From Neglectibacter sp. X58 (lineage in GTDB: Bacteria > Bacillota > Clostridia > Oscillospirales > Acutalibacteraceae): 64,000 nucleotides of DNA. The position numbers were made by a program, and so were the translations under genes. The notes under the pieces were generated by a model. It saw only the letters and a list, made by a program, of their open reading frames with translations, made no database searches and was not told the DNA's origin. Below are positions 1-64,000 of this stretch, piece after piece (the first letter of the stretch is position 1; each line of letters begins with the position of its first letter). Location: NCBI RefSeq assembly GCF_009936035.1, contig NZ_QWEO01000011.1, positions 1-64,000 of the forward strand, written 5' to 3'.

Positions 1-335
1 CACATGGAAAATCTGACGGGCATATCAGCGCCCGTCAGACCGTTACCTTGTGTAGTCCCTTGTAAACTGTACTTTATCTCATTGTCAGTAATACGGATAT
101 GATTTTCCATAACAGTCATTTCGCCATTCTCGTCTGATACAACGCCTGTACTCGCCCTTAGATAAAAAGCAGCTCCTAAAGCTCCTCGGATGTCACTCGC
201 TAACTTCTCGGATGCGGTAAGGAGCGAAAAACAGGACATGAGAAAGGTCGAAATGACCATAATGAGCAGAAAGATACTGATGGCATTTCCTTTTTTGCGG
301 AGCAGATACAGACCTGCCCGCTTTTTATAATCCAT
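1..335 (-). CDS. FtsX-type ABC transporter permease, N-terminal part (runs off the window)
   Basis: An open frame of 111 codons starts at the ATG at 333-335, behind an AGGAGA-like site, and continues past the window edge. It begins MDYKKRAGLYLLRKKGNAIS, followed by one strongly hydrophobic segment at about residues 20-40 and then a polar extracytoplasmic stretch. A short basic cytoplasmic tail, one membrane segment and a large outside domain is how FtsX/MacB-type permeases begin, so a peptide or lipoprotein exporter or a bacitracin-type sensor-transporter is the best guess. It lies downstream of a histidine kinase on the same strand and just after an 11-bp repeat array, so the two-component system probably activates it. 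The ATPase partner would be outside the window. Family assignment is moderate because only the N-terminus is visible. Confidence 0.65.
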   Translation of the reverse strand, partial: MDYKKRAGLYLLRKKGNAISIFLLIMVISTFLMSCFSLLTASEKLASDIRGALGAAFYLRASTGVVSDENGEMTVMENHIRITDNEIKYSLQGTTQGNGLTGADMPVRFSM

Positions 336-377
336 TTAGGCAACATCTCCTTTCTGCTGACAATCATATCTTTTTTT

Positions 378-416
378 GATTAGTTTTTGATTAGTTTTTG
401 GTTAGCATTTGGTATG
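378..416 (-). promoter_or_regulatory. Array of 11-bp direct repeats, likely response-regulator operator
   Basis: GATTAG, GATTAG, GGTTAG and GGTATG occur at 378, 389, 400 and 411, exactly 11 bp apart with T-rich spacers. OmpR/PhoB-type regulators bind tandem sites with this period. The array ends about 43 bp before the permease start. The same GGTTAG-GATTAG pattern recurs at 2540-2556 before the response regulator gene, so one regulator probably controls both. Confidence 0.65.
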
Positions 417-440
417 CGTTTCACTCGTTTTTAGAGATGC

Positions 441-472
441 AAAGGAGCCGCCAGATAACTGACGGCTTCTTT
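441..472 (-). terminator. Hairpin between kinase and permease genes (attenuator or weak terminator)
   Basis: A near-perfect 14-bp stem (441-454 with 459-472) with a 4-nt loop lies just after the kinase stop. No clear T-run follows on the minus strand, so it may attenuate or stabilise the mRNA rather than terminate fully. The repeat array downstream would then start a separate transcript. Confidence 0.5.
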
Positions 473-482
473 AGAAGATGGC

Positions 483-1850
483 TTAATTTAATTTCAGATA
501 GAACGCAACACCCTTGTCGGTATTCGTGATTTTGTATTCCATTCCGTGTAGGTCAAGAATAGTCTTTACAATGTATAAACCCAGACCGCTTCCGCCTGTG
601 GCTTTGCTGCGGGATTTGTCCGCCCTATAAAACGGCGTAAACATATTTTCCAAATTATCCTCGTCTAAAAATACGCCTGTATTTTCTACAACCAAAATGT
701 GCGTATCCGTGTCATAATCTGCATAAACCTTAGCATCTGCTTTAGAGTGACGGATGGCGTTGCCAATGATGTTGGATAACGCCTTACCGAATAGATTGCG
801 ATTGACTGACACACTTATATCTTCGGAGATATTCTGAAAAATAGCAATGTCTTTTTCAGTCGCCAAAGGCTGCAACTCTATAACTACTTTACTTACCATA
901 TCAGCTAAAGAAAGTGTTTCCAAAGAGCTGCCGATGTTCATTGTTTCCATTTTGGTAATAGATAGTATCTCTTTCACTAAGTATTCAATGTCCTCGGCGG
1001 ATTTTAGTGCCTGCGGCAGATATTTGTCGTGGTTCTGGTAATCTCCAAAACCTAATATCATATTCTCAAGCTGACCTTTCAAAATAGTCAACGGTGTTTT
1101 CAGCTCGTGGGAAACAGCAGCAAAGAAATTCCTATGCTGTTCCTCCAACCTTTGAAATTTCTTAACATCTTTGGTTAGCTGCTGATTTGCCGTTTCCAAT
1201 TCTTCCATTGTACTTTGCAGCCTTGCCGCCATTGTATTCAGACTGGAAGAAAGTACGCCGATTTCGTCCCCTCTGTCTGTATCACATCTCCAAGTCATAT
1301 CAAGCTTGGTCATTCGCTTGGAAATCTGACTGATTTTTGCAATCGGTACAACAATCACTCGGCTGCAAATCAAAGCACTTAGGGCAGATAGAAGCAGAAT
1401 GACCGTCAATACTAACGGAATAAAGCGGAGCAGCAGACTGAACAGTTCACTTGCCGTTTTGGAAAGAGAAATAACAGAAAGCGTATAGCTTGCTTTATCT
1501 TCTGCAAAGGTCACATCAGTTGTATAGGTCTGTGCCGTTGACAGGTCATCAGCAATGGTTTCAAAGTCCCCGAAAGTAACGCTGTTCTTTTCGTTTCCTA
1601 ACATCGCCACGGCGTTGTTCTCAATGCAGAAATTTGTAATCAGCGTCGTCCCTTCCTCATAGCTTTTGTTTTCCAGAGCAGAGAACAACGCTCCCGCATT
1701 GGTTTCAAATTGTTTGCTGCCTGTGAGCTGATAACTTTGTGGCACGAATATAAGGACAATGCCGTATATCAAAATGCTACACAAGGTCAATGCGGTAAAG
1801 ACCCACAGGAACACTTTTGCACTTAGTGAGTTACTGATTTTCTTTCGCAA
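483..1850 (-). CDS. Sensor histidine kinase (HAMP, HisKA, HATPase)
   Basis: 455-residue membrane kinase. Hydrophobic segments at about 12-34 and 138-162 flank an extracytoplasmic sensor region. A HAMP-like linker follows, then a coiled coil, the H-box AAVSHELKTPLTILKG with the phospho-accepting His at about 250, the N-box SNIIGNAIRHS, and the G-boxes GGSGLGLYIVK. It overlaps the response regulator stop by 20 bp, the usual arrangement of co-translated pairs. It should autophosphorylate and pass phosphate to the neighbouring OmpR-type regulator. The neighbouring permease suggests an envelope or antimicrobial-peptide signal, but no ligand can be read from the sequence. Confidence 0.93.
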   Translation of the reverse strand: MRKKISNSLSAKVFLWVFTALTLCSILIYGIVLIFVPQSYQLTGSKQFETNAGALFSALENKSYEEGTTLITNFCIENNAVAMLGNEKNSVTFGDFETIADDLSTAQTYTTDVTFAEDKASYTLSVISLSKTASELFSLLLRFIPLVLTVILLLSALSALICSRVIVVPIAKISQISKRMTKLDMTWRCDTDRGDEIGVLSSSLNTMAARLQSTMEELETANQQLTKDVKKFQRLEEQHRNFFAAVSHELKTPLTILKGQLENMILGFGDYQNHDKYLPQALKSAEDIEYLVKEILSITKMETMNIGSSLETLSLADMVSKVVIELQPLATEKDIAIFQNISEDISVSVNRNLFGKALSNIIGNAIRHSKADAKVYADYDTDTHILVVENTGVFLDEDNLENMFTPFYRADKSRSKATGGSGLGLYIVKTILDLHGMEYKITNTDKGVAFYLKLN

Positions 1851-2505
1851 TTTTGTATCCCACCCCTCTGACAGTTTCTATGTAATCCACGCCTAACTTT
1901 TTTCGCAAATTCATAATGTGGAAGTTGACACTTTTTTCCTCGCCGATAAATTCATATCCCCACACAAGGTTGAGCAGCTCATCTCTTGTGAATACTCGTC
2001 CTTGATTTTTAAGGAACAAGAGTAAAATATCAAACTCGGATTGCGTAAGAATGACCTCTGCACCTGCTACAAGAACTTGCCTTTGCTTGGCACTTATCTG
2101 AAGTTCTTTGTATCGAATGGTGTCTGTATCCATATCCGCTGTTTCCGTTCTTCTAAATAATGCTTCCACACGCTTTAGTACCAATTTAATCGAAAATGGC
2201 TTCGTAATATAGTCATCTGCCAACAAATCAAACCCCTTTATCTGGTCGTCCTCTGTATCAAGGGCAGTCAAAAGGATAATAGGAGTCTGGGCTTCTTGTC
2301 GTATCATTTCGCAAACAGCATATCCATTGATTTTCGGCAGCATAATATCCAAAAGGACAAGATCTATGTGGTGGGAATGAAAAGCATTGATACCCTCCAG
2401 ACCATCCGAAGCGGTTACAACTTCATAACCGCAGGTTCTAAGCGGCTCGGCTAAGATGTTTTGTATTGCGATTTCATCTTCAATAATCAGTATTGTCTTT
2501 GGCAT
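1831..2505 (-). CDS. OmpR-family response regulator
   Basis: 224 residues. The N-terminal receiver has the acidic pair IIEDE, the phospho-Asp in LVLLDIMLP (about residue 52), the Thr in LLTALD and the Lys in ITKPF. A C-terminal winged helix follows (from about 130, ending RGVGYKIAKENQ). It reads DLLADDYITKPF, so the usual Gly before ADDY is Leu; this is unlikely to abolish function. It is preceded by a tiny HTH gene and followed by the overlapping kinase. Its likely targets are the 11-bp repeat arrays at 378-416 and 2540-2567. Confidence 0.95.
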   Translation of the reverse strand: MPKTILIIEDEIAIQNILAEPLRTCGYEVVTASDGLEGINAFHSHHIDLVLLDIMLPKINGYAVCEMIRQEAQTPIILLTALDTEDDQIKGFDLLADDYITKPFSIKLVLKRVEALFRRTETADMDTDTIRYKELQISAKQRQVLVAGAEVILTQSEFDILLLFLKNQGRVFTRDELLNLVWGYEFIGEEKSVNFHIMNLRKKLGVDYIETVRGVGYKIAKENQ

Positions 2506-2539
2506 ATCTTAAACCTCCAATCTGATTATACTAAGGCTT

Positions 2540-2567
2540 GGTTAGTTTTTGATTAGTTTTTCTGATT
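2540..2567 (-). promoter_or_regulatory. 11-bp direct repeats before the response regulator gene
   Basis: GGTTAG at 2540 and GATTAG at 2551 are 11 bp apart with TTTTT between, with a weaker third half-site at 2562. They match the array at 378-416. The repeat overlaps the last codons of the small HTH gene, so autoregulation of the response regulator from an internal promoter is likely. Confidence 0.55.
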
Positions 2568-2730
2568 TTCTTCGCTTATCAGCAGGCTTTTTGGCATCTT
2601 TAGGAATCAGCCATACTCGATTAATATTCAAAACACCCTCAATACGATTTTCTTTGCATAACCGTTGCACCCATCTAAGTGATACATTCCACTTTTCAGC
2701 GACTTCCTGTGCCGTCATATATTCAAACAT
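2542..2730 (-). CDS. Small excisionase-like HTH DNA-binding protein
   Basis: 62 residues starting at the ATG at 2730 with AGGAGG upstream. The sequence (MTAQEVAEKWNVSLRWVQRLC, then IEGVLNINRVWLIPKDAKKP) is the MerR/excisionase-type winged HTH, with a basic tail. It lies directly upstream of the response regulator on the same strand. A clear homologue (WLIPKsAKKPADgR tail) occupies the same place before the second two-component system at 32713. It probably regulates its own operon; a dyad sits between the -35 and -10 of its promoter. Confidence 0.8.
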   Translation of the reverse strand: MFEYMTAQEVAEKWNVSLRWVQRLCKENRIEGVLNINRVWLIPKDAKKPADKRRKSEKLIKN

Positions 2731-2759
2731 AACTGACCTCCTAAAATCGTACTGTATTT

Positions 2760-2789
2760 ATTATAGAACGTTTAAACGAACTATATCAA
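2760..2789 (-). promoter_or_regulatory. Promoter of the HTH/RR/HK operon with an internal dyad
   Basis: Read on the minus strand, TTGATA (2784-2789), an 18-bp spacer and TATAAT (2760-2765) lie about 30 bp before the HTH start. The spacer contains the perfect 10-bp palindrome CGTTTAAACG (2769-2778), well placed for a repressor, possibly the encoded HTH protein. Confidence 0.65.
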
Positions 2790-2826
2790 GTGTGCGAATT
2801 TGAATTTTTCGTGATTTCTATGTACC

Positions 2827-2846
2827 AGCCGCCTTTTCAGGCGGCT
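2827..2846. terminator. GC-rich hairpin after the CHAP fragment
   Basis: Perfect 7-bp stem AGCCGCC/GGCGGCT with a 6-nt loop, 5 bp beyond the CHAP stop codon. There is no T-run on the minus strand, so termination may be weak. Confidence 0.4.
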
Positions 2847-2850
2847 ACTT

Positions 2851-3243
2851 TTAATACTGCGGCACACCATACCCGTAAATCTGATAATGTCCCACAGAAT
2901 ATTGATTCACACGGCAGCTATCGCCGGAATTGCCTTCTACGGTATAGACTGTTCCGTTTTCGACTTTTTCCACAATTCCCACATGATCGGTTTCACCGTC
3001 ACCTTCCCAATCAAAGAAAATAATCATGCCGGGAACTGGTTCGGCAGATCCGTCCTGCCATTGTCCTCTGTCCTTAAACCATTGTGCGCCATTGACGCAG
3101 CCTGCAAATTTGGGTATAACCCCAGTATCAATATACCCGCACTCGTTAGCGCACCACGACACAAAACAAGCGCACCATTCCACACGGGAGTTAAAGCCGT
3201 ACCAACTCCAGTACGGTTCTCCACCCATATTACCGACCTGAGA
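2851..3243 (-). pseudogene. C-terminal CHAP (amidase/endopeptidase) domain of a conjugative-element hydrolase, 5' truncated
   Basis: The frame holds only the C-terminal half of a CD1108-type cell-wall hydrolase found in Tn1549-like conjugative elements. Visible CHAP features are the Cys in EWCACFVSWCANECGY, the His in DHVGIVEK and the closing GNSGDSC. In the intact family this domain opens a hole in peptidoglycan for the conjugation channel. The upstream end is fused out of frame to the start of a prgI gene at about 3230-3243, implying that virB4 and the hydrolase N-terminus were deleted. A second copy, about nine-tenths identical in protein, lies at 14606-15289 in the same orientation. Confidence 0.8.
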
Positions 3244-3478
3244 TGAATTTCTCTGCGGTCATTCCGTTGTATTTGATAAAGCCGAGAGCCGCAAACGGGG
3301 CGGCTCCCAAAATGCACATCCACGATACGGTTTCCGTGCCGACATAGGGTTTCAGCAGGAAATATAATCCTACTGCCACCGCACAGGCACAGACAGAAAA
3401 AATGAACTGCCTGAGAGACAGTCCGAAAAACATCGCTTCCGTGTAATTTCTGATTTCACGGTTAATTTTTACTTCCAT
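3230..3478 (-). pseudogene. PrgI-family conjugation protein, 3' truncated
   Basis: 82 codons starting behind AGAAAGGAG. It begins MEVKINREIRNYTEAMFFGL, with two hydrophobic segments (about 26-45 and 52-68), as in PrgI/VirB3-like proteins of Gram-positive conjugative elements. Intact members are longer and are followed by the VirB4 ATPase. Here the frame stops right after EKFISGR, where the sequence switches to the CHAP gene, so the protein has lost its C-terminus and is almost certainly non-functional. Confidence 0.75.
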
Positions 3479-3552
3479 GAAAAGCTCCTTTCTATTGGCA
3501 TAAAAAAATCGCCACCCTTTTCAGATGACGATTCGTTTCTTTTGAGTTGTAT

Positions 3553-3876
3553 TTAGTTGTCGCTCGGCTCTCCGAACAGGATTTGCATAAAGTTTCTCCG
3601 TCCGTAAAGCACACGGATAATATTTACTGTCTGATTTTCGATTCGGTAGAACGCCGTATAATTGCCGCAGACCAAAAATCGGTAGTCCGTTTCAAAGTCC
3701 ACGATAGAGGAAAGTGGAGCGCCGATTTCAGGAAAGTCAGAAAGCTGCCGGATTCTCTTTGTAATCTTGGCAAGCGTAGCTACTGCCGCCTGCTCATTGC
3801 AAAGCTCCTCTGTGATATATGCTTTTGTCTGCTGTAAGTCTGTGATTGCTTCCGGTGAAAATTTTATCTCAGCCAT
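3553..3876 (-). CDS. RelE/ParE-superfamily toxin
   Basis: 107 residues from the ATG at 3876, which overlaps the stop of the antitoxin gene. The sequence (IKFSPEAITDLQQTKAYI at the start, then DYRFLVCGNYTAFYRIE and IIRVLYGRRNF) has the compact fold signature of RelE/ParE plasmid-stabilisation toxins: an early basic helix, a central strand pair and a C-terminal Arg-rich strand. RelE-like members cleave mRNA in the ribosome and ParE-like members poison gyrase; which applies here cannot be decided. The pair sits inside decayed conjugative-element DNA and may have outlived it as an addiction module. Confidence 0.88.
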   Translation of the reverse strand: MAEIKFSPEAITDLQQTKAYITEELCNEQAAVATLAKITKRIRQLSDFPEIGAPLSSIVDFETDYRFLVCGNYTAFYRIENQTVNIIRVLYGRRNFMQILFGEPSDN

Positions 3877-4123
3877 TGGCAATACCTAACATTTTCTCAA
3901 CATCGGCAATATCCGTCCAGCCTTTTTCCTTTGCGGACTGTTCTCCTTTGGAAAGCTCGCCCATCAGCTTAATCACAGCCTTTGTTTTTTCGTATTCCTC
4001 CATATCGACAATGGCATATCTGCCCCTGCCGTTTTTTGTCAGGAATACAGGCTCTCCAACCGCAATGTCCCGCAGTACCTCCGTATAGTTTCTCAAATCA
4101 GACACAGGCTTTATATTTGGCAT
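3869..4123 (-). CDS. Phd/YefM-type antitoxin
   Basis: 84 residues from the ATG at 4123, with GGAGCG upstream; a longer frame to 4141 lacks a good site. MPNIKPVSDLRNYTEVL followed by GEPVFLTKNGRGRYAIVDMEEYE is the standard Phd/YefM N-terminal DNA-binding fold. The C-terminal part binds the toxin. The stop overlaps the toxin start, giving tight coupling. It should repress its own promoter in the 4124-4215 gap. Confidence 0.9.
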   Translation of the reverse strand: MPNIKPVSDLRNYTEVLRDIAVGEPVFLTKNGRGRYAIVDMEEYEKTKAVIKLMGELSKGEQSAKEKGWTDIADVEKMLGIANG

Positions 4124-4215
4124 AACATTCGCTCCTTTCAAATCTGCTGTAATTATTATACCCTAATTCATCGTAAAATGCAACAGCGTCTCTAAAATTT
4201 GCAAAAATGTCACAA

Positions 4216-4417
4216 TCAAAGCCCCATCATCTCACGGATAATCCTGTCGCTCATTTTCACGCTGCCGACAAGCACAAGCATATTAAAGAGCAGCTCTCCG
4301 ATATATGCCCACACCTGTGTTACCGCCACAGCATCAGGATTGACAACGGGCGGCGAAGCGGCAAAGAGTGAAAAGATGATACACGCCAAAACAATGACAG
4401 CGCCCTCCAAGCAGACA
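4216..4417 (-). pseudogene. C-terminal fragment of a membrane protein, possibly VirB6/TrbL-like
   Basis: About 65 codons with two hydrophobic segments ending in VKMSDRIIREMMGL. The 5' end is joined directly to the truncated CHAP-hydrolase N-terminus near 4418, in another frame, so no start belongs to it. In Tn1549-like elements a VirB6/TrbL-like polytopic protein normally precedes prgI, which matches this position relative to the prgI fragment at 3478. That identification is inferred from position, not from a recognised motif. Confidence 0.4.
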
Positions 4418-4967
4418 ATACAGCATTTTTCTCGGCTTCAAGTCGGGCATCATAGTCCGCATTGATTTCCTGCACAGCAGTCTGCATCGTCATACCTGTG
4501 CCTGAGTCCTCTCCCGAAAAGAAGATTCCGAAAATAGAGCTTGCCACAAGTCCCACCAGACAGATAATCACAATCACGATGACAGCCACCCATCCACCGG
4601 CTGCAATGGCAGTTATCAGCGCTTTCGTCGCCGCAATGATTGCTTTTATCGCTGCAATCGTCACCTTGATAGCAGCTTTCAGCCCCTCGGCAGCAGCCTT
4701 TGCCGCAGCTTTTGCAGCCTGAGCCGCTTTCTGGGCAGACTTGGCGGCTACCTTAGCCTCCCGCTCCGTTGCTTTCGCAGCTTCCTTCGTAGTCTTGACC
4801 GTTGTTTTCGCTGTCCGCTCTGCGGTCTTGACGGATTTCTTAGCCGTTTTTGCGGTAGCTCGCTGGGTTGTCTTGATAGACTTCTTACCGGCTGACCTGA
4901 CGGATTCTTTCACCCGCCTGCTGTATTCGCTGTCATTAAGATACAGATGATATTTTGCTTCTTTCAT
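4418..4967 (-). pseudogene. N-terminal half of CD1108-type CHAP hydrolase, 3' truncated
   Basis: Starts at the ATG at 4967 with GGAGGTGGAG upstream. A long Lys/Ala/Thr-rich coiled segment with KTAKKSVKTAERTAKTT-like repeats precedes one membrane helix (about residues 128-150), then the linker [13 protein letters not shown] that also occurs in the second copy at 15240. Homology to that copy stops after EAEKNAV at about 4418, where an unrelated membrane fragment follows. The catalytic CHAP domain is missing here; a separate C-terminal half survives at 2851-3243. Confidence 0.75.
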
Positions 4968-5888
4968 TTACTCCACCTCCGTAGACTGATATATTTGCTT
5001 TCTCCATTCCTGAAACCGCTTTCTGATAATAGCTGCGTCCTTCTCATCATCGGAAGCTATAAAGATATGTACGCTCTGATAGGCTTTCTTTATTTTACGG
5101 ATATATTCAATTTCTCCCTCGTTTGCCTTGTAGGGAATCTTCAGAAGTTTTATGCCCTGCTTACGGCATATATAGGCTTTCAGCCGTTCCTTTTCCTCTG
5201 ATAAGTTTTTCGATTCAATCGCCAGTCCCTCATTTACAATGTAGGTTTCAAGAGGGAGTCCGATTTCCGTATCCGTATTAAGACGCACTTGCAATCCCTT
5301 TTTCCCGGCATAATAGCTTACCGCTAACTGTGGAAATACGCTGCGATATTCCTGCTCACATATCGGACAGCCCTTTTCTTCTACGGTACGCTCATAAATC
5401 TTTGCTTTCCACGAATGACCGAGAGAGCATTTCCACCATACGCTTTTCATTGAATTTCTTGAAACCGCAGCAGGAGTAATGTCTTTGTTTTTCTCATAGT
5501 CCCATTCATCAAGCAGATGTGCGTCTGTTGTCTCTAAATCATTATAGCCGGGAAGCACAGCACGATCAGCGCATACCGGGCAGACTGTTCCTTTTATCCG
5601 GGCATAGACAACCGATTTCCATTCGTGACCGCAAGTCTCACATTTCCACCATAGATTTTTACGGGATTTTTCATTTATCATATCCGGTGTAAGCGGAAGA
5701 TTGCGGTCTGACCATTCCTCTGCAAGCTGCGGCTGGGTAGTCGCAAAATCATTAAAGCCTTTCAGCAGGATTATTCCGCTGCAATAGGGACATTTGCTGC
5801 CGCCGGAACGGGTGGAAATAAGCGTGTGCCATTCATGTCCCTTGCTGCATTTCCACCATACTTTCCGATTCGCAAACGGAGTAACCAT
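4968..5888 (-). CDS. Zinc-ribbon repeat protein with possible nuclease-like C-terminal domain
   Basis: 306 residues. Three repeats of the form VWWKCxxGHEWxxxIxxRxxxxxCPxC (about 10-36, 79-105 and 150-176) are DUF4379-type zinc ribbons, with a fourth knuckle near 180. The C-terminal 120 residues (TYIVNEGLAIESKNL, KQGIKLLKIPY) resemble the Vsr/PD-(D/E)xK-like tail often attached to these ribbons. A DNA-binding or nicking role is plausible but unproven. The frame starts in what is usually the middle of a ribbon repeat, so it may have lost N-terminal repeats. It ends one base before the CHAP-hydrolase start. Confidence 0.7.
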   Translation of the reverse strand: MVTPFANRKVWWKCSKGHEWHTLISTRSGGSKCPYCSGIILLKGFNDFATTQPQLAEEWSDRNLPLTPDMINEKSRKNLWWKCETCGHEWKSVVYARIKGTVCPVCADRAVLPGYNDLETTDAHLLDEWDYEKNKDITPAAVSRNSMKSVWWKCSLGHSWKAKIYERTVEEKGCPICEQEYRSVFPQLAVSYYAGKKGLQVRLNTDTEIGLPLETYIVNEGLAIESKNLSEEKERLKAYICRKQGIKLLKIPYKANEGEIEYIRKIKKAYQSVHIFIASDDEKDAAIIRKRFQEWRKQIYQSTEVE

Positions 5889-5982
5889 TCATAATCAATC
5901 CTCGACCTCCTTTGCAATTACATTGTATTGGGAATCAAAGAAAACTTGTAGTTTGCGACCGGATACATCGTACAACACAAAA

Positions 5983-6016
5983 AAGACCTTGAAAGGTGTT
6001 GTCCTCTCAAGGTCTT
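5983..6016 (-). terminator. Rho-independent terminator
   Basis: A 10-bp stem AAGACCTTGA/TCAAGGTCTT. On the minus strand it is followed by a run of six T. It should stop transcripts coming from the integrase side. Confidence 0.7.
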
Positions 6017-6465
6017 AAATACAAAATTATGCGATTTTTTCATCTCTGCACAAATCTACGCACCATTTGATGTAAGTTTGATGTAAAGATGTAGGGCTTC
6101 TCGATTTTTCGTGTCCGCAAACCCGCATAAACACTGGGTTTTTAATCCTTGTTGTTCGGTAATGACTTCATTGTCGGGATTTCCGGGGGAGGAATGATAC
6201 CCCCTGATTTATCCTGCTTTTCCCTGACTTTGTTTATCCAAATCGGCTTCATTGTTCTGCATAACCTTTCATAAATCATCGTATTCTGATTTGGTTTGTC
6301 GTAAAATCTGTCGTAAAAATCCGGGGGTGTTTACATTGTCCAGCAATGAAGCACATCTCGGTTATGACTGCAACACACACGCCGTACCGTCTGATTTCTT
6401 GTATAGTATAGCATATTTTTTCACAAAAATCAAGGAGCCTGCCTACTGCGGCAAGCTCCTTCTGT
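6017..6465. other. Gene-poor stretch between terminator and integrase fragment
   Basis: No convincing gene. The best minus-strand frame, 6142-6252 (36 codons starting MKPIWINKV), has only a weak AAAGG site and no recognised relatives. The rest is AT-rich debris, probably the former end of a conjugative element. No attachment-site repeat could be picked out by eye. Confidence 0.4.
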
Positions 6466-7239
6466 TTATCTTATCTTGATTTTTCCTTCAAGCCCAGCAA
6501 AGGATTCCATTTTCTTTTCCTTGGTCGCTTCATTATATATGTCCATCGTCGTTGTAATATCGGCGTGTCCCATAATCTCCTGAATGACTTTCAGATTCGT
6601 CTCATTCTCACAGAAGCGAGTGCAAAAAGTATGGCGGAGATTATGGCAGCTAAAGTGCGGAAGCAATTCCGGTTTTCTTCTCTCTCTTTTTGCCGTCTGT
6701 TCCTCCTGCGTGTTATACGCTTTAATAATACGGTCAAGCACCCTGTTTACGCCGTGTGGGGATAAGACCGTATTATATCGGGATTTGAATATAAACCCGG
6801 AATACCCGTCGATTACGCTCTCGTTAAAACCGTCCTCAATCTGCTGCTTATATTCCGTTTTCAATGCGTCCTTTACATCTGCAAGCATAGGGATAATCCG
6901 TTCTCCCGCTTTCGTCTTTGGCGTAGTAACTGCATAATGGCAAGGCTCGTCTGTAAATTTGCGGTAAATCAATGTATGGTTTACGCTAATAATATTCTGC
7001 TCAAAATCGCAGTCCTCCCAGCGCAAGCCAAGAATTTCACCTATGCGACAGCCCGTTCCCAACATTGTCGTTATTAGCGGAAGCCAATGGCTATATTGGT
7101 GAGACTGAGCCGTAAAATTTACAAATAACTCCTGCTGCCGTTCTGTAAGTGCGTGGCGTTTTGGCTTTTCCCAAGCGTGGCTCTTCTTGATTTCCGCCAT
7201 TACGCCATCGGAAGGATTGAGCCGGATATGACAGTTCAA
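6466..7239 (-). pseudogene. Tyrosine recombinase (Tn916/Tn1549-type integrase), N-terminally truncated
   Basis: The frame contains a complete catalytic domain: the Arg in LGTGCRIGEILGLRW, HNLRHTFCTRF, the GHADITTT His and the Tyr in MDIYNEATK. The family is near 380-400 residues, with an N-terminal arm-binding domain and a SAM-like core-binding domain. Here coding starts at IRLNPSDGVMAE, the end of the core-binding region, with no ATG or RBS; only a TTG inside the upstream yccF stop region is available. A deletion has removed the first 130 or so residues, so the recombinase is probably dead. Confidence 0.85.
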
Positions 7240-7595
7240 TTAACAGTTGCACCAAACGGTGCTAAAGCCAACTTCACAAACTTAAAACATTGACGACCGA
7301 AGGGAATACCGATAATCGTACAACACAGCAATACCCCATTGAGCAAAGAGGACAACGCCAAAGGAATACCGCTCAAAATTATCCAAAATATATTAGCAAC
7401 CATAGACACGGGACTTCCACCATATTTGATTTCCTTTCCGAATGGAAAAAATGCAAGGGCGGCAAATTTGAAACATTGGCGTCCGATTGGAATTCCGATA
7501 ATCGTAATACTCCACAATATACCCGCAACGCTCCAAAAGAATCCTTGCCATAAACCGCAGCATAAAAACCATATTATGTTTCCTAAACAGCTCAT
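7236..7595 (-). CDS. YccF-domain inner membrane protein
   Basis: 119 residues from the ATG at 7595 (AGGAAAAGGA upstream). It shows the two-fold repeat typical of YccF: IIGIPIGRQCFKFAALAFFPFGKEI in the first half and IIGIPFGRQCFKFVKLALAPFG in the second, each with hydrophobic helices. The function of the family is unknown. It is the last gene of the cargo block and ends at the integrase fragment, so the last residues may have been changed by the deletion junction. Confidence 0.85.
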   Translation of the reverse strand: MSCLGNIIWFLCCGLWQGFFWSVAGILWSITIIGIPIGRQCFKFAALAFFPFGKEIKYGGSPVSMVANIFWIILSGIPLALSSLLNGVLLCCTIIGIPFGRQCFKFVKLALAPFGATVN

Positions 7596-7608
7596 TCCTT
7601 TTCCTTTC

Positions 7609-7950
7609 CTATAACATAGCTCTGATTTTATCGAGAAACTCACAATCTGTTTTTTCGCAAAAAGTTATACCGTACAAATCCGCTTTTTTTGAAAGTTGAT
7701 TGAAGTCGTAAGCAGACATAAGCATAAATGGAACAGAAATATTCCTTTCTTTGCAAGAATGCAGTAAATCTAAGCCTGTTCCATCCCGCATATTATAATC
7801 AGAACAAATCAGATCAACAGAAGTCGTTTCCAGCTTTTTCAATGCGTCATTAACGCCGTCTGCTTCCAAAACCTCAAATTCATTTTTCAAAGTTTCCGAT
7901 AAGGCATATCTGATTGTTTCGTCGTCATCTACAAGTAAAATTCGTTTCAG
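7609..7950 (-). CDS. Stand-alone receiver-domain response regulator with non-ATG start
   Basis: 113 residues when read from the CTG at 7950 (or the ATT just before it), preceded by GCGAGG at a good distance. Starting at the first ordinary start codon would remove the LLVDDDE acidic pocket. The receiver then has VDDDE, the phospho-Asp in LICSDYNMRDG, the Ser in MLMSAYD and the Lys in FCEKTD. There is no output domain. It may act as a phosphate sink or relay for the kinase encoded at 13166-14557, but that is a guess. Confidence 0.75.
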   Translation of the reverse strand: MKRILLVDDDETIRYALSETLKNEFEVLEADGVNDALKKLETTSVDLICSDYNMRDGTGLDLLHSCKERNISVPFMLMSAYDFNQLSKKADLYGITFCEKTDCEFLDKIRAML

Positions 7951-7974
7951 AATAAAACCTCGCTTTCTACTGAA

Positions 7975-8151
7975 TCATAGTTTTTTTTTGCATTTATCAC
8001 ACCAACTAACAATCCGATCCATAATTCTATAAATACAATAAATAAGTATTACAAAAATGCCTGTGGGTATCAGTAATATCCCTATAAGGATACCGCCGAT
8101 ACCCATTACGGCATATGCTACAAATTTTCTGTACTTCTTAGTTTTCCGCAT
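7975..8151 (-). CDS. Small membrane protein, 58 residues
   Basis: ATG at 8149-8151, overlapping the end of the lipoprotein gene by 14 bp. A basic start (MRKTKKYRKF) is followed by one long hydrophobic stretch of about 30 residues and a Cys/Lys-rich tail (SWCDKCKKKL). The RBS is weak, so translational coupling is likely. No family recognised. The overlap and the membrane character support a real gene in the transporter operon. Confidence 0.5.
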   Translation of the reverse strand: MRKTKKYRKFVAYAVMGIGGILIGILLIPTGIFVILIYCIYRIMDRIVSWCDKCKKKL

Positions 8152-8638
8152 CTTTGACCGTCAGTTCAAGGCTTCCGCTGAAATTTTCACCTTTGAGAAC
8201 AATATAATTATCGCCGGATGAAATGGTGTACTCTTTCGTATCTTCTGAATTGACATTCGCAACCGAATATTCATCGTTACCTGCAATCCAATTCAATTCT
8301 GCACTGCCATCCTCTATGGTAAGCTTATAGGTTACTTGCAGATGATTACCGTTTTCACGATCCAAAGCCGTTCCGCCAAAGATAAATTCTTTTCCATTAA
8401 ACCCATCATAGGTAGCAGTATAAGTCCCCGTGTATTCGTCTACGCCTTTTGTCTTTTCACCCTGCAAATCTTTTTCTTTTGTCAATGCGTATTTGCTGAA
8501 AGACTGAATCCAACTATCCCAACCGTCGATAAGATTATCTTTTAGGCTGCCTTTGTCATGATTGGAACTACAACCCACAAAAGAAACAGTAAAGCATAAA
8601 ACTAAAAACAGGGAAATAAATACTTTTGCTCTTTTCAT
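8138..8638 (-). CDS. Lipoprotein of unknown function in lantibiotic-resistance-type cluster
   Basis: 166 residues from the ATG at 8638, with GGAGG 11 bp upstream. A signal peptide ending in the lipobox SFVGC predicts a membrane-anchored surface protein. The mature part has a small beta-rich region (YTGTYTATYDGFNGKEFIFGG, then LTIEDGSAELNW). Its position after the transporter genes recalls LanI/LanH-type immunity lipoproteins, but no sequence match to those is evident. The role is inferred from context only. Confidence 0.65.
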   Translation of the reverse strand: MKRAKVFISLFLVLCFTVSFVGCSSNHDKGSLKDNLIDGWDSWIQSFSKYALTKEKDLQGEKTKGVDEYTGTYTATYDGFNGKEFIFGGTALDRENGNHLQVTYKLTIEDGSAELNWIAGNDEYSVANVNSEDTKEYTISSGDNYIVLKGENFSGSLELTVKDAEN

Positions 8639-8654
8639 GGTCCGCACGACCTCC

Positions 8655-8939
8655 TTACATAATTTTCGGCAAAACCATCATTCCAAATACAGCGACACCC
8701 GCAACGGCGTAAAGGCTGTTTACAACCAAGCAGACTTTCATCAAATTATTTTGAGCTTTTGCCTTAACATAAGAAATGATTGTAAACACACCGCTGAAAA
8801 TCATAAACGCTGCATAGCAGGAAATCATAATTTCAGCAACGGGCGATTCTAACGCCCAATCGAAAGTCCGAAGCGGTAAGATTGTCCACGGTACAAAAAG
8901 CATAATTGTGCTGATAACGGTTAAAATCTTGTTTTTCAT
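8655..8939 (-). CDS. Three-helix membrane protein of unknown function
   Basis: 94 residues with three hydrophobic segments (about 5-22, 36-58 and 68-90) and no motifs. It sits 5 bp downstream of the ABC permease and 16 bp upstream of the lipoprotein, so it belongs to the transporter operon. Possibly an accessory immunity protein. Confidence 0.6.
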   Translation of the reverse strand: MKNKILTVISTIMLFVPWTILPLRTFDWALESPVAEIMISCYAAFMIFSGVFTIISYVKAKAQNNLMKVCLVVNSLYAVAGVAVFGMMVLPKIM

Positions 8940-8944
8940 AATAA

Positions 8945-9715
8945 TTATCTCCTTTCAGCCTGCCCGAACCGGGTGCAGGAAATGCCTAAACATAAGATTG
9001 TTATAACAATGGCAACAGGTATCCACGGTATTAGTTCAACTTGTGCTGTATCGAGATTTGTTGCAAGTTTTCCATATTCTGCCGTTATCGCAAAGAACGG
9101 ATACGACATCGGATAAGCAAACCACGCTTTTGTGTTGATCATCAATACAGAGGGCACAATCGAAGCCAATCCGATACCGATAGAAAAAATCGGCGTCTGA
9201 ATACATACCGACAAAAGCCAGAAAAATGCAAGCATTGGAATTGCCGCAGCAAATATCAAGCCTGCCTCCTTAAAAACAAACAACGGCTGCAAAATGAAAT
9301 TATAGTTCTGCGTACTGGAAGCTATTGCTGCGCCTACATAATACATACCGACTGCCATACCGATTTGAAGAACTGCCAGCGCAAGTAGAACAATGAACTT
9401 TGCCATACAGAGTTTCGCTGTGCTGATCGGTAAGGCAAGCATTTTCAAAATCCCTTTATTCGTCCGTTCGGTTTGGCTTAAAAGAACTGTCCCGACTACC
9501 ATACTTGCGGGGAACATAAACCAAGCCATTCCCATAAAGCCCTGAATAAAGAAATTGTTTTCCGGCGAGATTCCCTCTGCCTGCATATCAAAATTCATTT
9601 GAGCATTCAAAATGGACGGTATCCATAAGATAACTGTCGCAACAAAGAGAATCAGTAGTATCTTCGAGCGTTTGATTTTCTTAAATTCCACGCCAACAAG
9701 TGATAAAAAGCTCAT
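8945..9715 (-). CDS. Lantibiotic-immunity-type ABC permease (LanE/LanG-like)
   Basis: 256 residues, six hydrophobic segments, starting with the MSFLSLVGVEFKKIKRSKIL pattern of ABC-2 permeases that protect against lantibiotics and bacitracin. The first extracytoplasmic loop (NAQMNFDMQAEG) and the TERTNKGILKMLALPIS cytoplasmic loop are typical. It overlaps the preceding permease by 4 bp. With the ATPase and the other permease it would form an exporter that clears cationic peptides from the membrane, as in the LanFEG and C. difficile CprABC systems. Confidence 0.85.
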   Translation of the reverse strand: MSFLSLVGVEFKKIKRSKILLILFVATVILWIPSILNAQMNFDMQAEGISPENNFFIQGFMGMAWFMFPASMVVGTVLLSQTERTNKGILKMLALPISTAKLCMAKFIVLLALAVLQIGMAVGMYYVGAAIASSTQNYNFILQPLFVFKEAGLIFAAAIPMLAFFWLLSVCIQTPIFSIGIGLASIVPSVLMINTKAWFAYPMSYPFFAITAEYGKLATNLDTAQVELIPWIPVAIVITILCLGISCTRFGQAERR

Positions 9716-10434
9716 TCAAACGACCTCCTCACCTTTATAAATATAAGCTCTGCAAAGGCAAGAACTACAAGCTCTGCGGCTACCGCATAGATATAATGCA
9801 TGGACTGTGTTACATCGCTACTCGTAAATACCTGAAAAGGTATTGCAAAGGGGAAAAGCGAAAGGGCAAAGTTCGTTGTCGGTAACATAGTTGCGGTAAA
9901 CACGCATACTACGCCGATCCCAAGAGATACCCACATATTCTTGCAGGCTTCCGCAATAAGAAGTGACAGAATAATGCAGGGTAACATCAGCAAAAATGAA
10001 TACCCGAAGTATTTGCACAGTTCACCGAAAAAACCATTTCCGATTTCAAACCAATGATAGGTACAAAATGTGACTGCACCTGCTTCTATTACAAGCACAA
10101 AAAGGCTCATAAAGATTGTCAAAACTGTTTTGCCTAAGAAAATGGAACTTTCTCTAATGGGCAAAGAGTTCATTTTTTGCATGGCATTGTCAGCGTATTC
10201 AGTATGATATAAAAGACAAGCTCCGGCTACAACGAGCAGCACATTCAGCATTGTCATCATCTGCCAATTTGCGTCAAGCAAAATTTGTATTGGGTTTCCC
10301 GGCAGATTAAGATACATTTCCGAACGGACAGCCATATTGATAACAGGAACAACTGCGGCTAAAATACCACCGCCGAAAAACGCCGGTAAAAAGCCAGTTC
10401 GTTTTGCTTTTTTACATTCCAAAGAAACGCTCAT
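9712..10434 (-). CDS. Lantibiotic-immunity-type ABC permease (LanE/LanG-like)
   Basis: 240 residues with six membrane segments. It begins MSVSLECKKAKRTGFLPAFF and has the loop TEYADNAMQKMNSLPIRE that docks to the ATPase in this family. It overlaps the ATPase gene by 4 bp and the next permease by 4 bp, so the three are translationally coupled. Which of the two permeases is LanE and which is LanG cannot be settled from sequence alone. Confidence 0.85.
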   Translation of the reverse strand: MSVSLECKKAKRTGFLPAFFGGGILAAVVPVINMAVRSEMYLNLPGNPIQILLDANWQMMTMLNVLLVVAGACLLYHTEYADNAMQKMNSLPIRESSIFLGKTVLTIFMSLFVLVIEAGAVTFCTYHWFEIGNGFFGELCKYFGYSFLLMLPCIILSLLIAEACKNMWVSLGIGVVCVFTATMLPTTNFALSLFPFAIPFQVFTSSDVTQSMHYIYAVAAELVVLAFAELIFIKVRRSFE

Positions 10435-11186
10435 CGTACCCCACCTCTTTGTCCGTTGTCAGCGTCTATCAGGGCAAGAAATGTATCTTCCAGATTATCC
10501 GTAGGATAGCCCTGTGACGCTGCGCTGAATTTAAGCTGGTCGAGCGTTCCCTCAAATAACAAATGACCGTGATTCAATATACCTATGGTATCAGCCATCA
10601 GTTCAATTTCGGACAGCAAATGGGACGATACCAAAACAGTACAATTAAACTTCTCAGGTAAAGAACGAATCAGCGTCCTGATTTCGTGGATACCGACTGG
10701 ATCAAGTCCGTTTGTCGGCTCGTCTAAAATCAGAATCGGCGGCTTTCCGATCAAAGCGCTTGCAAGACCTAACCTTTGTTTCATTCCAAGCGAATATTTT
10801 TTGGCAAGTCGTTTCTTATACTGCGTCAGCCCCACAATTTCAAGAGCTTCCGCTACGGAGGATTTGGGAAGTCCCAATATTTTACGGATAATTTCGAGAT
10901 TTTCTTCACCGCTTAGGTTTCCGTAAAAAGCGGGAGCTTCAATAAACGAGCCTATTTCTTTCAGAATTTGCACCCTGTTATCGGGATACTTTTTTCCGTC
11001 AATCGTAAACGAGCCGCTTGTCGGTTTGGTAAGCCCCAAAAACATTTTCATAGTAGTGGACTTTCCGGCGCCGTTCGGACCGAGAAAGCCATAGACAGCA
11101 CCTTTCGGAATATGCAGGTCGATACCCGAAACCGCCGTAAAATCTGCATATGATTTCGTTAAATTTTTTGTTTCAATGATATTCAT
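10431..11186 (-). CDS. ABC transporter ATPase, LanF type
   Basis: 251 residues. Walker A GPNGAGKST, signature YSLGMKQRLGLA, Walker B ILILDEPTNGLD and the switch His in SSHLLSE are all present. The Q-loop carries Glu (IGSFIEAPAFYGNLS), the E-loop variant known from lantibiotic immunity ATPases (LanF), which supports that assignment over a general drug exporter. AAAGGAGCAAAC precedes the start. It is the first gene of a run reaching at least to 8945 and probably to 7236. It is controlled from the region upstream, which carries response-regulator repeats. Confidence 0.92.
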   Translation of the reverse strand: MNIIETKNLTKSYADFTAVSGIDLHIPKGAVYGFLGPNGAGKSTTMKMFLGLTKPTSGSFTIDGKKYPDNRVQILKEIGSFIEAPAFYGNLSGEENLEIIRKILGLPKSSVAEALEIVGLTQYKKRLAKKYSLGMKQRLGLASALIGKPPILILDEPTNGLDPVGIHEIRTLIRSLPEKFNCTVLVSSHLLSEIELMADTIGILNHGHLLFEGTLDQLKFSAASQGYPTDNLEDTFLALIDADNGQRGGVR

Positions 11187-11218
11187 TGTGTTTGCTCCTT
11201 TCTTATCATCGCAAGTAC

Positions 11219-11224
11219 ATTGTA
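11219..11224 (-). promoter_or_regulatory. Candidate -10 box of the LanFEG-type operon
   Basis: TACAAT on the minus strand, 33 bp before the ATPase start. No good -35 lies 17 bp upstream, as expected for an activator-dependent promoter. The 11-bp repeats at 11256-11276 lie just upstream of that position. Confidence 0.45.
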
Positions 11225-11255
11225 ACTGCTCGACCTTGTGCTAACCTTCTCGTGT

Positions 11256-11276
11256 CCTTACATTTACCTTACATTT
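11256..11276 (-). promoter_or_regulatory. Tandem 11-bp repeats, likely operator for the 12460 response regulator
   Basis: CCTTACATTT occurs twice (11256-11265 and 11267-11276) with an 11-bp period. Tandem repeats with this spacing are bound by OmpR-family regulators. The position, just upstream of where the -35 of the transporter promoter should be, fits direct activation. Confidence 0.65.
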
Positions 11277-11306
11277 CATCGCATATTAGAAAATGACACA
11301 TTTCTA

Positions 11307-11315
11307 TGGTATAAT
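11307..11315 (+). promoter_or_regulatory. Extended -10 promoter for the acetyltransferase pair
   Basis: TGGTATAAT, an extended -10 with a consensus hexamer at 11310-11315, lies 41 bp before the acetyltransferase start. The -35 is poor, which extended -10 promoters tolerate. Confidence 0.55.
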
Positions 11316-11356
11316 AAACAATAGGGACATATACAGAAATGCGGAGGCACTTTAAC

Positions 11357-11866
11357 ATGATTGAAACAGAAAGCCTTATTTTAGATAAAGCAAAGTTTTC
11401 TGACTGGGTAGAAATGTACCGCAATGTCTGGTCACAGCCGGAAAGTGCAAGATATATGGAGTGGACTATTACCACCAGCGAAGAAGCCGCTAAAATAAGA
11501 ATCGTAAAAACGATTGCATTTCAAAAAGAGCATGACACCTATTTGATTTATGAAAAATCAAGCGGTAAAGCGATTGGGTTTGCCGGCGTAGAGAAAATCG
11601 AACCTTACATATATCAGGAAGCCGGAATATGTTTGGGACGGGATTATGTGGGAAGAGGATTTGGCAAACAGATTCTTCAAGGTTTGATTCAATATTGCAG
11701 AGAACAATTTGATGCCAAAGAGTTTATCTATTCGGCAAGAGATGAAAACATAGCTTCTAATCGATTGGCAAAATCATTTGGCTTTTCAATCATTTCTTCG
11801 GAAGCTAAAATAGATGTTAAAGACGGTCATCGTTATAATCTCCTGCAATATAGCCTAAAACTGTAA
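11357..11866 (+). CDS. GNAT-family N-acetyltransferase (RimJ/RimL-like)
   Basis: 169 residues from the ATG at 11357, chosen for the GCGGAGG site; the frame is open for six more codons upstream. It starts MIETESLILDKAKFSDW and contains the acetyl-CoA loop GRDYVGRGFGKQIL and the strand-helix FIYSARDENIASNRLAKSFGF, typical of the GNAT_3 group that acetylates protein N-termini, amino acids or antibiotics. The substrate cannot be inferred. It is the first gene of a plus-strand run through the second GNAT to the two-component system. Confidence 0.85.
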   Translation: MIETESLILDKAKFSDWVEMYRNVWSQPESARYMEWTITTSEEAAKIRIVKTIAFQKEHDTYLIYEKSSGKAIGFAGVEKIEPYIYQEAGICLGRDYVGRGFGKQILQGLIQYCREQFDAKEFIYSARDENIASNRLAKSFGFSIISSEAKIDVKDGHRYNLLQYSLKL

Positions 11867-11916
11867 TTTTCCTGCTTTTAGAGCGATAAACGATAATTTG
11901 AAATGGAGAAAAATAG

Positions 11917-12423
11917 ATGATTGAATGTCTTATTTGTAAGATAGCTTCTCTCGAAGAAATGAACATAAAATGGGAGTATGAAATTGCCCAAAGCGGAAAA
12001 GACAAAGAAAATTGGATTGTTTGGAAGAAACAGAACATAGAAAAATATAAACAGGGCTATATCATTCCTTACTATGGGATACTTGAGGAAACCATTATTT
12101 GCGAAGCAACTGCGATGCTTCACCCCAAGGTTGTGCAAAACAGCACTGGTTTAGTTGGCGATCATACAGTATACTTGTCTGCATTCCGAACGATTGACAA
12201 ATTTCAGGGAAAAGGGTATTTTTCAAAATTATTTCATTTTATGATTGACGATTTGCGGCATAAGGGATTTACGAAAGCTACCCTTGGCGTAGAGCCTGCC
12301 GACGAGAAGAACAAAGATATATATATCCACTATGGATTTAACGAATATATTAAATCCGGTAAGGAATATTACCCGGATGGGACGGTAATTGATGTAGAAT
12401 ATTACGGGAAAACACTTGAATGA
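11917..12423 (+). CDS. GNAT-family N-acetyltransferase
   Basis: 168 residues with GGAG upstream. AFRTIDKFQGKGYFSKLFHFMI is the acetyl-CoA binding motif A, followed by TKATLGVEPADEKNKDIYIHYGF, the usual C-terminal GNAT strand and helix. An N-terminal part without motifs probably forms the substrate site. It shares its direction with the neighbouring acetyltransferase and regulator, so likely one transcript. Confidence 0.82.
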   Translation: MIECLICKIASLEEMNIKWEYEIAQSGKDKENWIVWKKQNIEKYKQGYIIPYYGILEETIICEATAMLHPKVVQNSTGLVGDHTVYLSAFRTIDKFQGKGYFSKLFHFMIDDLRHKGFTKATLGVEPADEKNKDIYIHYGFNEYIKSGKEYYPDGTVIDVEYYGKTLE

Positions 12424-12459
12424 AGGAACAATATAACAGACCTGAAAGGAGGCAGACCT

Positions 12460-13164
12460 ATGGATTTTGATTACCTGAAACAAAAACGCATTTTGCTGGT
12501 CGATGATGAGCAGGAGCTTTTGGATATGGTCGTGTCTATCTTAAACGAGGACGGATTTCAAAATATCAAAACGGCAAAAACGGTAGTTGAAGCGGTTACG
12601 GTTTCTGAAACCTATCAGCCTGAACTTGCGATTCTTGATGTAATGCTCCCTGATGGAAATGGGTTTAATCTGATGGAACGGCTGAAAAAAACGGCTGATT
12701 ATCCGGTGCTGTTCTTAACTGCCCGCGGCGAAGATGACGATAAATTCCGTGGCTTTGGACTTGGTGCAGACGATTATATGGTAAAGCCGTTTTTGCCAAA
12801 AGAGCTTTTGTTCCGTGTGAGTGCCATTCTTCGCAGGAGTTACAAAGCTGAAAATCCCCTTGTGAAACTGCGTGACAGCGAAATCGACTTTGAGCGTGCA
12901 GAGGTCATAAAGAACGGAGAACATCTTGCGCTTACGGCAAAGGAACACGACATACTCGCAGCTTTATATCGGAACGCCGGGAGAATTGTTACGATCGACG
13001 CACTGTGTGAAGCAGCTTGGGGTGATAATCCTTTCGGCTATGAAAATTCTCTGATGGCACATATCCGCCGTATCCGGGAAAAAATTGAAGCAAATCCCTC
13101 CCAGCCTGTTTCTTTAATGACGGTTAAGGGACTTGGATACAAACTTATTGTGGAGGGCAAATAG
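12460..13164 (+). CDS. OmpR-family response regulator of the peptide-resistance cluster
   Basis: 234 residues with AAAGGAGG upstream. Receiver: LLVDDEQELL, the phospho-Asp in LAILDVMLPDG, LTARGEDDD and MVKPF. C-terminal winged helix ends TVKGLGYKLIVEGK. It is followed at once by its kinase and transcribed divergently from the LanFEG-type transporter it probably activates, like CprR or LanR. The direct repeats at 11256-11276 are the likely target. Confidence 0.94.
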   Translation: MDFDYLKQKRILLVDDEQELLDMVVSILNEDGFQNIKTAKTVVEAVTVSETYQPELAILDVMLPDGNGFNLMERLKKTADYPVLFLTARGEDDDKFRGFGLGADDYMVKPFLPKELLFRVSAILRRSYKAENPLVKLRDSEIDFERAEVIKNGEHLALTAKEHDILAALYRNAGRIVTIDALCEAAWGDNPFGYENSLMAHIRRIREKIEANPSQPVSLMTVKGLGYKLIVEGK

Positions 13165-13165
13165 T

Positions 13166-14557
13166 ATGAAAAGCGTGCCAAAACTAATCCGGCGCTTTGT
13201 CGGTATTATGCTCTTGTCCTCGGTGCTGCTCATTATTCTAAACTTCACTCTATTGGTGATATATACGCTAAATCAATCGCCAAACGGTTCTCCATGGACA
13301 ACTGCACAAGAGGTTGCAGATAATCTGTCACAGGACAGTAATGGATATGTTTTGACCGAAGAAGCAGCGAGTGAACTTCAAAATACGAATGCATGGGCAA
13401 TTTTTATTGATAACGCAACAATGAAAGTTGTATGGCAGACGGATAATCTTCCCGAAACTGTACCTATGTCATATACCGTTTCAGATATAGCGAGCCTTAC
13501 CCGTGGCTATATTGACGGGTATCCCACATTTACAGGAGAGGCAGAAAACGGGCTTGTGGTTCTCGGTTATCCGAAAGACAGTTTTTGGAAACATATGTGG
13601 CCGAGTTGGGATTATAATTTAATCGCCAACTTGCCTAAAACAGTTCTTTCTGTTTTAGCAATCAATATAACCTTAATTTTTATAATCTATGTAATTGCCA
13701 ATTCTAAGCTGTTAAAATCCGTGAAACCGATAGTCAGCGGAATACAGGCTTTGTCTACGAACGAAGAAGTCCATCTCCGAGAAAAAGGACTTTTATCCGA
13801 GCTTGCGGTAAACATTAACAAGACCTCAGATATTTTGCAAACGCAAAGCAGACAGCTCCGAAAAAAAGAAACCGCAAGAGCAAATTGGATTGCAGGGGTA
13901 TCTCACGATATACGCACACCGCTATCAATGGTAATGGGGTATGCCGGACAGTTAGAAAGCGATATGCAGCTATCAGAAGATAACCGCAAAAAAGCCACGG
14001 TTATTGTACGGCAAAGTGAGAGAATGAGAAACCTGATTAACGACTTGAATCTTGCCTCCAAATTGGAATATAATATGCAGCCAATTAACCCTAAAAAGCA
14101 AAATCTAATTGCTGTTATCCGTCAGGTAGTGGTCGATTTCATCAATATGAATATTGATGAAAAGTACACGATCGTATGGGAAACGGACGAAACCTTAACC
14201 TCCTGCCCTGTATGTATAGATAAAGACTTAATTAAACGAGCAGTAAGCAATCTCATTCAAAACAGCATAAATCATAACGAGCAAGGCTGTCGTATCTTTG
14301 TTCGTGTTATAGCTGAAGATAATATTTGTACTGTCGTTGTTGCCGATGACGGTATCGGTGCTACGGATGAACAAATTGGAAAACTCAATCATTCTCCGCA
14401 TTATATGGTTTGCGACGAAAACACCTCTGAACAACGGCACGGCTTAGGCTTGCTCATTGTCAAACAAATCGTATTTGCACACAGCGGAAAAATGTTGATA
14501 AAGCATAGTGAATACGGTGGCTTTGAAGTTGACCTAAGTTTGCCGATGGCTATGTAA
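13166..14557 (+). CDS. Sensor histidine kinase of the peptide-resistance cluster
   Basis: 463 residues from the ATG at 13166, with GGAGGGCAAATAGT before it; a longer frame to 13133 would lie inside the regulator. Two membrane segments (about 8-32 and 158-182) bracket an extracytoplasmic sensor of about 125 residues. The H-box WIAGVSHDIRTPLSMVMG, N-box SNLIQNSINHNEQG and G-box RHGLGLLIVKQI follow. The organisation resembles CprK/LanK-type sensors of lantibiotics and other cationic peptides; the ligand is not known. Confidence 0.92.
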   Translation: MKSVPKLIRRFVGIMLLSSVLLIILNFTLLVIYTLNQSPNGSPWTTAQEVADNLSQDSNGYVLTEEAASELQNTNAWAIFIDNATMKVVWQTDNLPETVPMSYTVSDIASLTRGYIDGYPTFTGEAENGLVVLGYPKDSFWKHMWPSWDYNLIANLPKTVLSVLAINITLIFIIYVIANSKLLKSVKPIVSGIQALSTNEEVHLREKGLLSELAVNINKTSDILQTQSRQLRKKETARANWIAGVSHDIRTPLSMVMGYAGQLESDMQLSEDNRKKATVIVRQSERMRNLINDLNLASKLEYNMQPINPKKQNLIAVIRQVVVDFINMNIDEKYTIVWETDETLTSCPVCIDKDLIKRAVSNLIQNSINHNEQGCRIFVRVIAEDNICTVVVADDGIGATDEQIGKLNHSPHYMVCDENTSEQRHGLGLLIVKQIVFAHSGKMLIKHSEYGGFEVDLSLPMAM

Positions 14558-14560
14558 AAT

Positions 14561-14602
14561 AAAAGAGGAAACAGAGAAATTGTCCTTTGTTTCCTCTTTT
14601 TT
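14561..14602. terminator. Bidirectional rho-independent terminator
   Basis: A 13-bp perfect stem (14561-14573 with 14588-14600) with T-runs on both sides. It ends the plus-strand kinase transcript and lies just beyond the minus-strand CHAP fragment stop. Confidence 0.85.
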
Positions 14603-14605
14603 AGG

Positions 14606-15289
14606 CTAATACTGTGGCGCACCATAGCCGAGTATCTGATAATGTCCCACAGAATACTGATTGATTCGACAGCTATCGCCGGAATTACCCTCCACGGTGT
14701 AAACGATACCGTTCTCGATTTTCTCAACGATACCCACATGATCGGATTCTCCGTCGCTGTCCCAATCAAAGAAAATAATCATACCGGGAACAGGTTCGGC
14801 AGATCCGTCAAGCCATTGTCCTCTGTCCTTAAACCATTGAACGCCGTTGACACAGCCTGCAAATTTCGGGATAACCCCAGTATCAATATATCCGCACTCA
14901 TTAGCACACCAGCTCACGAAACAAGCGCACCACTCTACACGGGAGTTAAAGCCGTACCACGACCAATAAGGCTCACCGCCGACATTGCCGACCTGAGAGA
15001 GTGCAACGGTTACAATCTCTCCATCTCCGCCCGTAATTCCGTAAAGTACCTGTGACCAAAGGGAATTATTCTCATCTCTCAGCAATTCAGCAAGCACATC
15101 TTTCCACACGGCTCGGCTTCCGCTCATTTCAAGCACATCATAGGTCACAGCGTCTTTTTCAGCTTGCAGCTTGGTATCATACTCTGTGTTGATTTCCTGT
15201 ACCACCGTCTGCATACTCATACCTGTTCCGCTGTCCTCGCCTGAAAAGAATATCCCGAACACAGAGCCAAGCAATAACCCGATCAGGCA
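14606..15289 (-). pseudogene. CHAP hydrolase of a conjugative element (second copy), N-terminally truncated
   Basis: Codes for the end of the membrane helix ([20 protein letters not shown]), the linker and a complete CHAP domain with the catalytic Cys in EWCACFVSWC and His in DHVGIVEKIE. The Lys/Ala-rich N-terminus and start codon are gone: at about 15290 the sequence switches to a plus-strand DNA polymerase IV tail. The last 125 codons match the fragment at 2851-3243, giving a direct repeat of about 390 bp that brackets the 11-kb cargo region. Confidence 0.85.
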
Positions 15290-15494
15290 ACTCGACTTGT
15301 TTACTGATTATGCCGCTTTGGAACAGCAAAGAGCGGCTGAAAAAGAAGAACAGGAACGAGAGTTGAAGATTCAAAAAGCACTCATAGGCATCAGAGACAA
15401 GTTCGGGAAAAACGCCATTATAAAAGGGCTGAATATGCACGAAGGGGCAACCGCTATGGAGCGCAACAAGCAGATTGGCGGTCACAAGGCGTAA
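15290..15494 (+). pseudogene. C-terminal tail of a Y-family DNA polymerase (DinB/UmuC-like), truncated
   Basis: The frame QLDLFTDYAALEQQRAAEKE to MERNKQIGGHKA is the typical basic tail of Y-family polymerases carried by Firmicutes mobile elements (DLFTDY is the clamp-binding-like motif). Palm and finger domains are absent because the sequence joins the CHAP gene at 15290. The next gene, YolD-like, normally follows this polymerase, which supports the identification. Confidence 0.75.
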
Positions 15495-15511
15495 GAAAGG
15501 TGTGATACATT

Positions 15512-15973
15512 ATGAGTGATGGTAGAACGGAATATGGAGACATCATAGACCATGAGCATCATGTGTCACAAAAGCGCCCTCAGATGTCTCGACTCAATCG
15601 AGCAGCACAGTTCTCACCTTTTGCAGCCCTCACCGGTTATGACAGTCTTGTTGCTGAATCGGCAAGAGTAACCGACACAAGAAAAGACCTGACAGAAGAT
15701 GAGATTGAAGCGCTAAACGCTAAACTCAATCTGTTGCAAAACAATTTGAGCAAACACCCTGTTGTGACAATTCTGCATTTTGTAGAGGACGGGAAAAAAG
15801 CTGGCGGCTCTTATATCGAGACCAAAGGAGTCATTAGAAAAATACAACCGTATGAGCGTATTCTCATCATGGAGTCTGGTGCTGAGATACCTCTTGACGA
15901 TATAGTTGACTTATCCGGCAGACTTTTTTGCAGTCTTGACTTTTCGGAGGGAGAGACGGTAAGCCATGATTGA
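15512..15973 (+). CDS. YolD-like family protein
   Basis: 153 residues with AGAAAGG upstream. The opening (YGDIIDHEHHVSQKRPQMSRLNRAAQFSPFAALTGYD) and the middle beta region (GVIRKIQPYERILIMESGAEIPLDDIVDL) are hallmarks of YolD-like proteins encoded next to UmuC-type polymerases on phages and conjugative elements, where they are thought to assist lesion bypass. The gene looks intact but its polymerase partner has been destroyed. It overlaps the following IreB-like gene by 8 bp. Confidence 0.85.
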   Translation: MSDGRTEYGDIIDHEHHVSQKRPQMSRLNRAAQFSPFAALTGYDSLVAESARVTDTRKDLTEDEIEALNAKLNLLQNNLSKHPVVTILHFVEDGKKAGGSYIETKGVIRKIQPYERILIMESGAEIPLDDIVDLSGRLFCSLDFSEGETVSHD

Positions 15974-16166
15974 AAATCCAAAGGAAGTTTTCGATTCCAT
16001 AGTGGAATCCATCAAAGAGGCTGGCTACGATCCATACAGTCAACTGTGCGGATATTTGCAGGACGGAGACCCCTCCTAAATCACCCGCAAGGGTAACGCA
16101 AGACAGCTCATATCGAGTTTGGATCAGGCTTTTCTGAAAGACCTTATCCGCACACTTAGAAGTTGA
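15966..16166 (+). pseudogene. IreB-like small protein gene with an in-frame TAA
   Basis: The ATG at 15966 opens a 66-codon frame that matches the IreB/UPF0297 pattern: KEAGYDPYSQLCGYLQDGDPS, stop, ITRKGNARQLISSLDQAFL. In the family the position of the stop (16077-16079) is usually Tyr in GDPxYIT, so a single base change to TAA explains it. Both halves stay in the same frame. IreB is a small phosphoprotein of the IreK/StkP kinase pathway; versions on mobile elements have unknown roles. Confidence 0.75.
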
Positions 16167-16172
16167 AATACA

Positions 16173-16213
16173 AAGAGCCAACATGAGGGTCAACTCCCCA
16201 TGTTGGCTCTTCT
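16173..16213. terminator. Bidirectional terminator between the element remnant and hsdR
   Basis: A 13-bp perfect stem AAGAGCCAACATG/CATGTTGGCTCTT. It separates the plus-strand YolD/IreB transcript from the convergent restriction operon. Confidence 0.8.
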
Positions 16214-16238
16214 TGTAGAATGTCTACTTGAGTATCCC

Positions 16239-19200
16239 TTACTCTGCGTATTTCTTGAAGTTTTCTGCCTGCTCCAAAACTTCTTTATATACATCGTCCA
16301 TTGTCACAGGTGGATATCCGAACTCGTCAAGCAGTAGAATCAAATCCACTTTCATGCTCGCTTTGATGTCATCTTTCACAAAGCAATCTGTGTACTTGGT
16401 CTTATCATCTACAACCGCCTTTACTCGCCTTGCCAGCTCCCGCATCTTTTCATCATCGTACTCATTGTCAAACTCATACTTTTTGGCTACTGCCTTGAGA
16501 ATATCATAGAACGCCTTTTCCTCGTAAGAAATCCCCATCTCCTCAAAAGAGTTCTTATCGGCTTTTAGTTCCTCAAGGAGCTTTGCGAGCTGCTCTGCAA
16601 CATCATCAAGAACTTCGTTTGCATACGCTTCATCACGCCTGCGATTATTGTACTCATCGACCACTCTTCTTAGCCGATCTCCAAACTCAATACCCTTTAT
16701 CTTATTTACCTTCTTGTATTCGTTAATCGCCTGAGAAAGCAAACGCTGTAAAAGCTTTACCTTAGTATTAGGAAGCTGAATCGCATTGATTTTGTCCATA
16801 TATTCATCACTGAAAATGTCAACAGAGATATGCTTTCCTGTTTCAAAGAGTTCCTCAATCCCATCTGACTGAATAGCTCCTTCCAGTAGCTCACGAACAC
16901 GAGCGTTCATCTGAGAAATATCCGGTGCTTCTCCTTTCGTCAGCTTAAATAGGACAGATCGGACAGCACAATAGAAGTGGATATAGTTCCTCTCCTCATC
17001 TGATATAGCGTCACTGGAACTGCACAGGTTGAAGGCTTGTTTCATGCGCTTGACAGCCGCCATAAAGCGAGTCTCCATCTCTTCGGAAAGCTGAACAAAC
17101 TCCACCGCTTTGTTCAAACACTCAAGCTGTTCCTTTGGCGTTCCCTCAAAGAATCGGCTACTGTTGAACTTGTAGAATATACTGCTCAGGACTTCAAGTT
17201 GATCTTTTACAATCGTGACAGATTGTTCTATCCCCTCAAACTCGTCAGCCTCAAAGTTTGTGTACTTCTTCAAGGCAAGGTTCATATTTTTCTTTATGCC
17301 GATATAATCAACGACCAATCCCTTCTCCTTGCCCTCACAGACCCTATTCACTCTGGAGATTGTCTGGATAAGTGTATGTTGCTGGATCGGCTTGTCAATG
17401 TAAATCGTATCCAGCGCCGGAACATCGAAGCCCGTCAGCCACATATCCACTACGATAGCAATTTTGAAATTAGACTTTTCATTCTTGAATTGCCGGTCGA
17501 GTTCCTTTCTATCGTCCTTTGTTCCCAACATATTATATAGGGCTTCTTCATCGTCCTTGTTCCGAGTCATTACCATCTTTATCTTCTCGATAGGTTTCAA
17601 CTCTCTTTTGTCCTCTTCTGGCAGAGCTACACCATCGGGACAGACTTTTCTTTCCGTCCATTCCGGTCTCAGCTCAGTAACGATTTTGTAGAATTGATAA
17701 GCAATCGTGCGATTTGAACAAACGAACATGGCTTTTCCGGCAACAGTCGCACCCTCAGCCACCCTTGTTTCATAGTGGGTTATAAAGTCCTCTGCAACAG
17801 CACGAAGTCTATCTGGGTCTCCGATAATCATATCAAGGTGTGCGACCGCTTTTTGGCTTTCCTCGATCTGATATTCATTTGCGCCCTCCGCTTCGCACTT
17901 GTCGTAGTATTCCTCAATCTCCCGAACCTTGTCCTGATCGAGCAGCACCCTTGCAGCACGACCATCATAAACGAGATTTACAGTAATTCCGTCCTGCACA
18001 GCCTCAGTCATGGTATATGCGTCCACAACCGCTCCAAACACTTCAATGGTGGCATCTATTGGCGTTCCGGTAAATCCGACATAGGTAGCGTTAGGAAGAG
18101 AATCGTGGAGATACTTTGCGAACCCATAGGTGCGGCTCACTCCGTCCTCAGTCACTCTCACTTTCTGGTCAAGGTTAATCTGGCTCCGATGTGCTTCATC
18201 AGAAATGCAGATAACATTTTCCCTGTCGGTAAGAAGATCTAAATCCTCAGTAAACTTCTGAATTGTTGTGAGGTAAACGCCTCCGCTTTCTCTCCCCTGA
18301 AGCTCCCTGCGAAGCGTCTCACGAGAATCAATGCTTATAACAGTATCATCTCCAATGTACTTCTTGGAGCCAACAAACAACTTAGAGAGCTGGTCATCAA
18401 GGTCGGTTCGGTCGGTAATCACAAGAATAGTAGGACTATGAAAGTATGTACTCTTCATGAGCATACGGGTCAGGAAAAGCATGGTATAGCTTTTTCCGCA
18501 ACCAGTAGCGCCGAAGTATGTGCCTCCTTTTCCGTCCCCTTCTGGACGCTGATGGAGCTTGATATTGTCAAAGAGCTTAGATGCTGCGAAATATTGTGGA
18601 TAACGACAAACAATCTTCAAGTCTTTGTCAGAGGAATCAGGGAAGTATATAAAGTCCTTAATAACCGCAAGAAGCCTATCTGTTCGGAAAAGCCCCTGAA
18701 CCATCGTGACAAGAGAATCGATCCCGTCCAACTCCCTATCGTCTGGGTTGACTTTTCTCCATGCATAGAAGAAATCATAGGGAGAGAAGAAGGAGCCGTA
18801 TTTATTATTAGCACCATCACTGATCACAACAAAGGCATTGTACTTGAAAAGCTCCGGTATATCCCTGCGATACCGGACAGTGAGCTGAGTATAGGCATCT
18901 GAGATAGTGGTATTCTCCTTAACAGCGCTTTTGAACTCAAAAACCACCAAAGGTAGCCCATTTACGTAGACTACACCATCGGGTATTCGCTTCTGATTGT
19001 TGATACCATCAATCTCCATCTGATTGATAATCTTGAAAGTGTTTTTGTCTGGCTCGTTGAAATCAACCAGCTCAATAAAAATGTCCTTTTGCGTTCTGTC
19101 CTCTCTGTTAAAGATAAATCCATCACATAGCATCTTCATAAAAGTTTTGTTGGCTTCATAGAGAGTCCCTGAAACACTTTTCAGCATAAGAATGATGTTC

Positions 19201-19385
19201 TCAACCTCGCTCGGAGTAAGCCCTTCTTCCACATACCGGTTCAGGAGAAAGCTGCGAATGTCCTCAGTCAGCAAGACCTCGCTCCGTTCCCTGTGGAGCT
19301 TTTCACCGCTCAGATATGTATAGCCCTCATCCTGAAAGAGTTGCATGATGGACATTTCTAAGGCGTGTTCATTGAAGTTCGGCAT
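16239..19385 (-). CDS. hsdR: Type I restriction endonuclease subunit R
   Basis: 1048 residues from the ATG at 19385 (GGAG 9 bp upstream; another ATG 9 bp earlier has no spacing for an RBS). The N-terminal nuclease domain has the PD-(D/E)xK core: Asp in RIPDGVVYVNG and VFEFK (about residues 136-152). Two RecA-like domains follow, with Walker A GATGCGKSYT (about 292-301), DEAH in CISDEAHRSQ and motif III GFTGTP. A helical C-terminus contacts the methylase. It translocates DNA and cleaves sites left unmodified by HsdM/HsdS. It is the last gene of the operon, behind the invertible specificity locus and two zinc-ribbon genes. Confidence 0.96.
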   Translation of the reverse strand: MPNFNEHALEMSIMQLFQDEGYTYLSGEKLHRERSEVLLTEDIRSFLLNRYVEEGLTPSEVENIILMLKSVSGTLYEANKTFMKMLCDGFIFNREDRTQKDIFIELVDFNEPDKNTFKIINQMEIDGINNQKRIPDGVVYVNGLPLVVFEFKSAVKENTTISDAYTQLTVRYRRDIPELFKYNAFVVISDGANNKYGSFFSPYDFFYAWRKVNPDDRELDGIDSLVTMVQGLFRTDRLLAVIKDFIYFPDSSDKDLKIVCRYPQYFAASKLFDNIKLHQRPEGDGKGGTYFGATGCGKSYTMLFLTRMLMKSTYFHSPTILVITDRTDLDDQLSKLFVGSKKYIGDDTVISIDSRETLRRELQGRESGGVYLTTIQKFTEDLDLLTDRENVICISDEAHRSQINLDQKVRVTEDGVSRTYGFAKYLHDSLPNATYVGFTGTPIDATIEVFGAVVDAYTMTEAVQDGITVNLVYDGRAARVLLDQDKVREIEEYYDKCEAEGANEYQIEESQKAVAHLDMIIGDPDRLRAVAEDFITHYETRVAEGATVAGKAMFVCSNRTIAYQFYKIVTELRPEWTERKVCPDGVALPEEDKRELKPIEKIKMVMTRNKDDEEALYNMLGTKDDRKELDRQFKNEKSNFKIAIVVDMWLTGFDVPALDTIYIDKPIQQHTLIQTISRVNRVCEGKEKGLVVDYIGIKKNMNLALKKYTNFEADEFEGIEQSVTIVKDQLEVLSSIFYKFNSSRFFEGTPKEQLECLNKAVEFVQLSEEMETRFMAAVKRMKQAFNLCSSSDAISDEERNYIHFYCAVRSVLFKLTKGEAPDISQMNARVRELLEGAIQSDGIEELFETGKHISVDIFSDEYMDKINAIQLPNTKVKLLQRLLSQAINEYKKVNKIKGIEFGDRLRRVVDEYNNRRRDEAYANEVLDDVAEQLAKLLEELKADKNSFEEMGISYEEKAFYDILKAVAKKYEFDNEYDDEKMRELARRVKAVVDDKTKYTDCFVKDDIKASMKVDLILLLDEFGYPPVTMDDVYKEVLEQAENFKKYAE

Positions 19386-19405
19386 TGTGTTCATCTCCGA
19401 AAAAA

Positions 19406-19612
19406 CTATTTTTTCCCACCAAGGTGTTTTACCCCTGGAATTACGGCAAGAGCGATTACGAAACTCGCTCCTAATGTTTCTCTTATCGCTTTTGTCCGTT
19501 TTCTCCGGCAGCTATCGCAGATTCCCCGCCTGTTCGTACTCCTTAAAGGCTCTCCGCACTTTTTGCAGGTGTTCTCATTTTTTTCGATAAACTTTCTATT
19601 CATCACCTTCAT
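19406..19612 (-). CDS. Small zinc-ribbon protein with a hydrophobic tail
   Basis: 68 residues; the ATG at 19612 is chosen for GGAGG nine bases upstream. A zinc knuckle CKKCGEPL...GICDSCRRKR is followed by a hydrophobic segment (SFVIALAVIPGV) that could be a membrane or packing helix. It overlaps the end of the larger zinc-ribbon gene and lies 20 bp before hsdR, so all three are co-translated. Unknown function. Confidence 0.6.
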   Translation of the reverse strand: MKVMNRKFIEKNENTCKKCGEPLRSTNRRGICDSCRRKRTKAIRETLGASFVIALAVIPGVKHLGGKK

Positions 19613-20717
19613 CTTCACTGCCCTCCGTTATCATAAGAATATTACGACCATTCAACTGCGTATCAGCGTCAAAACTGGTAATCCTTTTGGATATCTGCAT
19701 GAACTCGTCAACCACCGGCATTTTTCTTTGAGGTGTGTTCTCATTTAGCAGTAAAAGCGTATCCTTATCGTCCAGCTTATTTTCAATTATGAAGGACTTA
19801 AACTGCAAAAGGCTCTCCTTGCTTGACTCAAATTCTCCAAGCATAGCGTACCCTTCACATTCTGCCTGCACCGAGTTGATAATTGCCACAAGTGCCTGAA
19901 AAGCATCTTCGGCTTTTCGTGGTATATCTCTGCCCTTTTTCCCCTCTGTTAGTAGCTTCAAATCTGACTTATCTGAGTTCTCTTCAATAAAATGGAGATT
20001 CTCAGAAAAGTTCCTCATTAAAACACGCTTTGCATCTGTTGCCGATGCCACAGCATTTAGAACAGCGACCTGACGCAGCGTTGTGTCCTGAATCTTTGCT
20101 GCCAGCAAGAGCTTGTCCCTTGTGCTTTCAGCCAATGCAATCCTATCATTTTGCAGTTCGATATGTATTCCACGAATTGCGTCTCCAACATACTCAATCT
20201 CGTCAAGAATCTGTGCCATCGCCGCATGGGTAGTTAGATTGTTCAGCGAGCCTGCCAATTCTGGAGAGAAGCTCATTTCCTTTAACCTAACCTGCTTTAC
20301 AATTCCTCCAGAGTCACGAATTGTAGGGAGGATCTTTCCCTTTTTGTCTATTGTAAACCTGTAAATGCCCTTATCTATCAAGTCCTTGATATATGAATCC
20401 ATATCCGCAACAAGAATATTATCTTTGTGTGCCATCGACTTTATTACCTTTGCAATCGCAGGTACTCTAAGTTGAATATTCTGCCAACTGCCAAAGAATT
20501 GGACAAGAGTTTTATTGTCCTCGACAGACATAATACTAAGCTGTCCTCTGTTGGGTTTCCATTCTTCTATGTCATATCCGAAAGCAGGCACCATTTCGTA
20601 AGTATCCTGTTCACTTATAGGACGGGAGGGATCAGCACTCACAAAGCCACAGTGCGGGCAACTCGTAGCTTTATCTGAGATTTTTGTCCCACACTCTGGG
20701 CATAGTATCAAACTCAT
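19596..20717 (-). CDS. Zinc-ribbon protein of unknown function inside a type I RM operon
   Basis: 373 residues with GGAGGGG upstream. An N-terminal zinc ribbon (LILCPECGTKISDKATSCPHCGF, residues 3-25) is followed by a globular part without recognised motifs and a largely helical stretch (about 150-330). The C-terminus is acidic. The start lies 27 bp from inverted repeat A of the invertible hsdS locus. If that cassette is flipped on, this gene follows a complete hsdS directly. Candidate accessory or regulatory factor of the restriction system. Confidence 0.7.
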   Translation of the reverse strand: MSLILCPECGTKISDKATSCPHCGFVSADPSRPISEQDTYEMVPAFGYDIEEWKPNRGQLSIMSVEDNKTLVQFFGSWQNIQLRVPAIAKVIKSMAHKDNILVADMDSYIKDLIDKGIYRFTIDKKGKILPTIRDSGGIVKQVRLKEMSFSPELAGSLNNLTTHAAMAQILDEIEYVGDAIRGIHIELQNDRIALAESTRDKLLLAAKIQDTTLRQVAVLNAVASATDAKRVLMRNFSENLHFIEENSDKSDLKLLTEGKKGRDIPRKAEDAFQALVAIINSVQAECEGYAMLGEFESSKESLLQFKSFIIENKLDDKDTLLLLNENTPQRKMPVVDEFMQISKRITSFDADTQLNGRNILMITEGSEDEGDE

Positions 20718-20738
20718 TCCGTTTTCCCCTCCTTCACA

Positions 20739-21398
20739 ATGGAAAATGATAATTTAACTGAGACAGTTCAGGCAATATATAGGTCAATGTTTTTAGACGC
20801 AAAATATCAGTTCGAGCATAAGCCGCTTTCGGAATTGTGCAGTAAAATAGGTAGTGGAGCAACACCAAAAGGGGGAAAAACGGCTTACTGTGATACTGGA
20901 ATAACGCTTATTCGTAGTACAAATGTTGTAGACTATGGCTTTATTTATGATGGGCTGGCGCACATAACGAATGAACAGGCGGACGCTTTATCAAATGTGG
21001 TTGTTAATTCTGGCGATGTCTTATTCAACATAACTGGCGTGTCTGTTGCACGATGTTGCATGGTTCCCGATGATGTGATTCCAGCAAGAGTCAACCAGCA
21101 TGTAATGATTATCCGTCCCGTAATGGGCAAAGATATGAGTTACTATATCATGGCTACGCTCTGCCATTCAGAAAACAAATCAAAATTGCTTGGCATAGCG
21201 CAGTCTGGTTCAACTCGTGAAGCTATCAATAAACAAGAGATGGAGCAGTTCACTATCCCTGTTCCTTTTGAAACTGCCGTCCATGAGTTCGGCAGAAAAG
21301 TTGAGACTTTATTTACAAACATATCGACAAACATCAATGAAATCAGGCAACTACTTGATATGCAGAGACTTTTGCTATCTCGGCTCTCAAGCCGCTAA
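20739..21398 (+). CDS. hsdS: Inverted hsdS C-terminal half (target-recognition cassette 2b), silent orientation
   Basis: The 219-codon frame is the second half of a type I specificity subunit: central conserved NDNLTETVQAIYRSMFL, then a recognition domain (ELCSKIGSGATPKGGKT to KQEMEQFTIPVP) and the closing coiled coil (INEIRQLLDMQRLLLSRLSSR). It has no RBS in this orientation. It lies between inverted repeats A (20744) and B (21396). Inversion joins NDNL of this cassette in frame to the N-terminal half at 21387-21911, predicting a 385-residue HsdS. Confidence 0.88.
   Translation: MENDNLTETVQAIYRSMFLDAKYQFEHKPLSELCSKIGSGATPKGGKTAYCDTGITLIRSTNVVDYGFIYDGLAHITNEQADALSNVVVNSGDVLFNITGVSVARCCMVPDDVIPARVNQHVMIIRPVMGKDMSYYIMATLCHSENKSKLLGIAQSGSTREAINKQEMEQFTIPVPFETAVHEFGRKVETLFTNISTNINEIRQLLDMQRLLLSRLSSR
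20744..20756 (+). repeat. hsdS recombination repeat A
   Basis: AAATGATAATTTA in plus orientation. It encodes the NDNL hinge of HsdS. Inverted with respect to repeats B and D. Confidence 0.8.
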
Positions 21399-21911
21399 AT
21401 TATCATTTATCTTGCGTTTCAACTCTATCCGGTCTGTAACCGTTTGAAATGCTTTCACAGCTTTCCTTTGTATGCCGATCTCCGGCACAGGAAGCTCCAT
21501 GCGGCATAAATCCTCCCATGTTATACCACCACGCACACTGCCATCGGTTCTAAGCCAGCACTGCCTATCAAACTCTGGACGCCGAAACCACATCATCAGG
21601 TATTCCGGTATGAGATGTTCCTCGTCCATGACCTCGAACATGAAATACGCTGGAGAGACAAGTCCCGGCTCGTTCTCATCATAAAGTGCAACAGGGAGTC
21701 TCTCATCACGCCCCACATGCATGGGATTACAAGCAAATAAGCCCTTCTTCAAGAGCTTGTACTTGCTTAGATCTGTCCCAATCACATTTGCCACAGAGGG
21801 CATAAAAAACTTATCAATGTTTATTCCAAGCACCCGCTCGGTAATGTTATTCTTATTACGAATATCAACCAAGCGGATATTTCTTCCCAGCGGTTCATAA
21901 TTTGAGTACAC
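21387..21911 (-). CDS. hsdS: hsdS N-terminal half (target-recognition domain 1b), truncated by inversion
   Basis: 174 codons from a GTG at 21911 with GAGGTG upstream. LGRNIRLVDIRNKNN, the recognition domain and IELKRKINDNLAA are the first half of HsdS, similar in pattern to the N-terminal half of the intact hsdS at 24526. After NDNL the frame reads AA and stops, because it runs into the antisense of the cassette end. The gene is off in this sequenced state and would be restored by inversion of 20744-21411. Confidence 0.88.
   Translation of the reverse strand: MYSNYEPLGRNIRLVDIRNKNNITERVLGINIDKFFMPSVANVIGTDLSKYKLLKKGLFACNPMHVGRDERLPVALYDENEPGLVSPAYFMFEVMDEEHLIPEYLMMWFRRPEFDRQCWLRTDGSVRGGITWEDLCRMELPVPEIGIQRKAVKAFQTVTDRIELKRKINDNLAA
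21396..21411 (-). repeat. hsdS recombination repeat B
   Basis: Minus-strand GATAAATGATAATTTA. Identity with repeat C extends further into GyGGCkTGAGAGC, about 29 bp with two mismatches. These bases code the hsdS end in one direction and NLAA-stop in the other. Confidence 0.85.
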
Positions 21912-21920
21912 GATTTCACC

Positions 21921-22901
21921 TCATCCAATGTATTTCCTGTGGGCTGATTTCACATTCTGCTGTTTCACCATTGCATAGTGCATGGTGGTGTCAATCTTCT
22001 GGTGTCCCAAGAGCTGCTGCACCTGCTCAATAGGCATTCCCTTATCAATAGCGGTTGTCGCCAAAGTGCGCCGAAACTTGTGCGGATGAACCTTTGATAT
22101 ATTCAGCCGCCTACCCATCTCTCGAAGCCTCGTTTCAACCCCGCTAATCATCAAGCGTTTATGTGGTATGGACAGTGAAACAAAGAGCGCAGGATTGTCG
22201 TCAGATCGGCTATCAAGGTAATTTTGCAGGTGTATCTTTGTTCTGGCATCAAAGTAGACCAAACGCTCCTTATCTCCCTTGCCGAAAACAACGCATTCCC
22301 GCTCGTTGAAGTTGATGTCATCTCGGTTTAGCGCTACCAATTCACCTACACGCATTCCAGATGAAGCCAGAAGATCTATCAGCGCCAGATCTCGAATTGT
22401 TGTGCAACTATCCCGCATCAGTTCCAGCGCCTCATCTGAGTAAACCTCTTTGACGACCTTTCCGGTCTTGACCTTATGAATACGCCTGACCGGACTTTTC
22501 ACGATGTAGTCCTCGTCCTCCAGCCACGAAAAGAAGCTCGAAAGGATACGCCGGATATTGTCTATAGTAACTTTGCTTGAGTTTCTTTCGGTCTGATAGT
22601 CTGTGAGATACCGCCTTATTTCGTCCGTCATAATCTGCTGTGGCGGCTTTCCAATCCCCGCTATCATAGATTCTATCGTACTCTGGTAGTATTTCAGGGT
22701 CTTTTCGGAACACCCCTCCACTCGCTTTGCTGAAAGAAATGCTTTGACAGCATCAACCGGTTTCTGTTTGTTCCCCTGCTCCTTACATATCTCATAGCCA
22801 TGAAGCACATACTCAAGTGCATCTTGTAGGTGCGCTAACTGCTCATTGTTCAGAAACGGCAACATACGCTGCTCTATCTCAGTAATCAGAACCTCTTTCA
22901 T
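21921..22901 (-). CDS. Tyrosine recombinase, likely hsdS invertase
   Basis: 326 residues from the ATG at 22901 (AAAGGAG upstream). An N-terminal SAM-like core-binding domain (KTLKYYQSTIESMIAGIG) precedes a complete catalytic set: Arg in SSGMRVGELVALNR, Lys in FGKGDKERLVYF, HKFRRTLATT, GHQKIDTT and the nucleophile Tyr in MHYAMV. Xer-type recombinases placed between hsdS copies invert specificity cassettes in other Firmicutes. Its location between repeats B and C makes that the likely role. Confidence 0.9.
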   Translation of the reverse strand: MKEVLITEIEQRMLPFLNNEQLAHLQDALEYVLHGYEICKEQGNKQKPVDAVKAFLSAKRVEGCSEKTLKYYQSTIESMIAGIGKPPQQIMTDEIRRYLTDYQTERNSSKVTIDNIRRILSSFFSWLEDEDYIVKSPVRRIHKVKTGKVVKEVYSDEALELMRDSCTTIRDLALIDLLASSGMRVGELVALNRDDINFNERECVVFGKGDKERLVYFDARTKIHLQNYLDSRSDDNPALFVSLSIPHKRLMISGVETRLREMGRRLNISKVHPHKFRRTLATTAIDKGMPIEQVQQLLGHQKIDTTMHYAMVKQQNVKSAHRKYIG

Positions 22902-23005
22902 TGTCGTATCTCCTTTATTGTAGAGAACGACAGGCAACGGCAGTCCCTCAGATTTTCTTCCGCCGTTGGTGGAAGTTTATGCCGGACACATACGCAGCAA
23001 GGCTA

Positions 23006-23365
23006 TCAGTCCCCACTACTGTAGACCTTTGATTCCAGTGATTCTATATCATCTGCCAGCGAATCTAAACGAGAGTTCAGATCAGCAAGGTCATTTTCTA
23101 ATTCGTTCTGCCTATCTTTTATTGTGGTAAACTCTTCATGAAACCCACGAACAGCAAATATCAACTCCACCATGAGAGCCTTATCGTCAAGCTGAAGCAG
23201 GCGGTTCTTCTCCATCTCAAGGGCTTCTCTCTCCTGAGCAAGCCGTTCCTGCATAATGCGAAGCTCCTCTGCCTCAGCTTCAAGCCGCATTCGTTTCTTC
23301 TCTGCCTTCTTCTTAGTCCTTTCCTCCTTCATGGAGTCAAACTTCTGCTTTGCCTTTTCCAACAA
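23006..23365 (-). CDS. Coiled-coil protein of the RM operon
   Basis: 119 residues, TTG start at 23365 with GGGAGGAAC upstream. Residues 3-60 are Lys/Glu-rich heptads (KKKAEKKRMRLEAEAEELRI), followed by a short non-coil segment (MVELIFAVRGFHEEF) and a second coil (LENDLADLNSRLDSLADDI). No known family. It starts 30 bp after the intact hsdS stop, next to repeat C, and is co-transcribed with hsdS and the recombinase. Possibly an accessory factor of inversion or of restriction. Confidence 0.65.
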   Translation of the reverse strand: MLEKAKQKFDSMKEERTKKKAEKKRMRLEAEAEELRIMQERLAQEREALEMEKNRLLQLDDKALMVELIFAVRGFHEEFTTIKDRQNELENDLADLNSRLDSLADDIESLESKVYSSGD

Positions 23366-23382
23366 CGAGAGTTCCTCCCTTC

Positions 23383-23398
23383 GATAAATGATAATTTA
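23383..23398 (+). repeat. hsdS recombination repeat C
   Basis: GATAAATGATAATTTA in plus orientation, overlapping the hsdS stop region. Inverted with respect to B and D. Confidence 0.85.
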
Positions 23399-24526
23399 GT
23401 GGCGTGAGAGCATGGCAACCATAGTGTCTCTAATCTCATTGAGCTTTGATATTTCTGCTTCGTTACACTCAATGGCAGCAAGAAAAGGAATAACCGTGTT
23501 GTTAAACGCTACAAGGGTATGCTTGTCGGGGATAGAAAGCTCATATTCCCCTAAAAGTGGTGGATTAGCTTGGGGCTGAGCAGAGCCGCCAGCATTGGTT
23601 TGGACAAATTTGAGAAACTCAGCAGAAGTAATCGTCAGGCCCAAGTAGTATTTGTATTCATTATCCAGAGGTCTTATTCTTACAAGAAATGATGCGAATA
23701 CCGAATCAGGTATTTTTTTACCCATCATCTTGGAATAACCGACGGTAGCACCGGTACGGGCGACTACAACATCACCTTCTGAGAGAACATATTTACTATA
23801 ATTCTCTTTGCTGATTGGACAATATGGTACGTTGGTCCAGTCAATATAGTTTTGAGCGATGTCTGTAATGCGTAAAAACTTAGGGCCAACAGGTTCGGCT
23901 GTGGCTGTTTCGGTATAGCCATACTGCATAATAGAGTAATCTTTTAACTTGCCTGTAGTCGAAGTCTTATTTGCAGTAAATGCCCTTACATACGCTCTCA
24001 TCTGAGCTTCTAAATTATCATTTATCCATTTCTTTAGAGCTATTCGCTCTGTGATTGCACGATAGCTATTAACTATCTCAAGCTGTTCCTCATAGGGAGG
24101 AACAGGCAACTCCACCTTGCACAATTCGTCCCAGTCAAACACCTCTCTTACACTTCCATGCGACTTGAACCTTGCATAACGGTCAAACTCAGGTCTGGAA
24201 AACCAAAGCATGAGATATTGGGGTATGAGTTGCTTCTCATCTATAATCTCAAAAACGGTATATACATTGCTTACAAGCCCCTCTTCATAATCCTCAAGGA
24301 GAGCAATCCCTATTTTGTCCCCTCTCCGAGAGGTATCAGGAATGTAAGTAAACTGCCCCCGCTTCACTACCTTGTACTTTGTGAAATCAGTACCTACGGT
24401 ATTTGCGATTGATGGCATAAAGACCTTTTGAACTGAAACACCAAGAAGGTTATCTTCCTTCCCATCACTATTTCTAACATCGACTGCTCGAATATACTGT
24501 CCAAGTCGCTTATAATTCAATTTCAT
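23396..24526 (-). CDS. hsdS: Type I specificity subunit S (intact, expressed allele)
   Basis: 376 residues, overlapping the hsdM end by 17 bp. Two recognition domains: 1a (residues 1-155, LGQYIRAVDVRNSDG to WDELCKVELPVPPYEEQ) and 2a (about 185-340, YGYTETATAEPVG to YELSIPDKHTL), separated by the conserved ALKKWINDNLEAQMRAYVRAF coil and closed by EISKLNEIRDTMVAMLSRH. Repeat D lies at the NDNL hinge and repeat C at the end, so domain 2a is a swappable cassette. It dictates which sequence HsdM methylates and HsdR cuts. Confidence 0.95.
   Translation of the reverse strand: MKLNYKRLGQYIRAVDVRNSDGKEDNLLGVSVQKVFMPSIANTVGTDFTKYKVVKRGQFTYIPDTSRRGDKIGIALLEDYEEGLVSNVYTVFEIIDEKQLIPQYLMLWFSRPEFDRYARFKSHGSVREVFDWDELCKVELPVPPYEEQLEIVNSYRAITERIALKKWINDNLEAQMRAYVRAFTANKTSTTGKLKDYSIMQYGYTETATAEPVGPKFLRITDIAQNYIDWTNVPYCPISKENYSKYVLSEGDVVVARTGATVGYSKMMGKKIPDSVFASFLVRIRPLDNEYKYYLGLTITSAEFLKFVQTNAGGSAQPQANPPLLGEYELSIPDKHTLVAFNNTVIPFLAAIECNEAEISKLNEIRDTMVAMLSRH
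24011..24026 (-). repeat. hsdS recombination repeat D
   Basis: Minus-strand GATAAATGATAATTTA inside hsdS, coding the INDNL hinge. Identical over 16 bp to B and, inverted, to C. Confidence 0.88.
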
Positions 24527-26081
24527 ACCCCAGCTCCTTAAACACCGCCAATAGATCTGCCTTTGACTTCTCTTCCTGAATGAGCAAGTCTTTCAGTTCT
24601 CCTTGCAGAGCTTTCATCTTCGTGTCAAAATCAATGTTCTCGTCTCGGTTTATGAACTCTATGTACCGGCTTGGAACAAGGGTAAATCCCTTTTTCTTAA
24701 CCTCATCAAAGGAGGCAGAATAGCAAAATTCCGGTATGTCCTGATAGGTCTCTTCGTACCCAACTTGCTGCCAGTTATGATAAGTTGCTGTTACTTTTGC
24801 CCGATCCTCTTCTGTCAGCTCAATATACTTCTTTTCATACGGGCTTCCCATCTGCCGCAAGTCCATAAAGAGGATTTCACGCTCTCGGTTCCGATAACGC
24901 TTGACTTGCCCGTTCTGCTCAACCACTCGTGCCTTCTTATTTTTATTGAGAATCCAGAGGGTAACGCTAATGTCAGTGGTATAAAACAGGCTGCGAGGAA
25001 GAATGACAATAGCTTCTACAAGATTGTTCTCGATAAGTTGCTGTCTGATTTTCAGCTCTGTACCATCATCAGACAGCGCTCCGTTAGCGAGCAGAAAACC
25101 CGCCACACCATTTTGCGATAGCTTAGAAACGATGTTCAGAATCCAACCATAGTTGGCGTTACTTGTTGGTGGCACCTCATATCCCCGCCAGCGTGGATCG
25201 CCGGTCAACTCATCTTCGCCTCGCCATTCTTTCTGATTAAAAGGTGGGTTCGCCATAATGAAGTCTGCTTTCAAATCCTTGTGCTGGTCATTTGTAAAGG
25301 TGTTTGCTGCCTGCTCACCTAAATTGGCTGAGATACCACGAATCGCAAGATTCATTTTTGCCAGCTTGAATGTAGTGCTGGTGTATTCCTGTCCATAGAT
25401 GGAAACATTCCGCTTATTTCCCCGATGCGCTTCCACGAACTTAATGGACTGCACAAACATTCCGCCAGAGCCACAACAAGGGTCATACAGAATCCCCTCG
25501 TATGGCTCAATCATTTCAGCAATCAGATTGACAATACATTTAGGCGTATAGAACTCGCCCTTGCCTTTCCCCTCCGCAAGAGCAAACTTTCCGAGGAAGT
25601 ATTCATAAACACGACCAATGATGTCGTTTTCCTCATCGCTGGTGTTAATCCTGTTAATCTCATCAAGGAGCGACGCCAGCTTTGCTGTGTCCAAATGAAG
25701 GCGTGAGTAATAGTTATCCGGCAAGGCTCCTTTAAGAGAAGGGTTAGACTTTTCTATAGTATAGAGAGCAGTGTCAATTTTGAGGGCTATATCATCTTGT
25801 TTAGCATTTTCCATGATATAATCCCAACGGCACTCAGGGGGGAGATAAAACACATTATCCTTTGTATAGAAGTCCACCATTTCAATGAACTTCTCCTGCC
25901 CTGCCGCTTTGATTTTTTCCCTCTGAGTCTCAAATTTATCACTCGCAAACTTTAGGAAAAACAAACTCAGAACGACATGCTTATACTCCGCAGGTTCTAC
26001 AGAACCTCGGAGTTTATCAGCCGACTTCCAGAGCGCTTCCTCCATACTGACTTCTTTTTTGGGTTTTGCTGCCCTTGCCAT
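24510..26081 (-). CDS. hsdM: Type I DNA methyltransferase subunit M (N6-adenine)
   Basis: 523 residues from the ATG at 26081 (GGAGG 8 bp upstream; a GTG further up is less likely). An N-terminal helical HsdM_N domain (EEALWKSADKLRGSVEPAEYK) is followed by the SAM-binding motif YDPCCGSGGMF and the catalytic NPPF in FIMANPPFNQ (about residue 280). The C-terminal helices bind HsdS. First enzyme gene of the operon, behind the XRE regulator. Confidence 0.96.
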   Translation of the reverse strand: MARAAKPKKEVSMEEALWKSADKLRGSVEPAEYKHVVLSLFFLKFASDKFETQREKIKAAGQEKFIEMVDFYTKDNVFYLPPECRWDYIMENAKQDDIALKIDTALYTIEKSNPSLKGALPDNYYSRLHLDTAKLASLLDEINRINTSDEENDIIGRVYEYFLGKFALAEGKGKGEFYTPKCIVNLIAEMIEPYEGILYDPCCGSGGMFVQSIKFVEAHRGNKRNVSIYGQEYTSTTFKLAKMNLAIRGISANLGEQAANTFTNDQHKDLKADFIMANPPFNQKEWRGEDELTGDPRWRGYEVPPTSNANYGWILNIVSKLSQNGVAGFLLANGALSDDGTELKIRQQLIENNLVEAIVILPRSLFYTTDISVTLWILNKNKKARVVEQNGQVKRYRNREREILFMDLRQMGSPYEKKYIELTEEDRAKVTATYHNWQQVGYEETYQDIPEFCYSASFDEVKKKGFTLVPSRYIEFINRDENIDFDTKMKALQGELKDLLIQEEKSKADLLAVFKELGYEIEL

Positions 26082-26126
26082 GTCCAATACCTCCACTTAG
26101 GTTTTATATCGCCTTACTACCATCTA

Positions 26127-26330
26127 TCAATCTTGATGAAACTCCATAATATCATCTGCCCGGCAATCCAGCGCAGTACAAATCTTACCAACAACCTCCG
26201 TAGAAACAGCTTCATCTCTGCTGAGCTTCTTTATCGTGTAGGAAGTCAGCCCTGCAAGCTCCGCTAAGTCTTTCTTCTTCATATCCCTATCCAACAGGAT
26301 ATGCCAGAGTTTCTTATAGCTAACAGCCAT
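26127..26330 (-). CDS. XRE-family HTH regulator of the RM operon
   Basis: 67 residues from the ATG at 26330 (GAAGGAGAG upstream). The Cro/C1-type HTH DMKKKDLAELAGLTSYTIKKLSRDE is followed by VSTEVVGKICTALDCRADDIMEF, a common stand-alone form. It lies 45 bp upstream of hsdM on the same strand, like controller proteins that delay restriction until the host is methylated. Confidence 0.88.
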   Translation of the reverse strand: MAVSYKKLWHILLDRDMKKKDLAELAGLTSYTIKKLSRDEAVSTEVVGKICTALDCRADDIMEFHQD

Positions 26331-26450
26331 TTTCGTCTCTCCTTCAGTTATCGACATGGCTTTATTATAGCACATTGCAGTCGAATCAACAACCTTACGG
26401 GCAGTATTTCGCCCTTTTTAGGCAATAATTTTTCTTACTTTGGGCTGGTC

Positions 26451-26804
26451 TTAATCTTCCAAATCAATCGGACGAACAAGCCTCCCTTTGTTATACACAG
26501 CATGGGTATAATAATCGAGGGAGATTGTAATATCAAATCCGTAAATATCAGTGAAGAAAGAAATGCTATCAGCCTTTCTAAACACAGACAATAAAAATAC
26601 CATGTCCCCAGCACAATCAAAGGAGTAATTAACCTCTATACAGCTATAAACGCCTTTATAACGGGCATTAAAACCGTTGTCTAACCGTTCGATATCGCTC
26701 TCGTCCCAATTCAGGGATACTGTTTCGCCAGTGACCAATTTAATCTCAATATAGTCAATCACGAGATCTTCCAAATCGGTACTGGCACTCAAATAAAGAA
26801 TCAT
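26451..26804 (-). CDS. Hypothetical protein of mobile-element type
   Basis: 117 residues from the ATG at 26804 (GAAAGGA upstream). It begins MILYLSASTDLEDLVIDYIE and shows alternating strands (VTGETVSLNWDESDIERL, FDITISLDYYTHAVYNKG), suggesting a small beta-rich protein. No catalytic or binding motif was recognised. Similar-looking short proteins occur in Clostridial conjugative elements, but I cannot name the family. It is upstream of, and co-directional with, the RM operon. Confidence 0.55.
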   Translation of the reverse strand: MILYLSASTDLEDLVIDYIEIKLVTGETVSLNWDESDIERLDNGFNARYKGVYSCIEVNYSFDCAGDMVFLLSVFRKADSISFFTDIYGFDITISLDYYTHAVYNKGRLVRPIDLED

Positions 26805-26914
26805 ACTGTCATTTCCTTTCTGCATATTTGCGTAAAATATTTATCTATACGGGTAAGCCAAAGGCCCCCGGAACAAAGAGTAAGGGGAACCTTTCGGCTC
26901 CAAATCTATATAAA

Positions 26915-26954
26915 AAAAGCACCCAAAGAATGAATTTATTCTCTGAGTGCTTTT
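26915..26954 (-). terminator. Rho-independent terminator
   Basis: Stem AAAAGCAC/GTGCTTTT extended by further pairs. A run of seven T follows on the minus strand. Confidence 0.65.
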
Positions 26955-27060
26955 GTTGCCCAAGGGCCAATATGAAATTTTCAGAATGAAATGGCAGGGA
27001 ATATCTCCCCGTTTTTCTCAATCTGTGCCTCTTAAAGAAAGAAGCATAAGAAACAAAAAA

Positions 27061-27090
27061 AGTGCCTGAAAGCGTAAACTCTCAGACACT
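27061..27090 (-). terminator. Second minus-strand terminator
   Basis: Imperfect stem AGTGCCTGA/TCAGACACT followed on the minus strand by seven T. Between 26805 and the IS end (27214) I see only this, the preceding terminator and AT-rich sequence; no gene. Confidence 0.5.
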
Positions 27091-27204
27091 GTGTAACCCG
27101 GTAAACTATAATCGCTGTGAAGCAATTACTGAAACTGATATGGACAGTATAGCAGATTTTTTAGCGAAATGCAAGATATACATCATTTTCTTGTTCTTCC
27201 AGAC

Positions 27205-27213
27205 CAATCTTTA
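27205..27213 (+). repeat. Target-site duplication, left copy
   Basis: CAATCTTTA directly abuts the left end of the IS66-type element and is repeated at its right end. Confidence 0.65.
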
Positions 27214-27240
27214 GTTACAGTTCAGAGGTCGGCTTGACCG

Positions 27241-27290
27241 AAAGAAACCGATGGTATAGACTATATTTAGTCGGAACCATCGGTTTCTTT
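27241..27290 (-). terminator. Terminator at the transposase 3' end
   Basis: Perfect 15-bp stem AAAGAAACCGATGGT/ACCATCGGTTTCTTT overlapping the transposase stop. It can end transcripts in either direction and so insulates the element. Confidence 0.75.
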
Positions 27291-28962
27291 ATCCAAAGAT
27301 CTGGGATACTCTGCCAAATAAGTTAACGCTTTCTTCTTCGCGCATCATAACAAGCATGCTCATGCACTGACAGAGTGATTCGATGCTTTCAAAACTCCGG
27401 AATGACACGGCCTGCTGTTGTTTTCTTTTATAGCCTCTCAAAAGCCTTTCGGCTTCATTGTTGGTGGCTGGCACTCTCTGGTCATATAGGAACAGGAAGT
27501 GGTTGTGCATGTATTCCTCCAGCCGTATAGATAAATTGTGCCCCTTTTTATAATACTTATTTGGCGGGAGATACTCATATTCTTCTTTTGCTTTCTGCAG
27601 GATCTGGCGGTATCTCGCTTCAAATCCGCTGACCACCTCCGGATCGCATTCCTCCCCCTCTTCCAGGCTGTTCCGGTAGTGGATCATCTCCTGCATATGG
27701 GAGTGCATCTCCTTGTTCCAGGACCGGTCTGGTTCGTTTTCCATGCTGTCTTTGAGTGCCCGCAGGACATGGGCCAGGCATTCCTGGTGGTCAGAACCGT
27801 ATTGGTAAAACGTCGCCTCATGGTCCTGCACGATGATCCCGTCATAATCCTGCACTGGTGTCCCCTCCACACCTTTATGCCCCTTTTTCTGGCGGGCAAA
27901 ATAAAGGGCTTTCCCATCTGGGGACGCACAGATAAAGACGTAGGCGCTCTTCCCATTTAGCAGCGCGTTGGTGCAGTCTGTGTGCAGAACTGGCGAAAGG
28001 AGCAGCTGCGTAAAGACTTTCTTCCGCTCCGCTTCTGTCTTTGCAGCAAACTCTCTGCTGAGTTTATTTACCATCCCTTTGGAAATATTTAGTTTCCCGT
28101 CTGTCAGGTCGGACAGGAAACGGCGGCTCTTATCGATGGAGGTACAGCAGTCATTGTTCAAAAGGAAGAGAAATGCCTTGATGCTCCCGCCATAATTGAC
28201 ATCGTCTGTGACTCCTTCCGGAAAGGGGGCATGGAACCTTTCACCTGTTTTTGAATTATAGTAGACATCCGCATGGTATTCTGTGACTTCCAGCACCAGG
28301 CGGACTTCAACCTGCTGTTTTACCAGGGTTTTTGATGTCTTCCTGAAATCCGGGTCATCCAGGATCTCCCGGGGCGGTTCCAGGAATACAACTGCGGTTG
28401 GTTCCTGCTTCCTGCGGCAGTGCCCTTTGTGCCCTGGCTGGCCGCCCGGCTTCTTCCCGGTCTTCTCCCTGCTGTTTGTGATCTTTTTGCGGCGGATGGT
28501 TTTGGAAGAAGGGATGGAGGAATTCTCATGGCCATGGTTCAGCTGGGCCTTCAGACGGAGGTTTTTTCCCTTTTCTTCTTCCAGCTGCGTCTCTGCTTCA
28601 TAGAGCTTATGGCGCTGCTGTGTTACCTTGTCCAGGGCTTCGTCACGCTCATGTTCTGCCTTCAGTGCCCGCTTTTCCATCTGCGCGAGCTGCTTTTGGA
28701 GGGCGGCTTTTTCCTTCCGGTGCTCCTTTTGAAGATCCTCAAAGACTTCAAACCAGTGGTTGCGGGCGGCAGCCATGTCCCGGCGGGCCTGGGCTGTCTC
28801 CTCCTTCTGATGCCGGATCTCCTGCTCCAGAGCCTTTACTTCCTTCCGGTGCACCTCATGGATCTTCTGATATTTTTTCCCAGACTTAAAAGCCGACACT
28901 TCTGCTTCGGCTGCTTTAAGGCGGTATTCCAGGAATGTGATACGGGAAAAGGAACGGTCCAT
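27289..28962 (-). CDS. tnpC: IS66-family transposase (TnpC)
   Basis: 557 residues from the ATG at 28962 (GGAGG 7 bp upstream). A long coiled-coil N-terminus (residues 10-150) leads into a zinc-finger/HTH linker with the family hallmark NSSIPSSKTIRRKK and GKKPGGQPGHKGH. The DDE domain follows, with the first Asp in LHTDCTNALLNG, the second in IIVQDHEATFYQ plus the QECLAHVLRALKD insertion, and the Glu in NNEAERLLRGYK. The frame is unbroken, so the transposase is probably active. Confidence 0.95.
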   Translation of the reverse strand: MDRSFSRITFLEYRLKAAEAEVSAFKSGKKYQKIHEVHRKEVKALEQEIRHQKEETAQARRDMAAARNHWFEVFEDLQKEHRKEKAALQKQLAQMEKRALKAEHERDEALDKVTQQRHKLYEAETQLEEEKGKNLRLKAQLNHGHENSSIPSSKTIRRKKITNSREKTGKKPGGQPGHKGHCRRKQEPTAVVFLEPPREILDDPDFRKTSKTLVKQQVEVRLVLEVTEYHADVYYNSKTGERFHAPFPEGVTDDVNYGGSIKAFLFLLNNDCCTSIDKSRRFLSDLTDGKLNISKGMVNKLSREFAAKTEAERKKVFTQLLLSPVLHTDCTNALLNGKSAYVFICASPDGKALYFARQKKGHKGVEGTPVQDYDGIIVQDHEATFYQYGSDHQECLAHVLRALKDSMENEPDRSWNKEMHSHMQEMIHYRNSLEEGEECDPEVVSGFEARYRQILQKAKEEYEYLPPNKYYKKGHNLSIRLEEYMHNHFLFLYDQRVPATNNEAERLLRGYKRKQQQAVSFRSFESIESLCQCMSMLVMMREEESVNLFGRVSQIFG

Positions 28963-28978
28963 AAGCTGCCCTCCTGCT

Positions 28979-29155
28979 TCAGTGCCTGGAAAGTCTGTCA
29001 ATGAATGCCATCAGTTTCTCATTGTGTTCTGTCAGTGCCTGGATTGTCTCCTCCTGTATGCGGATGATCTGGTCCTGTTTCTCAACCTGGGCTTCCAAGG
29101 CGGCAACCAGCTCCCCACAAATGGCGGCCGGCTCCCTGTTTTTGTCTGGCTTCAT
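28979..29155 (-). CDS. 58-residue coiled-coil protein upstream of the IS66 transposase
   Basis: ATG at 29153-29155 preceded by AGAGAGGATGAAG, stop 16 bp before the transposase start. MKPDKNREPAAICGELVAAL is followed by a heptad stretch EAQVEKQDQIIRIQEETIQA. The N-terminal heptads of the transposase suggest the two might interact. The gene is inside the element and coupled to tnpC. I do not recognise a named family. Confidence 0.6.
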   Translation of the reverse strand: MKPDKNREPAAICGELVAALEAQVEKQDQIIRIQEETIQALTEHNEKLMAFIDRLSRH

Positions 29156-29464
29156 ATCTTCATCCTCTCTTTCTGCTAAAAGTATAGCAGAAAAAAAAGG
29201 AAAAAGCGAATCTGCTCAAACGGTGGGACTGGCATTTTGACGGTGGATAACTATTTTTTTGCTGAGAGCATAAGACTTAGGAATGGATGTTTTTGGGCCC
29301 GGACAGAGCCTGGGGATACTGTTTATGTGGATAATTGTGTTTTTTTTAGCCCAGGAAGAAAAGTCATTCACAGAACTTTTCCTCCTGGGTGAGATTATAC
29401 ACAAAATAAAAAAATAATTTTCAGCACTTTTCACAATGATTTAGAGGGGGGAGTGAACAGTAAC

Positions 29465-29473
29465 CAATCTTTA
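29465..29473 (+). repeat. Target-site duplication, right copy
   Basis: CAATCTTTA, identical to 27205-27213, abutting the right terminal repeat of the IS. Confidence 0.65.
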
Positions 29474-29518
29474 TATCGACCCAGTTGATAATAAGCAGAA
29501 AAATGATTATAATAAATA

Positions 29519-29552
29519 TTGACATTTCATGTCAGGGTTTTGATGGTATTCT
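29519..29552 (+). promoter_or_regulatory. Operator/promoter of the WYL regulator gene
   Basis: TTGACA-N5-TGTCAGG (29519-29536), an inverted GACA/TGTC pair, followed by TATTCT at 29547. The same arrangement with the same 22-bp distance is found at 30472-30505 before the zinc-ribbon gene. A shared operator for the WYL protein is likely. Confidence 0.6.
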
Positions 29553-29578
29553 ATGATCAAAGCAAGGAGGGATTGGCC

Positions 29579-30475
29579 ATGCAGGAAAGCAGATTATTCA
29601 AGATTGTCTATCATTTACTCGATAAAGGACGGGCAACTGCTCCGGAATTAGCAGATAAGTTTGAAGTATCCGTAAGGACGATTTACAGAGATATTGATGC
29701 CCTAAGCAGCGCAGGCATCCCAATCTATGCAGAGCCGGGAAGAAATGGCGGTATCTTCTTATTGCAGGATTTCGTTTTGGACAGGGCGTTATTATCTGAA
29801 AATGAAAAACTGGAAGTTTTGACATCAATACAAAGTATATTTGCCACAGGTTATACTGGCGGAACAGAAATGCTGTCAAAGTTATCAGCGCTTTTCCATG
29901 TTCATACAAAAGACTGGCTTGAAGTGGATTTTTCACGTTGGGGAAAACGTGCTTATGATAACTCGAAATTTGAACTATTAAAAACAGCAGTCATCCATTG
30001 CAAAGAAGCCAGGATTGTTTATGAAAGCACAGACAGTAAAAGAAGCACACGAATTATCCAGCCATTAAAAATATCTTATAAATCAAAAGAATGGTATTTG
30101 AAAGCGTTCTGCAAGGAAAAGCAGGATTTTCGCCTATTCAAACTAAACCGCATATTAAAATTGGAATTATTAGAGAATACATTTGTTCCAAGGCCATACC
30201 CGGAAGAAGGGAATAACACGCAGCAGGAATACCCCCAGGTCGTCCTTCTGTTTTCAAAAGAAATTGCATACCGTGTCTATGATGAATTTGACGAAACAGA
30301 AATTGAATATAAAAGAAACGGCGATCTGGCCGTCTGTGCCAGGATACCTGTTGATCCATGGCTGATTGGTTATCTGCTTTCATTTGGGGCGCAGGTAGAA
30401 ATCATAGAACCCCAATACTTAAAAGGTATTTTAGCTGCACAGGCACAGGAAATTTATAACAAAAATAAAACTTGA
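29579..30475 (+). CDS. YafY-type HTH/WYL-domain transcription regulator
   Basis: 298 residues from the ATG at 29579 (AAGGAGGG upstream; the frame runs further up without a site). N-terminal winged HTH (RLFKIVYHLLDKGRATAPELADKFEVSVRTIYRDIDAL), then a WYL domain around 150-230 with IIQPLKISYKSKEWYLKAFC and FRLFKLNRI, and a C-terminal WCX region. WYL domains sense nucleic acid or nucleotide ligands. It probably represses itself and the downstream zinc-ribbon gene through the matching TTGACA-N5-TGTCAGG sites. Confidence 0.92.
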   Translation: MQESRLFKIVYHLLDKGRATAPELADKFEVSVRTIYRDIDALSSAGIPIYAEPGRNGGIFLLQDFVLDRALLSENEKLEVLTSIQSIFATGYTGGTEMLSKLSALFHVHTKDWLEVDFSRWGKRAYDNSKFELLKTAVIHCKEARIVYESTDSKRSTRIIQPLKISYKSKEWYLKAFCKEKQDFRLFKLNRILKLELLENTFVPRPYPEEGNNTQQEYPQVVLLFSKEIAYRVYDEFDETEIEYKRNGDLAVCARIPVDPWLIGYLLSFGAQVEIIEPQYLKGILAAQAQEIYNKNKT

Positions 30476-30505
30476 CAAACGGTGTCAGGATATGTGTGAT
30501 ATACT
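30472..30505 (+). promoter_or_regulatory. Operator/promoter of the zinc-ribbon gene
   Basis: TTGACA-N5-TGTCAGG followed by TATACT at 30500, a copy of the arrangement at 29519-29552. It overlaps the end of the WYL gene. Confidence 0.6.
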
Positions 30506-30565
30506 AAATTCCATAGCAATAGGGCTATACATAAACTTTAAACACATTAGAAAGAGGTAAAGAAA

Positions 30566-30838
30566 ATGTATGAAATGAACCAGAAATTTTGTCAGTGCTG
30601 TGGTATGCCGATGGGAGATACGAATGAACTGTACGGAACAAATGCCGATGGCAGTAAAAATGAAGAATACTGCAAGTATTGTTTTGAAAACGGTAAGTTT
30701 ACTTTTAACGGCACGATGGAAGAAATGATTGAGGCATGCGTACCGAATATGGCAGCGGCTAATCCCAATATGAGCGAGGAAGAAGCCAGAAAAGCCATGC
30801 TTGAATGGTTTCCGACACTGAAACGCTGGAGAAACTAA
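30566..30838 (+). CDS. Putative zinc-ribbon protein
   Basis: 90 residues with AGAAAGAGG upstream. KFCQCCGMPMGD and EEYCKYCFENGKFTF form a CxxC...CxxC zinc ribbon with the following helix EEARKAMLEWFPTLKRW typical of the DUF family often encoded next to YafY regulators. Function unknown. Shared operators suggest it is the main target of that regulator. Confidence 0.82.
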   Translation: MYEMNQKFCQCCGMPMGDTNELYGTNADGSKNEEYCKYCFENGKFTFNGTMEEMIEACVPNMAAANPNMSEEEARKAMLEWFPTLKRWRN

Positions 30839-30912
30839 TCGCTGCCGCCTAAAATGCAGCCATTTCCGCTGTCAGGCAATCAGAGAACTGTCGGGAACAA
30901 AGCATCCCAAAC

Positions 30913-30948
30913 AGGGCAGATATCGCTCACATGGGCAATGTCTGCCCT
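30913..30948 (+). terminator. Hairpin after the zinc-ribbon gene
   Basis: 8-bp stem AGGGCAGA/TCTGCCCT with a 20-nt loop, then a T/A-rich tract. Probably a terminator ahead of the sigma factor gene. Confidence 0.5.
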
Positions 30949-31029
30949 TGAAGCTTTTAAAAAATTTTATTTTCCCTGTCACACGGCAGCCTTTCCGTTG
31001 TCTAATAAAATATAGGAGGTAAAAAAACC

Positions 31030-31875
31030 ATGAAAAATATAACGAACGAAGAACTGTTGACTTTGATTGGAAAGGCCACTGCCGGAGACAAAGAATCTCT
31101 GGAAACTGTCATTCTCAGCGTACAGGACCTGGTGTTTAACCTGTCCCTGCGAATGCTCGGCACTTTCCCTGACGCAGAGGACGCCACACAGGATATTCTG
31201 TTAAAGATTATGACGCACCTGTCCTCTTTTAAGGGGGAAAGCACATTTTCCACATGGGTATTCCGCATTGCCACGAACCATCTGAAAAACTACCAGAAGC
31301 ATATGTTCGCAAAATATCCCCTTAGCTTTGAATTCTATGGGGATGATATTAAAAACGGAAAAATCAGTGACGTACCCGATCTTTCGCAGAATGTGGAAAA
31401 ATCTATTTTGGCAGAAGAATTGAAACTGTCCTGCACGAATGTCATGCTGCAGTGTCTCGATACTGAAAGCCGGTGCATCTTTATATTAGGGACGATGTTC
31501 AAAGTGGACAGCCGGATTGCGGGCGACATTTTGGGGATCACGCCGGAAGCTTACCGGAAGCGGCTTTCCAGGATCCGTGCAAAAATGGCAGATTTCTTAA
31601 AGGAATACTGTGGCGAGTATGGAAACGGAAAGTGCCGCTGTGCAGACAGGGTCAATTATGCCATCCAAAATCACAGGATCCACCCTGCACAGCTTCCTTT
31701 CACTTCTGCTGTCCCCAAAAGTACCATGCTCGAAGTAAAACAGGCTATGGAAAACATTGATGATCTTTCACAGGAATTTGCCTTTTGCAAAATCTATCAG
31801 TCCCCGGCAAGCCTGAAAGAGTTTATCCAAAAATTCTTAGACGGAACTTCCTTTTCCGTTGTCACGAATGCGTAG
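31030..31875 (+). CDS. ECF-like sigma factor with a Cys-rich C-terminal extension
   Basis: 281 residues with AGGAGG upstream. Region 2 (VQDLVFNLSLRMLGTFPDAEDATQDILLKIM, then FSTWVFRIATNHLKNY) and region 4 (IAGDILGITPEAYRKRLSRIRAKMADFL) are clear. About 90 residues follow region 4, starting with the cluster CGEYGNGKCRCADRV, which could bind metal or sense redox, and no anti-sigma gene is adjacent. It is followed after 13 bp by a DUF2461 gene. Confidence 0.85.
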   Translation: MKNITNEELLTLIGKATAGDKESLETVILSVQDLVFNLSLRMLGTFPDAEDATQDILLKIMTHLSSFKGESTFSTWVFRIATNHLKNYQKHMFAKYPLSFEFYGDDIKNGKISDVPDLSQNVEKSILAEELKLSCTNVMLQCLDTESRCIFILGTMFKVDSRIAGDILGITPEAYRKRLSRIRAKMADFLKEYCGEYGNGKCRCADRVNYAIQNHRIHPAQLPFTSAVPKSTMLEVKQAMENIDDLSQEFAFCKIYQSPASLKEFIQKFLDGTSFSVVTNA

Positions 31876-31888
31876 GAGGAACGGGAAA

Positions 31889-32572
31889 ATGAATACACAG
31901 CTTATTTTGAATTACCTTTCCGATTTAAGTGTAAACAATAACCGGGAATGGTACCATGAACATAAAGCAGAAAACAAGGCGGCAAACACAGAATTTGAAG
32001 CATTGGTCGGGGCGCTGATCCTCCGGATTGGTGAATTTGACAGCAGCGTACTACATAATGAACCAAAAAATCTTACCTTTAAGCTGGTGAGGGATACCCG
32101 GTTCAGCCACGATAAGTCGCCTTATCATCCAGCGTTCCGTGCCCATATTTCCTCACAGGGAAAGCTGCCGGTTCCTGTTGGCTATTATCTTATGATAAAG
32201 CCCGGCGGCCAGTCCTTTTTAGGCGGCGGCCTGTTTGCAGATATGTTCAAAGATGCAACGGCAATGGTCCGGGACTATATTGTTGGGAACGGCAGGGAAT
32301 TTGAAAACATCATCCATGATCCGGAATTTGAAAAATATTTCTCGGTACAGGGATCTGCACTTAAAAATGTCCCGGCCGGATATGATAAGGAACATCCACA
32401 GGCAGAATATTTGAAATATAAAAGCTGGTATCTGGAATATCCGCTCAAAGATGAAGAGCTGCAGGATGCCGAAGCATTTCTCTCAAAGGCAGCCCATCTT
32501 TTTCACATTATGAAACCGTTTAACGATTATCTGAATAAGGCTCTTGCAGACTTTCAGATGCCTGCAAGGTGA
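31889..32572 (+). CDS. DUF2461-domain protein
   Basis: 227 residues from the ATG at 31889 (AGGAGGAACGG upstream, 13 bp after the sigma stop). NNNREWYHEHKAENKAA, FKLVRDTRFSHDKSPYHPAFRAHIS, PGGQSFLGGGLF and KSWYLEYPLKDEEL are hallmarks of the DUF2461 (TIGR02453) family. Its activity is unknown. Coupled to the sigma factor gene, so likely expressed with it. Confidence 0.9.
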   Translation: MNTQLILNYLSDLSVNNNREWYHEHKAENKAANTEFEALVGALILRIGEFDSSVLHNEPKNLTFKLVRDTRFSHDKSPYHPAFRAHISSQGKLPVPVGYYLMIKPGGQSFLGGGLFADMFKDATAMVRDYIVGNGREFENIIHDPEFEKYFSVQGSALKNVPAGYDKEHPQAEYLKYKSWYLEYPLKDEELQDAEAFLSKAAHLFHIMKPFNDYLNKALADFQMPAR

Positions 32573-32598
32573 TAAAAAATCAAATTGCGTTTCATAAC

Positions 32599-32641
32599 AA
32601 GCCCTGAAACTCCACAATTTAATGCGGATATCGGGGCTTTT
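32599..32641. terminator. Hairpin, copy 1 of a repeat bracketing the 32.7-37.7 kb module
   Basis: AAGCCCTGA...TCGGGGCTT stem with an ACTCCACAATTtAATGCGG loop. The whole sequence recurs at 37801-37843 with few changes. It would end the sigma/DUF2461 transcript. Confidence 0.65.
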
Positions 32642-32652
32642 ACATATTCCAC

Positions 32653-32681
32653 TTGTATTCTTCGGACAAACGAAGTATAAT
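32653..32681 (+). promoter_or_regulatory. Promoter of the second HTH/RR/HK operon with internal dyad
   Basis: TTGTAT (32653-32658), 17-bp spacer, TATAAT (32676-32681). The spacer holds the inverted repeat CTTCG-N6-CGAAG. The first HTH module at 2.76 kb also has a dyad between -35 and -10, consistent with repression by the encoded HTH protein. Confidence 0.65.
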
Positions 32682-32712
32682 AAGCATATCATATTTTTTT
32701 CAGAGGTACGGT

Positions 32713-32925
32713 ATGGATTACATGACAACCAAAGAAGCCGCCGATATATGGGGCATATCGGACAGGCGGGTATTACAGTATTGCAATGCCGGACGGATCG
32801 GCGGTGCTGTTAAAATGGGAAACACCTGGCTGATTCCCAAAAGTGCCAAAAAGCCTGCAGACGGAAGATTAAAAAGCGGAAAAAACAAAGAAAACAGCCC
32901 CAAGGAGAATACTTGTAATGAATGA
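32713..32925 (+). CDS. Small excisionase-like HTH protein
   Basis: 70 residues from the ATG at 32713 (AGAGG upstream). MDYMTTKEAADIWGISDRRVLQ and MGNTWLIPKSAKKPADGRLK form the same winged-HTH plus basic tail as the protein at 2542-2730. It overlaps the response regulator start by 8 bp. Probably an autoregulator of this two-component system rather than an excisionase, since no partner recombinase is near. Confidence 0.8.
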   Translation: MDYMTTKEAADIWGISDRRVLQYCNAGRIGGAVKMGNTWLIPKSAKKPADGRLKSGKNKENSPKENTCNE

Positions 32926-33622
32926 ATATAAAATTATGGTCGTGGACGACGAGCCGGATATTCTGGACCTGCTTGGAAAGTCTTTGAATATGGAGGGATT
33001 TCCTGCCGTCATAAAAGTTGATACAGGAATAAAAGCGGTAAACACCTGCAAAGAAATACAGCCGGATATCATTATTTTAGATGTTATGCTGCCGGATATT
33101 GACGGCTATGAGGTATGTAAACAGATCCGGCAGTTCTCCCACTGCCCCATTCTGTTCCTTTCCTCCAAAAATGATGAATTAGATAAAATCCTGGGCCTGG
33201 CTGTGGGCGGCGACGATTATGTTACCAAGCCTTTCAGCCCCAAAGAAATTGCTTACAGGGTGAAAGCGCAGCTGCGCCGCATGGAATATAAGAGAAACCC
33301 TCCAGGCAACCAGACAATAGAAATCGGTGCGTTGACGATTGATACGGATGGCTGCAGGGCGCTCAAAGACGGCAGGGACCTGGAACTGACTGCCAGGGAA
33401 TTTGAAATACTGCAATACTTAGCGGAAAATAAAGGACGGGTTATCAGCCGCGAGCGTTTATATGAAGCGATCTGGAACGAGGACAGCTTCGGCTGCGATA
33501 ATACGGTCATGGTCCATATCCGGCACCTGCGCGAGAAAATGGAAAGCGACCCTACCACACCGCAATATCTTATCACAATGAAAGGCTTAGGCTATAAGCT
33601 GGTAAATCCTTATGAAAAATAA
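32918..33622 (+). CDS. OmpR-family response regulator
   Basis: 234 residues. Receiver with VVDDEPDIL, phospho-Asp in IIILDVMLPDIDGYEV, SSKNDELD and VTKPFSPKE. Winged helix with RVISRERLYEAIWNEDSFG and KGLGYKLVNPYEK. Overlaps both the HTH gene and the kinase. The 11-bp repeats at 35083-35100, ahead of the transporter genes, are the probable target. Confidence 0.95.
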   Translation: MNEYKIMVVDDEPDILDLLGKSLNMEGFPAVIKVDTGIKAVNTCKEIQPDIIILDVMLPDIDGYEVCKQIRQFSHCPILFLSSKNDELDKILGLAVGGDDYVTKPFSPKEIAYRVKAQLRRMEYKRNPPGNQTIEIGALTIDTDGCRALKDGRDLELTAREFEILQYLAENKGRVISRERLYEAIWNEDSFGCDNTVMVHIRHLREKMESDPTTPQYLITMKGLGYKLVNPYEK

Positions 33623-35039
33623 AAAGAATTTCAACCCGTTCTTCCGGATGGTCCTGCTCCTGTCAATGACATTATTGATTGGTGTTATCACGGCAATCGG
33701 CCTGTTCTATTATATGTTCTCGATCCCGGAACCGGAAGGGATGAGCCTCGCCCATTGGCCGCAGACTTTTACAGACAATTTTTCTTCCTGGACAAGCTAT
33801 GAGGGCGGAGAACTCTCCATAGAACAGATCGGACTTGACCGTCTGGACGAATATGGTTTATGGATCCAGTTTGTGGATGAATCCGGGCAGGAAATTTTCT
33901 CCCATAACAAACCTGCCGGGTATCCTTTAAAATATTCTGCTTCCGAACTGCTGGCTCTTAGCTCCAGCGACTATCAAAACGGATATACGGTATTTGTAAA
34001 CAGTCTGGAGGGCTCCGATGAAGTCTGTAGCTATATCATAGGATTTCCTTATGATATAGGAAAGTATATGCTACATTACAACGGCGGCAGAGTTGCAAGG
34101 CTCTCCCCCATAGCAAGAATAATTATTCTTGCTGCTTTAAGCTCCCTTATTATTGTCGTGCTTGTTTACGGTTTTTGGCTCTCACGGAAATTGTCAGGCA
34201 TTACAAAGGGCATCAAAAATATCTCCCTCCGTACCTACCAGCCATTAAAAGAAAACGGAATGTTCAGCGAAATCTACGGTGCCCTGAACAAAATGGACAG
34301 GGACATACACCGCGCCGACCAAATAAGCGAAGAAACAGAAACAACGCGCCGGGAATGGATTGCAAATATCACCCATGACCTGAAAACACCCCTGTCCCCG
34401 ATCAAAGGCTATGCAGAATTGCTGGCCAACGATTCCGATAAGGAGAAACAGGCAATACAGGAATATGCCTCTGTTATCCTAAAGAACATCAACCATACCG
34501 AAAACCTGATTAATGATTTAAAACTGACTTATCAGTTGGATTCCGGCTATATACCGTACAATCCTCAAAAAATTCGTATTACGCGCTGTGTCAAAGAATG
34601 GGTAATTGATATTATCAATGATCCTGCTTTTTCAGACCGGGATATTGCGTTTGAAAGTAATGTACCGGAATTGTATGCCGATATTGATTCTGCCCTATTT
34701 CGGCGCGCCGTTACGAATCTGATTTTGAACGCTCTCACCCATAACCCTGCTGAAACAAAAGTAAGCGTTACACTTGACACGGATAAAAACGGCAGTATTC
34801 TGCTATCTGTCCGTGATAACGGAAATGGGCTGAGCGAATCAGAACAATCAAAGCTGTTTGAGCGATATTACCGTGGGACAAATACAAAAGAAAAGCCAGA
34901 AGGAAGCGGACTGGGGCTTGCCATAGCGGAGCAAATTGTAACACTTCATGGTGGTGAGATTACAGTCAAAAGCCAGCTGGGTATTGGAACAGAATTTATC
35001 ATCCATGTTCCATGTAAAAATAGAGTAGCTGCAAATTAA
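33612..35039 (+). CDS. Sensor histidine kinase
   Basis: 475 residues. Membrane segments at about 12-34 and 172-194 enclose a 135-residue extracytoplasmic sensor region; a HAMP-like linker follows. H-box REWIANITHDLKTPLSPIKG, N-box TNLILNALTHNPAET, G-box GSGLGLAIAEQIV. It overlaps the regulator gene by 11 bp. The downstream ABC transporter suggests an antimicrobial or signalling peptide stimulus. Confidence 0.93.
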   Translation: MKNKKNFNPFFRMVLLLSMTLLIGVITAIGLFYYMFSIPEPEGMSLAHWPQTFTDNFSSWTSYEGGELSIEQIGLDRLDEYGLWIQFVDESGQEIFSHNKPAGYPLKYSASELLALSSSDYQNGYTVFVNSLEGSDEVCSYIIGFPYDIGKYMLHYNGGRVARLSPIARIIILAALSSLIIVVLVYGFWLSRKLSGITKGIKNISLRTYQPLKENGMFSEIYGALNKMDRDIHRADQISEETETTRREWIANITHDLKTPLSPIKGYAELLANDSDKEKQAIQEYASVILKNINHTENLINDLKLTYQLDSGYIPYNPQKIRITRCVKEWVIDIINDPAFSDRDIAFESNVPELYADIDSALFRRAVTNLILNALTHNPAETKVSVTLDTDKNGSILLSVRDNGNGLSESEQSKLFERYYRGTNTKEKPEGSGLGLAIAEQIVTLHGGEITVKSQLGIGTEFIIHVPCKNRVAAN

Positions 35040-35082
35040 GGTTTCCTTATTCATGTCCATGCTTTTTGGACATAGAGGTATC

Positions 35083-35100
35083 TTAAGATTAAATTAAGAT
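35083..35100 (+). promoter_or_regulatory. 11-bp direct repeats and promoter of the ABC transporter genes
   Basis: TTAAGAT at 35083 and 35094, 11 bp apart, the spacing bound by OmpR-type regulators. A TATGCT -10 at 35131-35136 lies downstream with a weak -35, as in an activated promoter. Transcription would run into the ABC genes at 35196. Confidence 0.6.
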
Positions 35101-35195
35101 AGGGAAAAGTCCAGACTAAGATGGGTGGTTTATGCTATTAAGCATAGGCCGCCTTATTTTTATGCCTATGTAAAATATATCAGGAGGATTATTGT

Positions 35196-36092
35196 ATGCA
35201 GTTACAATTAAAAAACTTATGTAAGCAGTACGGAACAAAGTGTGCTGTGAATCATGTAAATGCAAGCCTTTCACCCGGAGTATACGGACTGCTGGGAGCA
35301 AACGGCGCCGGTAAAACAACACTTATGAGAATGATATGCGGTGTTTTAAAGCCCTCTTCCGGCAGCATCCGCCTAAACGGCAAAAGCATTGAAGAATTAG
35401 GCGAAAGGTACTATTCCCATTTAGGGTACATGCCACAGGATTTCGGCTTTTATCCCGATTTTACAGCCCGTGAATTTATGCTGTATATGGCGGCGGTAAA
35501 AGGGCTTGACGCCAAAACGGCAAAACAACGGACAGAGCATCTGCTTCATATGGTAAACCTGCAGGATGTGGCAAACAAAAAAGTCAAATCCTATTCCGGC
35601 GGAATGAAGCAGCGTTTGGGCATCGCCCAGGCGGAGCTGAACCATCCCTCGATTTTGATACTGGATGAACCCACTGCCGGGCTTGATCCCAAGGAGCGGG
35701 TACGTTTCCGCAACCTCATATCCGATTTTGCAAAAGAGAAAATTGTTATCCTGTCCACGCACATCGTATCGGATGTTTCCTATATCGCCGACTACATTTT
35801 GATGATGAAAAGCGGACAATTCTTGCTTGGAGAACCCATGGAAACAGTTACAGACCATATCAAAGGGAAGGTCTGGGAAATCTTGATTGACAATCGGGAA
35901 GTCCCAAAATACAGCCGGAATTTTTCTGTTGTAAACCTACACCACGAAAACAATATGGTCCGGCTGCGTATTGTGAGCGATACCGCACCGGCGGCAGATG
36001 CAGTTACTGTAGAGCCAAGCTTAGAGGATCTGTTCCTTTATCATTTCGGAGAAGACGCACAGAGCGAAAGGAGCGATGATTATGTTGATTAA
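35196..36092 (+). CDS. ABC transporter ATPase
   Basis: 298 residues with AGGAGG upstream. Walker A GANGAGKTT, Q-loop GYMPQDFGFY, signature YSGGMKQRLGIA, Walker B ILILDEPTAGLD, switch His STHIVSD. The CcmA/bacitracin-exporter type, with an extra C-terminal 70 residues. Followed by the permease with an 11-bp overlap. Confidence 0.92.
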   Translation: MQLQLKNLCKQYGTKCAVNHVNASLSPGVYGLLGANGAGKTTLMRMICGVLKPSSGSIRLNGKSIEELGERYYSHLGYMPQDFGFYPDFTAREFMLYMAAVKGLDAKTAKQRTEHLLHMVNLQDVANKKVKSYSGGMKQRLGIAQAELNHPSILILDEPTAGLDPKERVRFRNLISDFAKEKIVILSTHIVSDVSYIADYILMMKSGQFLLGEPMETVTDHIKGKVWEILIDNREVPKYSRNFSVVNLHHENNMVRLRIVSDTAPAADAVTVEPSLEDLFLYHFGEDAQSERSDDYVD

Positions 36093-37308
36093 ATATGAAT
36101 TCTTAAAAATCCTGCGAAAAAAATCCACCATTATCGTCATGGCGGTCAGCCTGTTATTAACGGCATTCCTGTTCGGGCTGCCCATCCTGCAGTACCAGAC
36201 CTATAACCAGGATGGTGTAATCAAAGGGTCTGAGGGCATTGCTTATACAAAAAGCCAGTATCAGGATATATCCGTACCGATTACTGACGAATATGTAGAA
36301 AAAACAATCACAGAATATCAAAAGCTCTTTGAGAATCCCGACAATGTAGGTTATGACGGCAGCGAAAAATTCCTGATTGGCGACGCATACTGGAATTTTG
36401 TGGCTCCCAGGGAAAAACAGCTTAGCATAATCGCCTCTGCATATGATTCCCCCGGTGAAAATTCCGGTTTTAATAAACTGCCCGAACTGGATCTGGCAAA
36501 CGGGGCTAATTTTTATCAGGCAAGGGATGAAAAAGTAGAATCGCTCCTGAACACACCATCCAGGGATCTTTCAACGGAGCAAAAAGAATACTGGAGCAAT
36601 ATGAGCAGCAAGGTGGAGACGCCCCTGCAATATGGATATCACGAAGGCTGGGAAATCATCATGAGCAGCTTTGAACTGCTGATGTTCGCCCTGCTGGCTG
36701 TCTGCATTGTGATAGCGCCTGTCTTTTCCGGTGAATATCAGGCTGGCACAGATGCCGTCATCCTGTCCGGCAAATATGGCAAGACCAAACTGGTAACAGC
36801 AAAAATTATATCGTCTATACTGTTTGGCGTCCTTGCATTCACGCTGCATGTTATCGTCGCTTTCGGTCTGCCCCTTGCGGCTTTCGGGGCAGATGGATGG
36901 AACCTGCCTTTACAGGTTGCAGGACTCACAATCCCATACCCATTTACCTTCCTGCAGGCGACCCTGATCAACTTGGGCGTTATTTATCTGGTACTGCTTG
37001 CCATGATCGGACTGACGCTGCTGCTGTCTGCCAAAATGAAAAGCCCTTACCTTGTGCTGGTCGTACTCGTGCCCGTGCTTTTTATCCCGCTGTTCCTCAC
37101 CCCAAGCGGGGCAACCGGGGCATACAACCTGACTTTGTTCCTGCTGCCTTATCGTTCCGTCATGCCGGAAATTGGTAAATATATTTCCTATCAGATTGGC
37201 GGGCTGGTTCTTGACGCCCTTTCCATGAGGGCCATCCTGTATGCCGTCCTGACGGCAATTATGCTGCCACTTGCAAAGCTGGGCTTCAAGAAGCACCAGG
37301 TTGCGTGA
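36082..37308 (+). CDS. ABC-2 type permease
   Basis: 408 residues from the ATG at 36082 (AAAGGAG upstream). A first membrane helix (residues 15-33) is followed by a large extracytoplasmic domain of about 160 residues, then five further helices, the design of ABC-2 exporters with an outside loop. Pairs with the ATPase. Substrate unknown; the two-component context favours a peptide. Confidence 0.85.
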   Translation: MLIKYEFLKILRKKSTIIVMAVSLLLTAFLFGLPILQYQTYNQDGVIKGSEGIAYTKSQYQDISVPITDEYVEKTITEYQKLFENPDNVGYDGSEKFLIGDAYWNFVAPREKQLSIIASAYDSPGENSGFNKLPELDLANGANFYQARDEKVESLLNTPSRDLSTEQKEYWSNMSSKVETPLQYGYHEGWEIIMSSFELLMFALLAVCIVIAPVFSGEYQAGTDAVILSGKYGKTKLVTAKIISSILFGVLAFTLHVIVAFGLPLAAFGADGWNLPLQVAGLTIPYPFTFLQATLINLGVIYLVLLAMIGLTLLLSAKMKSPYLVLVVLVPVLFIPLFLTPSGATGAYNLTLFLLPYRSVMPEIGKYISYQIGGLVLDALSMRAILYAVLTAIMLPLAKLGFKKHQVA

Positions 37309-37317
37309 GGTGCAGAT

Positions 37318-37692
37318 ATGAAGAGAAAAAAGACTATCATTTTCGGCGGCATTTTGCTTATAATCGCTGCCTGCGCAATTGGTTTGTTTACGCAGTCTCC
37401 AAAATGGTCGCAAAGATCCTTTGAGGCGGTTGTAAAAGAAACCGTCACACAGTCTAACGGTGAAATCCGCCTCATCGTCGAACGTACCACGGAGATTTAC
37501 GGCGATCCCATCAATTCACTTGGCATCGGCAAGGATACAAAGTTACTTGATTCAGACGGAAAAAGCATCTCCACAAAAGATATTCCTTCTGGCAGTTCTG
37601 TCAAAGTCACAGTGGAAGATGCATTTAATGAGGAAAAACCATTTTACTATCCTGTTGTGTATGAAATCAGACTGATTCATTCAGACAAATAG
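37318..37692 (+). CDS. Membrane-anchored small protein of the ABC operon
   Basis: 124 residues. One N-terminal membrane anchor (residues 7-25) and a small extracytoplasmic beta domain (FEAVVKETVTQSNGEIRLIVE, SSVKVTVEDAFNEE, YYPVVYEIRLIH). It resembles DUF3221-like OB-fold secreted proteins, but that match is by eye. Starts 9 bp after the permease stop, so in the same transcript. Confidence 0.65.
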   Translation: MKRKKTIIFGGILLIIAACAIGLFTQSPKWSQRSFEAVVKETVTQSNGEIRLIVERTTEIYGDPINSLGIGKDTKLLDSDGKSISTKDIPSGSSVKVTVEDAFNEEKPFYYPVVYEIRLIHSDK

Positions 37693-37800
37693 GATTCTAA
37701 ATGGAAAGAGGCGATAGCAAGAAAAAAGAAATAACTCCTTACAAAATATTTGAACATAAAATTGAATATTTGGCATCCTATTCAGAAAGCATGAATAATG

Positions 37801-37843
37801 AAAGCCCTGATACTCCACAATTGAATGCGGATATCAGGGCTTT
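37801..37843. terminator. Hairpin, copy 2 of the repeat bracketing the module
   Basis: Perfect 12-bp stem AAAGCCCTGATA/TATCAGGGCTTT. The loop sequence is nearly that of copy 1 at 32599. It separates the plus-strand transporter operon from the minus-strand sortase and can serve both. Confidence 0.75.
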
Positions 37844-37852
37844 ATCTATTTC

Positions 37853-38629
37853 CTATTCTGTAATTCTTCCAACCAATACAAACCTCGCATTATCGAATTC
37901 ATAGCTGCAGGTGGATAGCGTCACAATGCGGTCTGTGACTGCGAAAGTAACTTCGCTTTCAAAATACGAGCGTTCTTCTGCTGCCTCCAGCCAGTCTCCA
38001 AATTCTTTATCCGAGCCGAGAGCAATTTCCCAAGCTTTGTCACTGACACTCGCCACATAACCGGCAAAGATTTCAATCCGGATGTTCTTTTCCGGCGTCA
38101 GGAGCAATACGATCGGGTGTGCATCATAAAACTCCTGCTTCTTATATTCCGTCAGTCCAGAAAACATGGTACCATTTTTCATATGATGCCCATAGATAAT
38201 GCTGTGTCGGTCTGAGAAATCCGATGTATTCCGGCTGTCCAGAAAGATACATCCGGAGCTGTTCCATTTTCCATTGAATAAATGCTTCAAGTAATATTGG
38301 TTATCCGATCCCTGCACAACCGGATAATTGATTTCTGTGCCCTCAATATAAATCCACGCAACAATATCCGGATTGATTCCGGATAGAGCAGTAAAATCTA
38401 CGGCCGGCCAGCTGACATCAGACTCACTTTCTCCAGACTGACTTTCATTCTCCTGGCCATTGCTATCGTCTTCAGGTTCCTCCTCTATCGAAACATACTG
38501 CTCTATATCAGTATAGGAAGAGTCGCCCTCTTCATACTCGCTAAGCTGCCGATAAACCTGGAAGGCGCCTAAAGCAAAAATTCCTGTAAAAAATAAAATG
38601 AGTATGGCATATAATCTTTTCTTTTTCAT
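37853..38629 (-). CDS. srtB: Class B sortase
   Basis: 258 residues. N-terminal membrane anchor (7-25), an acidic linker rich in Glu/Ser, then the sortase core with INPDIVAWIYIEGTEINYPVVQG, the catalytic His in IIYGHHMKNG, Cys in TLSTCSYEF and Arg in ARFVLVGRI. Class B enzymes attach proteins to peptidoglycan or pilin substrates. It follows a tyrosine recombinase by 6 bp; no sortase substrate with a C-terminal signal is seen in the window. Confidence 0.93.
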   Translation of the reverse strand: MKKKRLYAILILFFTGIFALGAFQVYRQLSEYEEGDSSYTDIEQYVSIEEEPEDDSNGQENESQSGESESDVSWPAVDFTALSGINPDIVAWIYIEGTEINYPVVQGSDNQYYLKHLFNGKWNSSGCIFLDSRNTSDFSDRHSIIYGHHMKNGTMFSGLTEYKKQEFYDAHPIVLLLTPEKNIRIEIFAGYVASVSDKAWEIALGSDKEFGDWLEAAEERSYFESEVTFAVTDRIVTLSTCSYEFDNARFVLVGRITE

Positions 38630-38635
38630 AGTCCT

Positions 38636-39466
38636 TCACAGCCGGTTGGCTTTATCTTTCATCTCCTTTGCGGTAGGATTACTGTAAATTAAAGTTGTCT
38701 GGACATTACTATGTCCTGCCTGGTTGGCAACCTCATGGATGGAATAACCACTCTCCAGCGCGTTGGAACAAAAATAATGCCGCAGCGTCTTTGGCGTAAT
38801 CACATCCGAATACTGGTTAAATATCTGGTTGATCCGTGAGGGATTCAGTTTCCCGCTCTGGCGGCTGACAAACAGATAGGGACTGTCTGAGTCCCGCACC
38901 TTCAGGTATTCCCGGATAGCGTGAACAGTTTTATCATTGAGATAGACTAACCGATGTTTATCGCCCTTGCCGACGATACAAATCTCCTTTGCCGTCAGAT
39001 CAATCTGGCTTAATTTCAGATTCACACATTCGCTGCGACGGATTCCGGAGTAAGCATAAAGCGTGACTATGCAAAAATCCCGTTTACTGCCACTCTCCAG
39101 AAGTCGCTGGCGGAATGCCTCCACATCCTTTTTCTCCACCGTGCAGGGACTGGCATACTGAATCTGGATTTTCATAAAATCACTGTCCAGTACCGCAGTT
39201 TCCGTTTGCCTGCCGTTCGTAATCAAATACTCATTCAAACTCCGCAAGGAAGACAGATGATGGTTCACGGTCTTCGGATGATATCCTCTCACATTACGCA
39301 TATAAGAAATATATTCCAAAACATTAGCCCTGTGCAGCAGCTTAGGCTCATCCCCAAAACTGTCCCTGCACCAAGCCATGAACAATTTTGCGTCCCGCAA
39401 ATATGCTGTCGCTGTATTTTCTGATTTTCCCAGATCCAATAAATAATCTTTGAACCCATTCAACAT
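38636..39466 (-). CDS. Tyrosine recombinase paired with the sortase gene
   Basis: 276 residues from the ATG at 39466 (GGAGG 9 bp upstream). SAM-like N-terminal domain (SENTATAYLRDAKLFMAWC) and catalytic Arg in YSGIRRSECVNLKL, Lys in GKGDKHRLVYL, GHSNVQTT His and the Tyr in LIYSNP. The conserved HxxR box reads PKTLRHYF, with Lys in place of the first His, an accepted variant. The operon with srtB may control invertible or integrated surface-protein DNA. Confidence 0.9.
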   Translation of the reverse strand: MLNGFKDYLLDLGKSENTATAYLRDAKLFMAWCRDSFGDEPKLLHRANVLEYISYMRNVRGYHPKTVNHHLSSLRSLNEYLITNGRQTETAVLDSDFMKIQIQYASPCTVEKKDVEAFRQRLLESGSKRDFCIVTLYAYSGIRRSECVNLKLSQIDLTAKEICIVGKGDKHRLVYLNDKTVHAIREYLKVRDSDSPYLFVSRQSGKLNPSRINQIFNQYSDVITPKTLRHYFCSNALESGYSIHEVANQAGHSNVQTTLIYSNPTAKEMKDKANRL

Positions 39467-39523
39467 AAGCATCGCCTCCTACTTACATTACACGGATGAG
39501 AATCTTATATTACAACCCGATTT

Positions 39524-39575
39524 GATTGTGTTGAACTTAATTTTCATAGACTTGGCACCGATTGTGTTGAACTCA
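39524..39575. repeat. Pair of 16-bp direct repeats before the recombinase gene
   Basis: GATTGTGTTGAACTTA (39524) and GATTGTGTTGAACTCA (39560), 15 of 16 identical, 36 bp apart, 58 bp from the recombinase start. They could be operator or arm-type binding sites. Nothing else is seen in 39467-39700. Confidence 0.6.
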
Positions 39576-39709
39576 GAACTGATTTTTGGCCAACCACAAA
39601 CGCTCAGTTAAACATAATTGCTATTATATTTAACTGATAATTTTACTCATTTCCGTGCATACTATGCAGGATGCCTTTGAAAGAAATACTGGTAAAGTCT
39701 GTCTTAACT

Positions 39710-39767
39710 GTTTCATCAATACTTGACAAGTTTCATATATGGTGATATACTTAAAATCGAATGAAAC
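39710..39767 (+). promoter_or_regulatory. Promoter and inverted repeats of the AbiE-like operon
   Basis: TTGACA (39723-39728), 17 bp, TATACT (39746-39751) with an upstream TG, a near-consensus promoter. GTTTCAT occurs at 39710 and 39730 and inverted (ATGAAAC) at 39761, flanking the promoter. AbiEi-type antitoxins repress their own promoter through inverted repeats, which fits. Confidence 0.65.
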
Positions 39768-39802
39768 AATCCGTGACCAACGCTTCAGAGAGGAGAACAA
39801 AT

Positions 39803-40780
39803 ATGCTGGATTTTTTGAAAACAGTATTTGGAGACTGCATTGGCGTTTCCGAATATTCCTTCCCGGATAAAACCCCGGTATATATCAGGGACGGGTACAA
39901 ACTGCAGCAGCTGATATGGAACAACAATCCATGCGTCCTGTTATCTCCCAGAACTGCATCCTGGCGTCTCCCGACTTTAAAAAAACAATTAAAGAACTTT
40001 CAGGAGATCTGCGAGTTTCCATGCGCCCTTTATCTTGAGGGAATGACCGCACCGCAGCGCCGCAACCTCATAGAAAACAACATACCCTTTGTATCTTCCT
40101 CCCAGCAGGTATATCTCCCGTTTTGGGGATGCTCTTTCTTTGAAAAGTTTAAAGTAGATGCTCCCGTTGCGGATAAAATGGCGCCGGGAACCCAGCTGGT
40201 TTTCCTATATCTTTATTACTTGGAAAACACCGGGAAGGTCAACCTTACGCAAATTGCAAATGACCTTCAGCTTTCCAAAGCAACCTGTAACCGTGCCATC
40301 AATGATCTGGCAGCATGTGGGCTGATAGAACAGCACGCGGAAGGCAGGATTAAATGGATTACCCCCGCCTATGAAAAGCCCGAATATCTCAAAAAGGGAT
40401 TTGCACGCCTGAAATCTCCGGTGGAGAGGTACATCTATATAAAAACCCCTGCAGAACCCGGCTGGCCCAAAAGCGGCTTGTTGGCGCTGGCCGATATATC
40501 AATGGTTGGCGCCGACGAGCACGACGGTGCGGCAGCAATATGCAAAAAGGACAGCGCAGGCATTCCGACCAATGCCATTATCTCCAAGCGTGAGTTTGAG
40601 GATTTTGGCGGATATGTAACCGAAGTATGGAGCTATGATCCGACACTGTTCGCCGATGGCGGCCGTGTAGATGATATTTCACTACTGCTGAGTCTCAATA
40701 ACAGCAGTAATGAGCGCATTCAGATGGGGCTTGACGAAATAAGGGAAAAGCATCAATTACCCATCAAAGACGAAGAATAG
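39803..40780 (+). CDS. HTH protein, AbiEi-like antitoxin candidate
   Basis: 325 residues from the ATG at 39803 (GAGAGGAG upstream). A winged HTH sits near residues 125-175 (LTQIANDLQLSKATCNRAINDLAACGLIEQHAEGRIKWI). The N-terminal 110 residues (TPVYIRDGYKLQQLIW) and the C-terminal part (DDISLLLSLNNSSNERIQMGLDEI) have no motif I know. It lies 14 bp before a nucleotidyltransferase gene. In type IV AbiE systems an HTH protein of this kind neutralises the transferase and represses the operon. Confidence 0.65.
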   Translation: MLDFLKTVFGDCIGVSEYSFPDKTPVYIRDGYKLQQLIWNNNPCVLLSPRTASWRLPTLKKQLKNFQEICEFPCALYLEGMTAPQRRNLIENNIPFVSSSQQVYLPFWGCSFFEKFKVDAPVADKMAPGTQLVFLYLYYLENTGKVNLTQIANDLQLSKATCNRAINDLAACGLIEQHAEGRIKWITPAYEKPEYLKKGFARLKSPVERYIYIKTPAEPGWPKSGLLALADISMVGADEHDGAAAICKKDSAGIPTNAIISKREFEDFGGYVTEVWSYDPTLFADGGRVDDISLLLSLNNSSNERIQMGLDEIREKHQLPIKDEE

Positions 40781-40794
40781 GGAGTAAGGGATAT

Positions 40795-41556
40795 ATGGTA
40801 AACGGTATCGACATTTTCAAAAATCATTTCAGCGAATACAAAGAGCAGTATACAGTAATCGGCGGTTTTGCCTGCGACCTGCTTATGTCTGATGCAGGTC
40901 TTGACTTCAGACAGACCGTAGATATTGATATGGTACTGATTGTTGAGGCTCTTACAACCGATTTTGCAAAAGCATTCTGGGAATTCATTGATGCCGGTGG
41001 ATATCAGGCAAGACAGCGCAGCAACGGCATACCTGAGTTTTATCGCTTTGTAGAGCCTGCCAACCCATCTTATCCTAAGATGATCGAATTATTCTCCAGG
41101 CCGCAAAGCAATGTGAAGCTGCATGCTGATACCCATCTTATGCCGTTACATATAGATGATGAAGTATCCAGCCTGTCGGCTATCCTGCTTAATGATGATT
41201 ATTATAATTTCCTGCTGGCCGGCAGAGCCGAGGCAAATGGCGTTTCTATCCTGGATGCCGAGCATATCATTCCTCTGAAAATGAAAGCCTGGCTGGATCT
41301 CAAAGATAAAAAAGCGCAGGGAATGCATGTCAATTCCCGTGACATCAGAAAGCATCGCCTGGATGTCTTCCGGTTATTCCCGCTTGTGAGAGAAGATATT
41401 AAAATCACTGTTCCTGCTGCCGTTGGCGAAGATATACAATCATTTATTGAGCAAATGAGTGAAACGGAAATGCGTTTAGAAGACATCGGCATTTCCCGCA
41501 GCAAAGATTCAATCCTTGATATTTATAGAAATATGTATACAGCAGAGAATGTTTAA
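40795..41556 (+). CDS. Nucleotidyltransferase, AbiEii-like toxin candidate
   Basis: 253 residues with AGGGAG upstream. VIGGFACDLLM and VDIDMVLIVE form the GG...DxD core of the DNA polymerase beta-like nucleotidyltransferase fold. EHIIPLKMKAWLDLKDKKAQG with RDIRKHRLDVFRLFP is the AbiEii-like second motif. Toxic members add nucleotides to tRNA or proteins and block phage growth. Paired with the upstream HTH protein. Confidence 0.75.
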   Translation: MVNGIDIFKNHFSEYKEQYTVIGGFACDLLMSDAGLDFRQTVDIDMVLIVEALTTDFAKAFWEFIDAGGYQARQRSNGIPEFYRFVEPANPSYPKMIELFSRPQSNVKLHADTHLMPLHIDDEVSSLSAILLNDDYYNFLLAGRAEANGVSILDAEHIIPLKMKAWLDLKDKKAQGMHVNSRDIRKHRLDVFRLFPLVREDIKITVPAAVGEDIQSFIEQMSETEMRLEDIGISRSKDSILDIYRNMYTAENV

Positions 41557-41567
41557 ACCATGACAGG

Positions 41568-41678
41568 GTGGCTGAGAAAGTGATTGAGAGGGTGACTGAG
41601 AACCGAACCGCAATTTCTCATGCCATTTCTAATGTCCTCAATCAACAAAAACTGCTGTCTCAATTTGCATACTTCTGA
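41568..41678 (+). pseudogene. Short fragment of an unidentified gene
   Basis: A 36-codon frame (VAEKVIERVTENRTAISHAIS to LLSQFAYF) with no start signal, between the nucleotidyltransferase and an XRE gene. The helical, charged sequence looks like the C-terminal end of a larger deleted gene; I cannot say which. Confidence 0.3.
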
Positions 41679-41693
41679 ATAGGAGGCAAACGA

Positions 41694-42302
41694 ATGCCAA
41701 AGCAATTTAAAACAGCAAGACAAATTAACAAATTAAAAATCACAGAGGCCGCTGAAAAGCTTAATATTTCCCAGCCGACCCTTAGTGCCTGGGAAGGCGA
41801 ACGGAAATCTCCCTCCATAGATAAGCTTGAGAATATGGCTGACCTTTACGGTGTCACAACCGATTTCCTGTTGGGACGCTCCGAAACCCAGAACCAGGAC
41901 CCCAAACAGCCAATTTCACCAAAGGCCTTGCCGGCTTTTCATGGCAGGCCGGTATGGTCCGCTGCATACGGATGGCTGCTGGTAAATGCTGCAGACCGGT
42001 TGCTGACTTTCCCGGATGGCCACAGTCTGCCATTTTCAGATATTATCGGGGAGTTATTCATCTCCTCCCCTCCGTTTTCTGAATCTGACCTGCCAAAAGA
42101 GCCGCCACTCTCCCACTCTGAAGTTCACAGGCAAAAAGAAATCTGGGTGGAGCCAATCTCTCCAGACTCAGTTCTAAGAAAGGAATTGCAGGGATGGTAC
42201 CAGGTAAAAGGCCGCTTTGTTGAAAATGAGTATGGCAACCGGTTTTATATGGATACTTATGGTTCCAAGTGGCTGGCATTCCTTTCTGTAACCGAATCAT
42301 AA
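41694..42302 (+). CDS. XRE-family HTH regulator with C-terminal domain
   Basis: 202 residues with AGGAGG upstream. Cro/C1-type HTH (RQINKLKITEAAEKLNISQPTLSAWEGERKSPSIDKL, residues 9-45) and the common extension YGVTTDFLLGRSE. The C-terminal 110 residues have no catalytic Ser/Lys pair of LexA-like repressors, so ligand control is unknown. Next to the AbiE-like pair; may regulate a lost mobile element. Confidence 0.85.
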   Translation: MPKQFKTARQINKLKITEAAEKLNISQPTLSAWEGERKSPSIDKLENMADLYGVTTDFLLGRSETQNQDPKQPISPKALPAFHGRPVWSAAYGWLLVNAADRLLTFPDGHSLPFSDIIGELFISSPPFSESDLPKEPPLSHSEVHRQKEIWVEPISPDSVLRKELQGWYQVKGRFVENEYGNRFYMDTYGSKWLAFLSVTES

Positions 42303-42303
42303 A

Positions 42304-42346
42304 AACAACTCCGACGCTCAGTATGATACCGGGCGCCGGAGTTGTT
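42304..42346 (+). terminator. Terminator after the XRE gene
   Basis: Stem AACAACTCCGACGC/GCGCCGGAGTTGTT with one mismatch, two bases after the stop. Confidence 0.65.
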
Positions 42347-42575
42347 GATTATTCATGTTTTCTGAACAGGCTGCCAATTATTCAGTTGTAGGGAACTGCA
42401 TATTGGTGAATGTCCAGATATGCAATAAGGAGAAGAAGATTTCTAATTTCCCTCTATACGCATCCCTCCATCTTATACATGAGGGCTTTTCTTAGCACTC
42501 TATTGCCAGATGGTTATGCCTCAAATCCTCATGCCATTCTTTATGGTAAGGACATTGTAAAACGCAAATGTCACA

Positions 42576-42643
42576 GAAATGTCCGAGCCTTTCATCCTAT
42601 CAGCTTAAAAAAGGCCTGAATTGTTACAAAGCTCGGACATTTC
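42576..42643. repeat. 13-bp inverted repeat around a 42-nt loop
   Basis: GAAATGTCCGAGC (42576-42588) and GCTCGGACATTTC (42631-42643). Lies 25 bp downstream of the permease stop; may be a terminator for the minus-strand operon or the ends of a small palindromic element. The rest of 42347-42668 contains no gene I can support. Confidence 0.5.
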
Positions 42644-42668
42644 CAAATTTTTAGTCAGTATCCATGTG

Positions 42669-44993
42669 TCACTGCTGTAGTTTTATGGTATCCACAATGG
42701 ACAGTTTTCCGATTTTTTTGATTGGCCGTCTGATCGCCAGCGCCGCAGAGCCGAAACATAAAACGACGATCAGCAGCAGGGATACAGCCGGAAGCTGCCA
42801 GCTGGTCCCCCATTTACCGGCAATCAGGAACTGGAACATCATTTTATTTAATGGAAGCCCCAGGACACATCCGGTGACACATCCCAATACCGCATAGGTG
42901 ACTGCTTCTGCAGCAATCATCTTATAGAGCTGCCCGGCTCCCATACCAATAGAACGCATCACGCCATACTGCCGTGTTCTTGCCGCCACACTGGCATTCA
43001 TACTGTTAAAGATATTGAACACGGTGATCAGCGCAATGATGAGCAGGAACCCGTAAATGAACACTGCTCCTGTATAATAGGAACTCTGGGATTCCGAATT
43101 TGACAGACGTTTATCTGCAATGGAGCTATCTGGTGGAAAGAGGTTTCGTATCGCTGATACTGTCTCGTCACTGCCGCTGCCTGCAAGCTGTATATCCACA
43201 GCTGTATAGCCTGCCATACCAATGCTCTCTGTAAACAGCTGTTCTGAGCATATGATGTATCCAAGGCTTCCGGCCTCACTTGACGCATTTGTGGACGAAA
43301 GGATTCCCGCAATCCTCACCTGTCTCTCCCCCAAAGGTGTTTGGAGCGTCACAGTGTCCCCGGCTTTCCATTGCATGCCGTCCCGGTAGGTGACTAAGAT
43401 ATCCCCGGCCCCTCCCTGCACAGACTCGGTATTCCCCTCGTTCAGTTCCTCTTCTGCCCATTTGAACTGGTTTTCTTCATAAGAAACCAGCGTGGCCGTT
43501 CCGCTCTCGGTATCGGAAGAAACGGATAGCCCGCTGTATTCCATTCTCCCGAAAGCACGTTTCACACCTTCCATTCCCGCGATTTCTTTTATTACAGAAG
43601 GCTCCAGTCCTGCAGCAGCTGTCACAGATACATCTCCTGCCCAGGGAGCTAACGCAGGCATGCCCTGATCCAGAAAGACAACCATTACCTGGAAAGACAG
43701 GAAAAGCATGATGCTGATGGCAAAGGAACAGGTCATCAGGAATAAATTCTTTTTCCCGGACAAAGCATGGAACACGCCCATGCCTGTCTCCACATGAAAC
43801 AGCTTCGTATTCGCCGCACGTTTATTCTCTGTCAGCTGGGAGCTTCCGCTGATTGCCGTGACAGGCGAAACCCTGGAGGCCTTTTTCGCCGGGGAAAGGG
43901 AAGCAAGGAGGACGATCAGAAAGCCCACCACGACCCCTGCCAGTATGCCGACGATACTGAATTCAAATAGCGGGACCTCTGAAAAACGGTCCCCGCTGAT
44001 GGACCTCAGCAGCAGACAGGCAGCCCATGTCACAATCTGGCCTGCCAGCAGACCGATGGGGACCCCCTTCGCGCTCTGTCTTAGCCCCTGCAGGATTACA
44101 AAATGCTTTACCTGTTTCCTGGATGCCCCAAGGCAGCGCAGCAGCCCATAAAACTGTGTCCTCTCCAATACATTGGTGTTAAAGCTTGCAGAGATCATCA
44201 CCGTCCCCGCAATCAGGACAAGGAAAACAAGGATTGCCGCAATCAGATAGAGAGCCTGCATGATATTGCTCTCGCTTTGTCCCATCAGGCCTAATAAAGC
44301 GGTATTTTCTGAAATCTGGCCGTCAGAAAGGCCAAACTGAGCCTTGATTTCCTTTATGGCCTCCTGGATATGGGCGCCATCCTTAAACTGGATACGGTAG
44401 GTGGTTCCGTCTGCTGCATTTTCATCTGCAATGGCAAGGAAGCCATCCTCACTCAGCGCCATCCCGCAGATATCCGCTTTCAGTATGGAACCCATATCCG
44501 CAAGGGTCCCGGTAATCCGGTATTGTTTTTGTGAGCCGTCCGGAACCGTGACCGTCATGTTATCGCCAATTGACAGGCCCAACTGCTCCATGGCGCTTTC
44601 ATTCAGCAATGCCTCGTCCGGCAGGGAAGGGTATACCCCGTCCGTCATATCCATTTCAGTCAGGGATTCCATTGTTTTTTCATCTGCCCCTACAAAGCTG
44701 ACGGTCTTGCCGGATAACATCCCCGTGCTGCCCTGGTAGACCCATCCTGATAAAGCCACGTCAACCCTTGCCGATACCAGTTGTGCCGTCTCCTCATCCA
44801 CATCACGGAGCGCTGCATGGTATTCGCCATTGGTCTTGATAAAATAATTTTTCTGGGAGCGCATCGCCATATCCGCCATACTGAAAATCGCCATCACAAG
44901 GCATACGGAAAGCATAATGCACAATATGGATATCCGGTTGTTTTTGCGGTGTACCCTTTCATACTGGGGTATCAGCCCAAGATAACTTTTCAT
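42669..44993 (-). CDS. FtsX-type ABC permease (macrolide/peptide exporter type)
   Basis: 774 residues. N-terminal helix (about 24-43), extracytoplasmic domain (45-240), three helices of the first FtsX core (about 250-365), a central helix (about 425), a second outside domain (445-640) and a C-terminal FtsX core (about 650-765, with RTRQYGVMRSIGMGAGQLYKMI). The duplicated layout is typical of Firmicutes permeases paired with LolD-like ATPases. Starts in a 4-bp overlap with its ATPase gene. Confidence 0.92.
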   Translation of the reverse strand: MKSYLGLIPQYERVHRKNNRISILCIMLSVCLVMAIFSMADMAMRSQKNYFIKTNGEYHAALRDVDEETAQLVSARVDVALSGWVYQGSTGMLSGKTVSFVGADEKTMESLTEMDMTDGVYPSLPDEALLNESAMEQLGLSIGDNMTVTVPDGSQKQYRITGTLADMGSILKADICGMALSEDGFLAIADENAADGTTYRIQFKDGAHIQEAIKEIKAQFGLSDGQISENTALLGLMGQSESNIMQALYLIAAILVFLVLIAGTVMISASFNTNVLERTQFYGLLRCLGASRKQVKHFVILQGLRQSAKGVPIGLLAGQIVTWAACLLLRSISGDRFSEVPLFEFSIVGILAGVVVGFLIVLLASLSPAKKASRVSPVTAISGSSQLTENKRAANTKLFHVETGMGVFHALSGKKNLFLMTCSFAISIMLFLSFQVMVVFLDQGMPALAPWAGDVSVTAAAGLEPSVIKEIAGMEGVKRAFGRMEYSGLSVSSDTESGTATLVSYEENQFKWAEEELNEGNTESVQGGAGDILVTYRDGMQWKAGDTVTLQTPLGERQVRIAGILSSTNASSEAGSLGYIICSEQLFTESIGMAGYTAVDIQLAGSGSDETVSAIRNLFPPDSSIADKRLSNSESQSSYYTGAVFIYGFLLIIALITVFNIFNSMNASVAARTRQYGVMRSIGMGAGQLYKMIAAEAVTYAVLGCVTGCVLGLPLNKMMFQFLIAGKWGTSWQLPAVSLLLIVVLCFGSAALAIRRPIKKIGKLSIVDTIKLQQ

Positions 44994-45673
44994 CTCGCTG
45001 CCACCCCCAAATCCCTTAGCCTGCCGTCCGTCATGCGCAGCACCCGGTCTGTTGCATCCGCATGGTTCTCATTGTGGGTGATCATAAGGATTGTCTGTCT
45101 GTATTTCGCCGACATGGATTTTAAAAGGGTGATGACCTCCTGGCTGTTTTTAGAGTCCAGGTTTCCAGTTGGCTCGTCCGCCATGATGATTGCAGGGCGG
45201 GCAGCCAGCGCCCTCCCGATTGCCACCCTCTGCTGCTGGCCTCCGCTTAGCTCACTGGGCAGGTGCTTCCTGCGCTCCTTTAATCCCAGAATCTCCAGCA
45301 GCTCCTCCACATACTTCTGGTCCGGCTTCTGGTAGTCCAGAAGCAAAGGGAATGTAATGTTCTGCTCTACATTCAATTCCGGGATCAGGTTAAAGGACTG
45401 GAAGATAAACCCGATATTCTGGCGGCGGAACACCGTAAGCTTCTTTTCGGGCATGGAAAAAATGTCCTTCCCATCAATCAGCACTTTCCCGGAGGTCGGG
45501 TTATCCAAGGCTCCCACCACATTTAAAAGTGTGCTTTTTCCGGAACCGGATTCGCCTACGATTGCGATAAATTCCCCTTTGCCCACGGAGAAGGAAACAT
45601 TGTCAAGTGCCCGGACTTCCGCTTCCCCTTTTCCATAGGTCTTGCATAGATTTTGTACTTCAAGAATATTCAT
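44990..45673 (-). CDS. LolD/MacB-type ABC ATPase
   Basis: 227 residues from the ATG at 45673 (AAGGCAGG 8 bp upstream; the ATG two codons earlier is too close). Walker A GESGSGKST, Q-loop FIFQSFNLIPELNV, signature LSGGQQQRVAIGRALA, Walker B IIMADEPTGNLD, His in MITHNENHA. This subfamily powers FtsX-type permeases by mechanotransmission. Partner gene follows with overlap. Confidence 0.94.
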   Translation of the reverse strand: MNILEVQNLCKTYGKGEAEVRALDNVSFSVGKGEFIAIVGESGSGKSTLLNVVGALDNPTSGKVLIDGKDIFSMPEKKLTVFRRQNIGFIFQSFNLIPELNVEQNITFPLLLDYQKPDQKYVEELLEILGLKERRKHLPSELSGGQQQRVAIGRALAARPAIIMADEPTGNLDSKNSQEVITLLKSMSAKYRQTILMITHNENHADATDRVLRMTDGRLRDLGVAAR

Positions 45674-45714
45674 ATTCATTACCTGCCTTTCGGGCATTAT
45701 CATACCCGATGGGT

Positions 45715-45758
45715 CTTACTTTCACATGAATTCCATCTTACTCTTTTGTAAGATGGAA
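45715..45758 (-). promoter_or_regulatory. Dyad and CTTAC repeats between kinase and ATPase genes
   Basis: An 11-bp perfect stem TTCCATCTTAC/GTAAGATGGAA (45731-45758) overlaps the kinase stop. CTTAC also occurs at 45715, 22 bp from the copy at 45737, two helical turns as in OmpR-type sites. Could be a terminator, an operator for the adjacent regulator, or both. Confidence 0.45.
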
Positions 45759-46973
45759 AAAGCTTAAGATAAATCTGCTGCCTTTGCCGACCCTGCTGGT
45801 TACGGAAACCGTCCCCTGATGGGCTTCCACAATGGATTTTGCAAGCGGGAGCCCCAGGCCGATTCCATGGGTATCCTGGGAAAAACGGCTCCGGTAAAAC
45901 CGTTTGAAGATATTATGGATATCCTCCTGGTGGATTCCTGTTCCGTTATCTTCCACCACAATATTTGTAAGAAGGGGCGTCCTCTCCCAGCTGATTACTA
46001 CTTTCCCACCTCTGCCGGTATGCTCCAGCGCATTTTTTACCACATTCCCCAAAGCTTCCGACATCCAAAGGGCATCGCAGTAAAGGAAAACATCGCTGCT
46101 CCCGGATAACACAATTTCTTTCGCTTCCTGAGTGGCAAATGTCTCAAAGCGTTCCGTCACATCCTTAAGGAGCATTTCCATGTTTTCCTCCTCCTTTTCC
46201 ATCCTGACCGTGCCTGCGTCCAGCCTGGCTATTTTTAAGAGCGTATAAACCACATCCTCCACCCGGCGTATTTCCCGCAGGGATTTCTGGCTGAATGCAA
46301 GGATGGCCTCCCTGTCCGTTCCCTCCTGCGCCATAATCTCATCATACATCTTTAGCGCTGCCAGGGGCGTCTTTAACTGGTGGGAAACATCTGAGATCAT
46401 ATCCTGCAGAAATTCGCGCGTCTGTTTTTCATGTTCTGCCTGGGCAGAGAGGATAGCGGCAAGCTCATTGATCCTGTGGAACAGGCTGTACCAGTCCCCG
46501 GTTTCCTCGCTGTCGATCCTCTGTCCCGTATCCCCTGAAAGGAACCGGGTGATTACAGCATCTGCCTTTGCTATTGCTTTGTTTTGTTTCCGGATGTAAA
46601 TCCAGACTGTCAGAAAAACGGCCAAAAAAACGCAAAAAAACATACCTCCGAACCAGGCGGCAGTATGCTTTCGGTAAGCATATACGGCAGGAATCAGTCT
46701 GGGATCTGCATTTCCATGGTAGCCCGCTTCCTTAAGGATCCGCCTTCCGGCCTCCAGGTCAGAGTCCGTTTTCTCTTTCGTAAACACGGCTGCCACATTT
46801 GTGTCCGGATGGTTGACCAGATACCCTGCCGTCCCATAATCATGCTCCACCATTGTTTTCTGGTAATCATTCGTCATATAGGATAAAAGGACCGTGAAAC
46901 CTGCTGCCGCAGCCAGCCAGATAGCAAGCAGGCAGCACAGCATCCTCCTTATTTCTTTTCCCATTGTTTTCAT
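45738..46973 (-). CDS. Sensor histidine kinase
   Basis: 411 residues. Two membrane segments (about 10-32 and 108-128) with a 75-residue outside loop, HAMP-like linker, H-box DMISDVSHQLKTPLAALKM, N-box GNVVKNALEHT, G-box GIGLGLPLAKSIV. Follows its regulator by 6 bp. Flanked on both sides by ABC genes, so it probably senses a substrate of one of them. Confidence 0.93.
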   Translation of the reverse strand: MKTMGKEIRRMLCCLLAIWLAAAAGFTVLLSYMTNDYQKTMVEHDYGTAGYLVNHPDTNVAAVFTKEKTDSDLEAGRRILKEAGYHGNADPRLIPAVYAYRKHTAAWFGGMFFCVFLAVFLTVWIYIRKQNKAIAKADAVITRFLSGDTGQRIDSEETGDWYSLFHRINELAAILSAQAEHEKQTREFLQDMISDVSHQLKTPLAALKMYDEIMAQEGTDREAILAFSQKSLREIRRVEDVVYTLLKIARLDAGTVRMEKEEENMEMLLKDVTERFETFATQEAKEIVLSGSSDVFLYCDALWMSEALGNVVKNALEHTGRGGKVVISWERTPLLTNIVVEDNGTGIHQEDIHNIFKRFYRSRFSQDTHGIGLGLPLAKSIVEAHQGTVSVTSRVGKGSRFILSFFHLTKE

Positions 46974-46979
46974 CTTCCA

Positions 46980-47672
46980 TCACTCCCCGGCCCATTTATA
47001 GCCAAACCCAATTTCCGTCAGAAGCTTTGTGGGGGAATTCGGGTCATCTTCAATCTTCCTCCTCAGCCTGCGTATATAGACGGAAAGGGTATTGTCATCC
47101 ACATAGCTGCCGTTCCCATCCCAAAGGCGGTCTAAGATCAGTTCCCTTGGCAGGATGCGGCCTGGATTCTTCAAAAACAGGCAGAGCAGCTTATATTCCA
47201 CCAATGTTAAAGGGATCTCCGTTTCCCCTTTCCAGCAGATCCGCTCAGACAGGTCAATCTGGATCCCATCGGATTCCAGAATCGTATCACTCTTATGAAA
47301 TTGCTGCCCCGAACGGCGCAGCAATGCGTTGATCCTTGAAAGGACCTCCCCCAATTTAAAGGGTTTGGTAATGTAATCATCCCCGCCCATGTCCAGCCCT
47401 TTTACAATGCTGATTTCTTCATCCGAAGCTGTCAGGAATATAATCGGGACAGCAGAGGTCTTTCTTACTTCCTTACAGATATCAAAGCCTGTCCCGTCCG
47501 GCAACGTGACATCCAGCAACAAAAGGTCATACCGGCCTGCCCGGAAGAATTGATATGCTTCCATTACAGTACGGGCATTATCTACCAGAAAACCATTTTT
47601 CTCAAGTGTATATTTCAGGCCTTCAATCAGGCTTAAATCATCTTCTACATATAATATCTTTTTTTCATTCAT
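46980..47672 (-). CDS. OmpR-family response regulator
   Basis: 230 residues. YVEDDLSLIEG, phospho-Asp in LLLLDVTLPDGTGF, LTASDEE, ITKPFKLGE; winged helix with GRILPRELILDRLWDGNG and TEIGFGYKWAGE. Follows the membrane protein gene by 10 bp and is weakly supplied with an RBS, so coupling is likely. Confidence 0.94.
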   Translation of the reverse strand: MNEKKILYVEDDLSLIEGLKYTLEKNGFLVDNARTVMEAYQFFRAGRYDLLLLDVTLPDGTGFDICKEVRKTSAVPIIFLTASDEEISIVKGLDMGGDDYITKPFKLGEVLSRINALLRRSGQQFHKSDTILESDGIQIDLSERICWKGETEIPLTLVEYKLLCLFLKNPGRILPRELILDRLWDGNGSYVDDNTLSVYIRRLRRKIEDDPNSPTKLLTEIGFGYKWAGE

Positions 47673-47682
47673 TTTTTATCCA

Positions 47683-48903
47683 TCACTCAGGATGCCTCCG
47701 ACATATAAAAAGTAAAATTGCAATTTCCACAGCCAACAGAGCCAGCAGGACATACAGCAGTACCGGCCAGGCCGAGGCAGCTCCTGCAAGCAGCAGCATT
47801 ACCACCGGAACCACATATTTCCGGGGATGATGCCACAGGTCGCTTTCAATCTTCCAGCCACGGATGGGATAAAACCATTCCATGAGCACAGACGGCACTG
47901 CACTCTGCAGGGCAAAGAAAACAGCCCCGGCAATCATGGGAACAGTGACACCGCCGTTTTGTATCTGCCAGCTACAGAGGAATATCACATCTGCAGCCAT
48001 ATTACAGGAAAAGATAAACAGACAGTATGGGATGCAAAAGTGTCGTTTCTGTCCAGGCAGGAAACGGACTGCCTGCTCCAGGTCACGGTCGCAGGACAGC
48101 AGGATACAAATAGGGGTATTTAAGGATAGAATCGCAAACCCCACCGGGACAACAAACAGCCCAGCCATTTCTCTTAAAAAATACGGCATTACAATGGCTA
48201 CGCACCACATCACAGCGGTATTGACCAGATAATTCCTGTGGCAGCTCAGATACCGGAAAAAGTACCGCCACAGGGAAGCTTTCCTCCTCTGCCGGATCGC
48301 ATGGTGTTTCTCACTCTCCCCCTGATAAAAAGCGTAGACCTCTGCCTTCCATAAAATCAGAATAGCAATGAAACTATTCGCAAGCAGCAACAGTCCAAAC
48401 CATGTCCTACTTCCGCAAAATATAATTACGGATACTATGGCAGCAGCCCAGAGCCCGCCCACATACCAGTATTTTCTCTGGGAATAGGCTGCGGCGGCCA
48501 TAAGGACCGCATGAAGCATACTGATGACCATTCCTATCATCTCTATGGGTTTCCATGCAGAAACGGCCAACAGAACCGCCAGAAGCAGCCCTGTCTTTGT
48601 AAGAACCGTATAGCATCCCAACGCCGCCACATAGGGGAAGACAAACTTTTGGGGCTGATGCGGCAGCATCAGCATATGTTTCAGTTCCACAGCGTTATCT
48701 TTGGAAAAAAGGGCCTGCCACATTACGCCGGCTGTAAAGGCGCTTATCATCAGGATTCGTACAGATGCCGCAATCTGCACCTGAAAGCCTGCGATATACA
48801 GCCCCCAAAATATGATCACATCAATCAAAAGCGTCCGTGAGAGCCGTTCATATTTTGCCCCAAACAGTTTTTTGGCAAAGGCTTTACCTGTCATTTTCAT
48901 CAT
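47683..48903 (-). CDS. Polytopic membrane protein, probable ABC permease partner
   Basis: 406 residues from the ATG at 48903 (GGGAGG 6 bp upstream). About ten hydrophobic segments and few polar loops. Overlaps the ABC ATPase end by 20 bp, which implies it is the membrane half of that transporter, though no standard permease motif is visible. The basic loop HHAIRQRRKASLWRYFFRYL may be the coupling region. Confidence 0.72.
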   Translation of the reverse strand: MMKMTGKAFAKKLFGAKYERLSRTLLIDVIIFWGLYIAGFQVQIAASVRILMISAFTAGVMWQALFSKDNAVELKHMLMLPHQPQKFVFPYVAALGCYTVLTKTGLLLAVLLAVSAWKPIEMIGMVISMLHAVLMAAAAYSQRKYWYVGGLWAAAIVSVIIFCGSRTWFGLLLLANSFIAILILWKAEVYAFYQGESEKHHAIRQRRKASLWRYFFRYLSCHRNYLVNTAVMWCVAIVMPYFLREMAGLFVVPVGFAILSLNTPICILLSCDRDLEQAVRFLPGQKRHFCIPYCLFIFSCNMAADVIFLCSWQIQNGGVTVPMIAGAVFFALQSAVPSVLMEWFYPIRGWKIESDLWHHPRKYVVPVVMLLLAGAASAWPVLLYVLLALLAVEIAILLFICRRHPE

Positions 48904-49591
48904 GCAGTGCCTCCCGGATATCTGCGGCATTGATCTGCCCGCCTTCAAAAGTCTGCCGGATCTTACCATCTTCTAGGACAAAAACCCGGTCAGAGGTCAG
49001 CGTAATGCTCTCCAGGATATGGGAAGAAAACAGCACAGTCCCATACTCTTTATAGCCCAAAATCTGCTGGTACAGATATTCCGTGCTCTGGAAATCCAGA
49101 CCGTTGACCGGCTCATCCAGGAAGAGCAGTCTGGGTTTCAGGGCAAAAGCCGTAATCAGAAATGCTTTTTTCCGGTTCCCGGTTGACAGCTCCCGTAACA
49201 GGGTATCTGTATATTCTTCAAAGTGAAAGCCCTGTACCAGCTCCGACACATCCGGAACCTCTTTCCCATAGACGGCACATACATAGGCCAGGTATTCCCG
49301 GAAAGTAAAATACGAAAAAGAATTGTCCTCGGCAAACACCGTATAGCGGCAAAGCTTAAAATCCTGCTTCCGGAAATCCACAGGAGCGCCGCCAAAGCAG
49401 ATACCGTCTGAACGGAACGTAGGGAGCAGGCCGGAAATCACTTTCAGAAATGTGGTTTTCCCGGCCCCGTTCAGCCCGATCAGGCCTGCCACTTCATGCT
49501 CCGCCAGCGAAAAAGAAAACCCTGAAAGTATCCTTTTCTCTTCACTGTACCACGCACTTAAATTTTGAACCGTCAGGAGCGTTTCTCCCAT
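48884..49591 (-). CDS. ABC transporter ATPase with degenerate signature
   Basis: 235 residues from the ATG at 49591 (GGGGGGAGG upstream). Walker A GLNGAGKTT, Walker B LLFLDEPVNGLD and the His in SSHILES are normal. The signature reads LSTGNRKKAFLI (Asn for Gln), and the loop normally holding Gln reads VFAEDNSFSYF, an acidic form like LanF E-loops. Suggests a peptide-immunity exporter. Gene order: DUF5301 protein, small membrane protein, this ATPase, membrane partner, then RR and HK. Confidence 0.9.
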   Translation of the reverse strand: MGETLLTVQNLSAWYSEEKRILSGFSFSLAEHEVAGLIGLNGAGKTTFLKVISGLLPTFRSDGICFGGAPVDFRKQDFKLCRYTVFAEDNSFSYFTFREYLAYVCAVYGKEVPDVSELVQGFHFEEYTDTLLRELSTGNRKKAFLITAFALKPRLLFLDEPVNGLDFQSTEYLYQQILGYKEYGTVLFSSHILESITLTSDRVFVLEDGKIRQTFEGGQINAADIREALHDENDR

Positions 49592-49592
49592 C

Positions 49593-49769
49593 TTACCTCC
49601 CCCCTTTGCCATCCTTCTCTTTTTTCCATGTCGCATAGGCGGAGTACAGGAATACACCTGCCAATACCAGATAAATCACCATCATTGGGAAGTTGCCAGA
49701 TACCCCGCATACAATGGCTGCAATCAGCCAGATTAAACCAATGATTCCACGAATATAAATATGCCGCAT
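49593..49769 (-). CDS. Small two-helix membrane protein
   Basis: 58 residues from the ATG at 49769 (GAAGGAGGG upstream). Two hydrophobic segments (about 8-24 and 28-46) and a basic tail KKEKDGKGGR. Stops 2 bp before the ATPase start. No known family; likely a transporter accessory. Confidence 0.6.
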   Translation of the reverse strand: MRHIYIRGIIGLIWLIAAIVCGVSGNFPMMVIYLVLAGVFLYSAYATWKKEKDGKGGR

Positions 49770-49790
49770 TGTTTTTCCCTCCTTCATTGC

Positions 49791-50567
49791 TTACGGTTCG
49801 TAATTTATATAGGAAATATATTTATCTATCAAATCATAATCCTCTTTTGAGATCGTATATACTCCATTGTTCGTCTGCTCAATAAAATATTTCCCCTCAT
49901 CTTCATATAGAAATAGTCTGCCTATCATATTTCCTTCACTGGTAAAGTCTACATTGATAATGTTTTCCACATGGACGGGTGTACCTATTTCGCCGCTCTT
50001 TGTAGTAGGTTTTGTATCTTCTAAAATACCCAGAATCCCTGCCATATCATCTTTGCCGTTTATCACGATGGGCATGTCAGAATTTTTTTTGAGAGTGAGG
50101 CTGTCTACTGCCCCTGCGTCTGGCAACTCAAGTTCATATGTATTTAATTCTTTAGCCTCTATAAAATCGGGGATGACTGGTTTCCCTTTTCCCTCGAATT
50201 TCACATTATAAAACTTGTCTGTTTTTTCATCGTAAAGCAATGCATACTCAAAATTACAGATTGGCAGATCCTGTTCTTCTGCTGTTAATGTCTCATCCAT
50301 TTGACCGGGCCGGACAGTATACGCATCGGAAGAAACCCCAAAAACCGTATATTCAGGCGCATATGTCGTCATCAGCATTTGTACGTCCGAAATTTTCAAA
50401 GAATATGCCTCATCATCTTTTATGTTCATATCCGTATAATGGGATACTGCTTCGTTTAAGCGATCCACAGGCATTTGCTCCGCAGGCTTATTTTTTGCCA
50501 AAAGCCAAATACATACGGTTCCAATCAATACGATACTTGTTATAATTAAGAACAATTTCTTTTTCAT
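49791..50567 (-). CDS. DUF5301-domain membrane-anchored protein
   Basis: 258 residues, N-terminal anchor (5-24) and an extracytoplasmic domain. The C-terminal part (GRLFLYEDEGKYFIEQTNNGVYTISKEDYDLI) fits DUF5301, found in proteins encoded with peptide ABC transporters. The middle part (LKISDVQMLMTTYAPEYTVFG) is unassigned. First gene of the 50.6-42.7 kb operon. Confidence 0.75.
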   Translation of the reverse strand: MKKKLFLIITSIVLIGTVCIWLLAKNKPAEQMPVDRLNEAVSHYTDMNIKDDEAYSLKISDVQMLMTTYAPEYTVFGVSSDAYTVRPGQMDETLTAEEQDLPICNFEYALLYDEKTDKFYNVKFEGKGKPVIPDFIEAKELNTYELELPDAGAVDSLTLKKNSDMPIVINGKDDMAGILGILEDTKPTTKSGEIGTPVHVENIINVDFTSEGNMIGRLFLYEDEGKYFIEQTNNGVYTISKEDYDLIDKYISYINYEP

Positions 50568-50607
50568 AAGCAGTTCTCCTTAAATTTATTGACATCTCTT
50601 TGCTTCT

Positions 50608-51150
50608 CTATATATACTGCCGCTGTCTCCATACATATGCTTCTTTCAGCAGGCATTCTATGCATTCCTGCTTGCCTTCCGTATAGCTTCTTCGGTCATC
50701 TGGAAATTGTAATGCCAGTTTTTTCTTACAGGCATCGTATTGCATGGCCTTATCAGGATGGAAATTCAGGTAATCCCGAAAATTGATATAGTTCTTCCAT
50801 TCTGGCCCATTCCATTTGACTGCATGGATATGATGTGTGCGCGTATCTTTTTCAAAATCACCCATTACAAATAGTATTTGCCCGGCAACATCTTCTCCGC
50901 GAAAAACAAAACCGTGTTCTTCCAACAGTTTCCTATAAGGTGAAATATCATTCAGATTACGGAGGCCAATCACAATGTCAATAATTGGTTTTGCATAAAT
51001 GGAAGCAATCGCAGTGCTTCCGACATGCTGGATATCAACAGCAGCATTTCCGAAAAGCTGCTTCAATTCCATAATTACGTTTTCAGCATTTTTACCCCAT
51101 TCCTCTTGATGGGATAAAAGCTCCACGCTTCCTCTTTTTAATCCTATCAT
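50608..51150 (-). CDS. GrpB-family protein
   Basis: 180 residues with GGGGGAAG upstream. VDIQHVGSTAIASIYAKPIIDIVIGL is the hallmark of GrpB (nucleotidyltransferase-like fold), with DTRTHHIHAVKWNGPEWKNYINFRDYL near the middle. Biochemical role unsettled; often carried near acetyltransferases in Firmicutes accessory DNA, as here. Confidence 0.9.
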   Translation of the reverse strand: MIGLKRGSVELLSHQEEWGKNAENVIMELKQLFGNAAVDIQHVGSTAIASIYAKPIIDIVIGLRNLNDISPYRKLLEEHGFVFRGEDVAGQILFVMGDFEKDTRTHHIHAVKWNGPEWKNYINFRDYLNFHPDKAMQYDACKKKLALQFPDDRRSYTEGKQECIECLLKEAYVWRQRQYI

Positions 51151-51200
51151 TCTTCCCCCAGGCAGCTTGCAGCTCTGCCGTATCCGTTGTACCAGTATGG

Positions 51201-51719
51201 CTATTCCGACAGGGCGATCCTGTAAATATCCGCCTGTTCTCCATCAATTTCAAAGCTGCGCTCATAGACTCCGCCATTCCGGATGATTGTTTTAACCGAA
51301 GGTTCATTCTTCCTTTCCACAGAAAGATACAGTTCGTTCATCCCCACCTTTTTGGCAACCTCTAATAATTGCCGCAGCATTTCCGTAGCAAAACCTTTTC
51401 GTCTCTCTGACGGACGGACACTGTAACCGCAATGGCCGAGGTCCTTTAGGAAATCGTTCAGTTCATGCCTCAAATCAATGATTCCCACAATTCTATCCTA
51501 GTCATCAATGGCAAAGAATGTGTCTGTTATGACCCAATTCGGATTCACCGTTTCCTCTTTCGTGTTTGCGTCTATGGATCTGCACCATTCTATATAATCC
51601 TCTGTTTTATCAAATAATTCACTTCCGTTAATGACGGATTCTCCATGCTCAAAAAATTCCTGTCTGAATTTGATTGCCTGTTCTTTCCGTTCTTCTGATG
51701 GTCTGACTAATTGAATCAT
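51201..51719 (-). pseudogene. GNAT acetyltransferase interrupted by an in-frame TAG
   Basis: Two open pieces, 51498-51719 and 51201-51497, lie in the same frame, split by a single TAG at 51498-51500 (FFAIDD, stop, DRIVGIIDLRH). Together they give a 172-codon GNAT with SVRPSERRKGFATEMLRQLLE and NEPSVKTIIRNGG. The family has a non-stop residue there, so one base substitution has probably inactivated it; readthrough or a sequencing error are the alternatives. Confidence 0.8.
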
Positions 51720-51722
51720 TTT

Positions 51723-52478
51723 TCACACTCCTTTATCTGCTAAGATTTTATCAAATTTCTTTTCCGACAGGATTTCATGGGTCACAAGCTGCCCGTCATA
51801 GAAAAGGGAAAAGGTTGTAAAGGGCGAAGGGGCATTCTGCGCATCCTCTCTGGTCTGGATATGTACGGACCGAAACACTGCATTCCTGGCCTTTGCCATC
51901 TCCTCCAGTATCGGTACATACTTTGCCGTAAAAGGGCATTGGTTTGTGTAATACAGCACAAATCCCCCCGTCATATCTTCATGCCTGCCCACGCTGTCCC
52001 GGAAACGGGGAAGGGAAGAGTCCTCCTCAAAGGGCAGATACATCAGCCCAAAATAAGGCTCCGCCGTATCCGCTGTCTGAAATCCCTTATATTCCATATA
52101 CTTTGGGTCAGAGAGGAATCCCATTTTCTTTTTGGAGGATAGGACCACAAGACCCTTTTTCCCTTTCGCCTTACTGTCGCGAGTACACGCATCCAGCAGG
52201 AGGTTCGAGTATCCATGCCCCTTGAACTGCCCGGATACCCACAGACAGTCAATGTACATGTAACCCTCCGCCTCGACGGGTGCCCATGCGTATTCCGCAG
52301 GGATATACTCAATGAAGCATTTCCCCCGGACATTACCTTTCAAGAATACAAGCCCTTCGTCCAGCCTGTCTTTCAACCAGTTCTTTTTGGACATGACCTG
52401 AATATCCTTGTTATTGGAGATCGCACAGCAGATGTGCTCCTGATCAATATTTTCATGTGTCAGTTTTACAAGTTCCAT
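51723..52478 (-). CDS. GNAT acetyltransferase with YoaP-like C-terminal domain
   Basis: 251 residues, GAAGGAGG upstream. N-terminal GNAT fold (LWVSGQFKGHGYSNLLLDACTRDSKAKG) and a C-terminal thioredoxin-like region with LYYTNQCPFTAKYVPILEEMAK, the YoaP combination. Substrate unknown. Preceded by leader motif copy at 52508-52535. Confidence 0.85.
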   Translation of the reverse strand: MELVKLTHENIDQEHICCAISNNKDIQVMSKKNWLKDRLDEGLVFLKGNVRGKCFIEYIPAEYAWAPVEAEGYMYIDCLWVSGQFKGHGYSNLLLDACTRDSKAKGKKGLVVLSSKKKMGFLSDPKYMEYKGFQTADTAEPYFGLMYLPFEEDSSLPRFRDSVGRHEDMTGGFVLYYTNQCPFTAKYVPILEEMAKARNAVFRSVHIQTREDAQNAPSPFTTFSLFYDGQLVTHEILSEKKFDKILADKGV

Positions 52479-52507
52479 ATTCTATTGCCTCCTTCTTAGC
52501 TTTATTA

Positions 52508-52535
52508 AATTTCCCAAAAAATCCTGATTTCTTTT
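52508..52535 (-). repeat. Leader motif copy 1 (AAATCaGGATTT type)
   Basis: Minus strand AAAAGAAATCAGGATTTTTT then GGGAAATTT, 30-57 bp before the YoaP-GNAT start. Related copies precede four other genes in this run. Confidence 0.5.
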
Positions 52536-52563
52536 TATATGTGACTTCTCGACAAATGAGAAT

Positions 52564-53022
52564 TTAACGCACTCTCTCAGTATTTGTAATATTAAATCCG
52601 ACTTTTTCGTATAGTTTTAAAGCTTTTTCATTCCATTTAGCAACATGTAACAAAATAGGCCCATTGCTAATTTGGCGAATATGGTTCATTCCCCATAATA
52701 AAAGCTGTTTTCCATATCCTTTATTTTGATATTTCTTATTAACTATCAAATCGTCTATCTCACTTCCATAACATGCGACAGAACCAATAATTTCTTCCCC
52801 GCTTACAAGTAAAAAAATATCTTTACTTTTTTCACGGACTTGTTCATAATCACTCAAAAAATTGTATGGCTTAATATCAAGTGATTTTCGCATTTCATAA
52901 AAGCATGCATTATATATTTTCATGTATTGTTGAAAGGACTTTTGCTCAAAAGGAATACACGAAATACTATTTTCCCCGATACCGTCTTTTACATATTTCA
53001 TTTCATATACCATTATTTCCAT
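52564..53022 (-). CDS. GNAT-family N-acetyltransferase
   Basis: 152 residues. GSVACYGSEIDDLIVNKKYQNKGYGKQLLLWGM contains the substrate-side strand and acetyl-CoA motif, and HVAKWNEKALKLYEKVGF the closing helix. The start could be the ATG at 53022 or three codons later; no strong RBS separates them. Leader motif copy 2 lies directly upstream. Confidence 0.85.
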   Translation of the reverse strand: MEIMVYEMKYVKDGIGENSISCIPFEQKSFQQYMKIYNACFYEMRKSLDIKPYNFLSDYEQVREKSKDIFLLVSGEEIIGSVACYGSEIDDLIVNKKYQNKGYGKQLLLWGMNHIRQISNGPILLHVAKWNEKALKLYEKVGFNITNTERVR

Positions 53023-53028
53023 ACTGCA

Positions 53029-53055
53029 ATCTTCCCCACAAATCCCGATTTCTCC
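53029..53055 (-). repeat. Leader motif copy 2 (AAATCGGGATTT type)
   Basis: Minus strand GGAGAAATCGGGATTTGTGG then GGAAGATT, ending 6 bp before the GNAT start. The core AAATC-GG-GATTT is an inverted repeat. Confidence 0.55.
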
Positions 53056-53066
53056 ACGAGTGCGTT

Positions 53067-53206
53067 TTATTTGCTATTTTTAACCCATGTGCCGACTTCC
53101 GATGATTTTATCATGCCAAGATGTTTGTAGAAATCCTGATCCAAAAGCACGATTGCCCTTTTTGCACCTTATACAGCCCTCCAATCAGCACCATTCTCTT
53201 TTTCAT
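53067..53206 (-). pseudogene. Decayed small gene between two cassettes
   Basis: An ATG at 53206 with GGGAG upstream opens MKKRMVLIGGLYKVQKG. After a frame change the sequence continues RAIVLLDQDFYKHLGMIKSSEVGTWVKNSK to a stop at 53067. The two halves look like the start and end of a short protein with a frameshift. No family recognised. Confidence 0.35.
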
Positions 53207-53231
53207 ATGCAGCTCCCTGACAAGTAGGAAG

Positions 53232-53984
53232 TTACCAAGTGAAAAATTTTTCGCCTGATTTTTTATACAATAAAGTACCAACAAAAATTATGGTCGCTAA
53301 TACAACAATGTTATATTGTATTGGCGCTAAATAACAGATATTAAAAGCTGCGTGCATAATGGCAATCAGCAATATATTTCTGCATTGATAATAGGTTATT
53401 CCCAAAACAACGGAAACAAGTAATGTCCATATACAAAAACAAACAATATGTTCCATGCCCAATGAATTTCTGATTATCCACATTGGTATATGCCACACTG
53501 CCCAAACGGCGCCAACAAAAAGAACACTTTTGATTTTCTTAAAAGGAAGTTGTTCCAGCAGAAATCCTCTCCATGCTATTTCTTCAACAAACGCTGTTAT
53601 CAGCAGGTATATACAGCTTGTTAACAGGGATATTACTGTCGAATATGTATTTTTAAATACGTCAGTTTTCACGATGAACGAATAGCAATAAGAACCAAAT
53701 ATACCTACCGCCATACTTATAATCCCTGTTAAAATATATTTGATTGTTATTTTCCCTGAAAACATTTGCGTAAAGTACACCTTGATGTTCTTCTCGCAAA
53801 TCAGCAGAAAAATAGCCGCCATAGCAGGAATACACACATATAAGTATTTTAAGTACAATAATCCATTGGGAATGATAATTCCGTTTTGTTCCAGCAATGT
53901 AGGTACATAGCATATAAACGATAAAACATATACGGCAGAAACCCATAACGTGAGTTTCAACTTATTTGTGTATCTCGCCATCAT
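53232..53984 (-). CDS. CPBP-family intramembrane metalloprotease
   Basis: 250 residues from the ATG at 53984 (AAGGAGAAATT upstream); a longer open frame reads into the leader region. Seven or eight hydrophobic segments with the family motifs EEIAWRGFLLE, HIPMW (after FVGAVWAVW) and MHAAFN. CPBP proteases cleave prenyl proteins or act in bacteriocin immunity. Preceded by leader motif copy 3. Confidence 0.9.
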   Translation of the reverse strand: MMARYTNKLKLTLWVSAVYVLSFICYVPTLLEQNGIIIPNGLLYLKYLYVCIPAMAAIFLLICEKNIKVYFTQMFSGKITIKYILTGIISMAVGIFGSYCYSFIVKTDVFKNTYSTVISLLTSCIYLLITAFVEEIAWRGFLLEQLPFKKIKSVLFVGAVWAVWHIPMWIIRNSLGMEHIVCFCIWTLLVSVVLGITYYQCRNILLIAIMHAAFNICYLAPIQYNIVVLATIIFVGTLLYKKSGEKFFTW

Positions 53985-54003
53985 AATTTCTCCTTGCAGT
54001 GCG

Positions 54004-54030
54004 AAAATCTTGCAGAAATTCCAGTTTCTC
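54004..54030 (-). repeat. Leader motif copy 3 (AAACTGGAATTT type)
   Basis: Minus strand GAGAAACTGGAATTTCTGCA then AGATTTT, 20-46 bp before the CPBP start. Diverged from copies 1 and 2 but same order of blocks. Confidence 0.4.
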
Positions 54031-54073
54031 GTTCTCGGCAAATTCTCCATAAACTGGAAGTTGTCTATCTTAT

Positions 54074-55048
54074 TCAATCAGCATTTATATAGCAATGTTC
54101 AATTATCTGCTCCTTCATCTCTGAATAATAGATGATGTGTTGAATAGTTTCCTCCATCTGTTCTATTCCAATTTCTTTTTCATCATCTCCGCAATCCATA
54201 CCTAACACACGCTTAATATTATATTCCAACCATTCCAATCTGCCGTTATTACAATCATATAGTGTTTCCCAATCTATGGGCAAATCTCCGCCTGCATTTT
54301 TATATCCCTGCAAAAAAGCCTGAAACAGTCTAAAATCAATTTGGCAATCCTCATATCCAGACCAACATAATGCCAGTTCTAACAATTCCATAAACGGATT
54401 GTTGTAAGATAAGCATTCCAAATCAATAATACGATAATCATTCCCATTCCAGAGAACATTTTTGCAATCCATATCGTTATGGCAGACAGATACAATTTGA
54501 GGCAGTTTCTTTCTTGCCAGATTGCCTTTATTTTGGCTATCTTTGATTACCAGCAAACTATCTTTCAGCATTGCAGACAACCTCACATTGACTTTTTCCA
54601 TTTTGGCAAGATAGAATTCCCAATCAATGGACATTTCAGGAAAGTTTTTGCTCTCAAATTTCTTGTATATACTATGGATTTTAGCAAGTACCTTTCCTAT
54701 TTCTCCGCAATGATATTCTGTTATCTCATTGCTTCTCAAAGATTTTCCTGGAAAATAATCAAAGAGGTAGAAATATTCGCCATCTATTTCCTGCATTTTT
54801 CTTCCGTCAAAAGATAATGCAGGAAGAATAGGAATATCCTGTTGCTCCAATAAAACTTCTATCTGCTCAGCCTTAGCATAATTTTCCATAGCCGTTTCTC
54901 TTTGCATAACAAATGGATTCAGCAGTTTAAGTGCATAAACGCCTTGCTCTGTGTCAACCTTATACATCTTGTGTATAAAACCGCCATTCAGACGGGTTGG
55001 TTCGCCTTTCAATTTCCAATTAAATTTTTTTGCTATCTTGATAAACAT
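54074..55048 (-). CDS. Aminoglycoside phosphotransferase/CotS-like kinase
   Basis: 324 residues. Protein-kinase-like fold with VYALKLLNP, the catalytic loop VCHNDMDCKNVLW (H-D-x-x-x-x-N) and the metal-binding DLE in RIIDLECLS. C-terminal helices LPIDWETLYDCNNGRLEWLEYN. Could phosphorylate an antibiotic, homoserine or spore component; not decidable. Followed by the CPBP gene in the same direction. Confidence 0.85.
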   Translation of the reverse strand: MFIKIAKKFNWKLKGEPTRLNGGFIHKMYKVDTEQGVYALKLLNPFVMQRETAMENYAKAEQIEVLLEQQDIPILPALSFDGRKMQEIDGEYFYLFDYFPGKSLRSNEITEYHCGEIGKVLAKIHSIYKKFESKNFPEMSIDWEFYLAKMEKVNVRLSAMLKDSLLVIKDSQNKGNLARKKLPQIVSVCHNDMDCKNVLWNGNDYRIIDLECLSYNNPFMELLELALCWSGYEDCQIDFRLFQAFLQGYKNAGGDLPIDWETLYDCNNGRLEWLEYNIKRVLGMDCGDDEKEIGIEQMEETIQHIIYYSEMKEQIIEHCYINAD

Positions 55049-55051
55049 GGC

Positions 55052-55077
55052 AATTTCTCCAAATACCGATTTTTCTT
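55052..55077 (-). repeat. Leader motif copy 4 (AAATCGGTATTT type)
   Basis: Minus strand AAGAAAAATCGGTATTTGGA then GAAATT, 3 bp before the phosphotransferase start, so it also provides the GGAG site. Confidence 0.5.
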
Positions 55078-55119
55078 TATATCTTTTCAGAAATTACTTT
55101 GTTGTCATGCTCCTCAAAA

Positions 55120-55968
55120 TCACGTCTGGTCAGACTTCATTCGAATCACAGCGCCACAGACAAATAAATATCCGATAATTGAAATTATGGATGCTTCTAC
55201 TCCAAATCCCGCCCCAGTCACCAACACATTATCAGAGGAAATAATAATCGAAAAAACAGGCTCTCCATAAACGCCTTGTACGGTTGTGATATGCATGATA
55301 TCCGTTACCAAAATAAAATTCCATATTGCATGAAGCAAGCTGCTGTTACTTATGGAATTTCCTTTCCATGTAACAAGTGAAAACATGAGGCCTACCAGTG
55401 TTCCGCTGATCATAAGCAGCAGGATGCCTGCAACGCTGAATTCGTCCATGGAAGGAAGGTGCAACAGGCTGAACAGGAAGGACGGAACTAAAAACGCAAC
55501 AGGCTTTCCCCACTTTGTCTCAAGCAGTTTCAGAATGTATCCACGAAACAGCATTTCTTCTAAAACGCCTGCTTTCAATGCCGCAATGATGGAGTATGTG
55601 ACAGCTATCACGATTTCAGCTGGATTTGATGTTGTCACTATCGGACTACCAATAATCACATAACAGATCACGACAAAAGAAGGAAGAATTGCAGCATATA
55701 AAACAGCCCATTTCCTGATAGAGCAGGTAATTCTAAAATCCTTCATTTTGAGGTGAAGTATCTTTGTCGTATACAGCCAAAACAATACATACGTAACAAT
55801 GAAGCATCCTAATATCCGTAAAATAGAATAAAGTCCCCTTATCGGTAATTCAATCATTGAAAATAGTAGATCAAACGCCAGACTGCTGAGCAGATCACCT
55901 GCAAAATACAGCAGAACATAGACAATAATATGTACTATTGTTTTCCCTTTTAAAAATTGCATTTCCAT
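55120..55968 (-). CDS. CPBP-family intramembrane metalloprotease
   Basis: 282 residues with eight hydrophobic segments. Motifs EEMLFRGYILKLLE, FSLLHLPSMDE and NSSLLHAIWNF supply the Glu-Glu, Arg and two His of the CPBP active site. Distinct in sequence from the CPBP protein at 53232. Possible role in peptide processing or self-immunity. Leader motif copy 5 is upstream. Confidence 0.9.
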   Translation of the reverse strand: MEMQFLKGKTIVHIIVYVLLYFAGDLLSSLAFDLLFSMIELPIRGLYSILRILGCFIVTYVLFWLYTTKILHLKMKDFRITCSIRKWAVLYAAILPSFVVICYVIIGSPIVTTSNPAEIVIAVTYSIIAALKAGVLEEMLFRGYILKLLETKWGKPVAFLVPSFLFSLLHLPSMDEFSVAGILLLMISGTLVGLMFSLVTWKGNSISNSSLLHAIWNFILVTDIMHITTVQGVYGEPVFSIIISSDNVLVTGAGFGVEASIISIIGYLFVCGAVIRMKSDQT

Positions 55969-55972
55969 CTTG

Positions 55973-56003
55973 AGATTTCTCCGTACTCCAATTCCAATTT
56001 CTC
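55973..56003 (-). repeat. Leader motif copy 5 (AAATTGGAATTG type)
   Basis: Minus strand GAGAAATTGGAATTGGAGTA then CGGAGAAATCT, 4 bp before the CPBP start. Shares an upstream TTTCTGAAnA...ATATAAAG block with copy 4. Confidence 0.5.
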
Positions 56004-56004
56004 T

Positions 56005-56265
56005 TTATATTTCTTCAGAAATCTTCCTGTTTTTATCTTCGTCCTCAACCTTTGAATCACTGGCCACTTTATCTGCTTTTAAATTATTCTGCATCCTTTT
56101 TTCTTCCATCTTCTTATAAGCTTCCATCATTCCATTTTTGACCGCCCATTTGATCACGAAGTATAAGGCAATCAAAACAACAATGGCCGTTCCAGCGCTG
56201 ATCCCCAGCTCCTGCCACATCTCGGCAAGTCCCTCTCTCACTCCGAATTTTTCCCACAAATCCAT
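56005..56265 (-). CDS. Single-pass membrane protein, 86 residues
   Basis: One hydrophobic helix (TAIVVLIALYFVIKW, about 25-42) between an acidic N-terminus and a highly charged, probably disordered tail (MEEKRMQNNLKADKVASDSK). GGAAGG upstream. No family recognised. Confidence 0.6.
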   Translation of the reverse strand: MDLWEKFGVREGLAEMWQELGISAGTAIVVLIALYFVIKWAVKNGMMEAYKKMEEKRMQNNLKADKVASDSKVEDEDKNRKISEEI

Positions 56266-56296
56266 TTCCCATTCCTTCCTTCCTCCTATCTTCCGA

Positions 56297-57238
56297 TTAT
56301 CTGACTGTCAGCCCGTTTTGACGGATACTGTCCAATTCTTCTGCCGATAAACATCCCGATTCATACAGCCGTAAATATTCTTTGGATACATCCGAGTCAA
56401 AAATCAGAATATCATCCGAATTGATTGTAACATCCACGCCGCTGCGGTAAAGCCTGCCGATTGGATGGTCTGACATACCAGGAATCCTGCCAAGCAATAT
56501 GTTGCTGCTTGGGGTGATATTAAGACGGATATGATGATCAGCCAAAAAGCGCACAACACTTTCATCATGTATTGCGGAAATGCCATGCTGGACTTCATGT
56601 AGCTCCAATTCTTCTACCGCCCTTCTCACATCTTCCGCAGATCCCCACTCGCCGACATGTGCTTTTAAACGAAGCCCCTCTTTTTTTGCCCTGCGGTAAA
56701 TTGACTTGAAATTTTCTATGGGCTGCACCAATTCATCTCCGTACAAATCAATGGAATAAAAAGCCCTGTTTCCCCAAAAATGTGAAAGACACTCTTCCAG
56801 ATATCCAATAGGACAATGCCTTGACAGGCCAATCTGCAGCCGCAATTCCATATCCGGTGCAATTTCTCTCTGTGCCGTGGTAAACGCTTCAATCAATTCG
56901 TCAATATCATTATGAAAATATTCTGAAAGCCCCCAGACATCTTCTCCAATCTCCAGCACGGTAACGCCGTCTTCCCTGGCCTGATGGAGGGTGGCCCGAA
57001 TCAGAAGCTTTCTCATTTCTGATGTCTCGAATCTTTTTCCAAGGTTTTCCCGGTTCCATGCATGCATTTCATCCATGGACAATATGGGAGTTTTCACAGG
57101 CTCTATCTTTATGCCTGTCATTTTGTGCAGATACTGCCGGCTTCCGCCCAGTATAAAATGGTTATGCAGGTCAGATTTGGGAAACGCCCTGATTTTCTCT
57201 AAATTCCCTTGTTTCAATGCATCGGTGAAACTTTCCAT
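56297..57238 (-). CDS. Adenosine deaminase-like amidohydrolase
   Basis: 313 residues. TIM-barrel deaminase motifs: metal ligands HNH in SDLHNHFILGG, HVGE in LKAHVGEWGSAEDV (ligand plus catalytic Glu region), HGISAIHD and the Asp pair in VTINSDDILIFDSD. May deaminate adenosine or a related nucleoside; shorter than the usual 330-350 residues, mainly at the C-terminus. Confidence 0.85.
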   Translation of the reverse strand: MESFTDALKQGNLEKIRAFPKSDLHNHFILGGSRQYLHKMTGIKIEPVKTPILSMDEMHAWNRENLGKRFETSEMRKLLIRATLHQAREDGVTVLEIGEDVWGLSEYFHNDIDELIEAFTTAQREIAPDMELRLQIGLSRHCPIGYLEECLSHFWGNRAFYSIDLYGDELVQPIENFKSIYRRAKKEGLRLKAHVGEWGSAEDVRRAVEELELHEVQHGISAIHDESVVRFLADHHIRLNITPSSNILLGRIPGMSDHPIGRLYRSGVDVTINSDDILIFDSDVSKEYLRLYESGCLSAEELDSIRQNGLTVR

Positions 57239-57255
57239 TATAAAGACAGCTCGTT

Positions 57256-57741
57256 TTATTCATCAATCTCAATCATCCGTTTATATACACCCGAAGATTT
57301 TTCACCAATCAGAATTGCGTTTACGCATTTTTTATAAAAATCAACAGCGGATTTTGTGGGCCATCCAATAATGGCATACGCATAGCCAAGCTCCCGCATG
57401 GATTCCAGCGCCTTTAACAGTAAGGCTTTCCCCACACCTTTTTTTCTTTCACTTTCCAGCACAGCCATAGGGCCGAAAAAATTCCTGGCTGTCGCCTCAT
57501 AACATGCGAAACCGATGATTTCCTTTTCCCTTGTTGCAATATAACAGGTAATGGGATTATTAGAAAAAGCGGCCTTAACCTCATCTAAATAATCATCTTT
57601 TGCACATGTCCTGGAGAAAGCAATGATCCTGCTCCTGTCAGGCGCTAATGCTTTTTTGATTCTGATGCCACTTTTCAATAAATTTTTTTCTATATCATGT
57701 GAATGGGGTATATTATATAGTTTAACAAGCATATCCGCCAT
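57256..57741 (-). CDS. GNAT-family N-acetyltransferase
   Basis: 161 residues from the ATG at 57741 (GGAGG upstream). GFACYEATARNFFGPMAVLESERKKGVGKALLLKALESM and YAIIGWPTKSAVDFYKKCVNA are the central GNAT motifs. Start at 57792 is possible but has no site. Substrate unknown. Confidence 0.85.
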   Translation of the reverse strand: MADMLVKLYNIPHSHDIEKNLLKSGIRIKKALAPDRSRIIAFSRTCAKDDYLDEVKAAFSNNPITCYIATREKEIIGFACYEATARNFFGPMAVLESERKKGVGKALLLKALESMRELGYAYAIIGWPTKSAVDFYKKCVNAILIGEKSSGVYKRMIEIDE

Positions 57742-57847
57742 ATGATTACCTCCTGATACTATTGCGCCATATACGCATAAAGTGTGATCCATTTATTCTC
57801 TTCGCCAACTTTTCCTGCTTTAAACGCTGGTACACTTTTTGATGCTG

Positions 57848-57979
57848 TTAATATGTTGCTCGCTCCATAACGGCTGTATCGCCTCTCCGCTCTGCGTCTT
57901 TATAGACGCGGAAGGGCGTATTCAGTAACTTCATATTCATACTTGCCCCTGCAAGGCCTTCCATTGTTTTCGTATGCAT
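57848..57979 (-). CDS. 43-residue peptide, conserved-looking
   Basis: ATG at 57979 with AAAGGAGGGAC upstream, an excellent site for so short a frame. MHTKTMEGLAGASMNMKLLN is amphipathic, with several Met, and the rest (FRVYKDAERRGDTAVMERAT) is charged. It lies downstream of the DUF6033-like gene. Function unknown. Confidence 0.55.
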   Translation of the reverse strand: MHTKTMEGLAGASMNMKLLNTPFRVYKDAERRGDTAVMERATY

Positions 57980-58058
57980 AATTGTCCCTCCTTTGCATTT
58001 TCCTGATATAATCCTTTTAAGAAACCCATACAATAGAATCTACGCTTCGCGAGTCTTC

Positions 58059-58090
58059 TACAATAAAATCTAAAAGAAGATTTTATTGTA
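58059..58090. terminator. AT-rich hairpin
   Basis: Perfect 13-bp stem TACAATAAAATCT/AGATTTTATTGTA with a 6-nt loop, between the DUF6033-like gene and the 43-residue gene. No long T-run follows; it may terminate or process the mRNA. The rest of 57980-58194 is non-coding. Confidence 0.55.
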
Positions 58091-58194
58091 ATGTATTGTC
58101 ATGAATGATGCTGCCATTTCAAAAATACCGGAAAACAGTGCGCATTTGCCACCATCTCCCGGTATTGATACCACACTAAAAATCCAAATCTCTT

Positions 58195-58755
58195 TTATTC
58201 TGATACAGAAGCATTCTGCCGCCTGTAGGTGTCATTGTCTTTCTGGCTTAACTCGTTTTCTATCTGCGCCAGCTTTTTCTCCAGTTCCCGGATTTTCTTT
58301 TCATCTCCGGAAGCTGACTGGATCTGCTGTTCCAACTGTTGCTTTTTCTCTTTCAGCTTCTTGATTTCCCTGTCAACCTTATCGGTATTCGTGACGCATT
58401 TCTCCGCCGGCTTTCCCTGATTGTCTCCGCTTACCTTCGGCCCTTTTCCATCTTCGCCTTCCCCGGAACGGTCATCCTTTCCATCTGCATGGTCAGCTTT
58501 CGGGTCATCAAAAAAGATTTTCCGGTTGCCGTTCTCGTCCTGGCCTACCCGGTACAGTCCCGTAGGCTTTTTTCCCGACTTTTCACTGCTGATGTATTCG
58601 TCCTGTGGTTCGGACAGCCTGCCGGATTTTTTCTCCTCTGTAGCCTTCTCGGCTTCCTTTGCTTCCTTCGCCCTCTCGGCGGCCTGTTTTTCCTTCACCC
58701 TTTCTGCGTAGTCGGTTCTGGAATGTTCATAGTTTCCATTCACCTGCATTGCCAT
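58195..58755 (-). CDS. DUF6033-like coiled-coil protein
   Basis: 186 residues; the ATG at 58755 is favoured because the preceding one is only three bases from GGAGG. It begins MAMQVNGNYEHSRTDYAE, as I remember for DUF6033 proteins of Lachnospiraceae. Then come charged, probably disordered sequence and a C-terminal coiled coil (about 125-175, EIKKLKEKKQQLEQQ). Role unknown. Lies just downstream of the AgrC-like kinase in the same direction. Confidence 0.65.
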   Translation of the reverse strand: MAMQVNGNYEHSRTDYAERVKEKQAAERAKEAKEAEKATEEKKSGRLSEPQDEYISSEKSGKKPTGLYRVGQDENGNRKIFFDDPKADHADGKDDRSGEGEDGKGPKVSGDNQGKPAEKCVTNTDKVDREIKKLKEKKQQLEQQIQSASGDEKKIRELEKKLAQIENELSQKDNDTYRRQNASVSE

Positions 58756-58845
58756 AAGCATGTTCCTCCTTCAATTTGATATTGTCAGGCAGGCGCCCTT
58801 ACAGACAGCTTCCTTTTTCTTTTTTCGGCTGTAGAAAGTAACGCG

Positions 58846-60174
58846 TTAATCCATTTGCTGCGGGATACCTTCTGGGTGCTGTGAAATGATCAGTAGCACA
58901 TGGAGGACAAATTTATTCTCCTGTGTCTCTATACTCATGGCGCCGCCATATTTTTCAGCCACCTTCTTTACGTTTGACAGGCCTGTCCCTTTTTTGAACG
59001 CGCCTTTCCCATGGAAGCTGTTTTCAATTTCCATCATAAGGAAATCTCCCTGGATACGCCCGGACACATGGATATATTTTTCCATACCGGCATCCAACCT
59101 TTTTACTGCCTGAATCGCATTGTCCAGTGCATTTGACAGGATAATGCAGATATCAATGTCCTTAAGGCTGCAGGGATATGGCAGAAGGAGGGAACAGTCC
59201 ACATCGATCCCCATGCTTTTGGCAATCCCCAGCTTGTTTCCCACCAAAATATCCACTACCGGGTTATTGGTACTGCAGGGGAATGACATTTTTTCCGCCA
59301 TATCGTCCATATCTTCCATATAGCTTACCGCTTCTTCCAGTTTCCCGCTCTGCAGAAGATTTTTCACCACTGCGATGTGGTTCCTGATGTCATGGCGGAA
59401 GGACTTTGTTTCATCGTAACGTGTCTTCGCTTCCTCCACATACTGGTTCAGGGAATGTTCTTCCTGTTCCAGCAACGAAATTTCAGTGCTGAGGCGGAAA
59501 TTTTGCTGCAGCTTCCTATAAAAAAACAGAATGCAGAACAGGCTTAAAAGTCCCAAAAGATGCATTACAAGCAGCTGCCAGTGACTGAACAGATACTCGA
59601 AAGATCCGTCCTCCTCTAATAATATATACTGGCAATCAAATGAAATCATATTAATGTACTCACTCATAATAAAGATCATCAGGATCGGAATGAAAACCAG
59701 AAACATTTGCTGCATTTCCGATGCGGTATAGTCGGAAAAATAGCGATACACCATATAATAGCAAACCCCTGTCAGCAAAAGTGACGCAGCCTCACTGGCC
59801 AGCATGGCCGCAATACCGGCCGTATCATAGAAAAAATTTGGCAGCCATGCGTATAACAGACCTATCAGAGATTTCACAATCCCATAGCAGAGCAGCATGA
59901 TTTCAGTTGTCAGGGCCGCATACAGAAGGGAAGACTTAAAATCCGCATGGCAGACCAGGATCCCACATACCGTAAGAAGAAATACCATCGCCACGAAGCC
60001 GGTCACCGTGCCAACTGAAAGAAAGCGGGTGACAATCACCGCACATACTCCAAACAGGAAATAAAACGGGGGCAAAAGTTTCTTTTTCAGGATTTTTGCC
60101 AAAAAATAAAACTGAAAGGTCCCCTCAATGAGGCCTATCACATATATATTGAAAAAGTCTAAATACTCAGCCAT
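58846..60174 (-). CDS. AgrC-like GHKL-domain sensor kinase
   Basis: 442 residues from the ATG at 60174 (GGGGGCTGG upstream). Six hydrophobic segments make up residues 5-215, as in peptide-pheromone receptors. Then the H-box KSFRHDIRNHIAVVKN, the N-box ILSNALDNAIQAV and the GHKL G-box GTGLSNVKKVAEKYGG. No agrB/agrD-type peptide genes are visible next to it, so the signal may come from elsewhere. Partner of the LytTR regulator encoded 26 bp upstream. Confidence 0.92.
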   Translation of the reverse strand: MAEYLDFFNIYVIGLIEGTFQFYFLAKILKKKLLPPFYFLFGVCAVIVTRFLSVGTVTGFVAMVFLLTVCGILVCHADFKSSLLYAALTTEIMLLCYGIVKSLIGLLYAWLPNFFYDTAGIAAMLASEAASLLLTGVCYYMVYRYFSDYTASEMQQMFLVFIPILMIFIMSEYINMISFDCQYILLEEDGSFEYLFSHWQLLVMHLLGLLSLFCILFFYRKLQQNFRLSTEISLLEQEEHSLNQYVEEAKTRYDETKSFRHDIRNHIAVVKNLLQSGKLEEAVSYMEDMDDMAEKMSFPCSTNNPVVDILVGNKLGIAKSMGIDVDCSLLLPYPCSLKDIDICIILSNALDNAIQAVKRLDAGMEKYIHVSGRIQGDFLMMEIENSFHGKGAFKKGTGLSNVKKVAEKYGGAMSIETQENKFVLHVLLIISQHPEGIPQQMD

Positions 60175-60200
60175 GTTACCAGCCCCCATATCTAAAATTC

Positions 60201-60905
60201 TCAAATGTTCTTCATATACTGCAGAACAACGCCGGAGAACTCCTTGCTCCGCAGCCGTGATACGGGAATCTCTTTGCCATTATCCATACAGGCCGTCCCG
60301 TTTTTATAGCCTTTTAAATGTTTCAGATTGATCAGATAGCTCCTGTGGCACCGGTAAAAACGGTTATCCAGCTTTGTTTCCAGATTTTCAATCCGTTCAT
60401 AATAATCAACAACCTCGCCGGAATCCAGGTTCAGATATATTTTCCGGTCTATGATCTCACAGAAGACAATCTCATCCTTTGGGATGATGCGCCCCTCATA
60501 TCCCTTTTGCACCAGCAGGCTGTCTTCGCTGGCGTTCTGCATGGAAGCGTAGAGGCGGTCCATTGTCTTTTCAAACTGTTTTTTATCCACCGGCTTGACC
60601 AGATAATCGTAGGCCTGCACCTCAAAAGACTGGAATACCATCTCTTTCAGTACCGTAATAAAGACTAAAAAGCCCCGGAACTGATCCGCCCTGAGTCTCC
60701 TTGCTGTCTCCATGCCGTCCATATCCTTCATCTGGATATCCAGAAACAGGATGTCGATCTGCCCATTGTAGCTTAACAGCTCTTCGCCGCTGGAAAACAT
60801 ACGGAGGCTGATCTCCCGGTTCTTTTTACGAAAGAAATCAGAAACAAAAGACCTTATATGCTCAGACATATGTTTTTCATCATCACAGATTGCAATACGG
60901 ATCAA
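60201..60905 (-). CDS. LytTR-family response regulator (AgrA/VirR type)
   Basis: 234 residues, GAGGAGG upstream. Receiver with AICDDEKHMSE, phospho-Asp in ILFLDIQMKDMDGME, and the Lys in DYLVKPVDKKQF. LytTR DNA-binding domain from about 130 (EDSLLVQKGYEGRIIPKDEIVFCEI, FYRCHRSYLINLKHL). Its promoter carries paired direct repeats of the LytTR type at 61068-61101, so autoactivation is likely. Confidence 0.95.
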   Translation of the reverse strand: MIRIAICDDEKHMSEHIRSFVSDFFRKKNREISLRMFSSGEELLSYNGQIDILFLDIQMKDMDGMETARRLRADQFRGFLVFITVLKEMVFQSFEVQAYDYLVKPVDKKQFEKTMDRLYASMQNASEDSLLVQKGYEGRIIPKDEIVFCEIIDRKIYLNLDSGEVVDYYERIENLETKLDNRFYRCHRSYLINLKHLKGYKNGTACMDNGKEIPVSRLRSKEFSGVVLQYMKNI

Positions 60906-60988
60906 TGCACCACCTCCTCGTCATGATCAGCATTCGCCGTTCGTCAATCATGCAAGCATGTTGACTCACTTGCGCTCATGATATCGCC

Positions 60989-61015
60989 AGCGGCAAAAGA
61001 TATACTTTTGCCGCT
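60989..61015. other. Perfect 11-bp hairpin in the 5' leader of the LytTR operon
   Basis: AGCGGCAAAAG and CTTTTGCCGCT with a 5-nt loop, between the promoter and the regulator gene. No T-run on the minus strand; it could control translation or mRNA stability. Confidence 0.6.
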
Positions 61016-61033
61016 GCCATAGACAGACTTTTT

Positions 61034-61062
61034 ATTATAGCCTGTCGGAAATGCCAAAACAA
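61034..61062 (-). promoter_or_regulatory. Promoter of the LytTR/AgrC-like operon
   Basis: Minus strand TTGTTT (61057-61062), 17 bp, TATAAT (61034-61039). A long leader of about 120 nt precedes the regulator start. Confidence 0.75.
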
Positions 61063-61067
61063 TTTGA

Positions 61068-61101
61068 TTGCTGTGAAATGTTTATCTGTTGCTGTGAAAT
61101 G
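61068..61101 (-). promoter_or_regulatory. LytTR-type direct repeats (AgrA/ComE-like boxes)
   Basis: TTGCTGTGAAATG at 61068-61080 and again at 61089-61101, 21 bp apart. Read on the minus strand each holds CATTTCAC, close to the ComE/AgrA box, separated by the usual 12-13 bp. They end 6 bp from the -35, the position used by AgrA to activate. Confidence 0.75.
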
Positions 61102-61134
61102 CTGAATAAAAACCGATCAATCCCTCCATCGGAA

Positions 61135-63507
61135 TCACTCCATCGCCCGCATCTGCTCTACCAGGGATTGCTTTTTCTGCCTGCGAACCATCCAGACAGA
61201 CAGGATCGCCTCCATGCCAAACAACACAAGGAGGAACAGCCCCATTTGCAGGAATGGGAACTGATATGGGACAACTGTACCGGCAAAGGATTTTTTACTT
61301 ACTTCCGCACAGACTGCTACGGAAAGCGGCAGCCCCAGAATCAGGACTGTAAGCTCCGCAAAAAATGCATAGCACATCCCCTCAATGATATTCATCCGGC
61401 ATAGCTGCTTCCCGGTCAGGCCAATGGAACGCAGAATACTGTTCTCCTTTTTTCTGGACATCTGGTTGGAAAGTGTCGTATTGATCAGATTGACGACACC
61501 AAACAGGAAGACCAGCCAGGAAAGAGCCTGCAGGCTGCCAAAAATAATGCTGCTCTGCATTTTCTCATATTCGATGTGCGCATCTATGGTATCCAGTCCA
61601 AGATTGCTGCGGCCCGATACCAGCTCCTGCAAGCTGCTTTCCACAGACGCTGCTTTTTGGGGATCATTCACAATGCTCCAGGAGTAGTCAAAGCTTTCGA
61701 TTTCAGGATGTATCTCATGAAATAACTCCTCCGGTGCGAACAAGGCTGCGGAATCCATGGCAAGCGCGCCATGTCCGTTTGTCGTCTTCGATGCATCGAA
61801 CAGTCCGGATATGGTAACTTTCACAGTTTCCTGACCCAGAATCAACTCAATAGTGGCCCCAACATCCATATCAGTATGGCGCTTCTGATAAGCCGTACTC
61901 AGCAGGATGCTGTGGGTATCTGCCGGCATGGTGCCGGATACCAGCGCGGCTTCTATATCCATGTGGTTTGAGTCCGTCAGCATGTCGCACATACCGGCTT
62001 CGGCACTTTCGGAAGCCCTGAATTTTGCGTGCAGAGACCGGCGGGTGGCCAGCACATCCGTCACCCCGTCCACAGAAAGGATCTCCTGCCTTAAGTTTTC
62101 ATCCAGCGGATTGCCTGCAGCCATAATCTCTTCCTCCGGCTGCTCTGAGGACAGATAGATCTTATAATCCCCGTCCGGGAAAAACAGCCTTGCAGCCTGC
62201 TCCGGTGACCGGGTCAGAACCATGGAAGACACCACCAGAAGAAGGATCCCGCCCAGGCTTAGGGACACTGCAATACTCACTGACTTTTTGCGGTCACGCC
62301 CAAAATTTGCAAATCCCATGGATACGGGACTAAGTTTCCGGTGTTTCTTTCTGTTGTGTACCTTTTCCTGACCTGTGAAAAAACGCATTGCCTCCAACGG
62401 TGAAATATTGGCAGCTATTTTGACCGGTCTGTGAACTGATATTGATACCATGACCCAGCAGACCACCACGGTCAGAAGCACAGCTATTCCATAATACCCT
62501 CCATGGAAGCCTTTTGGGAACAGGAGCAGGCCGCCGCCCACGCCCAGCAGGATGCCGATCAGGATCCCAATGCCGCCCAGCCGACCGCTCTCCTTTTTCA
62601 CGATGCGCCGGATCTGTCTGGGTGTTGCGCCGATGGTACGGAGTTGTCCATAGCTTTGTATTTTGTCGTTCACAGAGATACGGAAAATACTCTGGATGAC
62701 TACATAGCCGCCGGCAAGCACAAGGGCTGCTATACCGAAAACAGTCACAAAGTCAATAGACTTTGAGTTAGAAGCAAAATAATTGCTGTTCATCCCTACA
62801 TGCGCAGAACCAAACTGTGCGGCAATCTCCCGGCAGTGGGCAGCCATGGTTTCCTGGCTAAACTGCCTGTCATTTTTGAAATGCACATAGGCACGGTATC
62901 CTGCAGGGTCAAATCCGGCCCACTGCGTCAAGGCCGCTTTGGAAACGGCAATGGCACATAGATTCGCTTCCTTTTCCCCAACATTAGACAGGATTCCGGT
63001 CACGGTATAGTCGCCATGAAAGCTCTCGGTATCCAACCGAACCGTCTCACCGATTTTGGCATTGGAACCGTAAGCGGAGAGAAAATATTCACTGACAGCG
63101 ACTTCATTCGCCTGTGTCGGGAGTTCTCCTTTTATAAGCTCCATCTGGCTACGGGCAATATACATCATGTCACTGTCGCAGTACACATAGGAGGCGTTGT
63201 ATCCCTGCATGGAATGCTCCTGCCCCAGCAGATAGTATTCGCCCACGCGGGCAAACTCCGGCAGGTCTTTCAGCACTGCCACATGGTCCGCCTCCACGCC
63301 GGTAAAGACCGCCTCATAGGTGTCGGCCACCTGATTACGCTGGATCTGTGCAATGGAAACGGATATAACCGCTGCAAAGCATATCAGAAACGCTGCCAGG
63401 GCGACGGCGACCACCACCATCAGGTTCCGGCGTTTCTCGCTGGCAAGGCTCCGCTTCGCCAGTTTCTTCACAATGGCGCCGGTGTCATTTTCAAAAGGCC
63501 ATGTCAT
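61135..63507 (-). CDS. FtsX-type ABC permease
   Basis: 790 residues from the ATG at 63507 (GGAGG upstream, just after the preceding permease stop; a GTG nine bases earlier is possible). N-terminal helix (about 31-55), outside domain, first FtsX core (about 250-365), middle helix (about 415), second outside domain and C-terminal FtsX core (SRKKENSILRSIGLTGKQLCRMNII). Distinct from the permease at 42669. The ATPase is probably encoded beyond the window. Confidence 0.92.
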   Translation of the reverse strand: MTWPFENDTGAIVKKLAKRSLASEKRRNLMVVVAVALAAFLICFAAVISVSIAQIQRNQVADTYEAVFTGVEADHVAVLKDLPEFARVGEYYLLGQEHSMQGYNASYVYCDSDMMYIARSQMELIKGELPTQANEVAVSEYFLSAYGSNAKIGETVRLDTESFHGDYTVTGILSNVGEKEANLCAIAVSKAALTQWAGFDPAGYRAYVHFKNDRQFSQETMAAHCREIAAQFGSAHVGMNSNYFASNSKSIDFVTVFGIAALVLAGGYVVIQSIFRISVNDKIQSYGQLRTIGATPRQIRRIVKKESGRLGGIGILIGILLGVGGGLLLFPKGFHGGYYGIAVLLTVVVCWVMVSISVHRPVKIAANISPLEAMRFFTGQEKVHNRKKHRKLSPVSMGFANFGRDRKKSVSIAVSLSLGGILLLVVSSMVLTRSPEQAARLFFPDGDYKIYLSSEQPEEEIMAAGNPLDENLRQEILSVDGVTDVLATRRSLHAKFRASESAEAGMCDMLTDSNHMDIEAALVSGTMPADTHSILLSTAYQKRHTDMDVGATIELILGQETVKVTISGLFDASKTTNGHGALAMDSAALFAPEELFHEIHPEIESFDYSWSIVNDPQKAASVESSLQELVSGRSNLGLDTIDAHIEYEKMQSSIIFGSLQALSWLVFLFGVVNLINTTLSNQMSRKKENSILRSIGLTGKQLCRMNIIEGMCYAFFAELTVLILGLPLSVAVCAEVSKKSFAGTVVPYQFPFLQMGLFLLVLFGMEAILSVWMVRRQKKQSLVEQMRAME

Positions 63508-63519
63508 GTCCTCCACCTC

Positions 63520-64000
63520 CTATTCCGTCACACGGAGCTGCTCCACCACACTATCTTTTCTACAATACAGGCCAGCCCATTTTGTAAGTGCTAATTGAAG
63601 CATAAAAACCAATAAAACATATAAGAGAACCGGTACAGCAGGGAAAGTGTAATTTACAAAGCTAAATCCGGGCACGTTCCCCACAGCAGAGCAAATTGCT
63701 TTTCCAATTCCCAGACCGCAGATAAGGGAGGCGGCAAAACTGCCAAGTGTTTGAAATGCATTTTCAAAGCCTATCATATGATACAGCTGTCTGCTGCCTA
63801 AACCAACTGCCCGGAACAATCCCATTTCCTTCCTTCTGGAAATGATATTTGTCATACTGGTATTGACCAGGTTGATGATACTGAACATAACAATAACCGC
63901 TAAGAGTGCATATGCCGCAATGGAAATTGTGCTGAAAACACTTTTATATTGCATTGTCATATCTTTTAATGTCTTCAGGCGCAAAGTATCGCTTGCCAAA
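63520..64000 (-). CDS. FtsX-type ABC permease, C-terminal part (runs off the window)
   Basis: 159 codons ending four bases before the GTG of the next gene. A three-helix FtsX core with ISRRKEMGLFRAVGLGSRQLYHMI, as in the C-terminal third of such permeases. The frame is open to the window edge, so the N-terminal part lies outside. Two consecutive permease genes suggest that one ATPase serves both. Confidence 0.85.
   Translation of the reverse strand, partial: LASDTLRLKTLKDMTMQYKSVFSTISIAAYALLAVIVMFSIINLVNTSMTNIISRRKEMGLFRAVGLGSRQLYHMIGFENAFQTLGSFAASLICGLGIGKAICSAVGNVPGFSFVNYTFPAVPVLLYVLLVFMLQLALTKWAGLYCRKDSVVEQLRVTE

Follow-up and report, generated by a model that had tools for sequence, protein, structure and literature searches.

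How could a type I restriction-modification locus holding one complete and one split hsdS exchange its specificity and still encode a single complete HsdS? The question arises from a 64,000-nt stretch of Neglectibacter sp. X58 (hereafter the window), in which hsdR, hsdM and a two-domain HsdS are encoded together as a type I system (Table 1). A second hsdS part lies in inverted-repeat arrangement to the first and a site-specific recombinase gene is present in the locus, the combination that marks invertible type I systems. Judging from comparisons of sequences, we consider it very probable that this is a locus that swaps C halves, in which inversions between sites A and D and between sites B and C by the adjoining recombinase would exchange the C-terminal halves of HsdS and keep one complete HsdS.

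Table 1. Genes and recombination sites of the hsd locus, with positions in the window
Feature	Positions	Strand	Remarks
hsdR	16239..19394	-	TIGR00348 above cut-off; PADLOC REase_I
373-aa zinc-ribbon protein, between site A and hsdR	19596..20717	-	Zn_Ribbon_1 above cut-off
C2, silent C-terminal HsdS half	20739..21398	+	219-aa ORF, MENDNLTET...SSR-stop; Methylase_S match
Site A	20744..20756	+	Outer (hsdR-side) position; exact 13-mer; junction in D16-76
N2, N-terminal HsdS half	21387..21911	-	174 aa, end NDNLAA-stop; 47% identity to N1
Site B	21396..21408	-	N2 hinge (NDNL); exact 13-mer
XerA-like tyrosine recombinase	21921..22937	-	338 aa from TTG; NF040815 above cut-off, Phage_integrase
119-aa ORF, between site C and recombinase	23006..23365	-	Coiled-coil-like by eye; no family matched
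Site C	23386..23398	+	Stop codon of complete hsdS; inside 17-bp arm 23383-23399
Active hsdS, N1 joined to C1	23396..24526	-	376 aa; Methylase_S, PADLOC Specificity_I
Site D	24011..24023	-	N1 hinge (NDNL); inside 17-bp arm 24010-24026; junction in D16-76
hsdM	24510..26096	-	N6_Mtase, HsdM_N
Cro/C1-type HTH gene, upstream of hsdM	26127..26375	-	HTH_26

An earlier sequence-only reading had described the complete HsdS, the N-terminal half ending at NDNLAA, the C-terminal half on the opposite strand and a Xer-type recombinase between B and C, and all of these were recovered. The AlphaFold model of the active HsdS has a mean pLDDT of 88.9, with Foldseek matches to solved S subunits. The recombinase carries the RKHRHY residues and scores 250.4 against the NF040815 cut-off of 220 bits, which places it in the XerA type; an alternative ATG lies 12 codons inside its TTG start. 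N2 begins with GTG, 9 nt past the recombinase stop, with an SD-like GAGG upstream. Its identity to N1 extends across all 174 residues, and therefore the two halves may recognise alike; searched alone, N2 matched no Pfam or NCBIfam family. For the zinc-ribbon protein, no family other than Zn_Ribbon_1 scored above a cut-off.

The exact 13-mer AAATGATAATTTA occurs four times in the window in alternating orientation. The 3.36-Mb assembly contains two forward and two reverse copies, every one at the hsd locus, and the reversed control pattern has no occurrence in the assembly. With one mismatch allowed, the window holds five matches, against a mean of 0.37 and a maximum of 2 in shuffles (at least five in 0 of 100). 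The four alternating copies at the hinge or the end of HsdS had been read correctly, as had the positions of A, B and D; the start given for C, 23383, is that of the 17-bp arm, the 13-mer itself beginning at 23386. The NDNL hinge motif, which sits inside the central helix of HsdS, is coded at B, at D and, heading the parked half, at A, and C lies at the HsdS stop. N1 and N2 are co-directional, with sites only at hinge and stop.

We propose that the two N halves, which face in the same direction, N1 after hsdM and N2 after the recombinase, are fixed, and that the two C halves would behave as cassettes, each with one site at its hinge end and one at its stop end. An A-D inversion, with or without B-C, would bring the parked C half in frame behind N1 and park the other; the recognised DNA sequence would change in its second half, and exactly one complete HsdS would be kept. 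Methylation and restriction specificity would be expected to change with the swap. The position of the recombinase and its conservation (the catalytic RKHRHY set is complete in 115 of 117 recombinases) suggest that it performs the inversions, of which A-D and B-C are probably the main ones.

The locus of bacterium D16-76 shows such a rearrangement. Its aligned island pieces are 99.85-100% identical to the window, with breakpoints exactly at the sites. The C2 DNA, silent in the window, serves D16-76 as its active C half (100% identity) and continues the reading frame of N1; C1 is missing, and the parked position at A-B is taken by a new half, C3. Except for the replaced C1, this order is that of the window after an A-D and then a B-C inversion in silico. 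In Lactococcus, plasmids pJM2A and pUC073A carry cassette X on and cassette Y off, whereas pUCCL627F carries Y on and X off, the cassettes being exchanged and flipped at 100% identity. Both cases are alternative arrangements of near-identical loci with breakpoints at the repeats. Plasmid pJM1A, with X in both slots and one copy unflipped relative to pJM2A, counts against the A-D/B-C model. A DNA search for HsdM in the family returned one near-identical locus (G601, same genus), the remaining matches being distant, and a megablast of the window locus against PLSDB gave no match. The sequence-only reading had proposed a type I specificity locus that shuffles and encodes a recombinase of its own, and had suggested comparing strains; the D16-76 locus, near-identical and rearranged at the sites, lends support to that proposal. 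Formally, the four or more specificities counted in that reading could arise, but N1+C1 (window) and N1+C2 (D16-76) are the only combinations seen for this locus.

Four findable sites surround the same Xer-like recombinase in 89 of 136 related loci, and in a set of 81 loci the site order is forward, reverse, recombinase, forward, reverse in 62. Each of these 62 four-site loci has a single core, and seven cores occur between loci. The core differences change the hinge residue from locus to locus (D, N, E, K, A), which argues for a constraint on the DNA. Of 43 contig ends examined, eight fall within 4 bases of a site, and three metagenome contigs are flush with a site at both ends. Such ends give no more than a hint that several arrangements coexist in one culture. 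The flush contigs L050 and L067 have another layout, with hsdM and the recombinase between the sites and no room for an N2 after the recombinase; they therefore support activity of the sites and not the four-site layout.

Of the 82 loci whose slots could be scored, 78 have one slot on and the other off; counted by clusters, these are 70 of 74 (binomial p 1.3e-16). In pairs that share a cassette between slots, the on/off states are opposite in 10 of 10, not all of them independent, as A-D plus B-C predicts. The flanks of the sites follow the same pairing: right-flank match is 0.67 for D-A and 0.66 for C-B, against 0.31-0.33 for other pairs (78 loci), and exact inverted matches of at least 20 bp among the 89 loci number 36 for D-A, 28 for B-C, 2 for D-C and 2 for B-A. 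This matching may be a mere reflection of shared coding ends.

The sequence-only reading had taken A-B and C-D for the working switches and mentioned the larger A-D and B-C inversions, which exchange halves, only as extras. If cassettes flipped singly, the one-HsdS pattern would have to be imposed by selection against two or zero HsdS, and we regard this as a rather unlikely account. The frames permit it, exactly as had been claimed: inverting A-B in silico yields an N2+C2 HsdS of 385 aa in frame, and inverting C-D cuts the active HsdS short at NDNLVA, leaving two or zero complete HsdS, respectively. In-phase loci do occur, L031 and L043 being on/on and L056 and L121 off/off. Two further observations also count against the A-D/B-C model: among related cassettes in the same slot, the on/off state differs in five pairs, and in the window C-D, like B-C, match over 17 bp, whereas the D-A match ends at 13. 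However, without selection single flips predict that about half of the loci are in phase, and only 4 of 74 scorable clusters are, so that it is the former extras that are better supported as moves; long inversions fit all ten of the between-slot pairs. We are aware of no cost of carrying two type I specificities by which the pattern could be accounted for without further assumptions.

An unlikely alternative is that the recombinase and one cassette circle out through the direct-repeat pairs present at the locus, D-B and C-A, and re-enter at the other site. Such excision and reintegration would automatically preserve the antiphase and the direction of the middle segment and toggle between N1 and N2, and several observations speak for it. 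Either inversion, A-D or B-C, turns the middle segment round, and reversed segments should therefore be frequent; yet of the 66 loci with hsdM found, only 4 have it reversed and 62 have it parallel to hsdM, which leaves some bias to be accounted for. Both slot-on states are common (44 and 34 antiphase loci); since a change from N1-active to N2-active needs moves beyond A-D and B-C, this split counts against the inversion model. Circles have a reported precedent in pneumococcal SpnIV/tvr (PMC6265443). One locus, L030, carries the C-to-A unit twice in exact tandem, with two recombinase genes, which suggests direct-repeat recombination as well, but it is a metagenome contig. Against excision alone stands that it never activates a parked C half, and D16-76 and pUCCL627F show exactly such activation; moreover, unflipped cassettes shared between slots, which it predicts, were found in 0 of 10 pairs, the sole case being pJM1A, where X is duplicated. 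Far less probable still is a dead or fixed locus whose repeats merely code for a conserved hinge and whose strain differences stem from ordinary homologous exchange. The hinge is indeed conserved in the protein and the island has moved recently within the genus, but two of the sites occupy stop-end or outer positions, the core differs from locus to locus while being uniform inside each of the 62 loci, inversion breakpoints fall at the 13-bp sites, contig ends are flush with sites, and the plasmid cassettes, 100% identical yet exchanged and flipped, contradict it.

Within the C-half-swapping reading, the single HsdS might follow from a built-in counting rule, with the parked N half as a working half-S of its own; the two together we hold doubtful. 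Flanks would be of two kinds, cassette start and cassette end, with like pairing with like; the antiphase state would then allow only the A-D and B-C inversions, and in-phase states would delete themselves. The parked N half, which ends neatly in NxNLAA and a stop, would dimerise and so add a palindromic specificity to the first. The conservation of this stop was rejected as a sign of selection for parking; it is confounded, most cassettes having their own stop too close. Among the 21 of 156 unique cassettes whose own stop is in the site, 18 have an antisense stop at codon -3, compared with a background of 0.049, an excess that is no more than suggestive of selection for the parked state. Loci L023 and L135, with related middle segments and opposite states, were set aside as evidence of the path, having no cassette in common.

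Invertible hsdS genes are already known, and the following comparison covers the available parts of the cited reports. In Listeria monocytogenes ST8, an oppositely oriented hsdS pair flanks an integrase, with repeats of 16 and 29 nt (PMC4783014). Like the window, it is a type I system in which an integrase separates two hsdS, with short-repeat inversion and strain variants; however, its repeats lie at the hsdS 5' end and centre and both recognition halves switch, whereas in the window the N halves are co-directional and probably fixed, only C halves would move, and the sites are at hinge and stop. The window locus thus lacks the opposed-pair layout of the Listeria ST8 and S. suis type. The cod/SpnIII locus of Streptococcus pneumoniae has three hsdS, of which the hsdM-adjacent one alone is functional, and repeat pairs of 15, 85 and 298 bp; it resembles the window in having an in-locus tyrosine recombinase (PsrA) and in exchanging the hsdS 3' part, there through a 15-bp inverted repeat, and a four-copy hinge and stop site is not described in those parts of the reports (PMC4948785, PMC7096588). 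In SpnIV/tvr, segments of type I recognition domains are likewise moved by a recombinase, but through direct repeats and circular intermediates (PMC6265443); the sites of the window are inverted and alternating, although D-B and C-A also form direct pairs. LreRMII/LsrA of Lactobacillus reuteri resembles the window in its hsdR, two hsdS with a recombinase between, and hsdM, and its recognition domains are rearranged in sequenced derivatives; each hsdS keeps two domains, however, and 5' and 3' domains exchange via CR1 and CR2 (PMC6122466).

Two surveys list inverted repeats that overlap hsdS, often with a recombinase nearby, as in the window. One drew on REBASE and required exact repeats to span 20 bp or more (PMC7394358). 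This cut-off is passed by 54 of the 89 four-site loci and failed by 35, including the window; the idea that the survey misses most of the family was rejected on that count, and members are perhaps in its lists with the layout undescribed in the part available. The other defined gut inverton group 145, with Firmicutes_A and Bacteroidota strains, which may include the four-site C-half-swapping family (PMC11892184). A prior description of the four-site, C-half-only layout was not found in the literature, as far as the sources were available; a paper on gene-altering programmed inversion could contain one. With four sites, C halves alone exchanged and a single HsdS, this form seems to be a new variant. 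The arrangement, which appeared distinct in the sequence-only reading, is so relative to the published examples compared here, but it is common in public genomes.

These loci define a recognisable and widespread family of self-shuffling restriction systems, whose members can be found by a short site signature. For programmed inversion, where one would simply expect flips to be independent, the near-universal one-on/one-off state among scorable loci offers a rule that can be tested. A functional half-HsdS would give each locus one asymmetric and one palindromic specificity simultaneously. Genome-by-genome counts of AAAYRATAATTTA were uninformative, with chance matches in AT-rich genomes and mostly similar control columns. 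The family itself occurs in chromosomes, in plasmids and in contigs filed as viral.

The 13-mer AAATGATAATTTA occurs in four exact copies on alternating strands (+, -, +, -; sites A to D in the table), all at the locus, with no further copies in the 3.36-Mb assembly, which confirms the four alternating repeats of the sequence-only reading. A 17-bp arm is common to sites C and D, and a 29-nt arm, at 93%, to sites B and C. The minus-strand gene order is hsdM, a complete hsdS of 376 aa that joins N-terminal half N1 to C-terminal half (cassette) C1, a 119-aa ORF, a XerA-like tyrosine recombinase and a second N-terminal half, N2, which terminates at NDNLAA*; then follow cassette C2, reversed between sites B and A, a 373-aa zinc-ribbon protein and hsdR. 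These ORFs agree with the one complete and one split HsdS proposed earlier, and the recombinase expected between B and C was found there. N1 and N2 share 47% identity over 174 residues. In Lactococcus loci a DUF3800 protein occupies the place of the zinc-ribbon protein, and many relatives have no space for the 119-aa ORF, site C lying there about 80 bp before the recombinase. The best NCBIfam match of the small gene upstream of hsdM, VanU, scores 60.9 against a 150-bit cut-off, so we call this gene only a general Cro/C1 HTH.

Coordinates of features in the window and in related loci L030 and L052
Feature	Position	Strand	Remark
CHAP-type peptidase-like ORF, end of UmuC-like gene, YolD-like ORF	14606-15973		names presumed, by eye
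Island shared with bacterium D16-76	15287-26647		pieces 99.85-100% identical
373-aa protein	19596-20717	-	between site A and hsdR; zinc ribbon the only family recognised
Site A	20744	+	exact AAATGATAATTTA
Site B	21396	-	exact AAATGATAATTTA
119-aa ORF	23006-23365	-	charged, coiled-coil-like by eye; between site C and recombinase
Site C	23386	+	exact AAATGATAATTTA
Site D	24011	-	exact AAATGATAATTTA
Small HTH gene	26127-26375	-	upstream of hsdM
IS66-like transposase ORF	27289-29001	-	by eye
Sortase-like ORF	37853-38629		by eye; adjoins second tyrosine recombinase
Second, distant tyrosine recombinase	38636-39472	-	31% identity to locus recombinase
L030, duplicated C-to-A unit	2894-8126		adds an extra N half and cassette
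L052, 201-aa ORF	52-657		Fic-like by eye; flanked by two inverted sites together with two recombinase genes

A recombinase-pattern search of genome contigs matched 512 stretches, 495 of which encode a relative; the best 80 of the 495 were retained. Together with the window they form 81 loci. In 62 of these a forward and then a reverse site precede the recombinase and a second forward-reverse pair follows it; the remaining 19 show contig-end cuts, a base change at a site, a different layout or an extra unit (L030). The four-base core of the site varies between loci (CAAT 30, CGAT 24, TGAT 15, CAAG 5, CGAG 5, CGCG 1, TGAA 1), and is identical among all four copies within each of the 62, in a search that permitted any core and in which, by eye, no other-core match replaced a site. 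The hinge residue shifts with the core (D, N, E, K or A), so protein constraint does not explain this sameness. Tyrosine recombinases require identical overlaps, and such a need would account for it. Of the 117 recombinases aligned, 115 carry the catalytic RKHRHY residues, and a recombinase at E 1e-100 or better occurs in 19 of 391 genomes of the class sample, the window's own counted. Adding viral contigs and plasmid, phage and class-wide loci gave 136 loci, 89 of which have four findable sites of 12 to 16 bp, core identity being imposed by this search.

The A-B and C-D slots were scored by reading frame, as found and after slot inversion, as on or off (with or without a complete in-frame HsdS). 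Antiphase, in which a single slot is on, was found in 58 of the 62 four-site loci (first slot on in 33, second in 25); two were on/on, one off/off, and one (L032) had an unreadable second slot. Among the 89 loci, 78 were antiphase and four in phase (L031 and L043 on/on, L056 and L121 off/off; all four recombinases retain RKHRHY), and seven were not scorable (L032, L039, L057, L102, L112, L134, L140). Clustering at 95% middle-segment identity left 70 antiphase, four in phase and seven not scorable (81 clusters), an antiphase excess with binomial p = 1.3e-16 against one half over the 74 scorable clusters. The middle segment has the same direction as hsdM in 62 of the 66 loci with hsdM found (3 of 69 had no match and were left out) and is reversed in L034, L057, L102 and L112, where the first slot, numbered by recombinase direction, does not adjoin hsdM. 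The one-HsdS pattern may come from like-flank pairing or from selection.

The sequence-only reading had taken A-B and C-D inversions as the main moves. In silico, from the window's state, these give two HsdS and none, respectively, and in-phase states are found in only 4 of 74 clusters, which speaks against either alone as the main move. Of the larger inversions that it also named, A-D turns N1+C1 into N1+C2, and B-C alone changes nothing from this state. The right flank of a site is either of the cassette-start or of the cassette-end kind, and in the 78 antiphase loci flank identity over 12 bases was 0.67 for D-A and 0.66 for C-B, with 0.31 to 0.33 for the remaining four pairs. An exact inverted match reaches 20 bp for D-A in 36 of 89 loci, B-C in 28, D-C in 2 and B-A in 2; in the window it spans 13 bp only for D-A and 17 bp for D-C and B-C. 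Where related cassettes (80% or more) occupy different slots, all ten pairs are in opposite states, as A-D plus B-C would predict; the pairs are partly dependent (two join L057, with its reversed middle, to the similar L040 and L058; one is L017 with itself). Lactococcus plasmids pJM2A and pUC073A carry X on and Y off, and pUCCL627F has Y on and X off: at 100% identity, each cassette has changed slot and orientation. Five same-slot related pairs differ in state and are not produced by A-D and B-C alone, and in pJM1A both slots hold X, the second being on. In L030 the 2,289 bp between site C and site A are exactly duplicated in tandem, and the locus has two recombinase genes, so direct pairs probably recombine too. 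We therefore favor a path that runs mainly through A-D and B-C, other events being rarer.

Comparison between strains, proposed with the sequence-only reading, revealed a rearranged locus in bacterium D16-76 (L005), very probably of the window's genus, with breakpoints at the sites. Its order is hsdM, N1, then C2, which makes an HsdS of 385 aa. As in the window, N2 is parked at NDNLAA*; C1 is absent, and a new half, C3, lies at A-B. In-silico inversion of the window by A-D and then B-C switches N1+C2 on, leaves N2 parked and moves C1 to A-B, the D16-76 arrangement save that C1 is replaced. Each genome has just four exact sites. Beyond the near-identical island, the window and the 54-kb D16-76 contig share short matches only (75-86%), so these ~11 kb were recently exchanged. 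The CHAP-type, UmuC-like and YolD-like ORFs are possible remains of a conjugative element; D16-76 has a 508-aa UmuC-like ORF whose end matches the window's partial gene.

AlphaFold, given 24 sequences, models N1+C1 at a mean pLDDT of 88.9 and a pTM of 0.76. The model has NDNL (169-172) within a long central helix (145-185) and a second long helix at 335-375, and its top Foldseek matches are solved S subunits (7vru, 7vs4, 2y7c, 1yf2, 1ydx). This places the C-half join in the helix expected to space the two recognition domains, where swaps would preserve the fold. Half-length chains named Esub1 (8vsq, 8vsr) are also among the matches.

Most off readings, as found or inverted (122 of 143), stop six residues past the frame start, ending among the 62 loci in NxNL plus two residues, often AA. 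In 74 of 89 loci N2 could start within -8 to +45 nt of the recombinase stop, and 58 of these 74 also have an SD-like string. The silent second hsdS copies of P. gingivalis and T. forsythia, in contrast, lack a start codon (PMC7394358). The EcoR124I delta50 and EcoDXXI deltaC half-S subunits recognize palindromic split sites, and the truncated S of NgoAV has symmetric specificity (PMC3874165). Half-S subunits can therefore be functional, and N2 might be such a subunit.

For 31 loci with a contig end, compiled by hand from the best 80 of 495 relatives, 8 of 43 ends fall within 4 bases of a site, and the contigs of L050, L052 and L067 begin and finish exactly at the site. Assemblies break where reads disagree, so the samples behind these three probably held several arrangements. 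L052 carries a pair of recombinase genes, and none of its listed ORFs is HsdM-like. L050 and L067, filed as Cyanobacteria/Gastranaerophilales, have a variant layout with hsdM and the recombinase between two inverted sites: hsdM points left and the recombinase right, each toward its own terminal site.

Invertible hsdS loci are well documented (PMC7394358, PMC4948785, PMC4783014, PMC6122466), and one group of gut invertons overlaps hsdS across two or more phyla (PMC11892184). In the passages compared, the loci are opposed hsdS pairs with 5'-end and central repeats, or three hsdS. The arrangement called distinct earlier differs in layout from the published loci compared; the literature searched, with incomplete coverage, contained no description of the four-site layout. 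The REBASE survey demanded exact repeats of at least 20 bp (PMC7394358); 54 of the 89 four-site loci pass and 35, the window among them, fail, so its lists may include part of this family. In the surveyed genome G220, AAAYRATAATTTA is a dispersed repeat, with 57 copies forward and 60 reverse; the reversed control gave 1 and 0, respectively.
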